Origin: a virus
Virus record (IMG/VR): IMGVR_UViG_3300035670_012130
Span: 42,126-106,125 of that record
Length of the DNA: 64,000 bases
Reading direction: 5' to 3' (one strand)
Position 1 is the stretch's first letter. The number at the start of each line of letters is the position of its first letter. The notes beneath the pieces were generated by a model. That model did no database searches, was not told where the DNA came from, and was given only the letters and a program-made list of their open reading frames with translations. Positions 1 through 64,000 of this stretch are shown here, piece after piece. The position numbers were made by a program, and so were the translations under genes.

Positions 1-594
1 GACAAGAACGATGTTCCAATGGTCCTTGAAAAAGCAATTCAAAAATGTGTTAATGACAGACCTGGACCTTGCTGGATTGATATTCCTTCTGATATTCAAA
101 CCCAAGAAATCGATAATAGTTTTTTATTTCCAAATATTGAAACTGAAAAAAAAATTTTAAACAAAACTTATATTGAAGAATTTTTCAGTATTTTAAATAA
201 TAGCAAGAGACCATTGATTTTGTTAGGTTCAGGGATAAATATTTCTGATTGTAAACAAGAAGTAATTGATTTTATTGAATTGAATCAAATTCCAACAGTC
301 AGTACATTTTCTGCAAAAAATATTTTGCCTTTTGATCACAAATTAAGTATTGGCACTATTGGAATAAAAGGAAGTAGAGCTGGAAATTTTGCTTTACAAA
401 ATTGTGATCTGTTAATTGCTTTAGGTTGTTCATTAAATTCATCACATACGGGATATGATAAAAAACTATTCTCACCAAAATCCAAAAAAATCTTGGTAAA
501 TATTGATGAGAATGATTATTTGAAAAATAATGTAGATTTTGATCTATTTATAAAAAAAGACTTAAAAGGCTTCTTAAATGACATCAAGAATTGA
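1..594 (+). CDS. Thiamine-diphosphate enzyme, N-terminal/central part (5' end outside window)
   Basis: The reading frame is open from base 1, so the start lies upstream of the window. The ATG at 19 is internal, because the preceding codons (DKNDVP) continue the family pattern. The first visible residues carry the RPGPCWIDIPSDIQ motif that ends the pyrimidine-binding domain of acetolactate-synthase-like enzymes. They are followed by a Rossmann-like central domain (LILLGSGINIS, then LLIALGCSLN, then KKILVNIDEND). Such enzymes decarboxylate 2-keto acids using thiamine diphosphate. In surface-sugar clusters relatives such as YerE transfer a two-carbon unit to a keto sugar. The frame stops exactly where the C-terminal cofactor domain should begin, and that domain is encoded by the next, overlapping gene. 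Family assignment is firm. The substrate is unknown. Confidence 0.85.
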   Translation, partial: DKNDVPMVLEKAIQKCVNDRPGPCWIDIPSDIQTQEIDNSFLFPNIETEKKILNKTYIEEFFSILNNSKRPLILLGSGINISDCKQEVIDFIELNQIPTVSTFSAKNILPFDHKLSIGTIGIKGSRAGNFALQNCDLLIALGCSLNSSHTGYDKKLFSPKSKKILVNIDENDYLKNNVDFDLFIKKDLKGFLNDIKN

Positions 595-1333
595 CTGGAT
601 TGAAAAGTGTAATTATTGGAAAGAAAAATGGCCTTTGTATACAGATTGTTTCATTGATGACAATGATGGAATAAATTTATATACAATAATTGAGACTATA
701 AATAATTGCTCTAACACCAAAGACATTTTGATGACTGACGCTGGTTCTGCAAATTATGTTTGTTGCCAAAATTTAAAATTAAAAAAAGATCAAAAATTTA
801 TTTTTCCTGCAGCTCAAGGTGATATGGGATTTTGTATACCTGCTTGTGTTGGAGCCCAATTGGCAAATCCTGACCATAATATAATTGCAATTATTGGAGA
901 TGGCAGTTTTCAAACAAATATTCAGGAACTTGCTTCTATAAAAGCAATAAAATCTAATTCTAAAATTGTAGTTTTGAACAATGAAGGCTATCTAAGTATT
1001 AGAAACACACAAAGTAAATTTTTTAATGGAAATGTCTATGGTGAATCTAAAAGTACAGGCTTATGGTTTCCTGATCTTAAAAAAATTGCTACAGCATATG
1101 AATTCGAATATTTCAGAATCGAAAGTAATAAAGATTTAGTTGATATTTTTGAAAACGAACTTCACAGTGAAAAACCAATTATTTTTGACATCAAATGCAA
1201 ATATTCTCAAGATGTAATACCAACTTCAGCTTTAAAAATAGATAAAAATTCAGGTAAAAAAATTCAATGTGGCTTAGATGACATGTATCCTTTCATGAGC
1301 GATGAAGAGCATTCAAAAGAGATGTTATATTGA
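578..1333 (+). CDS. Thiamine-diphosphate enzyme, C-terminal cofactor-binding part
   Basis: This 251-aa protein is the C-terminal domain of an acetolactate-synthase-like enzyme. It has the diphosphate/Mg motif GDGSFQTNIQEL at residues 107-118, closed by NN at 134-135, the usual spacing of about 25. The conserved AAQGDMGFCIPACVGAQLA lies before it. The start ATG overlaps the end of the preceding gene by 17 nt, in a different frame. It has its own Shine-Dalgarno-like AAAAGG 8 nt upstream, so it may be a translationally coupled second subunit. Alternatively one base has been lost from a formerly single gene; an A7 run lies at 552-558. Its own stop (TGA) overlaps the ATG of the next gene. Confidence 0.85.
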   Translation: MTSRIDWIEKCNYWKEKWPLYTDCFIDDNDGINLYTIIETINNCSNTKDILMTDAGSANYVCCQNLKLKKDQKFIFPAAQGDMGFCIPACVGAQLANPDHNIIAIIGDGSFQTNIQELASIKAIKSNSKIVVLNNEGYLSIRNTQSKFFNGNVYGESKSTGLWFPDLKKIATAYEFEYFRIESNKDLVDIFENELHSEKPIIFDIKCKYSQDVIPTSALKIDKNSGKKIQCGLDDMYPFMSDEEHSKEMLY

Positions 1334-2124
1334 TGAATATACTAATTACTGGTGGAGAAGGCTATGTTGCCTCAAACTTATATAAGAACCTTGAATCAAG
1401 TTATAATTTAACTACAATTTCAAGAAAAGATTTAGATTTGACTATTTCTTCAGAGGTAAATGCTTTTTTTGAAAATAAATTTTTCGACATTGTTTTTCAT
1501 TGTGCTGTATGTGGAGGTAGCAGGTTAAAATTAGATAGTTATTATGAAATGGATAATAATTTGAAAATGTATTATAATCTACATCAATTAAAAGATAAGC
1601 ATTTCAAAAAATTTATCACATTTGGTTCAGGTGCAGAAACACACTCATCTCATACTCCTTATGGATTGAGCAAACATGTAATAGCTCAATCCATCTCTGA
1701 AACTGAGAACTTTTATAATCTTGTAATTTTTGCTCTTTTTGATTCAAGTGAATGGGAATCTAGATTTATAAAAGCAAATATTTTACGTTACATAAATAAA
1801 GATTCTATAATTATTCACCAAGATAAATACATGGATTTTTTTTACATGAATGATTTTATAAAAGTAATAAAATACTATATTGAAAATCAAAGCTGCCCAA
1901 AATCAATTAATTTTTCATACGGTGAATCAACAAAACTTTCAGACATTGCAAAAAAAATCAACAATCTAAATAATTATAAAGTTGATATTTGTATAGAAAA
2001 TCAAGAAATTGCACCAAGCTATTGTGGAGATTATAATTTGGATGCATTGAATATTAATTTCGATGGCTTATACAATGGCATTGAAAAAGTTTTTGATGAA
2101 ATAAATTCTGCAAATTACAAATAA
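1333..2124 (+). CDS. NAD-dependent epimerase/dehydratase (extended SDR)
   Basis: This 263-aa protein begins with the Rossmann nucleotide-binding motif ITGGEGYVASNL and carries the catalytic YGLSK (YxxxK) typical of extended short-chain dehydrogenase/reductases acting on nucleotide sugars. The ATG at 1333 is chosen because it overlaps the upstream TGA (TGATG), a coupled start. A TTG three bases earlier is possible but unlikely. It is slightly short for the family (about 300 aa), and the glycine motif is a variant (GGxGxxxS). It probably oxidises, reduces or epimerises a sugar nucleotide, perhaps together with the thiamine-diphosphate enzyme just upstream. Substrate specificity cannot be read from the sequence. 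Confidence 0.8.
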   Translation: MNILITGGEGYVASNLYKNLESSYNLTTISRKDLDLTISSEVNAFFENKFFDIVFHCAVCGGSRLKLDSYYEMDNNLKMYYNLHQLKDKHFKKFITFGSGAETHSSHTPYGLSKHVIAQSISETENFYNLVIFALFDSSEWESRFIKANILRYINKDSIIIHQDKYMDFFYMNDFIKVIKYYIENQSCPKSINFSYGESTKLSDIAKKINNLNNYKVDICIENQEIAPSYCGDYNLDALNINFDGLYNGIEKVFDEINSANYK

Positions 2125-2146
2125 TAAAAATAAGTATAATGTAAAT

Positions 2147-2803
2147 ATGTCTAGATTTGATACAGATTTAATTTTCAAGATTGATGAAAAATGGTTTTGG
2201 CGTAAAGATGATTACAATTTGAAGACCTACAATGGCCTTTCAAGTGAGACAGATCTACTCAAAGTTGTTCAACCCTATCTCAAAGGTAAAAAAGTCGTAG
2301 TTCAAGCTGGTGGAAATTGTGGTATGCAAGTTGTTAAATTTGCAGAATTTTTTGATACAGTTTACACTTTTGAACCTGATCCTATTAATTTTCATTGTTT
2401 AGTTAACAATTTGCCATATGATAATGTAATAAAATTCCAGTGTTGTCTGGGCGATTCTCATAAAATGGTTTCAATGACTACTTTGCCCAATGAAATAGGT
2501 GGTTTTTATGTCAATGAAAATTTGGGTACAACTCCTACACTTAGAGTTGATGATTTGAATTTAACTTACTGTGATTTTTTACAGCTTGATGTTGAGGGTT
2601 ATCAACTTTATGCACTTAAAGGTGCTATAAACACAATCAAGAAATTCCATCCAGTTATTAGTGTTGAATTTGATTGGGCTTTTAGATATAATCACAGCAC
2701 ATCTGATATTAGAAATTTTTTAGCAAGCTTAGGCTACGAAAAAGTCGAGTCTTACACAACTGATCATATTTATATTTATAAAAATCTTTCATTTAGTTTA
2801 TGA
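2147..2803 (+). CDS. FkbM-family SAM-dependent methyltransferase
   Basis: This 218-aa protein matches FkbM/Methyltransf_21 enzymes, which methylate sugars and secondary metabolites. The S-adenosylmethionine motif is VVQAGGNCGMQVVKFAEFF (about residues 50-68), followed by the acidic ribose-binding end YTFEPDP. The family hallmark DFLQLDVEGYQLYALKGA is near residues 142-160, and VISVEFDW follows. Length is normal for a single-domain FkbM protein. It is separated from the previous gene by 22 nt. It overlaps the next gene by four bases (ATGA), so it sits in the same operon. A likely role is O-methylation of a sugar made or modified by the neighbouring enzymes. That is inference from context. Confidence 0.85.
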   Translation: MSRFDTDLIFKIDEKWFWRKDDYNLKTYNGLSSETDLLKVVQPYLKGKKVVVQAGGNCGMQVVKFAEFFDTVYTFEPDPINFHCLVNNLPYDNVIKFQCCLGDSHKMVSMTTLPNEIGGFYVNENLGTTPTLRVDDLNLTYCDFLQLDVEGYQLYALKGAINTIKKFHPVISVEFDWAFRYNHSTSDIRNFLASLGYEKVESYTTDHIYIYKNLSFSL

Positions 2804-3696
2804 AAATATTAATTACAGGTGCTGGTGGTTTTTTAGGATCAAATATTTGCAATTTGCTATCTAAAAAGCATGAAATTTTAGCTATATCTAGAAATTTTGA
2901 AAAACTAAATAGAGAAAGTAATATAATCTGTCATAAATTAGATATGGCAGATTATAATCTTTTAAAAGAACAAGTGCAAAATTTTATTCCAGAAGTAGTA
3001 ATTCATTGCGCATGGATGGGCGGAAATTCTTCTAGAGACATTAATGAACTGTGGCAAGCAGATAACATCATTTACAGCAATGAACTTCTTAAGTTTTGCT
3101 CATCTCTAGGGATTAGACATTTTATAGGATTTGGATCTTCTGCTGAGTATGGAAATCATTTATGCAAACTAAATGAACTCACAGTTTGTAAACCTACAAC
3201 CATGTACGGTATTACTAAGAATTCATTTAGACACATAGCAGAGAATTATTGTGAATCTAATAATATCAATTTCAGTTGGGTAAGACCAGTTTTTACTTAT
3301 GGTCCAAGAGATGTTGAGACAAGACTAATTCCTAAAGCTATTATATCTTTTTTGAAAAACCAAGATCTTGTATTGAATAAATGTTCAGCCGTAGTAGATT
3401 ATTTATTTGTTGAAGATTTTTGTAAAGCCATACAATGCATTGTTGAACAAGAAATAATTGGAGATTTTACCATATCTTCTGATGATGAAATTAATATAAA
3501 AAAATTAGTTGAAATGATTTATGAAAAAATTAATTCTAAATCTAATTTAATTTTTGATGAAAGTAAACCTGATTACAGCCATCAATATGTTTGTGGTTCA
3601 TCAGAAAAATTAAAATCTTTGTCTGATTGGCGCCCGCTGATTTCTTTAGAGAATGGTTTAGATAAAACCATTTCCTACTTTGAAAAGTTCGTATAA
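2800..3696 (+). CDS. NAD-dependent epimerase/dehydratase, second copy
   Basis: This is a 298-aa extended SDR of normal family length. The N-terminus MKILITGAGGFLGSNICNLL contains the canonical GxxGxxG cofactor motif. FIGFGSSAEYG is the catalytic Ser region, MYGITKNSF supplies YxxxK, and WVRPVFTYGPRD is the usual substrate-side motif. It is much closer to the family consensus than the 263-aa copy at 1333. The two are diverged paralogues or independent acquisitions, not a recent duplication. The start ATG overlaps the preceding TGA. Expected role: nucleotide-sugar epimerase or reductase within the cassette. Confidence 0.85.
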   Translation: MKILITGAGGFLGSNICNLLSKKHEILAISRNFEKLNRESNIICHKLDMADYNLLKEQVQNFIPEVVIHCAWMGGNSSRDINELWQADNIIYSNELLKFCSSLGIRHFIGFGSSAEYGNHLCKLNELTVCKPTTMYGITKNSFRHIAENYCESNNINFSWVRPVFTYGPRDVETRLIPKAIISFLKNQDLVLNKCSAVVDYLFVEDFCKAIQCIVEQEIIGDFTISSDDEINIKKLVEMIYEKINSKSNLIFDESKPDYSHQYVCGSSEKLKSLSDWRPLISLENGLDKTISYFEKFV

Positions 3697-3703
3697 TATT
3701 TTT

Positions 3704-4513
3704 ATGAATAATCTTTTGCTAAATTTTCTAGATGGTAATCGCATACTCGAATCAATTGATGCAGATATATACCTTGCATCATTATCAAAACACAAAACAT
3801 TTAAAAAACTTGTATGTGTTTACAATGTTGATTCCGAGCAAATCAAAAAACTTGAGAAGTATTATGATTATGTAATACCAGTTGAAAAAGGATTAACACC
3901 AATAAACTTTTGCTATTTAGCTTATTATAATTGGCTTTGTGAAAATGGCAAAGATTTCAAGTATGTAATGCATTGCGATATGCGTGATGTTGTAATTCAA
4001 AAAGATCCATTTGAATTTATGGAAAATCATCCAGATAAAGAACTATTTTTAGTTTGTGAAGGAATGAAAATTAAAGAGAATGATTGCAACAAAATGTGGC
4101 ATGACTGGGTTTTAAATACAATAATTTACAATAAAGAAACCTACGATGATTCTTATGTTTTGAATGGAGGAACATATGGTGGGAAAACAAATGCTTTTCT
4201 AAATTACTGTACATTGATACTCACAGCAATGAATAGAAAGTTCCATTATATTATTCCAGATCAAGCTATGTTGGGTTATTTATATAGACAATTAAGTCAA
4301 AATCCAAATGTTATGCTAACTCATCCTATGACAGATACTTTTTGTGCAACTGGCGAGGCAATAAAAAGAGATAACGTTGATGTTTATTTTGACGGTACAA
4401 ATGTCTGCAATCAATTAGGGGAAAAGTATTGTTTATTCCATCAATGGGATAGAACTGAGGTGGCTGAACTGTTAAGAAATAAGTTTAAAAATACTTTGTC
4501 ATTCAGCCTTTAA
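3704..4513 (+). CDS. Putative GT-A-type glycosyltransferase
   Basis: This 269-aa protein contains YVMHCDMRDVVIQKDPFEF, which resembles the metal-binding DxD/DxR region of GT-A-fold nucleotide-sugar transferases; the 'RDVxxQxDPF' form occurs in several uncharacterised families. Further conserved-looking blocks are YVLNGGTYGGKTNAFL and IIPDQAMLGYLY, the latter resembling a donor/acceptor loop with DQ. I chose ATG 3704. A TTG at 3680 would overlap the previous gene and add eight residues. The stop TAA overlaps the stop of the convergent gene on the other strand. The function is inferred from motif and operon context, and no specific family could be confirmed. Confidence 0.6.
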   Translation: MNNLLLNFLDGNRILESIDADIYLASLSKHKTFKKLVCVYNVDSEQIKKLEKYYDYVIPVEKGLTPINFCYLAYYNWLCENGKDFKYVMHCDMRDVVIQKDPFEFMENHPDKELFLVCEGMKIKENDCNKMWHDWVLNTIIYNKETYDDSYVLNGGTYGGKTNAFLNYCTLILTAMNRKFHYIIPDQAMLGYLYRQLSQNPNVMLTHPMTDTFCATGEAIKRDNVDVYFDGTNVCNQLGEKYCLFHQWDRTEVAELLRNKFKNTLSFSL

Positions 4514-5097
4514 CCTAATTCTCGTTCTATATCAATATCAAGATCTGCAGCTGTTTCAGGTTTAGCTTCATTTTTAGTAGCTAAAATAAGTTGAATAGTT
4601 TCAAACTCTTTCATACTCAAGTTAGAAAATTCATCTTTACTCATAGAAACTAAACCTCGTGTCATATAGTCTATTTCAACAACTAGTGGTGGCACGGGGT
4701 AAGTTTCTGTATCATTTGGGTTGTAATATTTTTTTGTCGCAACATAATAAAAGTTAGCTTCATCAGCATTCAAATATAGATAATTCTGATATTCAACCCA
4801 CAACTTTTCTACAATCTGATAGTCTAGCTTTTCTAATAATGAGATTTCGAATTCAGGCATATAATCTATGTTAGTACTTGTGTCATACGCTCTTAATATT
4901 GCTAAATTTAAAATCTCTCTTTTTTCAAATTCAGAATTTTGATAAACTATATTATCTTTTTTTCTAAATGATTTGGCATCTATCAACAAGCCTTCTTTCC
5001 AAGTTATTTCTCTAACTATAAACTTTACAGTATCTATCGTGATGATATGAGTTCTGTTTGATTTAATTTTATCGTAAAATTCAATAAATTCTTTCAT
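4510..5097 (-). CDS. Small tail protein, possible tail-assembly chaperone
   Basis: This 195-aa acidic protein is the last gene of the leftward structural block. It has no motif I can name with confidence. The pattern VKFIVREITWKEGLLIDA near the N-terminus, and a C-terminal helical segment (SMSKDEFSNLSMKEFETIQL), resemble the compact helical proteins encoded after tail-tube genes, such as tail-assembly chaperones or small baseplate-hub proteins like T4 gp26. Its ATG overlaps the upstream stop by one base (TAATG). Its TAA overlaps the stop of the convergent sugar-cassette gene. Role is inferred mainly from position. Confidence 0.5.
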   Translation of the reverse strand: MKEFIEFYDKIKSNRTHIITIDTVKFIVREITWKEGLLIDAKSFRKKDNIVYQNSEFEKREILNLAILRAYDTSTNIDYMPEFEISLLEKLDYQIVEKLWVEYQNYLYLNADEANFYYVATKKYYNPNDTETYPVPPLVVEIDYMTRGLVSMSKDEFSNLSMKEFETIQLILATKNEAKPETAADLDIDIERELG

Positions 5098-6338
5098 TAT
5101 AAAAATTCTGATACTCTAGTATTTGATAAACCATTAAAAGCTGTAAATTCTGTCAATCTTGCAGTAAAATTATATTCAATAAAATATCCAGAACCAGGAC
5201 TAATTGTTATTGTAGGTTGTTGCCAATCTACATTTTTCATACTGTAGAAAAATACACTTCCAAAGTACAAGGTCAAAGCAGATGCATTTGTTTGAATAAA
5301 TCCATAATTTTGAGGACTAAATAGTTTTAATGATCCAGTAACTCTTCTATTGCTTAATGATGCAAATCTTGGTCCAGCAATATCATAAAATTCGTACAAA
5401 TTATTTCCAAATGAGTAACCAGGATAGGTGAACGTAAAGTCTATAGATTGTTGAATTGACAAAGACATGTTGACGATTTTATGCACTGGCATACTATTTG
5501 AATTGTAGGAATTTTGAACAGCTTTGGCAAAATCTTTAAAAGCATTATTTCCTGTAAATAAGCCTGGATAAAAGGCGCAATCAGAAAGATTTATTGCTCT
5601 ATACTTGTCTTGAAAATTATTTGATTCATCAGTATTTAGTTGATTATCCAATTCGTTTATTGTCTTCATTTTTATATAATTGTTATTTAAAAATGGTCTA
5701 TAAACAGTAATATTATCTGGAGATATGACAGATCTACCTCCGACTAACGAGCATGAAATTTCTACATCACCAAGTTGATTTAAGCCATCTACGCTTATTT
5801 GAAAATTACTTACAAAAGCAGGCCCAAAAGATTTGTGTGTTGGAATACTTGAGCAAAAAAGTAACGGATAAAGCGGTATATAAGAAGCTCTATACATTAT
5901 AATTTCTGCAGAATATTGTTGATTTACATTAGTAGATAATATTGGGTTAAAAGAAAAGTTTCCTGAATATTGATAATTTGTAAATGTTGGATGATTTAAT
6001 GCAGCTAGACCTGAAAAATTTTGAATTGGTTGATATACATTGTCGCCAGCATTATCAGTGAAATTAGAACAATATAATGGTTTATATTCGTTAGAAAATC
6101 TTTTAGTAAAATAAAACCCTTGTGAAGCTCGATTTGACATATTTGCGCTTAGCAAATATAAATCCCATAAATGAGATCTTGAACCAGTGGTGTTTTTGGC
6201 AACTCTGTATCCACCAAATGATTTTAACTGTTGAGTATATAAACCTGTCGATGAAAAAGGAGCCAGTTCGCAAACATATATATTATGTCCTGATGCTGGG
6301 TAAACTCCATTTATGACATTGTTTATAATATCTGGCAT
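5097..6338 (-). CDS. Tail-tube-like virion protein
   Basis: This 413-aa beta-rich protein has no signal peptide or membrane segment. The segment FVSNFQISVDGLNQLGDVEI followed by CSLVGG, and the later RRVTGSLKLFSPQ, resemble the alternating strands of phage tail-tube proteins. They echo features in the 490-aa protein two genes upstream, such as KISGSLTYTGP. A good Shine-Dalgarno (AGGCGG) lies in the last codons of the upstream gene, whose TAA is directly followed by this ATG. It lies between two small genes that may be chaperones. It may be a second tube subunit or a tube-initiator/baseplate-tube protein. Naming is tentative. Confidence 0.5.
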   Translation of the reverse strand: MPDIINNVINGVYPASGHNIYVCELAPFSSTGLYTQQLKSFGGYRVAKNTTGSRSHLWDLYLLSANMSNRASQGFYFTKRFSNEYKPLYCSNFTDNAGDNVYQPIQNFSGLAALNHPTFTNYQYSGNFSFNPILSTNVNQQYSAEIIMYRASYIPLYPLLFCSSIPTHKSFGPAFVSNFQISVDGLNQLGDVEISCSLVGGRSVISPDNITVYRPFLNNNYIKMKTINELDNQLNTDESNNFQDKYRAINLSDCAFYPGLFTGNNAFKDFAKAVQNSYNSNSMPVHKIVNMSLSIQQSIDFTFTYPGYSFGNNLYEFYDIAGPRFASLSNRRVTGSLKLFSPQNYGFIQTNASALTLYFGSVFFYSMKNVDWQQPTITISPGSGYFIEYNFTARLTEFTAFNGLSNTRVSEFL

Positions 6339-6725
6339 TTATTTTCCGCCTGTCATTTCCAACCATTTTTTTGATAAGGCTTTCACTAATTCGTATCTAA
6401 TCATATTTACATTATGGGGATCTGGATAATAAGTTTCTACATTTTCCCCTTCTATAATCTTAATTACAGAAAAGAAATTTGTAATGATGTTTTTGCAAAG
6501 CACTGATGTTCGCAATAAAGGATTACCAGTTACAGAATTGATAATTGTAGCTTCTTCTATAATATTCGACATATCGGAAAAGTTTCTTCCTTTGACATCA
6601 CAAGAAATCAAACATTTTCCGTTCGGATCAATCTTATAACAAAGTATTTCACCATCTTCGTTTTTAATGATGTTACAATTTAATTTTAATTCAAATCTTT
6701 TTCCAGCGTCTACAAAAATACTCAT
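6339..6725 (-). CDS. Small conserved-looking tail-region protein
   Basis: This is a 128-aa protein with no recognised domain. The C-terminal part (NMIRYELVKALSKKWLEMTG) is predicted helical and ends in the kind of short basic/amphipathic helix seen in small tail-assembly proteins. The N-terminal half is beta-like, with Cys residues at several positions. The ATG overlaps the stop of the 490-aa gene (TAATG), and its own stop abuts the next ATG, so it is surely co-translated with both tail-tube-like genes. A chaperone or tube-cap role is possible but unproven. Confidence 0.55.
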   Translation of the reverse strand: MSIFVDAGKRFELKLNCNIIKNEDGEILCYKIDPNGKCLISCDVKGRNFSDMSNIIEEATIINSVTGNPLLRTSVLCKNIITNFFSVIKIIEGENVETYYPDPHNVNMIRYELVKALSKKWLEMTGGK

Positions 6726-8197
6726 TAATAAATTCCTGTTGATTTCAATACTGGGTCAAATGTATAATTCTGAGTAGCAACTGAAAAATTTACTTTATTT
6801 TTTTGGTATTCCATTCTAGAGTGTTCTTGAGAATCAGTTGACCATACAACTTCAGGTAGTTCTAACTTTATTGGCCCCATATCAAAAGTTATACCGTCAT
6901 TATTGATGCTACTTGGTCCAGACAGAAATTCAACCATCGCCCAAGGTTTAATAGGACCTGTGTATGTAAGTGACCCTGATATTTTACGTCCTTCTGAATA
7001 GTACCCATATGGTAAAGAATTTTTAAAGAAGTTTTGTTTTGAATCACTACTTTTTGAATTTAATGTAAAAATAGGTTTCAAATTATTTTCTATACTTATA
7101 TCCATCTCAGTGACATATATACTATCTAATTTTGATTGTTGAAATCCTCTGAATAACTTTGAGTCAATCATGGTTCCAAGACCAAACAACCCGTATTCTG
7201 GAGCACTTTTATAAACTCTTGTATTGAAACCATTTAATATATAACTTGGTTTTTTCTTAAAATAACTTTCAACGATTGAAGTAAAATTATTATATAGTTG
7301 AACTTGATATGTTCGGTCAACATTCAAAACTTTCAAGTCAATGTAAGCTATTATTTGTTCTCCAGGCTTAAAATTAATAGCAAACTTATCAACAAGACAA
7401 CCACTTAATAATCCTTGTTTCAATGTAAATAACGAAAATGATGCTTCTCTGCCAGTAGATTGAGGATAAGCTGAAATATATGATGTATCTCTATTAAAAG
7501 AAGTATTTATTCCAGCCCCTATGGTAAGTAATCTATTTGTTTTATCAATACCAGTTATTTCGATTAAGTCATAATATGAATTATTGTCAGATTTAATTTT
7601 TGCTTCAAATGGTAAATCTAAACCCATAAATTCAGCTATATTATCAATATACAACTGCGTTGATCCAACTCCTATAACTGAGGAGTTGTCTGTAGTAAAT
7701 CTTCCTATAAATGAAGTTGGTGAACCCTTGAATGCTTGAATACAATAATCAAAAAAAGCAGCAAGAGAAAAATCTAAATATCCCCAACTATCTACTTTAA
7801 AAGGATAGGTAAAACTTACATTATATTCTTTGGGGCCTAATTGAAATGTATTAGGGTTTGCTCCTTCACCAGCATATCTCTGACCAGCATCTGCTTCTTG
7901 CGCTCCACGTATATTAAAGTTGTCAATTGAAAAAAGATAATTTGAATTTATATTACTGAAAGATAAATTAAAATCTGGATCTTCAGAATACTCTCTGGAC
8001 AAAACAAACAAATCATAATAACCTGTTTCAAAAGCTGGAGCGTATAATTGCGAACTAAAGTTATTGTATGCTTCTTTATATAAATACTGGTTCGGAACAG
8101 ATTCTGAGCTTCCAATACTAGAGGCTAATATTGTTTGATCAACAGCAAAAGAATTAACATTTGATTTTATTGAACTTGCACGAATACTTTTTCTCAT
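6725..8197 (-). CDS. Tail-tube-like virion protein (490 aa)
   Basis: I start this gene at the ATG at 8197 because TAGG (overlapping the previous gene's TAG) sits 6-7 nt upstream as a ribosome-binding site. A TTG at 8221 would overlap that gene. The 490-aa protein is beta-rich. NVSFTYPFKVDSWGYLDFSL lies in the first half, with a central insertion around VIGVGSTQLYIDNIAEFMG that resembles a small beta domain. It ends with KISGSLTYTGPIKPWAMVEF, the kind of strand pattern found in tail-tube subunits. Its order relative to the connector and terminator genes fits a major tail-tube gene. A sheath protein was not recognised, so contractile versus non-contractile tail is undecided. Confidence 0.5.
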   Translation of the reverse strand: MRKSIRASSIKSNVNSFAVDQTILASSIGSSESVPNQYLYKEAYNNFSSQLYAPAFETGYYDLFVLSREYSEDPDFNLSFSNINSNYLFSIDNFNIRGAQEADAGQRYAGEGANPNTFQLGPKEYNVSFTYPFKVDSWGYLDFSLAAFFDYCIQAFKGSPTSFIGRFTTDNSSVIGVGSTQLYIDNIAEFMGLDLPFEAKIKSDNNSYYDLIEITGIDKTNRLLTIGAGINTSFNRDTSYISAYPQSTGREASFSLFTLKQGLLSGCLVDKFAINFKPGEQIIAYIDLKVLNVDRTYQVQLYNNFTSIVESYFKKKPSYILNGFNTRVYKSAPEYGLFGLGTMIDSKLFRGFQQSKLDSIYVTEMDISIENNLKPIFTLNSKSSDSKQNFFKNSLPYGYYSEGRKISGSLTYTGPIKPWAMVEFLSGPSSINNDGITFDMGPIKLELPEVVWSTDSQEHSRMEYQKNKVNFSVATQNYTFDPVLKSTGIY

Positions 8198-8204
8198 ATA
8201 AAAC

Positions 8205-10655
8205 CTATGGCGTAGTTTCAATAGTTATAAGATCATAAATATCCCATAAAATTGGACCGTTATTAATTCTTGTTAAGTTTGTACCTGGAGTGACATAAGC
8301 ATCAATGACTCTATCAAATAACTGTAAATCATTTCCTAAGGCGAATCTTTGATTTCTAGAAGTTCCTTTTGGCACTGTAGTCGTTAATGTTGTAGGTTCT
8401 CCATTTTCACCATTTTGTGCGATTACAGTTACTACCAAATCATTCTTTATAGTTTGATCGTCAGTTGTGGCAATTCCAGTGGTTGATCCGTTAAAAACTA
8501 CATTAGAAGTAGATAAATCTTCAACATAAGGGACATATGCTGAAATTCTACTAGGCTGTAAAGCTATTCTGTTGGTTAACTTTATTCCACGTCTTAATAT
8601 TTCGCCTGATATATTGCCATCATCAAGATAACCTCTAAATTTATAAAAAGCGGTTCCACCTGTTCCAGTCCAAGATGTTCCATTATTGATGGATGTTAAT
8701 CCTTGACCAGAACTGCCTGAAATTATTCTGGTATATAAACTTGTGGACCCAAGACCTGTAGTGAAATCTGATGGCTTGTCTATTACTAGCCAGTAGGATG
8801 AACCTTGTTCTAAGTTAGCTCCTGTTCTAAATTTTATAGTATATTCGTTAGTGCCTTGTTGTATATCAGAATTTCTTATAACTGATGCGCTAGTGAGCAT
8901 TCCATTAGGAGTTGGTGTTGAGCCTGTTGCTGAAAATATTGATATAGATATGCCTGTTGTACCTGAGCCTGTTGTTTGACCTCCAGCAGTATACTTAAAT
9001 TTAAGTGTTACTCCTCCGATGAAACAATCTTCATTAGGTGTAATTTTAAAAGCTGTAAGTCCATTATTTAATATCAAATCAGTATCATCTGTAACTGTTG
9101 TCATCGTGTTGTAAGATGGATATTGTATTTCGTTTATATTAGTTAATTTTCTTTCAATTATATCACTACTTAGTTGCGGTTTTTTGTAAACATTATAAAA
9201 AAGTGGATTTGTAATTCCTGCGCCAGTCCAAGTTAACTCTACAAGATAATTGTTTGATGTAAAATTAGATGATACTAAATTACTGTAAACTGGTATACTT
9301 TCTACATACTCATCTGTAGATATATTGTAAACTATTGTCACTCCATAAATTTGAGTGCCCGATGAAAGCGAAGATATATAGTTAGAACAAGGTATGACTT
9401 GATTCGTTAATCCTGTGGCAGCTACTGAATTATCACTTCCTATAGCTGCATTGTAAGTTATCAAGTCTCCTCTAAAAATTGCAAATGTATGTTGAGTATC
9501 AGAACCTATTGTTTGATAGTAAGCTTTTGCGAAATTATATGGTAGCTCAAATCTTTCAAGTCCACTAAATGATGTGCCTTTAGAATAAAATTCAGTTTTT
9601 CTGAAAGGTTGTGTTGCTAAAAGCTCTCTATTTGTCAATCCTGAATTTGAAGATTCCGTGCTCAAGTATCTGTAAACTGCAGAAACAGTATTTCTTATGT
9701 AATCATTTGATTTATATGTTGATAATGCGTCATTTGCTTCATTACAACTTTGAATTATCAAGCTTTTATCAGAAGAATCTCCTAGTATTTGATACGTTGA
9801 TATATCAGTTGGCATATCTACAATCGTTCTGGTCAATCCCGTACCAGAATCTACTACTACTGGGTCTTCAGGGTTTTTAACCATTACTTTACTGATTGGC
9901 AACCAGCTTTGTGGTAATGGAGGAAAATAATCAAATGTATTGACATTTTCTGAACTTTCTAAAACTGGAAAACCAGTTATATATTTTACTCTTGGTTGAA
10001 AAAGAAATGTTACTGGATTGTCTAGATAGTATGTAGCTGGTAATGTTCCAAAAGAAGATCCATTGTAATATGATGGATCTACCACTAAACCTGTGAGATC
10101 ATCAGTAACATTTGAAAAAGTAATTAAGTAATTTCCTACAAAAGCTTGTAGAGGAAATCCAAGATTTACAGCAATTGATGCATCTTTTACTAGCAATATT
10201 GAAGTTCCAGCTAAGCAAGTGTCGCTAACTGTAGTTGCCCAAGTTTGAGTAGCTTTTTGTGCTTCTGAAATAGGCAATCCTAAAGTAACGCCATATTTAT
10301 AACTTGCTCCAAAGCCTCCAGTAGAATAGTTTTTTGACCATTCTTTCCTTAGGGGTATTTTTTGTGGCTGTAAACTAATTACTGATCCATTGTAAGCTAA
10401 TTGTCCACTTCTTACAGTTACATAATAAGGGTCATATGTTATATCATAAGTTGTTTCGCAGCCTAATGGAGCTGTTTCTAAGATTCCAAAATATGGCAAT
10501 CCTGTATTAGCCATAGATAGCAAGTTATTAATTTCAAAAATAGAAGAGCCAGGAGTTTCCACGTCTCCAATGCCATAACTTAAAGCATCGTAAATATTGC
10601 CCACTGTTTTTGTTAATTCAAGAACTATTTCTTCTACTTTTGATGAAATTGCCAT
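8205..10655 (-). CDS. Large beta-rich tail protein with FN3-like and choice-of-anchor-R-like domains
   Basis: This is an 816-aa virion protein. The first 100 residues include a beta region (DPYYVTVRSGQLAYNGSVIS) like the N-terminal parts of phage fibre or baseplate proteins. Residues about 440-530 look like fibronectin type III (YLVELTWTGAGITNPLFYNV...DDTD). Residues about 533-680 match the architecture of the choice-of-anchor-R sandwich: AFKITPNEDCFIGGVTLKF, then SYWLVIDKPSD, then NNGTSWTGTGGTAFYKFRG. The same module occurs in the genes at 11511-16214 and 56344-60192. No enzymatic motif is seen. A decoration, collar or fibre role is likely. Confidence 0.65.
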   Translation of the reverse strand: MAISSKVEEIVLELTKTVGNIYDALSYGIGDVETPGSSIFEINNLLSMANTGLPYFGILETAPLGCETTYDITYDPYYVTVRSGQLAYNGSVISLQPQKIPLRKEWSKNYSTGGFGASYKYGVTLGLPISEAQKATQTWATTVSDTCLAGTSILLVKDASIAVNLGFPLQAFVGNYLITFSNVTDDLTGLVVDPSYYNGSSFGTLPATYYLDNPVTFLFQPRVKYITGFPVLESSENVNTFDYFPPLPQSWLPISKVMVKNPEDPVVVDSGTGLTRTIVDMPTDISTYQILGDSSDKSLIIQSCNEANDALSTYKSNDYIRNTVSAVYRYLSTESSNSGLTNRELLATQPFRKTEFYSKGTSFSGLERFELPYNFAKAYYQTIGSDTQHTFAIFRGDLITYNAAIGSDNSVAATGLTNQVIPCSNYISSLSSGTQIYGVTIVYNISTDEYVESIPVYSNLVSSNFTSNNYLVELTWTGAGITNPLFYNVYKKPQLSSDIIERKLTNINEIQYPSYNTMTTVTDDTDLILNNGLTAFKITPNEDCFIGGVTLKFKYTAGGQTTGSGTTGISISIFSATGSTPTPNGMLTSASVIRNSDIQQGTNEYTIKFRTGANLEQGSSYWLVIDKPSDFTTGLGSTSLYTRIISGSSGQGLTSINNGTSWTGTGGTAFYKFRGYLDDGNISGEILRRGIKLTNRIALQPSRISAYVPYVEDLSTSNVVFNGSTTGIATTDDQTIKNDLVVTVIAQNGENGEPTTLTTTVPKGTSRNQRFALGNDLQLFDRVIDAYVTPGTNLTRINNGPILWDIYDLITIETTP

Positions 10656-10656
10656 T

Positions 10657-11511
10657 TTATATATTTATACTCAACTCTGTTGTTAGATAAGATAAAAGTC
10701 TGGTTGGTAATAAAATGCCCGTGCTTTGCCAATATGATGTAAAATCAGGCTCCCAAGTTGAACTACCAACCCAATTTGAAATAATATCTTTGGTTAAATT
10801 TTTCTGTGTATTATATTGTTCTGAAATTAATGCATAATTTCTTATGATTGATGAAACTACTATTCTTGAAATATTCTCTTCTGTGTAGCCAAAATAACCT
10901 CTTGGCAATCTTTCGTCTATCAATTTGAAAAACACTCTTGAGTTTTTAATTGTCTGATCATAGTAAGAAACATCTGCAATAAATTTATATAATTCTAAAT
11001 CATAAGTTTTATCTGTTGTGAAAGATAATTCTTGTGAAGTTCTAATAATTTCCTCAGCAGTATCGATATCTATGTCCTTACTGATAATCAAAGGGCTGCC
11101 ATTTGGGTCATTTATGGGTCTAGCTAATGAAAAGATTAGTTCTTCTCCATCAACACTGTCCGAGGATAAAAATACTTTTCCAAATATGTATCCATCAGAC
11201 ATTGTGTCAATATTTCCCAATACTTCTTGGACTGTATATCCTTGTTCATTTCCGGTGGGAAGCTCAACATTAGTAGTTGATAAAACTGTTTTAACTAATC
11301 CTTTCCCAAAACTCAAAACATCAAGAACCATATTGTAATTTTGAGATTTTATTGCTGATAGTCCGTAAAGCAATTGCAAATTACGTTCTACAGTATTATA
11401 TGACAAAGCATATTCTTGTGAAGCTAATGCCATATCAACTGTTTTTTCTGTTTGATCAAGAGCAAGCACTAAATTATTCATTGTGACTGCTGACGCATAA
11501 TTCATTGCCAT
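10657..11511 (-). CDS. Uncharacterised tail-region protein (284 aa)
   Basis: This 284-aa protein has an alpha-helical N-terminus (residues 1-60, QTEKTVDMALASQEYALSYN), a central beta part and a helical C-terminus (ISRIVVSSIIRNYALISEQY). I recognise no family. The ATG overlaps the stop of the 1567-aa gene (TAATG), and the gene ends one base before the next ATG, so it is tightly coupled with two large beta-rich proteins. It could be a structural linker or an assembly partner of the 1567-aa protein. Neither can be shown from the sequence. Confidence 0.6.
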   Translation of the reverse strand: MAMNYASAVTMNNLVLALDQTEKTVDMALASQEYALSYNTVERNLQLLYGLSAIKSQNYNMVLDVLSFGKGLVKTVLSTTNVELPTGNEQGYTVQEVLGNIDTMSDGYIFGKVFLSSDSVDGEELIFSLARPINDPNGSPLIISKDIDIDTAEEIIRTSQELSFTTDKTYDLELYKFIADVSYYDQTIKNSRVFFKLIDERLPRGYFGYTEENISRIVVSSIIRNYALISEQYNTQKNLTKDIISNWVGSSTWEPDFTSYWQSTGILLPTRLLSYLTTELSINI

Positions 11512-14500
11512 TATTTGTTCCTAATCACAATCTTGTCAGTAATGGGGAAACCATAATATTGATCATTGATTTCTTCCAGAGATTTACCAACAACTAAGTA
11601 TGTTATATTTTCAATTTTTTCACTATCAATAAGTATTGGGCTTACTGATACATCTTGATAGAAAGAATTATCAACTTCTTGCCATGATGACGTACCAGTC
11701 TTTCTCCATTCTAATTTCAAATTGTGTAAATTTTGATAATTGTTAAATTGTAATTCTAATGTTATTGGCTGTGAACTTCCTGTAGCAACGTAAGATGTTG
11801 TGAATGAAGTAGAAGAAGTATTATTCCAATCGCTTATGTATGGATTATCTTCATTATTTATATAAAATTTTACACCACCATTTGTAGTCACTCTAAAGTC
11901 AAAAGTTGCGCCTAATGAGGAAAGGGCTGTAAAATCTCCGACTGAATACCCATTGAAATAATTTGTCTGTCCTAATCCGCCAAAATTATCGAAATCAAGA
12001 TTATGATGAGCTGATGTTAAATCACTCATTTCATTGCTGTCTAATTCGAGATAATTCCAGGAAGATTTCTTATACCATTGAGTAATCCAAGTGGGCGATT
12101 TATCAAGCTTTATATAAGTAGTTTGAAGCTGATTGTCAACATTATATTTAAGATACAAGTGGATATCATTTGCTCTCTTGATAAATCTATTAGTGTTATC
12201 ACCAAAGTAATGAGTATTAGCTGAACCTGACAAATTATTACTTAGATAAACTTTATATAAGCCATTTGTTGAATCATATGTCAAATTAGTTATGGCTGTA
12301 CCGCTTGATAAAACGCTTGAAGTAACTGCTATACCAACCATAACAGAAGGGTCAAAGTTTTCTTCTGGTATATAAAGTAAATTTGTTCCAGAAGTTCCAG
12401 TAGCTCCAACTGCAACCACTCTAGATACAAATGATCTAGGATAAATATAGAGTTGAGATGGAGTAAATAAATTTTGATTATTTACTGTCCAAAATTCATC
12501 TAAATAGTAATCAGTATCGTTTGATCTGGTTTTATTAGGTGCTGGCATAATAAGAGAAGAATAATTAAAATCTCTATTGAATCCAGCATAAATTTCACTA
12601 TCTAACCCGAAGAATTCTACAAATGGTGTGCCTGTAGAAGCAGTCCAAGAATATCCATCGTAAAAAGCCATATTGGATGCAGTTGGAGTGGAGGACTCTT
12701 GTATCTGCAATCTTAGGTCATATTTGATTACATAACTTTGATTATCACTTGTTCCAGCGCTTCCAGATAATGTCATCACGGAAGAAGAACCTATAGAAGC
12801 AATCTCATACCAAGTAGAAATATCACCAGATAAAGTACTACCAAATCCTATAGAAGCATACTTTTGATATTTATTGAAATCAGCCATTGTATCTGTAGAT
12901 GGATTGTAAAGTCCACTTACTGCTGTTCCACTTACACTAACTAATCCAAGTGTTTTAGCATCATAATTAGGTGGATTTGTATTTGATTCAAACACAATCC
13001 AGTATGTTCTGTCTTTTGTAAGTGAATAGTTCACATAAAAATAAACATCATCTAGAACGTTCTTTATAGTTGTATAGAAAACTTTAGAACCAGTAATGAG
13101 CTTTGCATTTGGAAGGCTATTGTAATTGTCCCAAATACTTATTTGAATATAAGCATCAGGATTATTGCAAATAGCTAAACTTTGTAATCTAATTTTTAAA
13201 GATTTTATATCTTGATATTCGTTTGGTGTAATTTTAAAAGCAAATTTATTGTAATTTAAACTCTTATAATTACCCTTAGTAGTTTGGTTTATATTTGTAG
13301 CATCAACTATTGATATTTGTTGTTTGTAGATGTTTTCAAGACTATTGATTGAAGAGTCTGAAGTTGAATATCCGGCAATTGAAACAACGAAAGAATCAGA
13401 CCTTAAATCTAAAATATTTTGCGCTGTGAAAATTTTGTTATCTTTTTCAGCTCCAACTACTTCATCGTAATTAGAAATCCAATGTTTACTTCTGCTGTAT
13501 GCATAATTAGAAACAGTCATACCCATTTCTTTGATAGTGGAGAATGTGTTTGGAAATTGACTAGAATCTGGAGTATAGAAAGATTTAGTTAATTCATAAT
13601 CACTAACACTGTCTTGAATTTCCGCTTCTGTGATATTAGGATTTGTTGATTTTAAGTTAGTTATAAAGTCTGATTTAGTTTGTTTTGTAGAATCTGTAGG
13701 CTGAACTTGCTTTGTTAATATTGCTCTGCTTTCGCCCATTTGCATATTAGGAATGATTGCAGCACTTCCATAAAGTCTGTATTCTTCCATTGAGTTGAAA
13801 GTACCAGGCGCATAATTATCTCTTTCTGTTTGTGTACCTTGCTTAAAATATCCAGAAGTTGTTAAATTTTTGTTTTGTCTGTTCAAATATTCGTCATCTG
13901 TAATTAAGAATTTTGAAGAATTTAACTTTATATTTTTAATTAATTTATCACTATTAGCATTTTGAAACACAATTGAAAAAGCATAATCTTTTGTCAATTT
14001 TGTTCCTGTTGTTTCTTGATCTAATAAATCTGGAATGTTTGACACTTCTTGGTAAAACTCAAATTCTGTATCACTTTCAAAATTGATGTCATTAAGTTTC
14101 ATTCCATTTTCATCATATTTAAAAACGATTTTTGTTGGAGGAGTTGATAGCCAAGAAATCATTGCATTTGCGCCAGATTCTTCAACTTCAATATTGATAG
14201 GTTCAGTTTCTAATGGACTATTTTTAATACCATATGTTTGACTATCTACTGCAGCTTTATAATTTTCCTCAAGAGTCAAATAAGTATCTGTAATGATTGA
14301 AAGCACTTGACCATATAAAATTGTGCCATCAGAGCTATAAAGATAATCGCCCTCAGTTATTTCTTTTGTGAACTTAGAAGAACTACCAATTACAACATTA
14401 TTACCTGAAGATATAGTAATTTTTCCAGAACCTTTTGTTGTTTGATAATTAGATTTTAATGCTGGAGCTATTGGATATTTTAATAAATTATGTAGTAGCT

Positions 14501-16214
14501 TTGTTTTCTTGAAGCTATTGTTCTTGATATCTGCATAGCTACTTGTTCCATATGATTTGAAATTTGAGAATGGAGCAACTAAATCTGCACCTAATTTATC
14601 GTAAATATTTTTGTATTCATCGCTTCTGGTAAATGTAGTCATTGAAATAACATCTTGCAAGGTGTCATTGATCAAATTACTATCACCTATTGGAGGAACA
14701 GCAAAATTATCCGCACTTCTTTTTATGTAAACAATAGATGCGCTGTTCAAATTGTATGTTGTATTTGATTTACTCTTTATTGTCCCAGAAGTTTTGAATG
14801 ATGGATAAGAAAGAATCATCTTAGCAACAATGTCATAATCCTTGTCGATTGTTGGATAATTCTTGAAATCTTCCCAATCTACGGGAACAGATTCTTGAGG
14901 CATAGCTTTTCCAAAAAATAAATAAAAGTCTATGTCCCCGTTTTCATATTGATTCCCAGAAATAATGTTCTTAGTAGCTAATAAAACAGGCAGATACTCA
15001 AAAGAACTCAAAGACACATAGTTTGCTAAAGAATTTGTATCTCCGTATGCACTAAATGTTTCTGGATACAAATATCTAAATGGCTCTACTGTTGTTATGT
15101 AATCACCATCATAATATTTCTGATTAGTCTTGCTTCTTGAAAAAAGATAAATATTAGTATCATTTACACCTGTTTTTTCAAATGCAATATAATTTTGAAT
15201 ATCTTTTTGTAAATAGGTCTTTCTTGGATAAATATTCCAATCAGATGACAAATTACTTGAGTTGAAAGTGATTGCAGTTCCAGAAGTATATGTTGGGTAA
15301 GATGTGAAGAAATTTGTATCGTGAGTATCCCAATAAAAGGCTAAATGATACCAATAATCTGCAGTCCAAGATGCTGGTGTTTTTACTTTAAATAAATAAT
15401 GATCTTTGATTGTGTCTGTTGTTGAACCAGTAGAAGATACTTCAGATACATCATAAGCAAGGTAAGTAAGAGCTAATCCTGCCATACTTCCTCCAAGTGA
15501 GAAAGTGGATCCTATACCTTGTGTTTTTAAGTAAATGTGAGAAGCAATACCAAGATCTTTTGGTGTGTTTGAAAGTGGATTTATAAATTGTGCGCCTTCA
15601 AAATAAGACTTTGGAATTAGGATATGCGCTTCGTTGTTTGATACTGTTCCTGTATTTTTGACAGAAATCCATCTTGAAGAATTAAATAAATTAACTCTTT
15701 GATATAAACTACCATCCCATCTTACAGGATAGTCGTAGTTTGTTCTTTCCGATCCATCCCCAGGCTCAGAATTGATATTATAAATTATGTAAGATGTATT
15801 AGCATTACCAGCAGCATTGTAAGGAGGGACGAAATATTGCCAAGCATTGTAATCCCAAACGCCCCAACCTTCAGTCGATGGTGGGTTGTAATATTGAGGA
15901 GTCCAACCACCAGTATTGGCAAAACTGGCAACTTTTTGATCTACTATATATTGACCACCTTGAAAACCAAATGAAATATTCTCTATAGCATCAAAAGTTT
16001 GATAAGGCTTGGTTGTTAATCCTTGCGGTGTTTTTCCAGCTAAATCATAATCGTGAAAAATTGTTGAGCCTCTAAACTTGACAGCTATTCTTTCATAATC
16101 CAAATAATAACCGTGTTTCAGAGACAAATCACCAACCAAATCTTTGTAGGCATATTTAGCTTTGCCGATTTGATTGATGATAAATTCGAGACCTTTTTTG
16201 GATACGAGACTCAT
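11511..16214 (-). CDS. Giant beta-rich virion protein (1567 aa)
   Basis: The N-terminus (LEFIINQIGKAKYAYKDLVG) is a short helix that could anchor to the tail. After it come long beta-rich, aromatic-rich and Ser/Thr/Asn-rich stretches with lectin-like character. Residues about 985-1195 form a choice-of-anchor-R-like domain: FAFKITPNEYQDIKSLKIRL, then TYWIVFESN, then YDGYSWTASTGTPFVEFFG, matching the modules in the 816-aa and 1282-aa proteins. The C-terminal 300 residues are another sandwich with many Trp and Tyr. No catalytic motif was found. It is probably a tail fibre, whisker or collar appendage. Its place right after a tail-terminator candidate is unusual for an adhesin. Confidence 0.65.
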   Translation of the reverse strand: MSLVSKKGLEFIINQIGKAKYAYKDLVGDLSLKHGYYLDYERIAVKFRGSTIFHDYDLAGKTPQGLTTKPYQTFDAIENISFGFQGGQYIVDQKVASFANTGGWTPQYYNPPSTEGWGVWDYNAWQYFVPPYNAAGNANTSYIIYNINSEPGDGSERTNYDYPVRWDGSLYQRVNLFNSSRWISVKNTGTVSNNEAHILIPKSYFEGAQFINPLSNTPKDLGIASHIYLKTQGIGSTFSLGGSMAGLALTYLAYDVSEVSSTGSTTDTIKDHYLFKVKTPASWTADYWYHLAFYWDTHDTNFFTSYPTYTSGTAITFNSSNLSSDWNIYPRKTYLQKDIQNYIAFEKTGVNDTNIYLFSRSKTNQKYYDGDYITTVEPFRYLYPETFSAYGDTNSLANYVSLSSFEYLPVLLATKNIISGNQYENGDIDFYLFFGKAMPQESVPVDWEDFKNYPTIDKDYDIVAKMILSYPSFKTSGTIKSKSNTTYNLNSASIVYIKRSADNFAVPPIGDSNLINDTLQDVISMTTFTRSDEYKNIYDKLGADLVAPFSNFKSYGTSSYADIKNNSFKKTKLLHNLLKYPIAPALKSNYQTTKGSGKITISSGNNVVIGSSSKFTKEITEGDYLYSSDGTILYGQVLSIITDTYLTLEENYKAAVDSQTYGIKNSPLETEPINIEVEESGANAMISWLSTPPTKIVFKYDENGMKLNDINFESDTEFEFYQEVSNIPDLLDQETTGTKLTKDYAFSIVFQNANSDKLIKNIKLNSSKFLITDDEYLNRQNKNLTTSGYFKQGTQTERDNYAPGTFNSMEEYRLYGSAAIIPNMQMGESRAILTKQVQPTDSTKQTKSDFITNLKSTNPNITEAEIQDSVSDYELTKSFYTPDSSQFPNTFSTIKEMGMTVSNYAYSRSKHWISNYDEVVGAEKDNKIFTAQNILDLRSDSFVVSIAGYSTSDSSINSLENIYKQQISIVDATNINQTTKGNYKSLNYNKFAFKITPNEYQDIKSLKIRLQSLAICNNPDAYIQISIWDNYNSLPNAKLITGSKVFYTTIKNVLDDVYFYVNYSLTKDRTYWIVFESNTNPPNYDAKTLGLVSVSGTAVSGLYNPSTDTMADFNKYQKYASIGFGSTLSGDISTWYEIASIGSSSVMTLSGSAGTSDNQSYVIKYDLRLQIQESSTPTASNMAFYDGYSWTASTGTPFVEFFGLDSEIYAGFNRDFNYSSLIMPAPNKTRSNDTDYYLDEFWTVNNQNLFTPSQLYIYPRSFVSRVVAVGATGTSGTNLLYIPEENFDPSVMVGIAVTSSVLSSGTAITNLTYDSTNGLYKVYLSNNLSGSANTHYFGDNTNRFIKRANDIHLYLKYNVDNQLQTTYIKLDKSPTWITQWYKKSSWNYLELDSNEMSDLTSAHHNLDFDNFGGLGQTNYFNGYSVGDFTALSSLGATFDFRVTTNGGVKFYINNEDNPYISDWNNTSSTSFTTSYVATGSSQPITLELQFNNYQNLHNLKLEWRKTGTSSWQEVDNSFYQDVSVSPILIDSEKIENITYLVVGKSLEEINDQYYGFPITDKIVIRNK

Positions 16215-16216
16215 TT

Positions 16217-16993
16217 TTAATATGCAGTTGTTGGTACATTATCTGGACCAAAATAAATTTGTCTAACTAATTCTTTAGCACTAATTGTAATGGTGCCACT
16301 TCTGAAAAGTTGTTTTCCTGTAGCATCATCTGAAGATTTATTGTCATTGCAAAGTACATCGTAAAGCATTCTTACGGGTTCTACATTATCTGCTTGCATT
16401 CTTAAAATGTTATTTTTTGCTTTAGTTGGTAAATTTGCAATAGTTGTGCCAGCTCCAACATCGTTATACATTCTGATAAACGCTTCTGCTGCTTTACCTG
16501 AATCTGGTAAAGATGGGGCTGCCAAGTTTGCTGGATGAGTTTCTGACCAAAGGGTATTAAACTCATTTGTTACTGTTGATGCGTAAGAACTCAATATATC
16601 ATTATGATCTACAGTAAAATGTGCTGGAGAAAGTGTAAACTTTTCGCAAATAGGGCAAATATCAACTACCCATATTCTTCTATGCTTTCTCAATATTGAT
16701 AAAATTATTCTTGTTGCTTCTTGCGTGACTCTCTCGGTAGTTTCTATATTATCAGCACCTACATTAATTTCTATATTAACATTGTGTTCGAATTCTTGTA
16801 ATCCAAAAGATATATCTTTGAGTGGAGAGCTTGCACCTTTAAAAACTATTGATATTGCATTAGGTCTTACAGCAGCTTCTCCAATAAAAAATCCAGTAAC
16901 AGGTCTATCAAAAATTACTGCTTCACCTTTAGCATTTTTAGGCAACTCGTAGAATAAAATGCCTCTTAAGGTATCGTAAACTCGTTCAAGCAT
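16217..16993 (-). CDS. Tail-terminator/completion candidate with CxxC...H motif
   Basis: This 258-aa protein begins with LERVYDTLRGILFYELPKNA and continues with FIGEAAVRPNAISIVFKG and EHNVNIEINVGADN. The helix-then-strand order resembles small tail-terminator or tail-completion proteins, which are often found directly after connector genes as here. It is longer than the usual 130-180 aa. It carries CPICEKFTLSPAHFTVDH (about residues 113-130), a CxxC plus HxxxxH arrangement that could bind zinc. The start has an AGGTG ribosome site. It follows the connector gene by 9 nt. The functional call rests mostly on synteny. Confidence 0.5.
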   Translation of the reverse strand: MLERVYDTLRGILFYELPKNAKGEAVIFDRPVTGFFIGEAAVRPNAISIVFKGASSPLKDISFGLQEFEHNVNIEINVGADNIETTERVTQEATRIILSILRKHRRIWVVDICPICEKFTLSPAHFTVDHNDILSSYASTVTNEFNTLWSETHPANLAAPSLPDSGKAAEAFIRMYNDVGAGTTIANLPTKAKNNILRMQADNVEPVRMLYDVLCNDNKSSDDATGKQLFRSGTITISAKELVRQIYFGPDNVPTTAY

Positions 16994-17002
16994 TTATTTC
17001 AC

Positions 17003-17497
17003 CTATTGACTTTGGCCTTTTGAACGCTTGCCTTCTGTTGGGTTATTTACCACTCCACGTAAGGTAGATCTAACAAATCTATCTCCACGAGTGTTTCTCT
17101 GACCGAATAATCTAATTTCACCATTTTGAATTCTTACAATTTCATTTTGAGCAAAATCAAATCTTACTTTTTGAGCTTCAGAATATTGTGGGTCTGCTCC
17201 TTGAAGTGCTTGCATGTAATACATTTGAGCAGCAAGAATAGCGCAAATTACAGGTACAGGGTGTGGATATGAAACATCACCACCAATATTTACTTGTTTC
17301 AAAGGAACATCATACATAGTGGCAAGATTAGCATCAATTTCAGCTGATGCTTGTTGAATGAAGAAGTCTAAGTTTATATTTGAAGCTGATTCTGGAGTAG
17401 GATTTCTGAAGTTAGGAATAGGATTGTCACCCTCAGTTACAACGTTGGGCGGAAGATATTGCTTGACATCATTTGTTGTGCAGTAAGAACGTGGCAT
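17003..17497 (-). CDS. Head-tail connector protein, DUF1320/Mu gp36-like
   Basis: This 164-aa protein has the classic connector layout: an N-terminal YCTTNDVKQYLPP, then DFFIQQASAEIDANLATMYD followed by VPLKQV, and a proline-rich break (YPHPVPVICAILAAQMYYMQ). This agrees with the DUF1320/Mu gp36-like head-tail connectors, whose pattern is 'I..AsaeID..La..Y.vPl....P..v..ia..lA'. Such proteins form the ring between portal and tail. The start has a strong AGGAG 7 nt upstream and overlaps the stop of the PHP-like gene. The C-terminus is basic (RGVVNNPTEGKRSKGQSQ), which may contact DNA. This is the clearest head-tail joining gene in the window. Confidence 0.75.
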   Translation of the reverse strand: MPRSYCTTNDVKQYLPPNVVTEGDNPIPNFRNPTPESASNINLDFFIQQASAEIDANLATMYDVPLKQVNIGGDVSYPHPVPVICAILAAQMYYMQALQGADPQYSEAQKVRFDFAQNEIVRIQNGEIRLFGQRNTRGDRFVRSTLRGVVNNPTEGKRSKGQSQ

Positions 17498-18177
17498 TAT
17501 ACTACTCCTGTGTTTGGCTTTAAATATTTTGGTGTATATTCGACACCTTGATCACCTTGTATCAATCCCATTTCTTGTGCGTCTTGTCTTCGAACTAGAG
17601 TAAAAACATTAGAATTATCAAGATCATTTGCTGAAGTTGCACCTGAGTTTACAAATCTTGGAAAGTCAATATCTACATCTCTGTATCCACCTGATTTAGC
17701 ATTGAAAATTTCAACACCATCAGGAGCAAATTTACTTCCTTGTAATCTGTTTAATGTTTGAGCTAATTTTGAGTTTACATTAGTTGCTAAAACAAAACCA
17801 TTATTATCATGAACAAATCCACAAGCTTTATCAATGGATAAATTTCTAGGCACAGGTTTGGACAGATTATAGATATACAACTCTTCTTTACCAGTACAAA
17901 TATAAGTCTGACCAGAAGCAACAACAATATCCATTTGTTGCTCTTGAGCCATTTGTTTAGCCCTTAATCCGACAACTGGAGTATCAGGTGAAAGAATTCC
18001 AACGATATCCAAACCGTTAATGATAGCTGATGTGAGAATTGATTTGATAGTAGAGTTTAAATAATCTTCGTTTGAAAAAGCTTCTTCTTTGTCAATAAAA
18101 ACGCACAAATCTATCCTTAACACATTTTTTCTTAGAGCTGTGCATTCTTTTGCTATGTGATACCAAGAGCGTTCCAT
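17497..18177 (-). CDS. Degenerate PHP-domain-like protein
   Basis: This 226-aa protein follows the beta/alpha order of PHP (polymerase and histidinol phosphatase) domains. RIDLCVFIDKEEAFSNEDYL sits where active enzymes have DLHxH. NGLDIVGILSPDTPVVGLRA resembles 'GLD.iaiTDHd...g'. DIVVASGQTYICTGKEELYI resembles 'vipG.Ei.t..g.h'. FVHDNNGFVLATNVN resembles '..GG.viaaHP'. The metal-binding histidines are replaced in most positions, so phosphoesterase activity is unlikely. It lies one base into the connector gene (TAATG), so it is probably co-expressed with virion joining proteins. A scaffold or structural re-use of the fold is possible. The family link is my pattern reading, not a search result. 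Confidence 0.5.
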   Translation of the reverse strand: MERSWYHIAKECTALRKNVLRIDLCVFIDKEEAFSNEDYLNSTIKSILTSAIINGLDIVGILSPDTPVVGLRAKQMAQEQQMDIVVASGQTYICTGKEELYIYNLSKPVPRNLSIDKACGFVHDNNGFVLATNVNSKLAQTLNRLQGSKFAPDGVEIFNAKSGGYRDVDIDFPRFVNSGATSANDLDNSNVFTLVRRQDAQEMGLIQGDQGVEYTPKYLKPNTGVV

Positions 18178-18211
18178 AATAAAGAAAATACTAGGTATCG
18201 AGCTTCTTTAC

Positions 18212-18748
18212 CTATCTTTTGTTTCCGCAGTCAGGGCAGAACTTTTCCAATCCAAGGAACTTGAAGCCACATTCAATACAGAATTTTGCTAGTTGTGCTG
18301 TTCCACACTTGAGACAAAATTTAGCATCAAGTGGCAAAACATATAAGCATTCAGAATTAGAACATTCTTTGTGATGCTTTTCAATTCTATTACGTTCAGT
18401 GGTGCCATCCATTTCATCAAGCTCAGAGATTAAGTTTGCAATATTAACTGCGTTGGGGGTAACTGATGGCTGATGTTGTACTTCCTCTTGCATTTCAGGT
18501 TCAGATGGCTTCAATATAGGTTGTTTTTCTGCCCATTTTTGAAATTCTGGGCTATCGAAAAGACTTTGCTTTGGTTCTGCGCTAACATCCCCAAATTCAT
18601 TGATTTTTAGGTCAATTTCACGTTCAGTCATTTCCATCTCATCCCCAAGCACTGTATGTCCAAACTTATTGACTTTTGGCTTGGGGAGATCTTCACGATG
18701 GGGATTGGTGAAAGAATGTCGTAAAGCTTTGATCTGATCGTCGTCCAT
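18212..18748 (-). CDS. Double zinc-ribbon protein
   Basis: This 178-aa protein has a low-complexity charged N-terminal two-thirds (many Glu, Pro, Lys) and a C-terminal pair of zinc ribbons: CSNSECLYVLPLDAKFCLKCG and then FCIECGFKFLGLEKFCPDCG. The four CxxC-type knuckles match the DZR (double zinc ribbon) pattern. No catalytic domain is attached, so it probably binds protein or nucleic acid. It is one of several small zinc-binding proteins around the divergent control region. There are 34 nt to the next gene and 16 nt to the preceding one. Confidence 0.7.
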   Translation of the reverse strand: MDDDQIKALRHSFTNPHREDLPKPKVNKFGHTVLGDEMEMTEREIDLKINEFGDVSAEPKQSLFDSPEFQKWAEKQPILKPSEPEMQEEVQHQPSVTPNAVNIANLISELDEMDGTTERNRIEKHHKECSNSECLYVLPLDAKFCLKCGTAQLAKFCIECGFKFLGLEKFCPDCGNKR

Positions 18749-18764
18749 AAACTAATTTTACAGT

Positions 18765-19220
18765 CTATTGCTTCTTTTTGTCATCTCTTCTTTCGTATTT
18801 GAAGCTAACAACCTCGAATGAATTTGATTCTGGTTCGTCTCCAGCAGCAAATTCTTTAGCGGTGTCTGAATGATTTTCAATTGCTTGTAAGATCTTGCTC
18901 ATCAATTGTGTGTCTGGAATTGGTCCATTGTGCTTAGCCTTAATTTCCACCGCAAAGCTGTGTACTGTTCCATCATCGCTTACTACATTTACGTTTGGAC
19001 GTGGTTTTGCAAATGTTTCTATTTTTGGATGCATTCCGTTGTCGATGGTTGAATTCTCTGATTCCATAGGTGTACTACTTCCCATATCAAAAACAGCATC
19101 GTTAATTTTTTCTCCCATCTCTGGGTTTATTTGTGCTACTTTAGTCCTAATGTCGTCCAAAACTCTTATCACTCTGTTCATTTCTTTCATCCTTCTAGCT
19201 TTCTCTTTTTTTACACCCAT
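18765..19220 (-). CDS. Small hypothetical protein behind a palindrome-rich leader
   Basis: This 151-aa protein starts with a basic helix (MGVKKEKARRMKEMNRVIRV) and has a central disordered acidic stretch. A beta-like region follows (NVNVVSDDGTVHSFAVEIKA), then a helix (LMSKILQAIENHSDTAKEFA) and a charged tail. I recognise no family. It is the first gene after a 116-bp non-coding region carrying several inverted repeats. Its own start codon lies inside the 3' arm of one of them (19216-19230), so translation may be controlled by RNA structure. The protein could be a regulator or scaffold. Neither is shown. Confidence 0.6.
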   Translation of the reverse strand: MGVKKEKARRMKEMNRVIRVLDDIRTKVAQINPEMGEKINDAVFDMGSSTPMESENSTIDNGMHPKIETFAKPRPNVNVVSDDGTVHSFAVEIKAKHNGPIPDTQLMSKILQAIENHSDTAKEFAAGDEPESNSFEVVSFKYERRDDKKKQ

Positions 19221-19268
19221 TAATAATGGGAATTAATATTTAATATTAAAATGATTATTAACGTTAAT
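19216..19268 (-). promoter_or_regulatory. Cluster of three inverted repeats at a gene start
   Basis: Reading the plus strand there is CCCATT-AAT-AATGGG (19216-19230, perfect 6-bp arms, overlapping the ATG of the leftward gene). Next comes TTAATATT-T-AATATTAA (19233-19249, perfect 8-bp arms). The third is the palindrome ATTAACGTTAAT (19257-19268). Their spacing of about 2-3 helical turns suits operator sites or a structured leader for the gene ending at 18765. AT-rich sequence makes chance palindromes common, so only the cluster as a whole is suggestive. No clear sigma70 promoter is visible. Confidence 0.4.
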
Positions 19269-19306
19269 CTTTAAAAGAAAATTATTAATTTTAAAATTTT
19301 AAGTTT

Positions 19307-19337
19307 AATTGTTGCTTTATTAAGCAGCAGAACAATT
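19307..19337 (-). terminator. Possible hairpin after the 369-aa gene
   Basis: Immediately after the TAA of the leftward 369-aa gene, AATTGTT pairs with AACAATT. An inner GCTT/AAGC stem and a 5-nt bulge lie inside. The following transcript is A/U-rich but lacks a clean U-run, so this is a weak terminator or an mRNA 3'-end stabiliser. The rest of 19269-19306 shows only AT-rich sequence. Confidence 0.35.
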
Positions 19338-20446
19338 TATCCTCCAGTACCAATATTCCAGATATATCTGAAAAATCTACTTCTTCCTCCAGGCATGTTA
19401 AATTCTGGTACAACTACTGATCTAATTCCAGGATAAGTAGCAATTGGTAATTTTTCTAACATTTTTTCAAAATCTTCTTTGTACATGGTTGCTGATTGTC
19501 TTATATCATCTGTAATTCTTGCATCTGGATCTTCAATAAGTAGTCTTCTTTGTCTATTTGTAAGACTTGTAAGCAAGCTTCTGAGAATGTAATATGCAGC
19601 ACCGTACACTAATGCAGGATCATAATAGTAAGGAGCTGAGGAAACCGTTTGATATTTACTTGCACCAGGTTGAGAATTTATTGTTTGTAATGCCATGTAC
19701 AAACTGCTATTCATATGGTCATTTGTAATCATTTTTATGCTGTAAGATACTAAAACATTATCATAACTATGAATTTCAACAGGATCACCATTATTATCAA
19801 TAAAATAGATATTTCCCATAAAATCATATTTCACCATTAAACCATCTGGATAGTTGTTTCCATCTGTGTATTGCGACTCATAGCCATCTCTATTTTTGAT
19901 AATTGGATCATATGTGGTATTGATGGTTGAATAAATAGGAACGGTTTCTGACAATTGAATTAATGGATCTCTATCTCCTTGATTAGATGGACCTGAAATT
20001 CTCACTTCTGGTTTTGGTACAGAATTCCAAAAAGAAAATGCTACAGAACCCACACTTCTATTTCTTCTAAAAATAACTTCTTCGTCGTAAATAGGAATGT
20101 TCAAAAGATGCTCTAATTCATATCTTAAACTGCTTTTTACAAGTAATTCATCCCCTAGCATTGGAGATGAAGTATTTAGTACATTTCCGTTCGAATCTAC
20201 TTCTTGAATCCTATAGTAGTCTGAAGGAGACCCATTACCATCAACGCCTTCATTTGTTGGAAATGGCACTGTTGCTATAGTTGTGTAAGTGCCTTCAAAA
20301 TTAGAGCTTTTTTGAATTTTATAAAAGGCAACATTTTGTGCTCCAGATCTTTCCCATTCAATAAAGATTCCTGGATATGATGGCTGAGTATTGTAATAAA
20401 CTAAAGTACTATTAGTAAAAGATTGAGCTGAAAAATCGTTTGCCAT
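19337..20446 (-). CDS. Virion-associated protein with N-terminal FN3-like domain
   Basis: In this 369-aa protein residues about 15-95 look like fibronectin type III (PGIFIEWERSGAQNVAFYKI, then YYRIQEVDSNGNV). The remainder has a helical stretch (ALVYGAAYYILRSLLTSLTN) and Arg-rich segments. Phage neck, portal-adaptor and fibre-attachment proteins often have this mixed layout. I cannot assign a family. The ribosome site GGGGAGA is strong and sits directly after the U-run of an intrinsic terminator, so expression needs readthrough or a start inside the spacer. The gene is followed by a hairpin and a palindrome-rich leader, and so may be a separate transcription unit. Confidence 0.6.
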   Translation of the reverse strand: MANDFSAQSFTNSTLVYYNTQPSYPGIFIEWERSGAQNVAFYKIQKSSNFEGTYTTIATVPFPTNEGVDGNGSPSDYYRIQEVDSNGNVLNTSSPMLGDELLVKSSLRYELEHLLNIPIYDEEVIFRRNRSVGSVAFSFWNSVPKPEVRISGPSNQGDRDPLIQLSETVPIYSTINTTYDPIIKNRDGYESQYTDGNNYPDGLMVKYDFMGNIYFIDNNGDPVEIHSYDNVLVSYSIKMITNDHMNSSLYMALQTINSQPGASKYQTVSSAPYYYDPALVYGAAYYILRSLLTSLTNRQRRLLIEDPDARITDDIRQSATMYKEDFEKMLEKLPIATYPGIRSVVVPEFNMPGGRSRFFRYIWNIGTGG

Positions 20447-20456
20447 ATTTTCTCCC

Positions 20457-20494
20457 CAAAAAAATAAAGGCCACCCGACTGGATAGCCTTTATT
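20457..20494 (-). terminator. Intrinsic terminator, leftward
   Basis: On the minus strand AATAAAGG (20494-20487) pairs with CCTTTATT (20470-20463). An inner CCA/TGG pair stacks in the loop, and a run of seven U follows (plus-strand A7 at 20458-20464). This is a classical rho-independent terminator for the 260-aa gene upstream. It ends only a few bases before the Shine-Dalgarno of the next leftward gene, so it can also act as an attenuator. Confidence 0.75.
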
Positions 20495-20512
20495 CAGTCT
20501 AGATTAAACTTT

Positions 20513-21295
20513 CTAAACTCTTCTAATTGAGCCCTCTTCTCCATCACCCATATCAGCTTCTAAATCAATTGCATCGGCAATTGCATCATAGCCATCATCA
20601 CCATTATCATCATAATTGAAGTCTGCCCCTGCTACTCTTCTATCACGATTATAATTTGTCATTTCAACTTCTCTGACTGAGGATCCCTTGATTGCATCAC
20701 TTGGAGGTTCTGCTACGAATGCTCTTCCTCTTGTTTCTACGCCAGATACTGAACTATTTGCATCAAGATTTTTTTGTTGAGCTAGCAACTGATTGATAAT
20801 TCCTGGGTTTCTCTGCACTCTTTCAGCAAATTGCTCTACTGATAAGTCTTCACCTTGTAATTCTGCTTGTGTTTGAGCAATATCCAAAGCCATTGCGTAA
20901 GAGAGTGAATCATTAGCATATCCAGCTGTTGTTACGTTATTTTTATTCGAATAAGCTTTTTCGGCATCAATACTTTCAGCTTCAATAGTCTTTCCTTCAA
21001 CATCTACAGTTCGAAGATTGTTAGTGCTTTGTTGTTTGAGTAGCTCTTTTTTGCCCTTAATAGCTGCTCTTTCTTCAATAGAATCAAATTGGTCTGGAGT
21101 TATTTTTCTTAACAAGCCAAGTCTGAGAGAATTTCTTAAGTCTTTTGATGCTTTAACAACTTTAGGATCTTCCCAAGTTAAGTCAATAGCTTGAAGAGGA
21201 CCAAAGTTCAATCTAATATCGCTTACATAATGTGGTCCAAGAGTAACATTTTGCACGATAAATGATTCTGGTTCTTGATTTACACTTTCATTCAT
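20513..21295 (-). CDS. Acidic hypothetical phage protein (260 aa)
   Basis: The N-terminal third has a compact region: FIVQNVTLGPHYVSDIRLNF followed by GPLQAIDLTW, then KASKDLRNSLRLGLLRKITP. The 'LNFGPLQAIDL' style recurs, to my knowledge, in small proteins of large phages, but I know no function. The middle is helical and Gln-rich. The C-terminus is a strongly acidic, probably disordered tail (NYDDNGDDGYDAIADAIDL). AAAGGA lies just upstream of the ATG, within the end of the FmdB-like gene. The TAG stop is followed within 20 bases by a strong intrinsic terminator, so this gene closes the first leftward transcript. Confidence 0.6.
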   Translation of the reverse strand: MNESVNQEPESFIVQNVTLGPHYVSDIRLNFGPLQAIDLTWEDPKVVKASKDLRNSLRLGLLRKITPDQFDSIEERAAIKGKKELLKQQSTNNLRTVDVEGKTIEAESIDAEKAYSNKNNVTTAGYANDSLSYAMALDIAQTQAELQGEDLSVEQFAERVQRNPGIINQLLAQQKNLDANSSVSGVETRGRAFVAEPPSDAIKGSSVREVEMTNYNRDRRVAGADFNYDDNGDDGYDAIADAIDLEADMGDGEEGSIRRV

Positions 21296-21298
21296 ATT

Positions 21299-21643
21299 TT
21301 AATCCTTTTTATTCACAGGTAAAGATGTTATACCGTCCAATCCTTCTTTTCCGGTCCAATACTCGTTTGATTTAGCTTCTCTTGAATTTGGATCATAAGA
21401 ATTTTTCCTAACAGATTTTTGATCTTTGACAAATTCTGTCATTTGTTTTCTTTTGACTGTGGTGCCAAATTGTTTTTCTTTTGCAGTTAGTCCCTCTTGA
21501 ACATTAAAACTGTTAAAAACTCTTTTAGCTTCTCCTACACCACAAGGGCAAGGAATTTTAGGTTGATATTCACTAAAAGAAAGAGATATTGTGAATGTTT
21601 TAGGTTCAGATGAGCATTCACATAAGTATTCGTATCTAGGCAT
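21299..21643 (-). CDS. FmdB-like zinc-ribbon protein
   Basis: This 114-aa protein opens with MPRYEYLCECSSEPKTFTIS and continues to IPCPCGVGEAKRVF. This is the arrangement of FmdB-family putative regulatory proteins (MPxYxYxCxxC...CPxCG...R), with one spacing change: CEC replaces CxxC in the first knuckle. The rest is basic and hydrophilic. It is the first gene of the leftward block, facing a divergently transcribed zinc-ribbon gene across 78 bp. A regulatory or DNA/protein-binding role is plausible. FmdB proteins are poorly characterised. Confidence 0.7.
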   Translation of the reverse strand: MPRYEYLCECSSEPKTFTISLSFSEYQPKIPCPCGVGEAKRVFNSFNVQEGLTAKEKQFGTTVKRKQMTEFVKDQKSVRKNSYDPNSREAKSNEYWTGKEGLDGITSLPVNKKD

Positions 21644-21721
21644 ATTTTATTTTTAATTGGTTGAGATATACAGGTATTTGTACAATATCTTACGAAATCT
21701 TATAAAAGGAGTACTCAAAAA
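21644..21721 (+). promoter_or_regulatory. Divergent intergenic control region
   Basis: These 78 bp separate the leftward and rightward structural blocks, so promoters for both are expected here. The sequence is AT-rich. It contains an 8-bp palindrome TTGTACAA (21678-21685), a TATAAA at 21701, and the ribosome site AAAAGGAG (21704-21711) for the rightward zinc-ribbon gene. No -35/-10 pair with good spacing is convincing. The TATAAA would place the start of transcription on the ribosome site itself. Confidence 0.4.
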
Positions 21722-21898
21722 ATGAGTTCAGAAATTACAGACGCAGGAACAACCCATCATATGTATTGTGTTAAGTGCAGAACTATGGTTATGGTTTCCG
21801 CTCCTAAAAAAATTGTTATGAAGAGTAGCAGACACGCACTTCAAGGCAAATGTCCTCACTGTTCAACATCTACTTTCAAAATTACAAAAGCAGAATAA
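21722..21898 (+). CDS. DUF5679-like mini zinc ribbon (58 aa)
   Basis: This short gene has ATG at 21722 and TAA at 21896-21898. The protein carries YCVKCRTMVMVSAPKKIV and later ALQGKCPHCSTSTFKITK. This is the DUF5679 pattern seen in viruses and archaea ('YCvkCk.....grpAlkGkCp.Cgt..fri'). Two CxxC knuckles would bind one zinc ion. AAAAGGAG lies 10 nt before the ATG. It is the first gene of the rightward late block, and the next gene starts 5 nt after its stop. A longer reading of the next gene (ATG at 21850) would overlap it and is less likely. Confidence 0.85.
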   Translation: MSSEITDAGTTHHMYCVKCRTMVMVSAPKKIVMKSSRHALQGKCPHCSTSTFKITKAE

Positions 21899-21903
21899 AT
21901 CTT

Positions 21904-24708
21904 ATGAAATTTGTATTCAATGATAGCTTGGCAACTTCTATGTCAGATGATAAAATAGATTCATCTGATGTTCGTTTTGTACCTAGTAGCATAATTATTG
22001 AGAAAAAAATTGTTACTTCAGCAACCATCAATACAATGGATGAATTGTTTGATGCTGTTAAAGGTTTTAAAAGTGAAGCAGAATTAGAAAGATTTATATC
22101 TTCCAATTCTGATGCTCAAGCATTATTGAAAGATCCTAAAAATCTTATTAAGTTTACAAAAAAAATGTCAGGCGCATTTGGTGGAAGCTCTAGTTCTGGT
22201 GCTTCTTCATCTGCCGATAGGATTCAAAGCACATTGCTAGGAGGAGCAGAACAAGTTGGACAACCAGCTGAAGCTTATGCTCCTTTCTTAGAATCTAAAG
22301 ATCAAATTATATCCAGACTTAAAGCATCAATGTCTGAAAAAGAAATTGGTGAAACTTTTGACAGATTAGAAAAGTTAATCCCATTCACTGAAGTTATCGG
22401 TTTACTTGAGTACTTAATACAGAAATCAAGATCTTGTTTTACTAGTGTTTCAGAGCTTATAAACTTTTTCGTTGAATATTATGGACAAAAGTTTCAGTAC
22501 GCTAGAGCTAAGAATATAATTGATTTAGCATGTGAATATCAGAAATTAAATCCTTCAGTTGATATTTTTTCTGTATTGAGAGATGCTGTTGCTGGAAATC
22601 AACCAAAAGTTGGTTTGGGATATTTATCAAAAGATCCTGAGTCTCAGTTGACTTTCAATAACCTTCTTGAATTAGCTCAATCTAATTTACCAGAACAATC
22701 AGAAGAAATTAGAAGAAGATACCAAGCAAGTAGAGATTCTTTGCGCATTCAACAACAAAAAGTCAATATGCAAAGAGCTATTTATGACATGATGAAGACT
22801 GAAGAAATGAATCTTCAGCTTACAAAAATGATCAAATTTTTGGGTCAATCTTTTGAGTTTTTACTGACACAACCAATGTATAGGGCTTTACGTGATATTT
22901 ATTATGACTTATCTGCATCTAAAATATTATTAAATCAAGCTTCAAGTATATTCTTGGGCGATACTTCTCCTGAAACTCAAAATTATTCACCTTTTGAAGA
23001 GCAACAACAAAGAGATGAAACATTTACTTCTATTCCTAACAAAAGACAACAATTCTCTGGATTAGAGCCAAAATTTCTCAAACTTGCAAGCCCTGAAGTT
23101 ACAAGACATATTTTTGCTCAAACAGCACCAACAACTCCTGTAGCAACTCAAGAACAGAAAAATCAAGCTAAAGTTTCATTGCAACAAATATATAATTCCG
23201 TTGGAATCAGCTCTAACAATGTTATAGAAAAGATAAAGAGCGGTTTGAGTGCATTTGGCAAAGATATCCAAGAAAAGTGGAGCCAAGAATTCATTCCAAA
23301 AATTATAGCTATTTATGATGCTATTAAGAATTTGATTAGCAAATTAATTAATTCTATTGGTTCTAAATCTTTCAATGCTGAAACAATATCTCAAGAATTC
23401 AATAAATTAATACAAGCAATTAGTGGCACTAGCCCAAATGCTACATTTGCAGAAACTATGAATTCGCCTTTAGCAACTGGAGTGTTAGGACCAGCTCCAG
23501 CTTTTGGAGCTGCTGGAGCAGCTATGGGTGTTAATTTAGTTTCCCCAAATAATGGAAGCCAAAGAAGATCTAGCTCAAGTTTTTCAAAAATGGCTCAAAG
23601 GACTCCTCAGCAAGGAACAACACGGCCTGGTGATGATAAAACCAAAGCTTATATGTTGAATGCATTAGGAATTATATCTTCAATAGGTACTTTTATTGTT
23701 GGTGCAATATTCGCTAAAGATGTAGTTGCTTCACTATTGAGAGATCCTAAAGAGTGGTCAACAATAGTCACAGGCGTAATAGCTCTTCTGCTTGGTTTTA
23801 AAAATAATGTAATTGAATTATTTATGCAACTTAATCTTGTGGGTGGGAATGCACCTCAAAGTGCTCAGTTTTTTGATAATGCTGGAAATTTGACAGCATT
23901 AGGTGCACAAAGAGCTGCAAACTTCCAGGAAGCTATGATTGCATTAGGAGTTTCTGACCAAGATGCAATGGCTTTGGGTAAGTTTAGGGTTCAAAAGACT
24001 TATCTTATGGAGCAATTATCTACTAAAGAAAGAAATCTTCAAGCTGCTGAAACACAAGCAGTTCAAGTAGGTGGAGGATCTCAGGTTAATACTGTAGGAG
24101 ATTTGCCACAAGATTTTCAAAACAAATTAAAAGATTTTTTAGATTTCACCACTAAAGTTGAAACACAATTCAAAGCAATTTTGAATATTTATAGAAATGC
24201 TATAAACAACAATATGCAAAATTTCAATGAAGTTCAAAAAACTCAAGCTATGGGTGAACTAGCAGAATTTCAAAAAGACTTGATAGAAGTACAGCAAAAA
24301 AAATCTCAATGGTCTAGCATGAAAAATATTGCAGGTCATATGATGAGAAAAAGAATTTTACTCCAAAAGCTCAAGCCTCTTGAAAAACAATTGGATACTA
24401 TGAAAAAATTAGGAATACCTATGGCTAATATCATAGCATCTCCAAACGGAATTCTTTCTCAAGTCAGCAGAATTAGAAATGAAGAACAACAAGCATTAGA
24501 TAAATTACGTAAAGAATATTATGAAAAAATGGAATTGTTGAAAAATCCTGACAAAATTGCACCTTTAGTAAAATTACCTACTGATACTGGAGTGACAAAA
24601 TTGCCGCAAAGTTCTGATCAATCAGAATCTAAGAATTCTCCGTTTGATTTACCTGAAGATTCTCAATTTAATCCTAATGAAGATAATTCTAAACTTGGAG
24701 AAAGATAA
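21904..24708 (+). CDS. Tape-measure candidate / virion protein with two membrane segments
   Basis: I chose the ATG at 21904, just after the zinc-ribbon gene, giving 934 aa. An upstream in-frame ATG at 21850 would overlap that gene. The protein is mainly helical with coiled-coil-like stretches (SEEIRRRYQASRDSLRIQQQ). A Ser/Gly-rich linker lies near residues 85-105 and an Ala/Gly-rich one near 530-550. Two hydrophobic segments fall at about 582-610 (LNALGIISSIGTFIVGAIFA) and 618-640 (TIVTGVIALLLGF). A long helical protein with membrane segments, placed shortly before the hub gene, fits a tail tape measure or a DNA-injection protein. The 1306-aa gene downstream is the competing candidate. Confidence 0.55.
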   Translation: MKFVFNDSLATSMSDDKIDSSDVRFVPSSIIIEKKIVTSATINTMDELFDAVKGFKSEAELERFISSNSDAQALLKDPKNLIKFTKKMSGAFGGSSSSGASSSADRIQSTLLGGAEQVGQPAEAYAPFLESKDQIISRLKASMSEKEIGETFDRLEKLIPFTEVIGLLEYLIQKSRSCFTSVSELINFFVEYYGQKFQYARAKNIIDLACEYQKLNPSVDIFSVLRDAVAGNQPKVGLGYLSKDPESQLTFNNLLELAQSNLPEQSEEIRRRYQASRDSLRIQQQKVNMQRAIYDMMKTEEMNLQLTKMIKFLGQSFEFLLTQPMYRALRDIYYDLSASKILLNQASSIFLGDTSPETQNYSPFEEQQQRDETFTSIPNKRQQFSGLEPKFLKLASPEVTRHIFAQTAPTTPVATQEQKNQAKVSLQQIYNSVGISSNNVIEKIKSGLSAFGKDIQEKWSQEFIPKIIAIYDAIKNLISKLINSIGSKSFNAETISQEFNKLIQAISGTSPNATFAETMNSPLATGVLGPAPAFGAAGAAMGVNLVSPNNGSQRRSSSSFSKMAQRTPQQGTTRPGDDKTKAYMLNALGIISSIGTFIVGAIFAKDVVASLLRDPKEWSTIVTGVIALLLGFKNNVIELFMQLNLVGGNAPQSAQFFDNAGNLTALGAQRAANFQEAMIALGVSDQDAMALGKFRVQKTYLMEQLSTKERNLQAAETQAVQVGGGSQVNTVGDLPQDFQNKLKDFLDFTTKVETQFKAILNIYRNAINNNMQNFNEVQKTQAMGELAEFQKDLIEVQQKKSQWSSMKNIAGHMMRKRILLQKLKPLEKQLDTMKKLGIPMANIIASPNGILSQVSRIRNEEQQALDKLRKEYYEKMELLKNPDKIAPLVKLPTDTGVTKLPQSSDQSESKNSPFDLPEDSQFNPNEDNSKLGER

Positions 24709-25352
24709 TGTTCAAGAAAGTTATTGCACAAGTAAACGATTATATTCCCAAACTTACAAAAGCTGATTTTGATAATAATTTGTCAAAAGTAGAGCAAGAA
24801 ATTCTTGAAATTGAAAAAAAATATAAGTTTGATCAACAAATTGCAACTAATGTAAAATTTGATAATAAAAAATTTACATTAGATCAATTTTTGAAAAAGC
24901 TCAAACAGCAAGCGTTTGCTTTAAAAGATAAGAAAAATACTAGCCAGATGTACGATACATCTCTCTTTCAAAATATTGGGGGTAAAAACGTCGATATTTC
25001 AAGTGATGATGCTCAAGAAGGTTTAAAAAGAGATATTGCAGCTTTAGAAAGACAAATTCAAGAAAGAGAGCAGACATTAGCTGAGATTGACAATTATGTA
25101 GTTACATTATTGTCTGGAGAAATGAGCCAATTGAATATAGCACATACTAATGCAAAATTTGTAAAAATTGCAGACAAGCCATCAGAAGAAGAAGTATTAG
25201 AGCCTGTTGAAGAATATTTTGATAAGCTTTATGACAATACTCCTGGAAGTCCTAATTATGGTAAATTAATGACTCATCCAGAAAAACACAGAGATGAATT
25301 ATCAACTGAAGCTCAGGTGAAAAGTTCTAAACCTAAATTTAAAAAGAAATAA
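24708..25352 (+). CDS. Coiled-coil protein (214 aa)
   Basis: This is a charged, helical protein: residues 20-40 (DNNLSKVEQEILEIEKKYKF) and 105-135 (GLKRDIAALERQIQEREQTL) form clear heptad patterns. A Lys-rich tail follows (SSKPKFKKK). I recognise no family. Its ATG overlaps the stop of the tape-measure candidate (TAATG). Size, position and coiled-coil character fit an assembly factor, chaperone or minor component working with that protein or with the helical rod protein downstream. Confidence 0.6.
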   Translation: MFKKVIAQVNDYIPKLTKADFDNNLSKVEQEILEIEKKYKFDQQIATNVKFDNKKFTLDQFLKKLKQQAFALKDKKNTSQMYDTSLFQNIGGKNVDISSDDAQEGLKRDIAALERQIQEREQTLAEIDNYVVTLLSGEMSQLNIAHTNAKFVKIADKPSEEEVLEPVEEYFDKLYDNTPGSPNYGKLMTHPEKHRDELSTEAQVKSSKPKFKKK

Positions 25353-25371
25353 TCTTCTTTACAATTAATTT

Positions 25372-28300
25372 ATGCCAGATATTGATTTTATCGAATATGA
25401 TAAAATTTCAATTCAGTCAGATGCTTTTATTACATCTGCAGAATTAAATTGTTATTTTCAATATATACCATCTACAAAAGCTATTTCTTACAATATAAAG
25501 AAAGAGCTTCATACTGCTGGTACAACCACAGATCCTAACGATTATAAAATTCCAGATGTATCTGATAAAATTCTTCCAAGAAAACTTTACAGAATAAATC
25601 CTTTTCATTCAAATTATTCTGAAAATTTAGAACTAAATAAAGTCAATGTTGATCCAGATATCATATATCCTACAAAAATAAAAGAGCAAAAGCAAAAAAA
25701 TATCGATTATAGTGTTTTGGGACTAAATTCTGATCAAATAGAATTTATGATGGCTCTTCAAAATTTAAAATCTCTAAAGTCAGACGATTCTATAAAAAAA
25801 CTTGATATTGAACAATTTGAAGCAATTGATGAAATTGTATCTAATGGTTTTTTCCAATTATATCCAAGATATATGGAAATGCTTACTACAGTTGTATCAG
25901 GTGGTTTTAATCAATTTTTTGAAGACACAGAATCTACTGAGACAATAAATGAGAATGAAGCCCTTGTAAATGATGCTATCAAAAAACTCGGCCTCAATCC
26001 TTCTGAAGTTAGAGTAAAAAAAAAATTTGAAGTAAGGTCTGGTAATTCGAAAAAAGATGAAGTTAATGCGTATCTTCAAGATATATCTTTTTCTAACAAT
26101 GTTGCAAACAACACCAGATCTATAAACAATAATTCAGTATCTAATATAAATCAAATTAATTTACAAAACAATAACAAAATCGATATACAAGTTAGATCAT
26201 CTAGGGTTGTAAATAATCTTAATAGCATCAATAGTACAGATTTCAATTTTATTAATAATACAAATAGAACTGTTAGTCAGCTAGTCACAAACGTAAATAA
26301 ATTTTCTGAATCTGCAAAATTAGATTTTGATAATTTATTTAAATCTATGTTAAAGGACTTGAATCTTACTCCGAATATTGAAAACCAGTATTATAAAATT
26401 GTAAACCAACACAGCAAGAATTTGAGCGTAGAATTTAACAGAATTTTAAATCATTCTGAAAAAACTGTTTATGAGACTAATCTTAAGAATTTGTCATCTT
26501 CATACAATTTTTATAGACATATCGAAAATAGATACAGAGAATTTATCCAAAACTTGAATTTTTTCAATGATACGGTTCAGCAAATTAAACAAACTGAAAT
26601 AAACTTAAAGAATACTTATGAAAATATTCATAGGCACAGTGTGACGCATAAAAATAATCATTACAAAAATATTATTAATTTAACCAAAAATGTTAATTAT
26701 GAATACACTGCCAACGATTATGAATTTCAATATGCAGTTTTAAAGACAATAAAAAATAGCAATCAATATGTTGAAAATAAAATCTCAAAAATTAAGAATG
26801 ATTTAAATATTGCTCAACAAAATATTTCTTTTGTTCATCACAGAATGGTTCATATCCAAGAAAAAACAAGTAATTTTGTAGTAAAAGAAATAAAGAATGT
26901 TCTAAATAATACAGACTACATTGATGAATATTCTAATATTATTGTCAATAAAATAAGCAACATATCTAATAATCAGACAGTAAGAGCATTATTATCATTA
27001 GTCACTAATGAAGAACAATTGAGTAGTATTTACACAGTATTGAGGCAAAGCAATATCAATACTTCTAACATTAAGAATTTAGTTGATGTAATAAACTATT
27101 CTAAAAATAATAATTTTGAAATTACTAAAGTTTCAAGTTCCACAGTAGAGAACATCAAAAGTTTAGTAAGTCTTTCGAAAAATATTGTTGATTTAAATAA
27201 CACTGAAAATAAGATAATTCAGAATGTTGATAAGAATATTGTCAACAAATTATCTTCTATAAATGTCGAAGAGTTTAAATCTTTTGTAAATTTATCTGAA
27301 TCAAAATCTTTCACAAAAATAGCGCAAAGTTATAAAAATATTTCAAATGTTATAGAAAATCTAAATACAATTTCTATAAATCCAAAGATATCTTCAATTC
27401 GTGTTGATCAGAATAAAGTAGATAATTTTAATCAAACAATAAATCAATCTAATATTGGTTTTGTTGTTGAAAAGCTATCAAATTTTAACACGGAAAATAT
27501 TACAGAAAAAATTAATTTACTCAAGAATATCAACATCACACAAGATATTAAAAAAACTGAAAATTTTGTAAGAAAAATTACAAGATTGGCAAGATATAAT
27601 AATGTCAATAAAATTACAGAAAACATTGATGAAATAAGCAATTTACAAAGCAATGTCAACACTGCAGAATTTAAGACAGAAATCCAGAACTTAAAAAATC
27701 TTATCAATGTTTCCAAAAATGTAAATATTTCTAATATTGAAAATTTAAAAGTATCTGAATTAAATCTTGTTTCTGATAACATTGAAAAGTTGAGCAAAAT
27801 TAGTCAGATAAATAACCTAACTCAAGAACAAGTAAATGTTGTCAAGCAGATAAGTCAAATAGAAAATATTAACCAGATTAATAAAATTATTAATCTAACA
27901 AAAACCAATGATATTTCTAATATAAAGTTATCTAATGTCAACCAAATCACAGAAGTTGTTCAGAAGATTTCTAATATTGAAAATAAAGATTTACTAAAAG
28001 TTGTAAATCTAACTAAAACTGTTCAAGAAAGAAAAATTTATAATAGAATTTCAAATCTTGTAAAAAATGTTGAGATTCTGGATACTGTAAATGTCACTCA
28101 AGAAACTGCTCAAAATATCTCTAAAATTTCTAATACTAATAATATCAATCAGATTACTAAAGATTTGAATTTGATTTCGCAAAACTATCAGGAATTCAAG
28201 ACAAGTGTTCAGCAAATAAAGAATATTGCTCAAGTTAAAAATGTTGACCAAATAGTAAAGAATTTGAATTATGTAAACAATATAATTCAAGAAAACAATA

Positions 28301-29292
28301 TTGTCAATCGTGTCAGTAAAATTGACCAAAAAGATTTTATCACTGCCATAAACTTGAGTAAAAATTATATTCAATCGTTTAATAGATTTGAAAGTAAAAT
28401 TAGCAGCATCTCTCAAAGACAAAGAATAAGAGAAACTTTACAAGATATCAACATTACAAATAATGAGATAAATAATTCAACTGTTCAAATTACAAATAAA
28501 ACACAAAAAGTTCAATTGCAAGAGTTTATTCAGAATCTTAATTTGTTGGAGACTGAGAAAAATACAACTATCTTAAATCGTTTTAGTTTTGAGAGTAATA
28601 AAAATAATATTTCTAATTTATTTAATGAACTAAACCTGACACAACAAATCAAGCAAGAAAAGCGAACTGAAAGAGAATTTGCCCGTATATCTAAACGATT
28701 AGATAGGATGAATAAAGAAACTATCAAAGTCCAGGGTAATTCGTACAAAGTTGAACAAAATTTCTTCGATATGATGAATTTTTACAATGAGCAGAAAGTA
28801 ACAAAGACAAGTAAAGACAGAAAGGTGAATAATTTCTTTCAATTGTTGGATGTACTAAATGTTCAGAAAACCACTAACGAAAGAAAAGTTACTCAAAAAA
28901 TTCAGAAAATTGAACAAGTTCAAAACCGTATTGTAAATAACACTTCTCAGATCAAGATCGATGTTTACAAAGAAAAGAAAGATAATTATTACAAGGTAGA
29001 TAATCGTCAAACTTTCACCACAAACAATTATCATCAAGAGAAAGAAGAACAGAAAAAAACAGAAAAGATAGTTGAAAACAAAGTAGAGGAGTTGCTTGTC
29101 AAGAAAATTGAAAATGTAACAAATAATTTAGTGACTAATGTAATCACTAAAAATGAATTCAACACTATCAAAAAAGAAATAATCCAAGAAATTTACAACA
29201 TAGAAATGAAGACAGAAGAACGAATCAAAGAGCTGCGTAAAGAAACCCAGCAGACTGTACAAACTATGTTAGAAAGATTCTTAAGAAGTTAA
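25372..29292 (+). CDS. Asn-rich repetitive helical rod protein (1306 aa)
   Basis: After an ordinary N-terminal region (residues 1-240) the protein becomes extremely rich in Asn, Ile, Lys, Ser and Val, with few Gly, Pro or aromatic residues. Imperfect helical repeats recur from about residue 480 to 1020, for example INQINKIINLTKTNDISNIK and VDQIVKNLNYVNNIIQENNI. Hydrophobic residues fall every 3-4 positions with Asn at helix ends, suggesting a coiled coil or superhelical rod. The end is a charged coiled coil (TEERIKELRKETQQTVQTML). There is no membrane segment. It lies between the tape-measure candidate and the PKD giant. It could be a long tail rod, a whisker or the real tape measure. Confidence 0.6.
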   Translation: MPDIDFIEYDKISIQSDAFITSAELNCYFQYIPSTKAISYNIKKELHTAGTTTDPNDYKIPDVSDKILPRKLYRINPFHSNYSENLELNKVNVDPDIIYPTKIKEQKQKNIDYSVLGLNSDQIEFMMALQNLKSLKSDDSIKKLDIEQFEAIDEIVSNGFFQLYPRYMEMLTTVVSGGFNQFFEDTESTETINENEALVNDAIKKLGLNPSEVRVKKKFEVRSGNSKKDEVNAYLQDISFSNNVANNTRSINNNSVSNINQINLQNNNKIDIQVRSSRVVNNLNSINSTDFNFINNTNRTVSQLVTNVNKFSESAKLDFDNLFKSMLKDLNLTPNIENQYYKIVNQHSKNLSVEFNRILNHSEKTVYETNLKNLSSSYNFYRHIENRYREFIQNLNFFNDTVQQIKQTEINLKNTYENIHRHSVTHKNNHYKNIINLTKNVNYEYTANDYEFQYAVLKTIKNSNQYVENKISKIKNDLNIAQQNISFVHHRMVHIQEKTSNFVVKEIKNVLNNTDYIDEYSNIIVNKISNISNNQTVRALLSLVTNEEQLSSIYTVLRQSNINTSNIKNLVDVINYSKNNNFEITKVSSSTVENIKSLVSLSKNIVDLNNTENKIIQNVDKNIVNKLSSINVEEFKSFVNLSESKSFTKIAQSYKNISNVIENLNTISINPKISSIRVDQNKVDNFNQTINQSNIGFVVEKLSNFNTENITEKINLLKNINITQDIKKTENFVRKITRLARYNNVNKITENIDEISNLQSNVNTAEFKTEIQNLKNLINVSKNVNISNIENLKVSELNLVSDNIEKLSKISQINNLTQEQVNVVKQISQIENINQINKIINLTKTNDISNIKLSNVNQITEVVQKISNIENKDLLKVVNLTKTVQERKIYNRISNLVKNVEILDTVNVTQETAQNISKISNTNNINQITKDLNLISQNYQEFKTSVQQIKNIAQVKNVDQIVKNLNYVNNIIQENNIVNRVSKIDQKDFITAINLSKNYIQSFNRFESKISSISQRQRIRETLQDINITNNEINNSTVQITNKTQKVQLQEFIQNLNLLETEKNTTILNRFSFESNKNNISNLFNELNLTQQIKQEKRTEREFARISKRLDRMNKETIKVQGNSYKVEQNFFDMMNFYNEQKVTKTSKDRKVNNFFQLLDVLNVQKTTNERKVTQKIQKIEQVQNRIVNNTSQIKIDVYKEKKDNYYKVDNRQTFTTNNYHQEKEEQKKTEKIVENKVEELLVKKIENVTNNLVTNVITKNEFNTIKKEIIQEIYNIEMKTEERIKELRKETQQTVQTMLERFLRS

Positions 29293-29294
29293 AA

Positions 29295-32200
29295 ATGGCC
29301 ACTTATAAAATAGATAGATCAAGCAGTTTACAATCAACTGGTAAATTTAAATTTGATTATCAAATTAATGTAATTGGAGATGATTTATTTGCTGGATTTT
29401 CTAATATTTATAATACTATATCAGCTGGAGCATTTCCAAAGTTCACACTAAAAGGTACTACTTTTTCCTTGTATGTTGGCGATACACCACCAAATACTGT
29501 TGGTGGGGATGCTAAGCCAGAAGGACATCCCTGGGCAGACAGAGGAGGATTCTACGGGTTTGGAAATTTTTTAGATAGTGGAAGAAAATTATTAAAAATA
29601 CCAATAACATTTCAAATACAATGTGAAGGCGCTATTTTACTTCCAAATGGCTCTGCTGACAAAGATTATTATGAAACAATAATTTTGTATACTGAACCAT
29701 ATGATTTTATTAATAAACCAAATAAAAGTGCTTCTGGATCTATAGAAGGAGAATTTTTTGTAGGTTTAGGGACAAATGAATTTGTTGACATAGATGAATA
29801 TTATCCTTCAGAAAATTATTTTATAGGATCACCCGTATGTCCTGATAATGAAGATGAATTTTGGAAGAACAAAGATTTAACACAAGAAACTGTTAGACAA
29901 TGGCCTAAATATACGAGTTTGAACTGGTATGAATCAGTAGACCCAAAAACTAAATCATATGTTGGAATAAAAATAAAATTTACTAATCCAAAAGGGCAAT
30001 TAACAACATATACAAAAACTTTTTTGATACAAAATCCTTTATTATTAGATATAGAATCTCAAGATAAAAAATTTATTAATGCTTGGACGACAGTAAGCTC
30101 AAATTCAGGTTATATAAGTATATCAAGTAATATTCCTGTTGATTCTGGAGACCAAGATTTTGTCAAGAAAGAACATTCTCAATGTGATACACAAAATTAT
30201 AATTTGACTGCTTTTCCTGGAGCTTCTGCATCTGATAATCCAAAATGTACAGCCACAATAGATTTAGAGTCTGATCCTCCTAGAAAAGTAACCTTTGAGT
30301 CGAAAACTTTCGATTGGAATAATACACATACTGATCCATTGACTGCATATATAGTTGGTTTTAATTCAGATGGTAAAAACAGAAAAAAGTTTAGAAATAC
30401 AAACAGACTTATACCATTACCTACATATGCGACAATTACAACAAATTCTGGGAATGTTGGATTAATAGAACAAACATACAGATATAATTTTGGATCAATT
30501 CAAGTTAGAGAAGCTGATGGATTGTCAGCTTCTTCTAAAGTAATAGATTTTAATAATCAACAAAAATGGATTTATGGTTTAGTTGACACAGTAAAATCCA
30601 AAGAACCATTAGACGATTTGGAAAGCCCACCAAAAAACTACGATTTTCCTATTAAGTTTGTAAGATCAGCTGATGGCTGTTATGATATTAATGAAACCAA
30701 TAGAGAATTAACTTTAGATAAATATGATTTTCCAGGTTCGGTACCTTTGCCTTTAAGAGGTTGGAAATTCAACTCAATGTCTTTAACACAAAATAAAGAA
30801 TTTATCATTGAAGGCACTGGGAATGTTAGATTTTACAATGGGTCTAAAGGCGAACCTCATTTTTATGGAAATCAAAATCTTTCTGGATATAGATATTTAG
30901 AGATTGAATTAAAATCTTTGGGTCAATTGCAAAGTGGCAATTTGATAATTACAGAAACATCAAAAGGTCCAACATTACAATCAAGTTCAAAAATCGAATC
31001 TACTAAATCTTTTAAAATACAAACAGACTCATCTACATACAAAACATTACGAATTGATCTATGTAATCCTGACAACAAGATAGATAATGTTGATAATCAA
31101 GATTCACCTTACCCAAGACTTAATACATACACTACATCTAAGCCACAAACTACTAGTCCATTTGGATATTTATCTAAAGAAAACAATCCAAAAGACAATT
31201 TTATAATAACCAAGCCTAATATTAATTCTGAATCATTAAATTGGATCACTGATGATATAAAACAAAAAATTAAGAATTCTGGAATTGTGTATCTTACCGA
31301 TTCCAATGATAATACTGTAGATTATTTTGAAGTAAATACAAGTGCATTTCCAAAAACTGGAATTGGTACCAATGTCATATTTGGCAAACCAAGGGTCAAC
31401 AATGGCAAAATTAAATTAGCAAAACCTTGGAATGGAAATATACCAGATATTTCTCGTAAAGAATTATTTGTCTATATAGTAAAAAATGACCTTACAAATG
31501 GCAAAACAATAGATGATTTATTAAATCGAAGTTCTGATGGCACTTATCCTGATGAATTTGAAGTATATGACTTTGACCCAGGTTTACCAGATATTTCAGA
31601 AGTAGTTTCTAAGACAACTTTTGATTTTACCGATGGTGCTGGAATTATTTATATAAATCCAATACCTTCTTATGAAAACAATCAAATAACACCTTATGAT
31701 GGAATTGAAGTTGAAGATAAAACTAAAAACTTAGTAAAATCATACAAAATTGTCGATTATGTAAATGATATTGCAAATACTGGAAAAGCTTATTTTACAG
31801 TACAAATTCCTAATGATTACAATACAAATAACAAGTTTTCTATAGGTTCAACAATAAAATTAAAATTTTTAGATAATTTTTCAGATGACAGATTCAATAG
31901 TATAATTGTGAAATTTAATAAAGTAGAAAAATATCAAAATTTTTACAGAGCACAAATTGAGTATGCTAAGTTAGACAAAAATAGCCCACCTGATTATGAA
32001 GGCATACCAAAACTCAAGAACAATCAAACTTTCATTTTATCAGCAAATGCACCAATCATTACAGTCAAGCCAGTAAGACTAGTAGAAAAAACTTTCCCAA
32101 TTAGTACTATCTTAAATACTAACTTGATTGCAAATTCACCATCTGGTCCCGAAATTAATGCTATTGATGATGCTCCTGAAGATGAAGCTTCTAACGGTCC

Positions 32201-35200
32201 TTATTATGGTATTTCTAGAATATCAAAAATTGAAATTGATAATGAACAATTGGTATTGGGACAGGCAAAATTAATTCGAAATAATTCTTTGAGTAACTTT
32301 GTCGCATCTGGAAACAATAATACTTTTGTTGAAAAAACCAAATACCAAGCTTCAAGCACATCTGAAACTCAGTATTACACAAGAAGATTTTGGCAACAAA
32401 ACACTGATGGAAGGGATGAAGAAGAAGGCGATATAACTTGGCAAAATATTATCACATCTAATTTAGATTACTGGACTTTGTCTCCAAAATCTATATCAGG
32501 TTTGTGTGATGATATTACAAAGATTGATTCTTATGTCAATCCAAGGTGGTTAGATCCAAATAATTCTGAAGCAAAAATTATAAGACATCCAGGATGGCAA
32601 GCTAAAAAATTTGATAAAAGCTATCCTACAGATCCAATTACTGGAAATAGAATATATGGAAATAAGTTAGATCCAGAATATTTAAATTCAGATACAGGCT
32701 ATGCTACTTGGGTTTATGGTAATGGACTTTTAGCATTGCCTAGTGGTAAAAACAGTGGCTCTGGAACTTCATATGTCAATGCAATAAATATTTCTTTTAA
32801 TGATTTACAAACAATTTTAGCACAAACTATCTTCCATAGAATTAATGGAAATTTTCCACCAGGTAAACCAGATTTATTTGGGAATTCTTCTTTAAGAAAT
32901 GAAGATGGAACAGTTCAAGAATCTACATTGCATTTGCGTGGGGGTTTTATTGCAAGAGGACCAGGATATGGACTAATCCTACCTCCTCAAAAAAGTACCG
33001 CTGACAACTTAAGAAAAGCAAACTTAATTGAAGTTTCATCAAAACTAAATAAAGGATCATCTGAATCTGATGCAAAGGGTTATTTTGAAACTGGTTCTGT
33101 TTATGGGAAAAATAAAATTGACCATTATATAGAATTAGAAAAGTCCAAAAACTTTACAACGCCATCGGATTTTAGAAGTTCTACACGAAATTTTTCTCAA
33201 GCAAAAAGAGAACGAGCAGCTTATAAGGGTGGAAAACAAAGTGTTGCTACAAATATTTCTGCTTGTGAATCAGGTTTTGAAAAATCTATAGTAATAGCAT
33301 ATACCATCCCTACTACAAAGCCTGGTGAAGAAAATCAAACAGCAATCATTCAAACTGATTCATTCTTCACTCAACAATATGAAAAGTATCCTGTTGGATA
33401 TAATACAATTACTGGTTCTGGAGTAACAATCAAGGGTGAATTTCCATTTGTATTAGGCTCAGAAACGCATATAAATCAAGCATTTAGAGTAAATACTTTT
33501 TTATTGACTGAAAGAAACTCAAATACAAAAGCTACAAGTTCTCACGATTACGAATCCTTAATTGCTGCAAATACCGATATGAGAAATAAACTTTCTTGGT
33601 ATCCATTTATTGACGGACAATCAAAGATAGATGCAAATTTTTCTACTCTATCGAAAGCTTTTAAGGGAACGAAATATAATTCTTATGCAATTTCAGATCA
33701 AGCCCCTCAATTATTTAATGTAGGTTATGCTGATCCTGGTGCAATTGTTTTTAGATCAATCTCTTTAAGTACCACTAATATTAATGCTCCAGTCACTGAT
33801 AAAACAATTTTTATTGATGGTGTTGCTCCAACATATATTTCTGATTTTAGATTGATAGAACCAATCACATCATCTGGAATTGCATATTCATCATTTCCAA
33901 CAGTGGCACAAATATCTTCTAGAGAATATATTGTCGCTTATTCAATGAATGCAAATCCAAGGCAGATTAATTTTAAGATAATTTCAAATTATCAAGCACA
34001 AAATAAAAATACGCTTTTTGATTTGGATGCTCTTACTGGAAATACTCTGTCTGACCAATATAATATCTATGGATTAACTTCTGATTATGATGAAAGATTA
34101 GGATTACATAGATCAGTATTTTGGTGCAATGGTGGAATTTATTATTTTGAATATGCACTTTCATCTAGTAATTTGGGGCAAAAAAGATCTGATAAATTAC
34201 ATCTAATTAAAGGTAAGTTAGATGAAGCTCTAGTTACAGAATTAAGTAACAGAAACAATATTGTCACTTATTATGATGCTAATAGTGAACTCAACGCTGA
34301 AGTGCCCAAACAAAAACCTGCCTTAATTACTTGCAAAAAACAAGAGTATAATGGAAAAGTTTTTGTAGCTTATGATACGGGCAAATGTTATATAGAAGCA
34401 GTTTTATTTCATCCTTTTTCAAAGATATTAGGTACTAGAAAGTTTGACATTGAATGTGTTAATGATTCAGGTTCAAATTTAAAAGATACAACCCCAATAG
34501 CAGATATTCAAGCAGATCCTACAAGCGGACAATCAGCATTATTAGTAAACTTTTTGTCAACAAATTCGTATGATCCTGGTGGTAGTACTCTTACTTATGC
34601 TTGGAACTTTGGTGATGAAACTCAATCTACTGAAGAAAATCCATCACATACTTTTGTAAATAATACAACAACACCAATTGAATTCAAGGTAACTCTTATC
34701 GTTACGAACACAAGTGGTGTAAGTAGTGATCCAGCTACAATCACAATTACAGTAAATCCAGCTCCAGTAAATAATCTTTCTCCACAAGCTAAATTTTCTG
34801 CAACACCTACTTCTGGGGATGTAATCTTAACTGTTTCATTCTCAGACCAATCTAACCCAGCAAACGATGGTTCTTTCATACAGATATATGAATGGGATTT
34901 TGGAGATGGAAACACAGCAATCAAATTTGATAACGTGCCATTTACCTATGATTACACAAAAGTAGGTTCATTCACTCCAACTCTTTTTGTCAAAGATAAT
35001 TTAGCAAGATTGTCAAGCAAATATTTTGGTCCTACAATCAATGTGAATGGTGTACCTAACAATCCACCATCACCAGATTTTAAGTGGGCTCAAACATCAT
35101 TTACACCAACATTAAAAGTGCAGTTTACGGACACTTCTAGTGATGTTGAAGGTTCTTTAGTTGCTTGGCATTGGGATTTTGGAGATAGTCAAACCGCCGA

Positions 35201-38200
35201 TGTGCAGAATCCAGAGCACATATATGCTTCTGCTGGCACATATCTAGTAGTTCTTACTGTGACAGATTCTGGAGGATTGAAAGAATCAGTTGCAATTCAA
35301 ATTACTGTAGTTCCACCAGGTAATAATCCACCTATAGCTAACTTCTCATTTTCACAACAGAATAGAAAATTGGTTATTGACTTTGTTGATACGTCTTTAG
35401 ATACAGATGGAACAATAACTACTTGGAATTGGAATTTTGGTGATAATTCTACTGACACTGTGCAAAATCCATCTCACACTTATTTGTCAGCTGGAACATA
35501 TCAAGTTACTCTTACGGTCACTGACAATGGCGGAAAATCAGGTTCTATAACAAAAAATGTAATTGTCAATCCATTAATTAATCAATCACCAACTATTTCA
35601 AATATTACAGGTACCCAGACAAGCTTCAAACCTTTAATTGGTAAATTTACTGAAACATCTTCTGACCCTGATGGATTTATAACTAAATGGGATTGGAATT
35701 TTGGAGATGGTCATACATTCTCAACTACAGATTCTGCGCTCAAGAATCCATCAAATACTTATTTATTCCCGGGCACATATACAGTTTCTTTAACAGTTAC
35801 TGATGATGGCTTGCCTGATGGAACAAATAAAAAAACTGCAACTTCATCAATTCAATTTGTTGTTGAACCACCTCCAGCTAATCAACCACCTGTAGCTTTG
35901 TTTACAGTTGATGCTAATAATGTTTTGGCGCCAGCAACAATCTTGTTTACAGATCTGTCTACTGATTCAGACGGGCAAATAATAAGTTGGCTTTGGGAGT
36001 TTGAGTCTGGAAGCACTTTATTCTACAATTCTCAAACATATCAGAAAACCGTATCTCATACTTTCACAAGATCAGGTACTTATCCAATTAGATTGACTGT
36101 AACCGATGATGGCAATTTAAAGAACACATATATTTTAGATGTAGTAGTTAAAAATAATGCTCCGGTTGCAATAATTTCAGCTTTTCCAAATCCAGTATTG
36201 TCTAAAACCCAAGTAAATTTCTTTGGAAATACTTCTTATGATTCTGACGGAAATATCACAAAATATGCTTGGAACTTTGGTGATGGTACAGTTATATCTC
36301 AAGGAAGAACAACTGAATCTCATACATATCTTAAACCAGGAACATATCAAGCTTCACTAACTGTCACTGATAATACAGGCGACAGTTCAACAGCCAATTT
36401 GTTGATCAATGTTGCTAATAGAAATCCTGTAGCGAGAATAACTTACACCACTTTGACTGTAAAAGCACCAGGAAGTCTAACATTCAACGGAGATACTTCC
36501 ACAGACGAAGATGGAATAATAGCTTCTTATAGTTGGAGTGTAGCTGGTTCCGTTGTTGCATCAACTCCTAACACAACAATCAATTTTGCTACAGAAGGGA
36601 CATATGTAGTTTCCCTCACTGTAACTGATGATTTTGGCGCTACTAACACTTCAAGCTTTTCAGTTAGTGTTACCCCACCTGACAATATACTACCACTTGC
36701 TGTTCTTTCAGTAGATAAAAATTCTGGAGTGATAAATGATACATTTGTTTTTAATGTATCGGAATCAAGAGACCCAGACGGTTCTATCATTTTGTATCAA
36801 TTGGATTTTGGTGATGGCACTTCTACACAGTTTGTAAATTCTGCACCAATTTCTCACGTTTATAAAACAGTAGGTTCTTACACAGCTAAATTAACTGTAA
36901 CTGACAATAGGAATGGAATCAGCTTAGAAACTACCAATTCTATCAAAATTATCACTATCAATAATCAACCTCCTGTAGCAAGTTTTTCATATAGTCCTGT
37001 AGGCGCATTTACATTTGATCCTATTACATTCACAGATAATTCAAGTGATCCAGAAAATGCTTTATCTAGATGGTCCTGGGATTATGGCGATGGAACTAAT
37101 TTTACAACCACCGATCCATTGCAAAAAAACCCAACCAAGTCTTACAATAAAGGCAACAGAAATTACACTGTATCTCTTACTGTGTATGATAACTTTGGAT
37201 TATCAAATACAATATCTCAAATTGTAAGCATAAATAATAGAAAACCATTTGCTGTAATTTCAACTAACAGCACCCCAAGAAATAATGTAATTACAGGTAT
37301 TGCTCCATTCACTGTAATATTTGATTCAAATTCTTATGATCTTGATGGCACAGTTGTAAATTATGAATGGTATATAAATGGTTTAGTAGGAACACCTTTT
37401 ACTACCAAATCTTTCACTTATACTTTCAGTACAGCAAGATTCACTCCATATTCTGTGACATTAAGAGTACAAGATGATGATGGTGTTTGGAGTGACTTGA
37501 CCAATATTGGTGTGAAAGTAAATGCTCCAAACGTTCCACCAGTTGCAGTTATATCAGCGAACCCTCAATCAAATACAAGTTTTGCTCCGATTTCTGTAAC
37601 TTTCTCTGCTGCTGGAAGTTATGATCCTGATAATATCGGAGGACCATTAATTTATTCTTGGGATTTTGGAAATGGAAATGTTTCAGATCAAACTATTGCT
37701 GCAACAACTTATAATAATCCAGGAACATACAAAGTTTATCTTACTGTTACAGATAATTTAGGTGCAACAAATACTGCAACTCTTGATTATATTGTCAAAA
37801 ATAATAAACCAGTGGCATTATTGGATACATTACCATCTGGAATAGTATCAATAAGAGTAAACACACCTATAGTTTTTACTTCTTCTGGAAGTTATGATTC
37901 TGATGCAAATCAATTCATCAATGGATATAAATGGCTGAAAGATGGTATCAATCAAAATTCTAATACTCCAACTTTTGAAACATCATTTGATAGTATAGGC
38001 AATCACACAATTACTTTAAGTGTGTTTGATAATTTAGGTTTGGAATCTAATACAGTTAACAAAACTATATTTGTATTCCAAGATCCTGCACCTCCACCAC
38101 CAAATCAAAACCCAATAGCAATACTAGGAAATGAGCCTAGTGTTTCAGGATACATTGAACTTAAGGTAGGAGACAGTTTTACTTTCAATGGCTCTAATTC

Positions 38201-39680
38201 TTATGACCCAGAAGATGGATCAGATATAACATTTGAATGGTCAATTGATGGTGTAAAGTCAGGATACAATTCAACTTTTGTCAATAAATTTAATACAATT
38301 GGAATATTTGCTGTAAGTTTGGTTGTTTATGATACGCAAAAATTATCTTCAACTCCGGCAACTAATTTAGGAAATAGATATTCTGTAAATGTAAATGTTT
38401 CTGCTGCTCAAAATCCTTTAGCAAATAAATTATTCTCATCAGGACAAGCGTTAAATGGAGCGATAGCAAGTGGTTCTAATACACCAAATAGATATGGTTT
38501 TGAACTAGTTGATGATACAAAACAATACACTATAATTGAAAGTGGTCTTTACCATACATTTGCTGTTGATGTAGATGGAAAACTTTATGCAAGTGGGTCA
38601 AATAGTAATGGTCAACTTGGTTTCCCATCAAATATTACTCAATTAAATTCTTTGACTTTAGTACCTTTAGCATCCAAATACAAAGTCATCAAAGTTTCTG
38701 CTGGAGATTATTGCTCGGCTATAATTGTAGAAGATACAACTATTAGCAAAAGAGTTTTATTGGTTTGTGGTTCTAATATAAATGGAATTTTTGGTCAAGC
38801 ATTACCAAAAACAAATATATATAGTTTTCAGCCTATTATTGAAAGAGGTTATAATTTTATCGGACCAAGTTACACATCAAATAATGGCTTACTTGATGTA
38901 TCTTGCAATTCTTATATTCTTGCCTTTACTGATAATAAACAAGTATGGGTAGCTGGAAATCATGGATATACAAACAAAAATGGAATAGTTGATACTGGCT
39001 TTTTCCCTATTAATATAGATCCTAATCCAGATTTGCAACTTGTAAGTACAAATTATCTCAACCCATTCAAATTAGAAGTTGGATTTAATAATGAGTCAGG
39101 TTTTGTAACTGGACTTGGATACGATATTGATAGTCAAATAGTATGGTTCTCAGGATTATCTACTTTGAGAGGTTGGGGATATGCTTATGATATATCAACA
39201 TATGAAAATAGCATTGTAGTGATTACAGCATCACAAGATCCATATTATGATCACGCAATTTACCTGTATTTCTTTTCATCAAGTGAAGTTCCTCAATTTA
39301 ACGTTAGCGCAGGATTAGCATCTGACTTAAATCCTGGTGAAAATTTCTTAAGAGTATCAACGGGTAAATTTGGATATTTAGCTTTATCTGAAAGACTTTT
39401 TTATCCTTATGGTCTTAATGATTTTGGACAACTCGGATATGTTCAATCGGTTTCAAGCTCAAATTCTTTAAATTTACAATATGGTCATGGCTCTGGAATA
39501 GTTCTGCCTAATATGAGTGTAAAAGAAATATCTGATATTTCTGCTGGTGGAAATCATTCAATAATCTTAGCATCTAATGTAAGACCATCATCATATTCAT
39601 TTACAATCACTAAACCAGGTGGATATGCTACAGATCCTCAATATCCAACTGCTTATCCAATTAATCAAATAGCCCAGTAA
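29295..39680 (+). CDS. Giant adhesin-like virion protein: 14 PKD domains plus RCC1-type propeller
   Basis: This 3461-aa protein has three parts. Residues 1 to about 1730 form a large beta-rich N-terminal region without a recognised family. Residues about 1732-3037 hold 14 tandem PKD (Ig-like) domains of about 93 aa. Most show WNFGDG-type cores and GTYxVxLTVTD strands. Domains 8, 11, 13 and 14 lack the FGDG core but keep the strand pattern. Residues about 3045-3430 contain RCC1-type blades such as YHTFAVDVDGKLYASGSNSN followed by GQLG, then SAGDYCSAIIVE, then LNDFGQLGY and SAGGNHSIILAS. PKD arrays usually form stiff stalks and propellers bind ligands. The likely role is a long fibre reaching the host surface. 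Confidence 0.8.
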   Translation: MATYKIDRSSSLQSTGKFKFDYQINVIGDDLFAGFSNIYNTISAGAFPKFTLKGTTFSLYVGDTPPNTVGGDAKPEGHPWADRGGFYGFGNFLDSGRKLLKIPITFQIQCEGAILLPNGSADKDYYETIILYTEPYDFINKPNKSASGSIEGEFFVGLGTNEFVDIDEYYPSENYFIGSPVCPDNEDEFWKNKDLTQETVRQWPKYTSLNWYESVDPKTKSYVGIKIKFTNPKGQLTTYTKTFLIQNPLLLDIESQDKKFINAWTTVSSNSGYISISSNIPVDSGDQDFVKKEHSQCDTQNYNLTAFPGASASDNPKCTATIDLESDPPRKVTFESKTFDWNNTHTDPLTAYIVGFNSDGKNRKKFRNTNRLIPLPTYATITTNSGNVGLIEQTYRYNFGSIQVREADGLSASSKVIDFNNQQKWIYGLVDTVKSKEPLDDLESPPKNYDFPIKFVRSADGCYDINETNRELTLDKYDFPGSVPLPLRGWKFNSMSLTQNKEFIIEGTGNVRFYNGSKGEPHFYGNQNLSGYRYLEIELKSLGQLQSGNLIITETSKGPTLQSSSKIESTKSFKIQTDSSTYKTLRIDLCNPDNKIDNVDNQDSPYPRLNTYTTSKPQTTSPFGYLSKENNPKDNFIITKPNINSESLNWITDDIKQKIKNSGIVYLTDSNDNTVDYFEVNTSAFPKTGIGTNVIFGKPRVNNGKIKLAKPWNGNIPDISRKELFVYIVKNDLTNGKTIDDLLNRSSDGTYPDEFEVYDFDPGLPDISEVVSKTTFDFTDGAGIIYINPIPSYENNQITPYDGIEVEDKTKNLVKSYKIVDYVNDIANTGKAYFTVQIPNDYNTNNKFSIGSTIKLKFLDNFSDDRFNSIIVKFNKVEKYQNFYRAQIEYAKLDKNSPPDYEGIPKLKNNQTFILSANAPIITVKPVRLVEKTFPISTILNTNLIANSPSGPEINAIDDAPEDEASNGPYYGISRISKIEIDNEQLVLGQAKLIRNNSLSNFVASGNNNTFVEKTKYQASSTSETQYYTRRFWQQNTDGRDEEEGDITWQNIITSNLDYWTLSPKSISGLCDDITKIDSYVNPRWLDPNNSEAKIIRHPGWQAKKFDKSYPTDPITGNRIYGNKLDPEYLNSDTGYATWVYGNGLLALPSGKNSGSGTSYVNAINISFNDLQTILAQTIFHRINGNFPPGKPDLFGNSSLRNEDGTVQESTLHLRGGFIARGPGYGLILPPQKSTADNLRKANLIEVSSKLNKGSSESDAKGYFETGSVYGKNKIDHYIELEKSKNFTTPSDFRSSTRNFSQAKRERAAYKGGKQSVATNISACESGFEKSIVIAYTIPTTKPGEENQTAIIQTDSFFTQQYEKYPVGYNTITGSGVTIKGEFPFVLGSETHINQAFRVNTFLLTERNSNTKATSSHDYESLIAANTDMRNKLSWYPFIDGQSKIDANFSTLSKAFKGTKYNSYAISDQAPQLFNVGYADPGAIVFRSISLSTTNINAPVTDKTIFIDGVAPTYISDFRLIEPITSSGIAYSSFPTVAQISSREYIVAYSMNANPRQINFKIISNYQAQNKNTLFDLDALTGNTLSDQYNIYGLTSDYDERLGLHRSVFWCNGGIYYFEYALSSSNLGQKRSDKLHLIKGKLDEALVTELSNRNNIVTYYDANSELNAEVPKQKPALITCKKQEYNGKVFVAYDTGKCYIEAVLFHPFSKILGTRKFDIECVNDSGSNLKDTTPIADIQADPTSGQSALLVNFLSTNSYDPGGSTLTYAWNFGDETQSTEENPSHTFVNNTTTPIEFKVTLIVTNTSGVSSDPATITITVNPAPVNNLSPQAKFSATPTSGDVILTVSFSDQSNPANDGSFIQIYEWDFGDGNTAIKFDNVPFTYDYTKVGSFTPTLFVKDNLARLSSKYFGPTINVNGVPNNPPSPDFKWAQTSFTPTLKVQFTDTSSDVEGSLVAWHWDFGDSQTADVQNPEHIYASAGTYLVVLTVTDSGGLKESVAIQITVVPPGNNPPIANFSFSQQNRKLVIDFVDTSLDTDGTITTWNWNFGDNSTDTVQNPSHTYLSAGTYQVTLTVTDNGGKSGSITKNVIVNPLINQSPTISNITGTQTSFKPLIGKFTETSSDPDGFITKWDWNFGDGHTFSTTDSALKNPSNTYLFPGTYTVSLTVTDDGLPDGTNKKTATSSIQFVVEPPPANQPPVALFTVDANNVLAPATILFTDLSTDSDGQIISWLWEFESGSTLFYNSQTYQKTVSHTFTRSGTYPIRLTVTDDGNLKNTYILDVVVKNNAPVAIISAFPNPVLSKTQVNFFGNTSYDSDGNITKYAWNFGDGTVISQGRTTESHTYLKPGTYQASLTVTDNTGDSSTANLLINVANRNPVARITYTTLTVKAPGSLTFNGDTSTDEDGIIASYSWSVAGSVVASTPNTTINFATEGTYVVSLTVTDDFGATNTSSFSVSVTPPDNILPLAVLSVDKNSGVINDTFVFNVSESRDPDGSIILYQLDFGDGTSTQFVNSAPISHVYKTVGSYTAKLTVTDNRNGISLETTNSIKIITINNQPPVASFSYSPVGAFTFDPITFTDNSSDPENALSRWSWDYGDGTNFTTTDPLQKNPTKSYNKGNRNYTVSLTVYDNFGLSNTISQIVSINNRKPFAVISTNSTPRNNVITGIAPFTVIFDSNSYDLDGTVVNYEWYINGLVGTPFTTKSFTYTFSTARFTPYSVTLRVQDDDGVWSDLTNIGVKVNAPNVPPVAVISANPQSNTSFAPISVTFSAAGSYDPDNIGGPLIYSWDFGNGNVSDQTIAATTYNNPGTYKVYLTVTDNLGATNTATLDYIVKNNKPVALLDTLPSGIVSIRVNTPIVFTSSGSYDSDANQFINGYKWLKDGINQNSNTPTFETSFDSIGNHTITLSVFDNLGLESNTVNKTIFVFQDPAPPPPNQNPIAILGNEPSVSGYIELKVGDSFTFNGSNSYDPEDGSDITFEWSIDGVKSGYNSTFVNKFNTIGIFAVSLVVYDTQKLSSTPATNLGNRYSVNVNVSAAQNPLANKLFSSGQALNGAIASGSNTPNRYGFELVDDTKQYTIIESGLYHTFAVDVDGKLYASGSNSNGQLGFPSNITQLNSLTLVPLASKYKVIKVSAGDYCSAIIVEDTTISKRVLLVCGSNINGIFGQALPKTNIYSFQPIIERGYNFIGPSYTSNNGLLDVSCNSYILAFTDNKQVWVAGNHGYTNKNGIVDTGFFPINIDPNPDLQLVSTNYLNPFKLEVGFNNESGFVTGLGYDIDSQIVWFSGLSTLRGWGYAYDISTYENSIVVITASQDPYYDHAIYLYFFSSSEVPQFNVSAGLASDLNPGENFLRVSTGKFGYLALSERLFYPYGLNDFGQLGYVQSVSSSNSLNLQYGHGSGIVLPNMSVKEISDISAGGNHSIILASNVRPSSYSFTITKPGGYATDPQYPTAYPINQIAQ
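34490..38410 (+). repeat. Tandem array of 14 PKD-domain coding repeats
   Basis: About 14 units of roughly 280 bp each encode PKD domains separated by Pro/Asn linkers such as NNPPSP, NQPPVA and NRNPVA. The units differ clearly at sequence level, so this is an old, diverged array and not a recent duplication. WxFGDG-type cores sit near 34600, 34890, 35170, 35430, 35690, 36000, 36270, 36800, 37080 and 37660. Confidence 0.85.
38430..39590 (+). repeat. RCC1-type beta-propeller blades at the C-terminus of the PKD giant
   Basis: At least five RCC1-like repeats are visible. Typical pieces are ASGSNSNGQLG, VCGSNINGIFGQ, VWVAGNHGY, YGLNDFGQLGY and ISAGGNHSIILA. A seven-bladed propeller would fit the length of about 385 aa. 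It caps the PKD stalk, a likely receptor-binding position. Confidence 0.75.
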
Positions 39681-39706
39681 AGGTGTAAACCCTTTTTATT
39701 TTTTAT
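39679..39706 (+). terminator. Weak intrinsic terminator after the PKD giant
   Basis: Directly at the stop codon, AAAGG and CCTTT form a 5-bp stem around a 7-nt loop (TGTAAAC), followed by TTATTTTTT. The stem is short, so termination is probably partial. The gap to 39715 also holds TATAAT-like sequence (39702-39707), but no good -35. The next gene lacks a visible ribosome site. Confidence 0.4.
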
Positions 39707-39715
39707 AATATTAAT

Positions 39716-42598
39716 ATGAACCTTTCCCCAGACCCAAGACAACTAAAAACAAAAGTCACTTTGAGTATTATGAATGCTCCTGAAAGTGGATTTTTTTCTG
39801 GGGAATATACTGCTAGTACTGCTACAAAGTCACAAGACAACTTAAATGTTTTGAATTATGATTTTGAACCAACTTATACTTATGCAGATGGCACAACAGA
39901 ACCAAAATATAGTAGCAGATTAAAGGTAATTTCTTCTTTACAAAATGCTAGAATTCCAGAGATCAATACAGCTATAAGTGCATCATCTTGTACATTTGCA
40001 TTTGGTGCTATTGTTCCCGGAGAAGTGGATCCTGTGCTAAATAAGTTGAAAGGTCCAGCAGAAGGATATAACCCAAATTTTGTTGATAGTCCAATTCAAG
40101 GTAGTGTGCAGTCACAACCTGAAAAATTTGATGATTTTACTCAACACGTACCTAAAATTCCATTTACTAATAATGGAAATGTATTAACTACTTACAATAT
40201 TTGGCATTTAGTTGATGGTGCCAGGGATGCATATAAATATATAGGACCAGCTATCTCTGGAGTAAATACTGGCACTCTAAGAACTGTTAAAGATCCTGTC
40301 AATGGTGCGCAAGTTGAAGTTACTTCTGAGAAAACGAATACAACAATCAAAAGAATTTTTCCTACTTCTTATGACGCTGTTTATCAAAATGATGCTGTAA
40401 TTTACAATCCTGATGGTACTTCAGAGCCTATAAAAGCAAGAGGAAACTATGGCAATAATGGTTTTCATATTAACTTTTCAGCAAGCAATATGCAACAAAA
40501 TTCTTCAGCCATAAAAATCGCAATAAGACCACAAGTTGCAAATAATAATTATATCAATGATTTTTTTATTGAATTTAAAATAGATAGCAAGCCTGTTTTA
40601 AAAATATTTGATCCATATAGCCAGTCTTACATAGTTCAAACAGATTTGATAGCTCCTGTTTTAGACAAGACTAATATGAATTCTTATGACGTGTATGTAC
40701 ATTTTGTTGGGCCAAATCTGTTAGTTGGTTTTAGTCCAGACATTACAAGATGGAATACAGTTATCAATTTAAGTGGCAGAGAAGTGTTTTGCCCACCTTT
40801 AACTGATATTTTTATATCCTTGTCAAATACTAATGTGAAGTTCAGATATTCTGCAATAATTTTTAATAATTTCAATAATAATCAGCCCAAAAATTCAACT
40901 AAAAATTATATAACAGCAGAATTTAAATATTCAAAGAAAAAAATTCCAACAATCTCAACATTTCTAGAAAAAGTTCAAGATTCTTTCGAAAAATCATCAT
41001 ATAGAATAAATGGCTTTCCACAAAACACTGGATATAATTCTGCCAACCCATTAGATAAAAATATTTCATATTTTGCAGATTTGCGCTTAAATCAAGCCCA
41101 ATTTGCAAAAATAACTGAATATACAACACCACCTCTGACAAGTGCAGATCCTGATAAACAAACCCTTTATTTCAAAATTAGATATAATTGTACGATTGAA
41201 GGTCCAGCATTTTTACAAATTGAAATTCCACATCCAGGAGTATTAGCAACGGTATTTCCTGATTTGGGAAGTGGCAGTGCAAACGCAGGTGATTATAAAT
41301 TTATCAATCCTCAGCTGAATCAATTGTTTTACGATGTGGGAGACATAACATCTTGGGTCGAAAGTTGGTCTGTAAACTGCACAGCAGAGCTTTCCAATTT
41401 ATCAAAAATTAGTAAAACTGCAAACATTGTCTTAAAAAATATTGATTCTTTAGAAGGTCAAAAGTTTATCAACGCAATTGAAAATAACTTGTTGTGTGTA
41501 TCTATAGACGCAGGTTATGTACAGGGTAATTTGTATCCATACTTTCAAGGTTTTATCACAAGCACATCATATTCTAGGAAAGGTAACGATAGTACATTTA
41601 CCTTAACTTGCCAAGATATAGCATCTTTTGTTTTAGAGAATTTATATTTTGATAAAAATATGATGATAGCTGGTATGAGACATGACTTAGCAATTGATTC
41701 TATAATGGCTACTTCAGGATTTTGGTCATACTATATAAGAAATAATTCTGATTTACAAAATGGAGGTTCAATTTATGGAATTGATTTAAGATTGAATAGT
41801 AATTCAACAAATAATCAAGATCTTATAAAATTAAATCCTCTTGATAAGATTTATGAAAAATTAGGTAAGCTTTTAGAAAGATTGAATAATCCTTATTCTC
41901 TTCCAACATTCAGATGGGCGGAAAGATATGGGTTTAAATTAGAATGTAGAAACAACTATATAGATAATGATTTGAAATTTACTGGATTAAATGCAGCTGG
42001 CACAGCTTACATTTTTAACAGTAACGCATCAAACACAAATAATTATATAAATAATTTTCAATCAGATATACACGGCTTACTTGTTGATGATTACACAATT
42101 AAAACAGATGTTAAAGGCCTTGCTGCAGGAGTTAGAGTTTTTGGCACAGCTATGACTGGTTTTTTAGCTGACGAAAGATATTCTCCAGGATCTGTATCTA
42201 TTCAAAATTTACCAATCCAATCTCAAATAGATTTATTGGGATATTTGCAAAATGCTCCATTCAATTCAGCACAAGCTCCTTATGTTGGGTTCAAGAAATA
42301 TTTGATGTGGTCTATGCAAAGAAATGAAATTCCTGATCAGCAAGTGCTAAAGAGAGTTACAGATAGTATAGAGTTAGTTTCTAAAACACCAATAAGTTCA
42401 ATTAATTTCCAGTGCTATGTTGCTAAGCCCCTAAGTTTTCACGGTAAATTTTTGATTAATGTTTTCCAAGGGCAGACAGTTAATTCAACTGATCAATATG
42501 TATATACAAATGTTGATTACAGTTATAATAAATCCAACAATCTTATCACAGCAAGCGTTCAGGGAACTAACATGCCAATATCATTAGGAGGAGTATAA
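39716..42598 (+). CDS. Baseplate hub-like protein (gpD/gp27-type)
   Basis: In this 960-aa protein the second half has the features of tail hub proteins. DVGDITSWVESWSVNCTAEL and ISKTANIVLKNID mark the first hub barrel. LYPYFQGFITSTSYSRKGND and STFTLTCQDIASFVLENLYF resemble the 'G.I.s.s.s..g...tl.c.D' region of gpD and gp27. An N-terminal extension of about 500 residues is beta-rich and could carry additional trimer contacts. No lysozyme or peptidase domain is evident. Hub proteins sit at the tail tip between tube and puncturing device. Being preceded by tape-measure candidates supports this. Confidence 0.65.
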   Translation: MNLSPDPRQLKTKVTLSIMNAPESGFFSGEYTASTATKSQDNLNVLNYDFEPTYTYADGTTEPKYSSRLKVISSLQNARIPEINTAISASSCTFAFGAIVPGEVDPVLNKLKGPAEGYNPNFVDSPIQGSVQSQPEKFDDFTQHVPKIPFTNNGNVLTTYNIWHLVDGARDAYKYIGPAISGVNTGTLRTVKDPVNGAQVEVTSEKTNTTIKRIFPTSYDAVYQNDAVIYNPDGTSEPIKARGNYGNNGFHINFSASNMQQNSSAIKIAIRPQVANNNYINDFFIEFKIDSKPVLKIFDPYSQSYIVQTDLIAPVLDKTNMNSYDVYVHFVGPNLLVGFSPDITRWNTVINLSGREVFCPPLTDIFISLSNTNVKFRYSAIIFNNFNNNQPKNSTKNYITAEFKYSKKKIPTISTFLEKVQDSFEKSSYRINGFPQNTGYNSANPLDKNISYFADLRLNQAQFAKITEYTTPPLTSADPDKQTLYFKIRYNCTIEGPAFLQIEIPHPGVLATVFPDLGSGSANAGDYKFINPQLNQLFYDVGDITSWVESWSVNCTAELSNLSKISKTANIVLKNIDSLEGQKFINAIENNLLCVSIDAGYVQGNLYPYFQGFITSTSYSRKGNDSTFTLTCQDIASFVLENLYFDKNMMIAGMRHDLAIDSIMATSGFWSYYIRNNSDLQNGGSIYGIDLRLNSNSTNNQDLIKLNPLDKIYEKLGKLLERLNNPYSLPTFRWAERYGFKLECRNNYIDNDLKFTGLNAAGTAYIFNSNASNTNNYINNFQSDIHGLLVDDYTIKTDVKGLAAGVRVFGTAMTGFLADERYSPGSVSIQNLPIQSQIDLLGYLQNAPFNSAQAPYVGFKKYLMWSMQRNEIPDQQVLKRVTDSIELVSKTPISSINFQCYVAKPLSFHGKFLINVFQGQTVNSTDQYVYTNVDYSYNKSNNLITASVQGTNMPISLGGV

Positions 42599-42599
42599 A

Positions 42600-42827
42600 A
42601 TGCCTTTATTTCAATCTCTTTCATTTGTAATAAATGATCAAATTAGACAAAATACAATAAATATGCAAAGTGGTTTGACTTTAAGATCTAATGTCACGCA
42701 AGCTTTACAAGTCATTAATGTTAATAAAAATAATATAATAGAAGAACAAGATGTTTTACGCTGGGGATATGCTAACTGGGGCGTAGAAAAAGTAACATCA
42801 GAATATAAACCACAAGAAATTAAATAA
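42600..42827 (+). CDS. Small conserved-looking baseplate-region protein (75 aa)
   Basis: A very strong ribosome site (AGGAGGAG, 42586-42593) lies 6 nt before the ATG, inside the last codons of the hub gene, so this 75-aa protein is made in quantity. The sequence (QQ-free, Asn-rich, ending RWGYANWGVEKVTSEYKPQE) matches no family I can name. Its TAA overlaps the next ATG. Small proteins in this place are often hub plugs, LysM-type proteins or assembly factors. I see no LysM signature. Confidence 0.65.
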   Translation: MPLFQSLSFVINDQIRQNTINMQSGLTLRSNVTQALQVINVNKNNIIEEQDVLRWGYANWGVEKVTSEYKPQEIK

Positions 42828-45800
42828 TGGGAAATACACCAATTTATGGGTTTGGATATATTGAACCAAACCAAGACCTTTCAGAAAATATTGATTTAGA
42901 TGAGCTTCGCTTTAAGGCCATTGAAAATCAAATGTATAATCTTTATCAAATTTTTAAGAATGGCATTATTGAAGAAGATCCATTAGTTCCATCTTGGCGT
43001 ATTCAAACTTTCTCAAATGAATTTAAATTAACAAAAATTACAATCACTTCTGGAAAAGGCTTTGTTTCTTATAAAGCTGCAAACACAACAGCATCTAAAG
43101 ATATATCTTTACCAACAATTCCTACAACAGTTGGAACTTCAAAAGTTTATGTTTATGCATACGAAAATGCAAACACAGCTATAAATGGTGATGTTGATTT
43201 TGTCGCATCATTGACTCAAATAAATGACACAGTAAATTATATTTCATTAGGTTATCTTGAAATTGATGTTGCCAACAATCTTATAAGTTTATTTGAAACA
43301 ACTAGACAGGATATAACTTTATTTTCTTCTCTTTCATATTTGATAAAAAATCATAAACATATTGGTGGAACTGGTAATCCTTCTCCAATTGATTTATCTT
43401 TAGAAGTAAAAAATCAATTAACAAGTGAAAATATAAATTCTGTTGATGCTGCAAAAATTACAACAGGTATTTTGGATTCAGCAAGACTTCCAACAATCAA
43501 CCATAGTAATTTAGAGAATAAAGGCAATCTTACTCATGATCAATTAGAAACAGCTTTGTTGGCTGTCGTTAATAATGATGCTAATGACAAGATGTCTGAT
43601 CTTTCTATAGCAAATAGATTACAGATGTTGGTTGCTTTGAAAAAATCTGGTGGAGTAGGATTTACATTTATTGATTCAACACAAATCAATACTCTTACAT
43701 ATGTTCCAGGCATTTTTCCAAACACTTCGACAAATTCTTCTACTGGTAATTCTGCCAATTTTGCTCAAACTACATCAGTTCCAAGTCAATATACATTGGC
43801 AACAATATACGATACAGATCCAAATACATCAGGCTCAGGAATTAGTGGATCTGTTACTTCAAGCAGTTTTGTAGGAGATAAATCTTTTGTAGTTCAGAAT
43901 GATTTCTTGCAAGCAAAAACAGTAGCATCTTCTCTTGGATCTACAAATAATACATTCTTTAGCAATATTAGTATTTCAGGCTCAGCAACAACAGGAAGTT
44001 TCACGATTGACACTCCTTTGAATTACCTGACCCTTTCACAGCCAGTATCGAGTATTTTCGACACAACTGGATCTTGGGATACTGGATTAGTTTTCACAAC
44101 CACTTATGTTTCTAATAAAGTCAAGGTTGATACAAGTTTATATGCATACACTTTATTCAATCAACCAGTTTCATTAGACTTTGATTCTAAAGTTGGGTTT
44201 GGTTTCTCTGCAGGTCTTGGAGAAACAGGAGCAGCTTTAGGTAAAATTTATATGTTCTTGGTTGTTGGAAATGGAAGTACAGATCCTAATTTACAATATG
44301 ATCAAAAGATTGATTTTGCTCCTAATACTGGCACTGGCTCATCTGCAATTTACATATCCCCAGCCACTAACGTAAAGATATTTGATGATACTACTTATGG
44401 ATTTACAGGTTCAACTGCAACTTATTCCTCTGTAAACTTATCGGATTTTGGTGATAGTAGCTTAAAATCTTCTGTGTTAGGATTTGGTTTTTACTTTTCA
44501 ACAGATCAGGGTTGGAATGCTGAAAAGCAAACCAAGTTTGAATTACTTACTCCAACAGATGCACAAATCAATACTTTAGGCAACAATGATAGTCTAGTTC
44601 TTGCTAGACGCAACCCAACCGATCAAACATCAGCTGTATTTACGTGGAATGATCAATACAGATATAAGAATGCTAATTTCTTATTAAGATTTGATTCTGG
44701 AGATTCAAATACTCAATACAATCAAATTCAATATGACATAAATATACCTTCTGGCACTAAATATACTGTTCAAAGCAGATCAAATGTAAGTTCTGATTTA
44801 TTTTATAATTTGAAAACTCTTTCTGAGACAGATGTAATTATTGCAACACCCAATACAAACTCAAGCACTGGTAGATATTTTGATGTTTTATTTTCTTTGT
44901 ATGCAAATGAATTACAAAGTTTAGCTCCTACCGTAAATAGCTTGAGAGTAAATTATTCAACAGTAGGAAGTGCTACAACTAGATCTTATGATAGAAATTT
45001 CACTGACACTACTATTTCAAAGTTCGGTTGGGTAAGTGATGTTTATTACAATAAAAACGCTGGATATGGAGTTACAAACCCAGATGATACAAATTATTTA
45101 AAAATTTATGATACTTCCAATGTTGGAAATTGGGTTTACTTAAGAAACAACAACTTAATATCAGCATCAAGTAATGTTCTAGAGACAACTGTAGAAGATG
45201 GGATAGATTCTGGTACATTAAGAAATTATCTTACTCCAAATCAAATATTTTTAAAGTCTACAAATTATGGATTAGATACTCCTACTGATTATCAAACTTT
45301 GTCTACAGGGGGCAATATAATTTGCGACAGTAAAAATGACAGAATTATAATCACTGATATAGATGGAGTTTTTACAAAAGTAATTCAAGGCAATATACGA
45401 CTTAAGCTTACATCAAAAGATTTTGTTGCACTTTCTGCTTCTTTCAACCCTAACACAAGGAAGATTTATATTGCTTTTTCGCAAAATATATCATTTGTAG
45501 ATCTTACAAAAATTTACATCACATATGATAATATTTCTGTAAGAGGAGATGACACTAGACTCTCTAGTGAGTACCTTGAACCAATATTTGATTTTTCTGC
45601 TACTTATGTGTTTACTATCAAAGACACAGTAGAAGGTATTACCTTAAATACAGCTATTAGCAATGCTCTTACTAAAAAAGTTAGACTAGATAATGGATGT
45701 TTTACAAATGCAGGTAATTCTATAAATACCAACACATCACTATCGGCAACTGTACCAACTTCATCAGTATCTTCAGTAAACAGAACTCAACAATATGTTT

Positions 45801-46492
45801 CTGGTATTAGCACGTCCATTACAGGCACATCAACAGTTACAACAGGCCTACCTACAACTACAGCAACTGTAAATTCTGTATCAGATTATAATGGTGATGG
45901 TATAGTTTCCACATCTACTATGTATGGACCTAATTCACAAGTAGATAACATAATTTTGGATATGTGGCAAGGACCTATATATTTTGCCAATATTTACAAT
46001 CCAGTTTCAGTTCAATATGATGATACAAATTCACTCATTGTAATTGCTCAACCACATTCAAAATCAGTATTATGTTATTCGAACGATACAGATTTGACAC
46101 TAAAATGGGCAATTACATCAGATATTGTTAACTATTATGATAACAAACTTGGCTCTGCATATTTGCTTCCTAACGGAAATGTTCTTTTGGGTAGTCCAGC
46201 ATTAGATTCAACAGACACTGGTAAATTACAAGTTTACAATATTTCTAATGGATATATTGAAACAAAGCTTACATTTAACAATGATGTAGTAAAAGCTCTT
46301 CCTGGACCATCTACAGATTATTCTGATTTTTATGTATTGACTGATGATGTCATAAATTATGGCGAAAATTCAAGATTACATCTAGTAAATAATTCTGGAA
46401 CAATATTATCAACTTGGGGTGACAATAACGAGCTATTTCACCCTAAAGGTATGCGTATTATTTCAAATGACAATATTTTAGTATCGGAATAA
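42827..46492 (+). CDS. Tail fibre/baseplate protein with HKH motif and NHL-like propeller
   Basis: This is a 1221-aa protein. Residues about 170-250 carry KNHKHIGGTGNPSPIDLSLE and ILDSARLPTINHSNLENKGN followed by LTHDQL. This 'HxH...P.iDL...G.l...rLp..dHs.L...G.lTH' layout occurs in phage fibre and baseplate proteins, where HxH can bind metal. Beta-rich Ser/Thr/Asn segments follow. Residues about 1040-1221 look like NHL-type propeller blades (IYNPVSVQYDDTNSLIVIAQ, LGSAYLLPNGNVLLGSPA, LFHPKGMRIISNDNILVS). NHL propellers bind proteins or glycans. Start and stop are tightly packed with the neighbours. A host-contact fibre is likely. Confidence 0.65.
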   Translation: MGNTPIYGFGYIEPNQDLSENIDLDELRFKAIENQMYNLYQIFKNGIIEEDPLVPSWRIQTFSNEFKLTKITITSGKGFVSYKAANTTASKDISLPTIPTTVGTSKVYVYAYENANTAINGDVDFVASLTQINDTVNYISLGYLEIDVANNLISLFETTRQDITLFSSLSYLIKNHKHIGGTGNPSPIDLSLEVKNQLTSENINSVDAAKITTGILDSARLPTINHSNLENKGNLTHDQLETALLAVVNNDANDKMSDLSIANRLQMLVALKKSGGVGFTFIDSTQINTLTYVPGIFPNTSTNSSTGNSANFAQTTSVPSQYTLATIYDTDPNTSGSGISGSVTSSSFVGDKSFVVQNDFLQAKTVASSLGSTNNTFFSNISISGSATTGSFTIDTPLNYLTLSQPVSSIFDTTGSWDTGLVFTTTYVSNKVKVDTSLYAYTLFNQPVSLDFDSKVGFGFSAGLGETGAALGKIYMFLVVGNGSTDPNLQYDQKIDFAPNTGTGSSAIYISPATNVKIFDDTTYGFTGSTATYSSVNLSDFGDSSLKSSVLGFGFYFSTDQGWNAEKQTKFELLTPTDAQINTLGNNDSLVLARRNPTDQTSAVFTWNDQYRYKNANFLLRFDSGDSNTQYNQIQYDINIPSGTKYTVQSRSNVSSDLFYNLKTLSETDVIIATPNTNSSTGRYFDVLFSLYANELQSLAPTVNSLRVNYSTVGSATTRSYDRNFTDTTISKFGWVSDVYYNKNAGYGVTNPDDTNYLKIYDTSNVGNWVYLRNNNLISASSNVLETTVEDGIDSGTLRNYLTPNQIFLKSTNYGLDTPTDYQTLSTGGNIICDSKNDRIIITDIDGVFTKVIQGNIRLKLTSKDFVALSASFNPNTRKIYIAFSQNISFVDLTKIYITYDNISVRGDDTRLSSEYLEPIFDFSATYVFTIKDTVEGITLNTAISNALTKKVRLDNGCFTNAGNSINTNTSLSATVPTSSVSSVNRTQQYVSGISTSITGTSTVTTGLPTTTATVNSVSDYNGDGIVSTSTMYGPNSQVDNIILDMWQGPIYFANIYNPVSVQYDDTNSLIVIAQPHSKSVLCYSNDTDLTLKWAITSDIVNYYDNKLGSAYLLPNGNVLLGSPALDSTDTGKLQVYNISNGYIETKLTFNNDVVKALPGPSTDYSDFYVLTDDVINYGENSRLHLVNNSGTILSTWGDNNELFHPKGMRIISNDNILVSE

Positions 46493-46495
46493 ATT

Positions 46496-47461
46496 ATGAA
46501 TTTACAAATTGAAAACAATATACCAAAAGTAAATATAATTGATGATGAGAATGTTTTATCATTCGAGTTTACATCATATGATAAAAACTATCTCATAAAT
46601 CAAAATGATAACAACATAAGATTATTGCTTAAAAAACAAACTGTTGCAAACTTAAATATTTTAGAAAATTTTATCGAAATAAATTTTGAAAAAGTAATTT
46701 CATATATTCAATTTGTATCTATTAAGTTCAAGTTTGATTCTATTGTAGAAATTGACCCAAATTATATAATTTTTTCAAGAGGCGATAAAGATTATGTAAT
46801 AGATTTTCAAAACACGAAATATAGTTTTGAATCAAATGATACTTTGCTTGTTATTCTTGACAGACCTGACAATAGTTTAAAAATTTCAGAATTGAACTTT
46901 TTTGCAAAAAATTTCAGTGCTCAAAACTTTGAGGCTTTAAATACTAGCAATCCATTTGTAATAGATGACACTTGTAAAATGCCTGAATTTTCAATTGGAA
47001 GTTATGATGATTCTTCATTATCTATTCCAAGACCAGTAAGGCAAGGAAACCCTGTTATTTCCACTGTTCCAGCATTAATAAACTCAAACTCTTCAACAGA
47101 TGATATTGAATATTATAATAATGGAAATGGAGCAGTTTCAAAAACAATTTATTTTAAGATAATTTGCAATACAATTATTGAAAGTACATTATCAGCTGGG
47201 GATCTTTCACCAAGTTTGCAACTAAAAGTCTATCTTCCCAATGGATTAGACACAGTTAAAGCACCAGTGTATGCTGATATGTATTTTGTTTCTGCTGACA
47301 TTACAAATGATATTTCAGTATATTCTGCTTCATATACTTTCTATAAACAGGGCAGATATAACAATATTGATTATGTAGATGGATTTATGTATTTTGATGT
47401 ACATTGCCCATTAACTGTACAAAAATCAATACCTTTCCAGTTTGATTTTCAACTTTTATAG
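46496..47461 (+). CDS. Uncharacterised tail protein (321 aa)
   Basis: This 321-aa protein is rich in beta strands and in Asn, Ile and Phe. It has no recognised domain, signal peptide or membrane segment. A short Pro-rich linker (SIPRPVRQGNPVISTVPALI) divides an N-terminal 180-aa part from a C-terminal beta domain ending in QFDFQLL. It ends with TAG, followed by an unusual structured spacer. It is in the same frame as the 1450-aa gene downstream. It may be a connector between fibre proteins. Confidence 0.6.
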   Translation: MNLQIENNIPKVNIIDDENVLSFEFTSYDKNYLINQNDNNIRLLLKKQTVANLNILENFIEINFEKVISYIQFVSIKFKFDSIVEIDPNYIIFSRGDKDYVIDFQNTKYSFESNDTLLVILDRPDNSLKISELNFFAKNFSAQNFEALNTSNPFVIDDTCKMPEFSIGSYDDSSLSIPRPVRQGNPVISTVPALINSNSSTDDIEYYNNGNGAVSKTIYFKIICNTIIESTLSAGDLSPSLQLKVYLPNGLDTVKAPVYADMYFVSADITNDISVYSASYTFYKQGRYNNIDYVDGFMYFDVHCPLTVQKSIPFQFDFQLL

Positions 47462-47518
47462 GGGTCGCATCGGCTGGCAAAGAATATTTTAATATTCCCT
47501 GTTTAGCGGTGGTTAAAA
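47462..47518 (+). promoter_or_regulatory. Structured spacer between two same-frame genes
   Basis: These 57 bases are visibly richer in G+C than their surroundings. GAATATT-TT-AATATTC (47482-47497) is a perfect 7-bp stem, extended outward through mismatches by CA/TG, two G-T pairs and GCT/AGC to about 47473-47507. GGTGG (47508-47512), directly after the hairpin, is a ribosome site 6 nt before the GTG start of the next gene. In the common frame there are two TAG codons (47459 and 47504). The hairpin probably tunes the GTG start. Readthrough or bypass is a more speculative reading. Confidence 0.45.
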
Positions 47519-50500
47519 GTGCCATATAACGTTTCAATAATTTTACCCAACAATCTTACAAGTGGATATCTACAATCTGAATTTATAAATCTGGGAGAAC
47601 CTTATTCTAGTAATTCATATTCTAAAGATCCAACCCTTGACGATAATCAAAATACTCTTACTTTTAGTTTTGAAGTAAGAGATAGTGGCACTCGTGAGCT
47701 TACTTACTTACGAAGAATAAAAACTCTTTATCTTTCAAATGATCCAGAATTTGATCCAACTTCAACCATAGCTATTACAAACTGGCCTTCAAGTTCCTAT
47801 GTTTATGATCCAGATTTTGATTATGAATATACATTAAATCCACTTTACTTTTTTGATAGCACATTAACTCAAGGCACCATGGCAACTCCAGTGGCAGGTA
47901 CTGGATTATTTAAAGTATATAATTGGCCACTTAGTGCTTCAGGTGGTCTTTCTACAGTTTATATGAAAGCTGTCTTGGAAGGACCTAATAGTTCAGATAT
48001 AGAGTATCCTATGGGTTATGGAATTTTTGATCAAATTAGATGGGAAGGTCAAATTCCAGTAAATCCTGATTTTCCAGAAATTCCAAGCGCAAAATCTGGA
48101 TATGTTGGTAAAAATACTTTACTTTCTTTCGTAAGTGGTAATCAAGTAGCAGCACAAACGGAATCTTCAGGAATTGGCAGATATATTGCTAGTGTTTATG
48201 AAATTTCTAACACTGGTGGAACATACGATGCTTATTCCGCACATAACAATGTCAAAAGAACACTTATACCGTCAGCATCGATAGCATCTACTACTTTATC
48301 TACATACAGATATTATGATGGAAATTATTCGTCATCATCACTTTCTTTAGGCGCAAATATTGGTCTTACAAGTGCTAGTTATGGGAAAGGTGCATTTTTC
48401 TATAGCAAAACAAAATTAACACCAAACACAAATAATACTGACTTTTACACACAAGCTGGTTTTTCATTTACAACTTCTGGAGTTGCTGTAACTTCACAAG
48501 CGTTTATGAAGTTGTATGCTGCCCCAGATACAAGTGCCAATGGAAATGAAATTGTTTGTAGAATCGATATTCCAAACAACTCCAACCCAACTACATATCT
48601 CTACACAAGAATTAATGGTACAGATAGCGTAAGCAAACAAACTACAACATTGCCACATAGTGTATTACCATTATTACAATCTGGTGGCGTTATGGAAATG
48701 TATTACTCATCAATGGGTACTACAAATCTTTGTATGGTAGAAGCTTATTACACACCATATTTAGATCAATCTTTAGCATCAAAGAAAAGTTATTTGCTGG
48801 GTAATGCAATACTTACTTCTTTTGGCAGTTCATCTGTTGGTAGCGCTTTCGGTTATCAAATTTCACAAGCTACAGGTTCTACTTTTTCTGGTGGATTAGT
48901 TGTTGAAGAATTATTTTTAGCTCAAGGTAAATCAAAACTATCTATTGATATTGGAGACTGTACTAATGATGATATAGCAATCATTAATTCTCCAGTAACA
49001 GAAATAGAATATGGATGGAGTGATTCTGTAAATGAAGACTTTATTGTTCTCACTGATGCTCCTTCTGCGCTAGCGTTCACAACAAATATCACTTCTGAAT
49101 TGTATGAGATAGATAAATTAGATAGTACAGGCTTATATACAGTTCCTTTACATTATGAACTTCAACTATACAAACCGTCTCTGAGCAATAGATGTAGATT
49201 TGAGTTAGCTTTTAAACACGGATCTGATGACATGTATGTTGCTTTTAGCTCGGTATCTTCATTCAGATCTCACACTCAAAACAACCTTACTGTAAATTGG
49301 GACAGACCTTTTGGAGTAAGATGTGATGATGGTTTTGCTTATTCTGATGCTCCACTCAATGCTCCAACTATTTTAGTAAAGTTTAGCGGGGAAAAGAACG
49401 AAATTTCAGTTGCTTACAGAACTGAAGATAACAAATTAAGAAGACAAGTTTTAAGATCTTACCAACCACAAACTGAAGTTACTAAATTTTTATTTGAAAT
49501 AACAGATCAACTACCAACTTCTTACACTGGTAGATATAAAAATAAAACCGCCACTGGGACATATTTATTAGTCAAAGAAATTACTGGAAGCGGAATCAAT
49601 GTGGTTGGTGTTACTGATATGCTTTTGCCTATCAATTCCAACACTTCTAATTTAGGATATTTTGTAGGATTTGGAGTTAGAAAAAGCTCATATGACAGTG
49701 ATGGTTCAACTTATTTCCAAGATTTAAAATGGTCAGGAATTCCTAATGTTTACAAAGAGCAATTTGATAATGATAGTACTATTAAGACTACACTTTTGTC
49801 AGATGAAGGTTTTACAAATAGCAAACATTATCTCGGGCAAAAATTATTAAGTGGACTTACTGACTTAATTGATTATCAATACGAAACAGCAAACACATTA
49901 CCAAAACTAACACTTGATGCACAACATTATAGTTTCACTGCATTACCAAACTCTCCAACCTATTCATCAAATCGTTTGACTGCTGGAACTGCTGGCACAT
50001 TACTTTTGAATGAAAATTATGTAACATCAACTACAGATTATATTCTTGTAGCTGGTCAAGCAACAACATCTCAAAATGGTGTTTATTATCAAACGAGAGT
50101 TGGAACTGCTTCAACTACCTGGAGATTAGAAAGAGTGCCTGAAATGGACTCAAGTGAAGAAATCTTTTCAGGTATGGTAGTAAGAACACCAATGGATTAT
50201 GATTATGCAAGTACAAAATGGTATTTGACAACACCAGATCCAATTGTTCTTGGCACTTCTAATTTGTCTTTTTCTGCAACACAACCAGTTGTAGAACAAA
50301 TTTCACTAGCAACAACTGGCACAAATATTTCTATTGCCAACATTACTTCATTAACTATTGACGGCACTTCACTTTCCTCTTTAGCAGTTGGTAGCAAAAT
50401 TTTAGTCAAAGATCAAATAGAAAATACCGAAAATGGTGTTTATATAAAATCAGTATCCGGATTTGCTATAACCACAACAGACTATAATGTGCCTTTAAGA

Positions 50501-51871
50501 ATTACTGGCGGAACAATCAATGCTAATACAAATTGGTACAAGTCCGAAGTCACTTTCAATGGTAATTTAGTTGATAGATTTGTAAGCACCACATTCTTCA
50601 AATCTATAACAGTTGGAGAAATATCAAGCTTTGTATCATCGACAAAGCCAAAGTTATTTGAATTCAAATTACATTGGAATGGAAACGATAAATCTTTCCC
50701 AATGGAAGAACTAAAAATAAGATTCTTTGGTAATATTGGGTCATTACCAGATTACAACAATCCATTAACATCTTGGAAATCTGTTTCTTACAATCCTTTC
50801 GTTGCAGGTTTCACTAATAGTCCAAATAATAATTTGGTTCAAGTTAAATTAGAGGACTCAGATTGGAATAGTAATGTATCTCAATCTGATATTGTTTGGG
50901 TAGCAATTACAGTTCCATTTAATTCAGCACTTGGAAGAGCTAATGGCATAGAACTTTCTGATGTAGATTATATCCAAAATGGTGAATTTTCAGGATATAG
51001 AAGAGCAAATAATCTATGGCATAAACTTCACACAAGATATGAAGAAAAAGCAGCAAATGCCACACAAAACAATGCTATTCAATATAGAGTTAGAGCTTTG
51101 TCTCACGGAAATATCTCAAGCTATCCAACTACATTGAGCACTCCATCAAGAATAGATATCAACGCCCCATCATATCTTGGGGATGTGCCTAACATTTTAG
51201 TTGCCACAGAATCTACTTTGAGAATGGTGCAATTATCAATACAAGCAGAAGATAGTGATTCTGGAATTCTAGCGTTTAGAGTTGGAAAAGAAATAGACAA
51301 TTCTTTTATCAATTACACACCTTGGCTTCCTTGGGGCAAATTTATAGTTAGCGGTGAGAATGAATATTATTTATATCTCTATGGTCATTTAAACTACTAT
51401 GCTTTAGGTCCACAAAACACAGCTTTTCAAAATCAAAATATTGGATTTTCTGGTCAAAGAAAAATCTGGGTTCAATTGATGGACTATATGGGCAATGTTT
51501 CTGAATCAAACCCTATTAGTTTTGTTGCTACTTCTCAAGCTTTAGTAGATACACAAGAGCCTTTTGGAACTGTTGCTTTCTTTGATCCTAAAACAAATCA
51601 AGAAACCACAATATCTAACTTGCCCGAATCTTGGATGAAAATTGATGGTTTTGATTTAGTCACTGGTATTAAGGATTTTCAAATAAGAAGATTGTTAGAC
51701 TCTGGAAATGGCTCTTGGTCAGAATGGATACCTTATTCTCCATATGTAAAGGTTAATTTTACAGGCGAAAGTGATGGAGTTAAGAAAGTTGAAATTAAAT
51801 TCAGAGACTTTGGAAATAATATAACTCAACCTGAAGTTAAGTGGAATGCAATTAGGAGACCAAAAGTATAA
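47519..51871 (+). CDS. Giant tail fibre-like protein (1450 aa)
   Basis: I use the GTG start because GGTGG is correctly spaced and no in-frame ATG exists nearby. The protein is beta-rich. The first 760 residues have lectin- and laminin-G-like character (for example FFYSKTKLTPNTNNTDFYTQ). Residues about 830-920 and 930-1030 are two copies of the 'ILVxGQ...QNGVY...W' module found in other genes here (SKILVKDQIENTENGVYIKS is the clearest). The last 200 residues are Ig-like (SGNGSWSEWIPYSPYVKV, then KKVEIKFRDFGNN). No enzyme motif is seen. The gene probably encodes a fibre or tip adhesin. Confidence 0.65.
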   Translation: MPYNVSIILPNNLTSGYLQSEFINLGEPYSSNSYSKDPTLDDNQNTLTFSFEVRDSGTRELTYLRRIKTLYLSNDPEFDPTSTIAITNWPSSSYVYDPDFDYEYTLNPLYFFDSTLTQGTMATPVAGTGLFKVYNWPLSASGGLSTVYMKAVLEGPNSSDIEYPMGYGIFDQIRWEGQIPVNPDFPEIPSAKSGYVGKNTLLSFVSGNQVAAQTESSGIGRYIASVYEISNTGGTYDAYSAHNNVKRTLIPSASIASTTLSTYRYYDGNYSSSSLSLGANIGLTSASYGKGAFFYSKTKLTPNTNNTDFYTQAGFSFTTSGVAVTSQAFMKLYAAPDTSANGNEIVCRIDIPNNSNPTTYLYTRINGTDSVSKQTTTLPHSVLPLLQSGGVMEMYYSSMGTTNLCMVEAYYTPYLDQSLASKKSYLLGNAILTSFGSSSVGSAFGYQISQATGSTFSGGLVVEELFLAQGKSKLSIDIGDCTNDDIAIINSPVTEIEYGWSDSVNEDFIVLTDAPSALAFTTNITSELYEIDKLDSTGLYTVPLHYELQLYKPSLSNRCRFELAFKHGSDDMYVAFSSVSSFRSHTQNNLTVNWDRPFGVRCDDGFAYSDAPLNAPTILVKFSGEKNEISVAYRTEDNKLRRQVLRSYQPQTEVTKFLFEITDQLPTSYTGRYKNKTATGTYLLVKEITGSGINVVGVTDMLLPINSNTSNLGYFVGFGVRKSSYDSDGSTYFQDLKWSGIPNVYKEQFDNDSTIKTTLLSDEGFTNSKHYLGQKLLSGLTDLIDYQYETANTLPKLTLDAQHYSFTALPNSPTYSSNRLTAGTAGTLLLNENYVTSTTDYILVAGQATTSQNGVYYQTRVGTASTTWRLERVPEMDSSEEIFSGMVVRTPMDYDYASTKWYLTTPDPIVLGTSNLSFSATQPVVEQISLATTGTNISIANITSLTIDGTSLSSLAVGSKILVKDQIENTENGVYIKSVSGFAITTTDYNVPLRITGGTINANTNWYKSEVTFNGNLVDRFVSTTFFKSITVGEISSFVSSTKPKLFEFKLHWNGNDKSFPMEELKIRFFGNIGSLPDYNNPLTSWKSVSYNPFVAGFTNSPNNNLVQVKLEDSDWNSNVSQSDIVWVAITVPFNSALGRANGIELSDVDYIQNGEFSGYRRANNLWHKLHTRYEEKAANATQNNAIQYRVRALSHGNISSYPTTLSTPSRIDINAPSYLGDVPNILVATESTLRMVQLSIQAEDSDSGILAFRVGKEIDNSFINYTPWLPWGKFIVSGENEYYLYLYGHLNYYALGPQNTAFQNQNIGFSGQRKIWVQLMDYMGNVSESNPISFVATSQALVDTQEPFGTVAFFDPKTNQETTISNLPESWMKIDGFDLVTGIKDFQIRRLLDSGNGSWSEWIPYSPYVKVNFTGESDGVKKVEIKFRDFGNNITQPEVKWNAIRRPKV

Positions 51872-54837
51872 TGGTGCCAACAATTTTTACAGCTAGTTGT
51901 TCTTGGAAAGGTCCTAACGATAGCGAAAAAATATTATACTTTTCTGGTATCACAAAGAAAAGATTTACTAACATATCTTTAGTTGATAGTTTAGATCCTG
52001 CTTATGCTGCTGGAACTGCTTTTAAATTAGTTGGCACCAATCCAGAAGATTTAGGAAGAGTCTATAAAGTAAATTCACAAGATGAACTTACTGTAAACTC
52101 TTCTGTAAATTATGGCGTTGATGATTACAAGAACTATCTTATTTTTGAAACTCCAATCACTGCTTCAACTATCAATGTGGTTTTAGAAAAATATTATGCT
52201 TCAATTCACACAGCTAATCTTGTGTCATTTGAGAAGATAATTGATTTTTCTAATCAAGGTGAAAGAGCAATCACATCAATGGTTGCTTCTGATGATGGTA
52301 TTTATTTAGCTGGTGTGTCAGGAAAAATTTGGTTCTATAATGGTGAATATATTAGTGGGCCAATTTTTATTCTTCAAGAAAACAGTGTAAATTTATCTGC
52401 TTCTACGATGATTACACACAAATTTGAACACGAAACTGAGCCTTATTTGTATGTTGCTTCTGACCAACTACCAAGATTGTTTAGAGCAAAATTAAGTACA
52501 GCATATAGTGGCAGTCAATGGGAACAGGTATATCCTTTTGGAGAATTAGCTGCAGCATCTGGTGGAATTCTTTCAATGGTTTCTGCTTATAATAAATTGT
52601 TTTTGGGAAGCTTTAATAAAAAAGTACACAGATATTCCAGAACTCTCACACTCTCATTATCAGAACCAACAAATTTAATCACAGAAGAAGTGATTGTCAA
52701 AGAAACTGAAACTGAAACTTTAGAAACTTCAACAATTATTTCGAACAACATCACTGATTATGAAGCTTCTGATTTTGGGATTAGATGTTTAGCAGTGGGC
52801 AAGAATCAAGTTTTAGCTGGTATTGATAAGAAGCCAGAAGTTTGGGCATACAGTGAAATACCATTATCAAACCCAGAAACTGATGAAAGTTGGACTTCGA
52901 TCGTATTTGACGAATTGTTTATGAACGATCCAGCTCCAGCACAGTTTTATTCATATGATAGCAACACCTTGTCAAGAAATGATGATAATGTTGGTATTGC
53001 TAGATTTCCAAAAGAAAACAATCATCAACAATATAATGAATTTCTTGTCATCAAGGGTAATACAGTTTCTTCCACTGGTGCTACTGCTTATGGCTCAAGA
53101 CTTTATGAAATTTCTGAAGGTTCTGATTGGGAACAACTCTTACGTGAAAATTTACCAAGTCAAGATTTTATCAATGTAAAATGTGCATCTTGGGAAGCGA
53201 TATCAAGTTGGAATAATTTTACTTCTCTTGATGGACATGATTTGGTAATTAATGACTTGTTCTTACTTAAAGATCAAACAGTATCTGGTACTAATGGAAT
53301 TTACAATGGTATTTATGTTTACAATGGAGTTAACAACACTCCGTCGTTAGTAAATATTACTCAGTATATTGTTTCAGGAAGTTCAGTTTTAGGATTTTAT
53401 ATAGAAACAGGATATATAAATACAGGCAATAGATATTTATTGAATTATTCTAACTATTTATCATCTGGTAATTTTGTAGTGAATAAGCCTAGCTACACTT
53501 TTGAAGCTAAAGTTATAAACTTAAATACAAGTCAAGCAGCAACATCTTCTGATTTGCGAAACGAAACAACCTTAAATAGTTTAGAACAAATTCCCATAAA
53601 TTCTCTCGCTGGTTATCAAGGTTTTCAAATAGCAGATCTTTATGGTCAATATTCTATAGAATTCAATTCCACAACATTGAAATTATCTAGTGGTATGAAT
53701 TCTGTGGAAAAAACTTTGACAACTACAGGTTTAGTGGCGGATTGGCAATTTTACTCTGTCAATAATGGAACAATTTCTTCAGACGAACAATCTTGGACAA
53801 TTGGTAAATTCATTACAGAACTAACAGCAACAACAGAAACTAATTATGATATTTTCAATGACCCTTATGATAAATATGTCTTGAAAATAACTCCAGCATT
53901 AACTGGTAATCCTTGTATTGTAATTGATAATTTAAGTTTAGAAGTAAATTTAAATTCTGTAATTATAATTAGATTTAAAGCAAAACCAAAAGCAAAAACA
54001 CTGTGTCTTGGAAAAATTAAAGCTTATTGGGCATATGAAGGCGGTATTTTCAATATTAGTGCAGAAACAGCAATGCACACATCTAATGAGTATATCCAAT
54101 ATAAAATTTCACCAATTTGGAAAGGCACTATTGGAAAATTACAAATAGAATTCTCAGATTTACCAGAATATAATGATAGACCTGATGAGATTGTAATTGA
54201 CTTGATACAAATTCAATCAAACGAAGATGTATTTGATATCAATAATAAACTTTCTAAAATTAGATGGATCGTAGAAGACAGAGATATAAAAATTTATCTA
54301 GGCCAGCAAAAGAATCCATTTATTGAAAAGAAAAACTTCATATCTTTAGATACCTACAGTTCAAAATATTTAGATGCTACAGCCAATTCTTACGATTATG
54401 ATCATCCATATATTCAATTTGGAAAGTTGAATAATGATGCTGGTGATTCTTTAGTCGGCTATTCAGATATCTCTTTCATTATTGGCGAAACATATGAGCC
54501 TACAAATGCTAAGGTAATTGATTTTAATCAATCTGTAGTACTTCCTTCTACAGGTGGAGTCAGGTTATTCACTTACCACGATGGAACATTATATTGTGCT
54601 ACTGATGGATTTATAAGCGACAAAATTTCTGAAAATCCTAACGATAGACAAAGTAAGATTTTCTATTACAACTCAAATGCAGAAAGTTGGTTCTTGGAAG
54701 ATATTACTTTTGAGAGAAAAAAAGTATTTGACAATGCTGGTAATTATACTTTGTATGGCGTTATAAGACCATTGACAGCAATTAGTTATAAGGGCAAATT
54801 GTTCTTGAGCGGACACTACGGAAATATTAAACCATAA
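51871..54837 (+). CDS. Tail fibre-like protein with beta-propeller (988 aa)
   Basis: Residues about 115-330 show repeated blade-like strands of a kelch/BNR-like propeller: [20 protein letters not shown], then [20 protein letters not shown], then [20 protein letters not shown], then [21 protein letters not shown] copy of the 'LKDQ...NGIY' module lies near residues 435-530 ([20 protein letters not shown]). The C-terminal third is beta-rich with lectin-like aromatic content and closes with more blade-like strands. The start codon overlaps the previous TAA, and the stop TAA overlaps the next ATG. A receptor-binding or fibre role fits, but no specific ligand can be named. Confidence 0.65.
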
Positions 54838-56354
54838 TGAGCGAAGATTTAAGAAATACATTCATAGCTTTCAGTGGTGCTAGTCCTGGAATTTCAACAA
54901 GTTTAACAAATCTATCTTACACCTCATTTGATGGAAAAAGGATTTACTTAAACTTTGAAGACATAGATAGCACTGGTCTTGAACCTGCCACTGGATTACA
55001 ATTAAGATTTTCTGTAACAAAAAAATTTGGAGCCATTGCGGCTACTGTAACTCCATCATCTACCTTTATTGATGCTAGTTCACCTAAGACTTTGCAGTTG
55101 ATTTTAGCAGATTCAGACAGAATTGTAGATTATTCGTATAATGGTAGTGGAGTAGCCTTAACTGCTCAAACAGTTTTTGTTTCTTATGACGCAACTGGAT
55201 TTGGCAGTACAGTTACAAAATTATCTGACAACGATACACAAAAATCATATGTAACATCATTTACAGGTGTTGGGATTACAAATCTAACTAAAGAGGCTAA
55301 TCCTCCTGTATACAATTATTCAACCACAAGTACAGACGGAACAAAAGTCTATGTTTATTACACAGAGGCTACTCCACCCCTTTTACCAACTACAAGTATA
55401 AGCGGTTTCGCTGTAAGTCAAAATAGTTCAGGCATTGCAATTTCGAATGCTTATGTTTTAGATCCCACAAGTGCTACAAATGGCAAAGTTATTGTTCTTG
55501 AATTGAACTCAAGACTAGGTGTAAACGATGGTACAAATCCAGTTACTTTAACTTACACACAACCAGCGTCAGATTTTTACAAGATTAAAGATAGTACTGG
55601 AACTGGTTTGACATATGCAGTATCGTTTGCTGGTAGTGCTGTTACTAACCTTACAAGCACAACATTTTTACCAAGAATTACGCAAGCATATACCGGAACT
55701 GGAGTTTCTGGAAATATTATATATGTTCGAATGTCTACTACTACAACACCAGAATCTCCATCTGGATTAGGGGTATCATATTCAGGAGTTGCTAAAACAA
55801 TTTCAAGTATCGGAGCTTCTGCTTTATTATTCAGTGGATTAGCAACAACAGTATATCTTCTTACGATGTCTTCATATTTTGATCCAGAAGATGTTATTAC
55901 TGTAAATTACACTCAACCAGAATCCAATTTTATTACAGATACAACTACAAATGAAAATAAAGTTGCAAGTTTAATAGCCCCTATCAAAGCTACGAACAAT
56001 TTGACTGACACTATTGCTCCGACTTTAGATGCTGCAAATAGTTATATTGACAAAAATGGGCAAGATATTTACCTAAAATTTACAGAAAATAATTCAAGAC
56101 CTATGTTGCCAGCTACAGGAATATTAACTTTTGATGTATCTATAGATGGTCAATACACTCCTATAAAATCAGCAACTGGTTTGGGAATTACTTTTTCTAC
56201 AGATGTGAAATTATCTCTTTACAATAAAATAAATTTTAACAGCATAGTAAAAGTTGGTTATAGTGGGGACGGCGGAGCTGCAGCATTGAAAGATAGTTCT
56301 AATAACTTTGTTGCAAATTTTGAACCGCTTTTGATATCAAATTATGGCGTATGA
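54837..56354 (+). CDS. SwmB-repeat protein (505 aa)
   Basis: The protein consists of four repeats of about 110-125 aa with the SwmB-type pattern: a strand such as [11 protein letters not shown], then 'pa.s.F.v......I', then a hydrophobic 'k.i.L.l', then 'V.vsYt.p...i.d..g....sf....vtNlt'. Repeat ends are clear: [40 protein letters not shown] and [11 protein letters not shown]. SwmB repeats (PF13753-like) were first noted in the swimming protein of marine Synechococcus and occur in surface adhesins. Here the protein is small and sits between fibre genes. It overlaps the next gene by 11 bases. Confidence 0.7.
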
Positions 56355-59300
56355 TAACTACGGTTTTTTCGATCCTAAATATTGGAATGAAGCACTAAAC
56401 AATCGCACTTCTATAGGATACGAAATTGAGGATGAAACAACAGATATCTTTGTCAAATCTGAATTCTATCCTAATGCCAGTGTTATTTATGATACTGTTC
56501 CACCCAAAGGCATTTTGATATTAAACAGAAAAGCAGACGATGTTGATCCTGGTATAAAAGTCCATTATTTTTCTGGTACTGGATATTCTTCAATAACTAC
56601 AGAATACACAGATACAACATCTTCATATTCATTTATTCAAACTGTAAATGCTTTTAAAATAGTATCTGATAAAGATCAAAACATATCAACAATTTATATC
56701 AATCTTAAAAAAACTGGAAATATAGTTAATCTTGGCGATAGAATAAATGTTGCAATATACACTCATGATGCTACAAATGATGCACCTTCAACATTACTAG
56801 GTTCTTTTTCAAGTATCCAATTTAATGATTTGACAACGTCTTTTGATTCATATTCATTTTCAAATACAGGTTTGACTTTAACTGCAGATACTACTTATTG
56901 GATTTATATCACTTTAGATAATTTACCAATGTCCACTATTGGCTCAGCTACAATTGATATTGCTAATTTTTCCAATAATAATTCTGAATTCGCTTACTAT
57001 GATTCTGATAATTTGACATGGATTAGAATAGCTAATACTTCACCATATTATAAAATCACTGCATTTAATACAACATCAGCAGAACTTTCTTCTAAAGACT
57101 ATTTACTTGATATATTTGAAGTACCATTGAAAGAAGTATCTGTTTATGGCGGTAGTTCTGATCTTTCTAAATATGAAGTTATTGGAAATGATCAAGCTAA
57201 TTATGTTTACAAAAAGTTTAATCCTGTTTATAGTGATCCTACAAATTCTGCTAACAATATTTATCCAACAGTCACAAATTTAATTGTTGGAGCTACTGCT
57301 AAAAATACTAAAACATATATCCTTCAAGTTAAAAAAACTCAAACTTCAGAATGGGAAGATATTGTTGAAAATATTGCTGATCCAGAAACAACAGATTACT
57401 TAAGCTTTACTTTTACAACTCCACTGTCTCTTTATGCAGCTAGAATTGCTTATCATGGAGATTATTTCACTATAGATCAAAGAGGAGACATTACTCTTGC
57501 GGCTTATGATCAATTTTCAGATGTTGTTTCAGCTCAAGTTTCAAGGTTTTCAGACTTCAGAGACGCTACTTCTTTTCCAAACGCTGATTCAAAAGGGTTT
57601 ATAGATTTTTCAGCTGGCGAAACAACTTATACCAATATTGACTTAACAAATGCTGCTTATTTGTGGTCGAAAAAGACCGGAAATGCTTCATCTGAAATAA
57701 CTGCTATTGCTTCGTTCAATGACAAGATATTAATTGCAGCAAATCATAAAATGTTTGTTTACAAGAGTGGTGAAGTTTATGAAATATTAAATGAATCTCT
57801 TGTAGGAGAAAAGTATCAAATCACTTGTATCCACGTATTTAATGGCAGAGCTTATGCTGCAACCAATTATGGCTTAGTATTCACATCTTTTAATGGTGAA
57901 TTTTGGAGTGTTATAAACGCAAAAGATCCTTTATCTACCACAAATTATAAGTTGTTAAAACCTATTATTTCTATGACATCTTTGGGAAACAATCTTTTCT
58001 TTGGATCTACTAAAGGTTCTACTAGTTCGTGCTCTGTTTATCAATACAATGGTAAAGCAATCACAGAACTCAAAACTTTCTCTTCTTTTGATCAAGTTTC
58101 TGCTATTACTGCTAAAGAATTTACTCTGTATGTTGGTGTTGGAGGAGCTTATGGTAGTGGAGCATCAGCAATTTATAAATATTACAACGCTGAATGGGTG
58201 CAAACATTATCGTCCAACTTTGACAATGTTGAATGTATAGCTAAATCTTCTACTAGAAATTCTGTTTTGGTAGGGTTTAGGGGTGGTCAAATTTGGGAGT
58301 TATCTTTTACAAATGCAACAGCTAATTCTTGGGCTAAACTTTATGACACATATGCTGATCATATTTTTAGTATATACGATGATACAAATGCTAATTATAT
58401 TTATGTTAGCACTGACAATGGAACTTATGGATATTTTAAGTCAATAAATGGTTTCAAGAAAATTGTTTCCTATTCATATGATACTAATTTATTAAACTCG
58501 ACTTGGAGATCTTACACTGGTTCTGGTATTACTTGGACTGATCTTGGGGACATTGAAAGTTATAATTTTATTGCTTATAGAGGACAAACAGAAGCGATAA
58601 ATTATACAGGAGCTATAGGTAGTTCATTTATTCCACCCACCGGATTTACAAATAGTTCTATCACTTATGAAGGTGCAGTTTTAGCTTCAAAAGATGGTGC
58701 TCTATCATTTAGAATTGATAGCAGTGTTGGATATAATTTGTTTGTAAACGATACTTTGCAAATAAGTAATTACAATCAATCGACAACATTATCAACACTT
58801 TACTCTGCAAATGCTTTTAACGTACTTGAGGGTGATATATTAAAAATAAAGCTTCAAACTACTAATAATGTTGGTTCTGGAACTACTTTTCAATTTTTAT
58901 GGCAAAAGAATACTGGAGAATCATTTGAAGCGATTCCATCCTCACAATTTTATGGTTCAAGTAAGATAAAATCAGTATCAGCAATTGGAAATACATTCTA
59001 TGGTGCTGGCATGGATGGTAGCGTTTACGAATTTACCACTACACCATATGAAAATAATGATAGATATATTTATGCTAGATTTAAAGATCAAGCTGGGAAT
59101 ATTCAAGGCGTATCTCTACCAGCACATTCAAACGGTTTCCCTGTAATCAATGACAGAATGATTCAAGTGGCTAATACTGCTAACAATACTAGTTCTTTTA
59201 TTCAATACACGAATACCACTATTGTTTCTAACTCCAATACTACAATTAATCCTGTAACTGGCAATACACAAAATAATCAAACCAATAACCCCACACAAGG

Positions 59301-60192
59301 ACAAGTAAATGCTGGGACTGGATCGACAACAACAACGAATACTAATACTAATAACCAGAATTTATCTACAACTAATAATTCAGGCGTTATCTATCAAATT
59401 CAAAAGAATGCTGACAACTCGCTATCTAGGAAGGGGATTTATGTTCCCCCTTCAAGAGCTTACCCAGTTTACGCTCCTGACCGTAAAATCAGAGAGTATG
59501 GCATTTATGAAGTTCAGCCAATATATGTACCAACACTTATCACTTGGACACAGATTGTTGCCTTAATTCTTAACAAGTATCCATCAACTCCAGATACAAC
59601 TTTGGATAACGGAACTCAAGTAAAGATTTATGTAAAGACTGGAAACACAAGAGCAGAATGTATAGCAGCTTCTTATGGTGATGCTCAATCATTATCAAGT
59701 ATCAATGATAGTTTAGCTCCAACAACTGCGCAATCTTTGGCTGTAGATCTTTCAGCATATTCTGGTAAATGGTTGCAATATAAGGTTGAACTTATCACAG
59801 CAACTCCTAACATCACTCCAGAATTGCTATCATTGACTCTTTCATATACATCATCGTCAGGCAGTTATTTCTTCACTAGAATGTTTGATACTACTAATTA
59901 TGACACTGATGCTCCAATGATCAAAAGAGGTTTACTTACTTCTAACGAATTAAAAAACAATGGTAGCATCGTGTACGGATATACAACATCTGATGACACT
60001 AATGAAACATTCAATTTTGCTAACTTCACAGTAATTGATCCGAACCAAACCTTTGAATTACCAGAAGCATCCAGCAAAATCAGATTCGGAATTTTCCTTA
60101 CAAGCGTAGGATCAACTCCATCTATGGTGTATGATTTTGCCGTACAACTTGATATAGGAGATGCTAGCATTAAATTTAATCCAACTCCGTAG
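56344..60192 (+). CDS. Tail fibre-like protein with anchor-R-like, propeller and PA14-like domains (1282 aa)
   Basis: Domain order in this 1282-aa protein: residues about 99-240 are a choice-of-anchor-R-like sandwich ([20 protein letters not shown], then [11 protein letters not shown], then [20 protein letters not shown]). Residues about 440-720 are blade-like strands of a propeller ([20 protein letters not shown] and similar). Residues about 720-880 are PA14-like ([20 protein letters not shown], then [14 protein letters not shown]), a carbohydrate-binding fold. A Thr/Asn-rich linker lies near 960-1020, followed by a C-terminal beta region. This is a plausible glycan-binding fibre. It ends with TAG, seven bases before the next ATG. 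Confidence 0.65.
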
Positions 60193-60198
60193 GTAGTA

Positions 60199-63100
60199 AT
60201 GGCTAATCGTACATCAATTTACAAGTTTTTATATTCACAATTTGGCGATATTTGGTATCCAGGTTATGACTATGAAAATATGCTTACAGCTGAATCTAAT
60301 TTTTCAGGCATATACTCTTTTTTTGGTCCTGGAGTTATTAATGGCTGGGATGTATCTAAATTAGCAGACAATAGAGCTGATCAAATTTTACTTCTTGATG
60401 GATACAATACAAGCGCCACAAGTGAATATGGACAGAAATTATCATTACTAGATCTTGATTTCACTGTATCTTGTTCAGCAGCCACCACCACAAATATCAC
60501 TCTTTCTGGCGCACAAACAATAGATGGAGTTTCTGTTGTTGCTGGTGATCTTGTATTAGTGAAAGATCAATCTACAGCATCACAAAATGGAATATATACT
60601 GTAGATTCTTCAACTTGGACTAGACATTCAAGCCTTAATACAACATCTGATTATTCTGATAATTTTGTTGTCTATGTAAGTTCTGGATCAACAAATGAAA
60701 AAACACTTTGGATTGGCGCAGTTTCATCAACAAATTTTACTCTAGGCTCATCAAATCTTTATTTTCAAGATGCTTTCAAACAATGTATCAAAGTTAGCAC
60801 AGGCAATGGAATTATCGATAAATATGCTGCTAAAACTGAAAAACCACGCTATTTTAGACAAACGATAGCAAACACTTTTTATGCTTGGGCTGAATCTGGA
60901 ATATCAACATTATCAGACGAAATTTGTAATATCTCTTTTCCAACAATCCCAGATTCTAAATACAACACCTATTCAAATGCTGTATATTTAGCCACTGTCA
61001 TTTACAAAGCAGATACAACCTACACTGATTTCAATACTGTTTCAGAAATCGTCTATGAAGAAAGAAGAAATCAAATTAATGAATCTTCTGGAGAATTTCA
61101 AAGACAACTTCAATTATCTTATTTGAAACATAAACATCTTGGTGAAATAAACACACCAGCAAAGATAGATCTTGCAAATTACTTAGTATTAACAGCTTCT
61201 TCTAACGATGGAAGTTCTAGTTATGACAACACTTCTATTTTTATATTAAAGAATGCTGATGGTGCCTTATTTAGTGACACTCTTTCTTCATACGGCACAC
61301 CAATTGTAAAACTTGATGGAACTACTTTGTCTAGTCTTGATTACACAATAAGCGAATCAAGTAGCCCATATAAGATTTATCTAAACCAAAGCATCAAGTC
61401 AACATCCAAACTTGAAGTATATTTGCCATACGCTGTTGATAAAACTTTAATTGCAGTAGATGCTAATCAACAAATCTTATCTACAGCCCTTACATTCAAC
61501 ACATATATAAAGTTAAGTGATGGAACAATTTACCAATATACTGATGCTACTGGTTTGACCACTGACCTTTACACATTATTCGCTTGGACAGATTTTCAAT
61601 ATGATACTGCTGAAGTTTATTTAACAGAAACATTGATAGATCAAACACACTATACAATCAATCCTTATTCTGGTTGTATTTTGCTTAAGAATACAATTCC
61701 AAATTATGCTCAATACACTTTTCTTGATTTGTCTGTTGTAATAAAAGCACGTAAAACTGAAATCAAGAACGATCTTACAAATGATTACATTAAGAATTTA
61801 TCTGCCAACAGCATATCTACAGGCAAGATATCAATAAATAATTTAAAGATTAATCATTACAGCGAGAATAGATATAAGCAACCTTTGACTTTTACTCCTG
61901 ATAAATACTTAACTACTGGAATTGGTAAGTCATATTTATATCCCCAAAACACAAATTCTTACATTCAATACAACGATAATATTAGCGCTTTCTACAAGAG
62001 TGCAAACATTATCACTAGTTTGAACTTGATTTATGCTGCGTCTTCAAGAGGATTGTTCAGCTTCAATTTAGGCAGCAATACAGCACAAACAACTAACTGG
62101 CAAAATGATTATGGAAAAATTCTATCGCTTCAAGATAACATAATTTATCCAACAAATGAGAATTATTTTAAAAATGTTTATGCTTTCACTTCATTAGGCA
62201 AAGTTTATTACAACAATACAAGCAATGTTTGGGAAGATCTAAAATTACCGATAGATGCTAGTGGAATTGCAAAAACATTAGTTGGTTTTAAGATTTCTTC
62301 TGATAAGTTAGCTGATGGAACATATCAAACTTATCAATATGGTTTGACATCAGATAAAGCTTACTATGCTATTATTCCTGACAATACAGCATATCAAAAC
62401 TGGGATTGGAATGAAATTTCTACCTTCTACAATTCTTCTGGTGTGGCGATAACAAATATTTACAATCTTTCTGGAATTGAAGAATTATCAACGCAAAAGA
62501 TCACATATGTAGCTGGCGAGACTGATGATATTACAATCCAAAGAGCGTTGTATATTGGAGCAATCGGCACTAGTACTAAAGGTTTGTACTATGGAGATTT
62601 CAGCCAATTATCACAAATATTTGACGAGCCAGTAAAGGGAATTTATTGGATTAAAGATGGCGCATACAAAAATAATATTATCTGGTGGAATGATTATCAG
62701 GCATTTATCACTCACACAGCAAAATATTATGAAGATGCTACAGGTAAATATTGGTCTCTTCCATTCTCACAATCAACAACATCTTTCTCAAATGCTTTAT
62801 GCGCCACTACAGAAGATATAGACCTCACTGGAACACAAACTATCGATGGTATTGCTGTTAGTGCTGGCAATATTGTTCTTGTCAAAAATCAAACCAACAA
62901 AGCAGAAAATGGAATTTATGTTGCATCTGCTGGAAGTTGGACAAGATCTACCGAACTTGATGTAAATGCTGAATTTATTAATTGGAAAACAGTATATGTA
63001 TCAAGCGGAACTATAAATGGCGACAGTACTTGGTATCTTGTAGTTGAAGATGCATTTGACTTTGGTACTTCTGATGTTGTTTGGGAAGTTCAGAGATTAA

Positions 63101-64000
63101 AAATTTATCAAAACTCAACACCTTCTGGAGCTGGTGCAAGTAGTATTATCAATTGTGTTGTTCAAAGAAATTCAACATCATTCCCAGCAGATTACTTCAT
63201 TGGACACTCTAATGGTATTGCAAGAGTTCAAGAATCATCATTGGGAACATCTGTAGCCTATAGTGAACTTTTCTGGGAGCCTGTTTTCCAAGGTTCAGCA
63301 AATACACTTTACAGTTTTGATGATGGTAGTAATTTTGGTAAGTTATATGCTGGAACAACTAATGGAATCTTTGTCAGCACTGAACTTTTATGGCAAGATG
63401 TAAACGTATCTAGCACAGTTTCTTTGAATTATAGATGGAAGAGACCTAACGATACATTTTCTGAAAATGAAACAGAATTCGCAGTATTTGATAAAGATTA
63501 CAACCAAATTACCAACTTTACTTTGAACTATCCTTATCAGATGGTGGCTATGGGATCTTCTTATGTTCCTGGTGATCAAGTTTACTACGAGAAGAGTTTC
63601 AATACATTTACCACTGATCCTTGGAATGATACACAAACAGATAGCACTAGACTTTTTACTTATATAAACAATGAGCCTAGCACTATTCCATTTTACTCCA
63701 ACCCATCAGAAGGCAAAATTACTTTCACACAGTCAGTGTTAAAGAGTGATATTGATAATGCAAAGATATCTATAGTAAATGATTTCCCAACAATATCTGA
63801 TGCTGGAACAAAGCCTCATTCTTCAACTTATGTACCATTATATAAGACGAAAACCCCTATTGCATTACTAGCGAAGGCAAACTCTAATACTGATACTAAA
63901 ATCTATGTAAATCAAAGAATTAGCAATTATTCTTTGATTGAATTGAAGGCTGGTAATAAGTACGAGATAGCAGTGGTCAAATCTGTTGACAATACTGTTT
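60199..64000 (+). CDS. Giant tail fibre/baseplate protein, 3' end outside window
   Basis: The frame is open from ATG 60199 (TAGG ribosome site) to the window end, at least 1267 aa. The N-terminus (FGDIWYPGYDYENMLTAESN, then GPGVINGWDVSKL) resembles attachment regions of phage baseplate/fibre proteins. Two copies of the 'TIDGxxVxAGDxVLVKxQ...NGIY' module lie at about residues 92-195 (LSGAQTIDGVSVVAGDLVLV) and 868-970 (LTGTQTIDGIAVSAGNIVLV). An HKHLGE...KIDL motif is near residue 311, as in the 1221-aa protein. It probably belongs to the same host-contact apparatus. Confidence 0.7.
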   Translation, partial: MANRTSIYKFLYSQFGDIWYPGYDYENMLTAESNFSGIYSFFGPGVINGWDVSKLADNRADQILLLDGYNTSATSEYGQKLSLLDLDFTVSCSAATTTNITLSGAQTIDGVSVVAGDLVLVKDQSTASQNGIYTVDSSTWTRHSSLNTTSDYSDNFVVYVSSGSTNEKTLWIGAVSSTNFTLGSSNLYFQDAFKQCIKVSTGNGIIDKYAAKTEKPRYFRQTIANTFYAWAESGISTLSDEICNISFPTIPDSKYNTYSNAVYLATVIYKADTTYTDFNTVSEIVYEERRNQINESSGEFQRQLQLSYLKHKHLGEINTPAKIDLANYLVLTASSNDGSSSYDNTSIFILKNADGALFSDTLSSYGTPIVKLDGTTLSSLDYTISESSSPYKIYLNQSIKSTSKLEVYLPYAVDKTLIAVDANQQILSTALTFNTYIKLSDGTIYQYTDATGLTTDLYTLFAWTDFQYDTAEVYLTETLIDQTHYTINPYSGCILLKNTIPNYAQYTFLDLSVVIKARKTEIKNDLTNDYIKNLSANSISTGKISINNLKINHYSENRYKQPLTFTPDKYLTTGIGKSYLYPQNTNSYIQYNDNISAFYKSANIITSLNLIYAASSRGLFSFNLGSNTAQTTNWQNDYGKILSLQDNIIYPTNENYFKNVYAFTSLGKVYYNNTSNVWEDLKLPIDASGIAKTLVGFKISSDKLADGTYQTYQYGLTSDKAYYAIIPDNTAYQNWDWNEISTFYNSSGVAITNIYNLSGIEELSTQKITYVAGETDDITIQRALYIGAIGTSTKGLYYGDFSQLSQIFDEPVKGIYWIKDGAYKNNIIWWNDYQAFITHTAKYYEDATGKYWSLPFSQSTTSFSNALCATTEDIDLTGTQTIDGIAVSAGNIVLVKNQTNKAENGIYVASAGSWTRSTELDVNAEFINWKTVYVSSGTINGDSTWYLVVEDAFDFGTSDVVWEVQRLKIYQNSTPSGAGASSIINCVVQRNSTSFPADYFIGHSNGIARVQESSLGTSVAYSELFWEPVFQGSANTLYSFDDGSNFGKLYAGTTNGIFVSTELLWQDVNVSSTVSLNYRWKRPNDTFSENETEFAVFDKDYNQITNFTLNYPYQMVAMGSSYVPGDQVYYEKSFNTFTTDPWNDTQTDSTRLFTYINNEPSTIPFYSNPSEGKITFTQSVLKSDIDNAKISIVNDFPTISDAGTKPHSSTYVPLYKTKTPIALLAKANSNTDTKIYVNQRISNYSLIELKAGNKYEIAVVKSVDNTV

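Follow-up and report, generated by a model that had tools for sequence, protein, structure and literature searches.

A 3461-residue phage protein with a variable head, a PKD rod of fixed length and an RCC1-like propeller: a possible tail arm docked by its propeller

Phages of one clade encode a giant protein composed of a variable N-terminal head, 14 PKD domains in an array and, at the C-terminus, a seven-bladed RCC1-like propeller. Based on domain searches, structure prediction and comparison of relatives, we give about even chances to the view that this protein forms a structural arm on the tail or baseplate, in which the head would serve recognition and the propeller mostly docking.

Results

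A single intact gene in a clade of phages

We analysed a stretch of 64,000 nucleotides (hereafter the window) from a linear, 106-kb IMG/VR record (IMGVR_UViG_3300035670_012130, positions 42,126 to 106,125). The gene under study (29295-39680, + strand) is a single unbroken frame with an ATG start, encoding 3461 amino acids (aa) followed by a stop codon; complete homologues have 3461-3479 aa. The record also encodes TerL, a portal protein, a head protease and a sliding clamp, and the genes for the first three of these lie upstream of the 3461-aa gene, in support of the phage origin assumed in an earlier note on this DNA. Among the 15 best listed matches, TerL showed no more than 26.8% identity to that of any phage; one of these matches is from a 485-kb uncultured phage.

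The same protein, whole or partial, is encoded on nine other IMG/VR contigs of one phage clade. L018 covers the later part only, L012 breaks off inside the propeller, and L017 and L019 are identical over the gene. Because the contigs bearing relatives are up to 358 kb long, the clade probably consists of large-genome phages. The dN/dS ratio was below 1 in all segments and 0.06-0.16 throughout in the three closest pairs; among more distant pairs it peaked in the head and, for L020, in blades 5-7 of the propeller. With synonymous sites near saturation, these ratios indicate constraint and nothing finer, and comparisons of rate rest on amino-acid identity. They indicate that the gene is under purifying selection. 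A chance open reading frame or an assembly artefact was ruled out by this selection and by the intact frame in many contigs.

Fourteen PKD domains form an array of fixed length

The PKD array occupies 34491-38353 (+ strand; aa 1733-3019). PKD_4 (PF18911) matched above its curated cut-off in 14 stretches (E=2.2e-168, 547 bits). The 14 single matches span 34491-38351, 11 of them above the 27-bit cut-off and three at 21-23 bits. Employing an HMM made from the window's own PKD units, we found exactly 14 units in the window and in every relative covering the array. The array is 1287 aa long in the window and in five of the seven distinct relatives that cover it, 1286 aa in L012 and 1279 aa in L021, so that a rod of constant length, with 14 units in all seven, was borne out.

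Mean identity among the PKD units is 30%, yet the best match of a unit was the unit at the same position for 13 of the 14 in L021, the most distant relative, and for all 14 in L017 and L012. This pattern indicates that the array is old and that its unit number has been maintained. PKD arrays are usually exposed spacers. The present one would act as a long spacer whose length is fixed and which, at full extension, would reach about 50 nm (our own estimate, at 3.5-4 nm per domain). When the array was searched against phage records, one human-gut phage record matched, without RCC1.

The C-terminal domain resembles RCC1 propellers

Downstream of the array lies a seven-bladed RCC1-like propeller (38430-39584, + strand; aa ~3046-3430), followed by a variable C-terminal tail (39585-39677, + strand; aa 3431-3461). 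The earlier note had described 14 PKD units capped by an RCC1-type propeller and proposed a domain search for both families and structure prediction as checks. Both families were found above cut-off: RCC1 (PF00415) scored 41 bits against a cut-off of 21.7 (E=2.6e-10), and RCC1_2 (PF13540) also exceeded its cut-off. WD40_RLD (PF25390) scored 71.7 bits, under its cut-off of 150. The single-repeat model PF00415 recognised only two RCC1 repeats in the frame, the others being degenerate. The name RCC1 is used here for sequence and fold and implies neither the Ran exchange nor the chromatin binding of cellular RCC1.

An AlphaFold model of the C-terminal 465 aa, made with seven aligned homologues (pTM 0.60, mean pLDDT 56), contained strand groups for seven blades. 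With this model, Foldseek retrieved whole RCC1-like domains, those of RPGR (best, E=5e-15), HERC2, UVR8 and RCC1, and also listed many viral RCC1 propellers, including those of tailed phages. In this medium-confidence model a strand at aa ~3057-3059 and the last strands (~3412-3426) are placed as if closing the ring, as read from the strand list rather than from coordinates. Pfam, the own-unit HMM and AlphaFold/Foldseek thus confirmed both the 14 PKD units and the RCC1-type propeller in the 3461-aa protein. The picture of a PKD stalk capped by a propeller was right in its two parts but omitted the 1732-aa N-terminal region.

The N-terminal head is the most variable part of the protein

The head (aa 1-1732) makes up half of the protein. 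It begins with a short stretch (29295-29360, + strand; aa 1-22) that is better conserved than what follows, continues with a variable part that is the likely recognition module (29361-32444, + strand; aa 23-1050; 26-60% mean pairwise identity by segment), and ends with a part that is conserved in the alignment and has no recognised fold (32445-34490, + strand; aa 1051-1732). Mean all-pair identity is 65% in aa 1-22, 26% in aa 23-145 (the lowest in the protein), 58% in aa 146-215, 40% in aa 216-440, 56-60% in aa 441-1020, 72% in aa 1021-1400 and 70% in aa 1401-1732. It is 72% in the PKD array, 70-81% in blades 1-5, 50-55% in blades 6-7 (aa 3298-3405) and 57% in the C-terminal tail.

Searches of PDB and Pfam gave no useful match to the head, and a fold search with its low-confidence model (pTM 0.38), which we left unused, gave no significant match. 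A second propeller was suspected at the end of the head (aa ~1300-1730), but sequence searches gave no support for it. In tblastn searches of 50,697 phage records, neither the head nor the propeller had a match at 1e-5; at an E-limit of 10, the propeller had weak matches alone, mostly to records annotated as RCC1. Profile searches of genome contigs with head and propeller gave no match, scans with the L021 versions found L021 itself alone, and no paralogue of either was seen in the searched stretches of the same contig.

Between the window's subgroup and other lineages, identity is 31-39% in aa 1-350 and ~50-57% in aa 351-1050; the PKD array is 72-82% identical within the clade. Over aa 1-1050, the clade-mate L015 and the distant L021 are equally far from the window (36/54/57% and 35/53/57% identity, respectively, in successive parts), whereas in the PKD array L015 shows 78% identity to the window and L021 55%. 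In a tree of aa 1-700, L017 and L021 were grouped with support of 100/100; they were not grouped in the tree of PKD array plus propeller, which does not reject such a grouping (p-AU 0.37) and whose rooting is open. The equal distance of L015 and L021 and the difference between the trees suggest that the heads are alleles which diverged long ago, and have probably been exchanged, on a scaffold that is conserved, like phage recognition modules. Saturation in a fast-evolving head is an alternative explanation for part of the pattern. Blades 6-7 show a similar pattern at a smaller scale: together with the C-terminal tail, they fall into three types distinct from one another and from that of the window's group.

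A variable module on a conserved scaffold is also found in phage receptor-binding proteins and tail fibres. In tail fibres the main variable module would be expected at the C-terminal, distal end, whereas here it is N-terminal and a smaller one is C-terminal.

The gene lies among giant structural genes

Directly downstream, wherever contigs reach, is a gene for a baseplate-hub-like protein of 960 aa (39716-42598, + strand), assigned by synteny and by a single local match over 87 aa to phrog_196 (E=2.5e-7), on which the hub label rests. The order of genes for 952 aa, 214 aa, 1306 aa, the 3461-aa protein, the hub-like protein and 1221 aa was identical wherever contigs reach. The position just before a hub gene, pointed out in the earlier note, is therefore part of a conserved order among giant structural genes, with "hub" meaning this one 87-aa match. 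Fibre-like and hub-like genes surround the 3461-aa gene. The 3461-aa protein itself had no PHROG match at E<=0.01, decoration PHROGs included, and neither the hub-like gene nor one upstream gene had a match in the 50,697 phage records.

The gene always found directly upstream (25372-29292, + strand) encodes an Asn-rich 1306-aa protein, by eye a long helical or coiled-coil protein, without a PHROG match and 83-89% conserved within the clade. Further upstream, a 952-aa protein without Pfam or PHROG match (21850-24708, + strand) is variable (47-77% identity); the genes just before it show 88-96%. Downstream, three giant genes (47519-51871, 51871-54837 and 60199-63999, + strand) match the same "head decoration/virion structural" PHROGs, and the last of them a tail fibre PHROG too; perhaps they have a domain common to several fibre-like proteins. 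The window also carries genes for sugar-nucleotide/glycan modification (578-3696, + strand: a TPP enzyme, two NAD epimerases and an FkbM methyltransferase), and another gene of this kind, for an aminotransferase (L047:5877-7190), lies upstream in the contig.

Comparison with known phage RCC1 and PKD proteins

RCC1 propellers likewise occur in the tailed phages GAP32, W70, phAPEC6, LIBA6276, Jenst, SP-15 and S-SRM01. GAP32 Gp1 and three RCC1 proteins of W70 have been detected in virions by mass spectrometry (PMC5259590, PMC11370258), and phAPEC6 encodes eleven RCC1 proteins (PMC7247149). The published guesses are that such proteins order DNA in the head (PMC11370258, PMC7247149). In LIBA6276, SP-15 and S-SRM01, the RCC1 genes are beside or near tail-fibre or baseplate genes; in Jenst, the RCC1 gene lies in a stretch bounded by a virion structural gene and the endolysin gene. 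"Chromosome condensation" RCC1 proteins of four unrelated named phages (L051, L052, L053 and L054) adjoin tail-fibre, baseplate or other structural genes.

The known phage RCC1 proteins that we scanned have 344-1627 aa, compared to 3461 aa here. A Pfam scan found no PKD match in four RCC1-bearing phage proteins, PKD_4 was absent from the genomes of GAP32, LIBA6276, SP-15 and S-SRM01, and none of the seven phage records searched had both families. A text search of the literature joining RCC1, PKD, phage and tail fiber returned no paper. The combination had been called unusual; none of the examined set had both, but RCC1 proteins by themselves are common in phage tail modules and have been detected in virions. 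An RCC1 propeller joined to 14 PKD units appeared in the present clade alone, in a small survey whose pattern-based searches extend no further than close relatives.

Rods of PKD or other Ig-like domains projecting from the virion are likewise seen in T4 Hoc and Hoc-like proteins. These have at most three Ig-like domains and are bound to the capsid, without a propeller or a large variable head; the combination of few Ig-like domains, a capsid-binding domain and a family match that marks them was not found here, where there are 14 PKD domains and a propeller. A PKD fold has been described within a phage receptor-binding protein of the Bacillus phages Deep-Blue and Vp4 (PMC11406892); this baseplate protein has a single PKD-like domain in ~900 aa and a different C-terminal domain. 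The BACON/PKD/Ig-like adhesins of gut phages are likewise modular and include PKD or other Ig-like domains, and some of these proteins raise adhesion when displayed on another phage; in the part of the source consulted, they are described without an RCC1 propeller and as binding mammalian epithelium and mucus (PMC13370021).

Discussion

A rod of several tens of nanometres and the adjoining hub-like gene fit a large tailed phage in which the protein is a structural arm on the tail or baseplate. We propose that such an arm would be carried in the virion and attached near the hub. The N-terminal head of ~1000 residues would be its main recognition or adhesion module and would contact the bacterial surface, presumably by binding a receptor; the 14 PKD domains would be the spacer of fixed length, and the RCC1 propeller would mostly serve as a platform for docking, at the virion-proximal end or close to it, with the variable sector of blades 6-7 as a second surface, specific for a partner or ligand. 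The head is favoured as the recognition end since variation is concentrated in it, whereas the PKD array and blades 1-5 are conserved. In its complete form, an inverted arm with the propeller docked, the PKD rod setting the reach and head alleles exchanged between phage lineages, the proposal is a tentative one that we would not put at even chances.

Most phage fibres are anchored by their N-terminus. The N-terminal end might accordingly be anchored in the baseplate, with the PKD array directed outward and the RCC1 propeller binding the receptor at the tip. This orientation, the long-range receptor fibre of the earlier note, agrees with the usual polarity and with the contrast between the first 22 residues (65% identity) and the next 120 (26%), since an N-terminal anchor should be the better conserved; in its favour, too, the C-terminal tail and blades 6-7 vary (50-57%), and RCC1 genes adjoin tail-fibre genes in other phages. 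However, the head varies most, the fastest-changing domain is not expected as an anchor, and few parts of the protein are as conserved as blades 1-5. With the propeller conserved and the head changing fast, we consider a propeller-out orientation somewhat unlikely. What stands of the fibre idea is an arm of constant rod length beside a hub-like gene; the propeller as its tip is doubtful. T4 Hoc, in which the capsid-binding domain does not contain the N-terminus, is an exception to the usual polarity (PMC11821841), so an Ig-like arm could be held by its other end.

Alternatively, the protein could be a surface decoration or whisker on the capsid or tail sheath for loose adhesion to cells or surfaces, comparable to T4 Hoc or to the hairs on the tail of phage CBB, rather than a dedicated receptor fibre. 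Decoration proteins typically contain PKD/Ig-like rods (PMC11821841, PMC13370021), a jumbo phage has hairs of ~119 nm (PMC5259590), and several giant genes nearby match head-decoration PHROGs. The constant position directly before the hub-like gene, the lack of a decoration PHROG match in the protein and its size, far larger than that of Hoc-like proteins, make this improbable. An internal baseplate scaffold, with head and rod buried and the variation reflecting co-evolution with variable structural proteins rather than host recognition, would suit the adjoining hub-like gene and the second variable structural gene nearby (21850-24708), but is very improbable, because identity in that gene does not track the head (in L013, 47% versus 70% in aa 1-350), other neighbours are conserved and arrays of this kind are generally exposed.

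Returning to the arm with a docked propeller, its types of parts are known from phages, but an adhesion arm that unites them, with a rod of constant length and a head that changes fast, looks new. That the count of PKD units is so strictly kept suggests selection on reach, in the manner of a ruler. The position in tail modules suggests that some phage RCC1 proteins have a role other than DNA ordering, and their annotation as DNA-condensation proteins deserves a second look. If the proposal is true, phage RCC1 propellers that currently carry a "chromosome condensation" annotation would have a likely role in tail-arm modules, and the clade would offer head alleles that vary naturally while the scaffold stays constant, usable to test host recognition.
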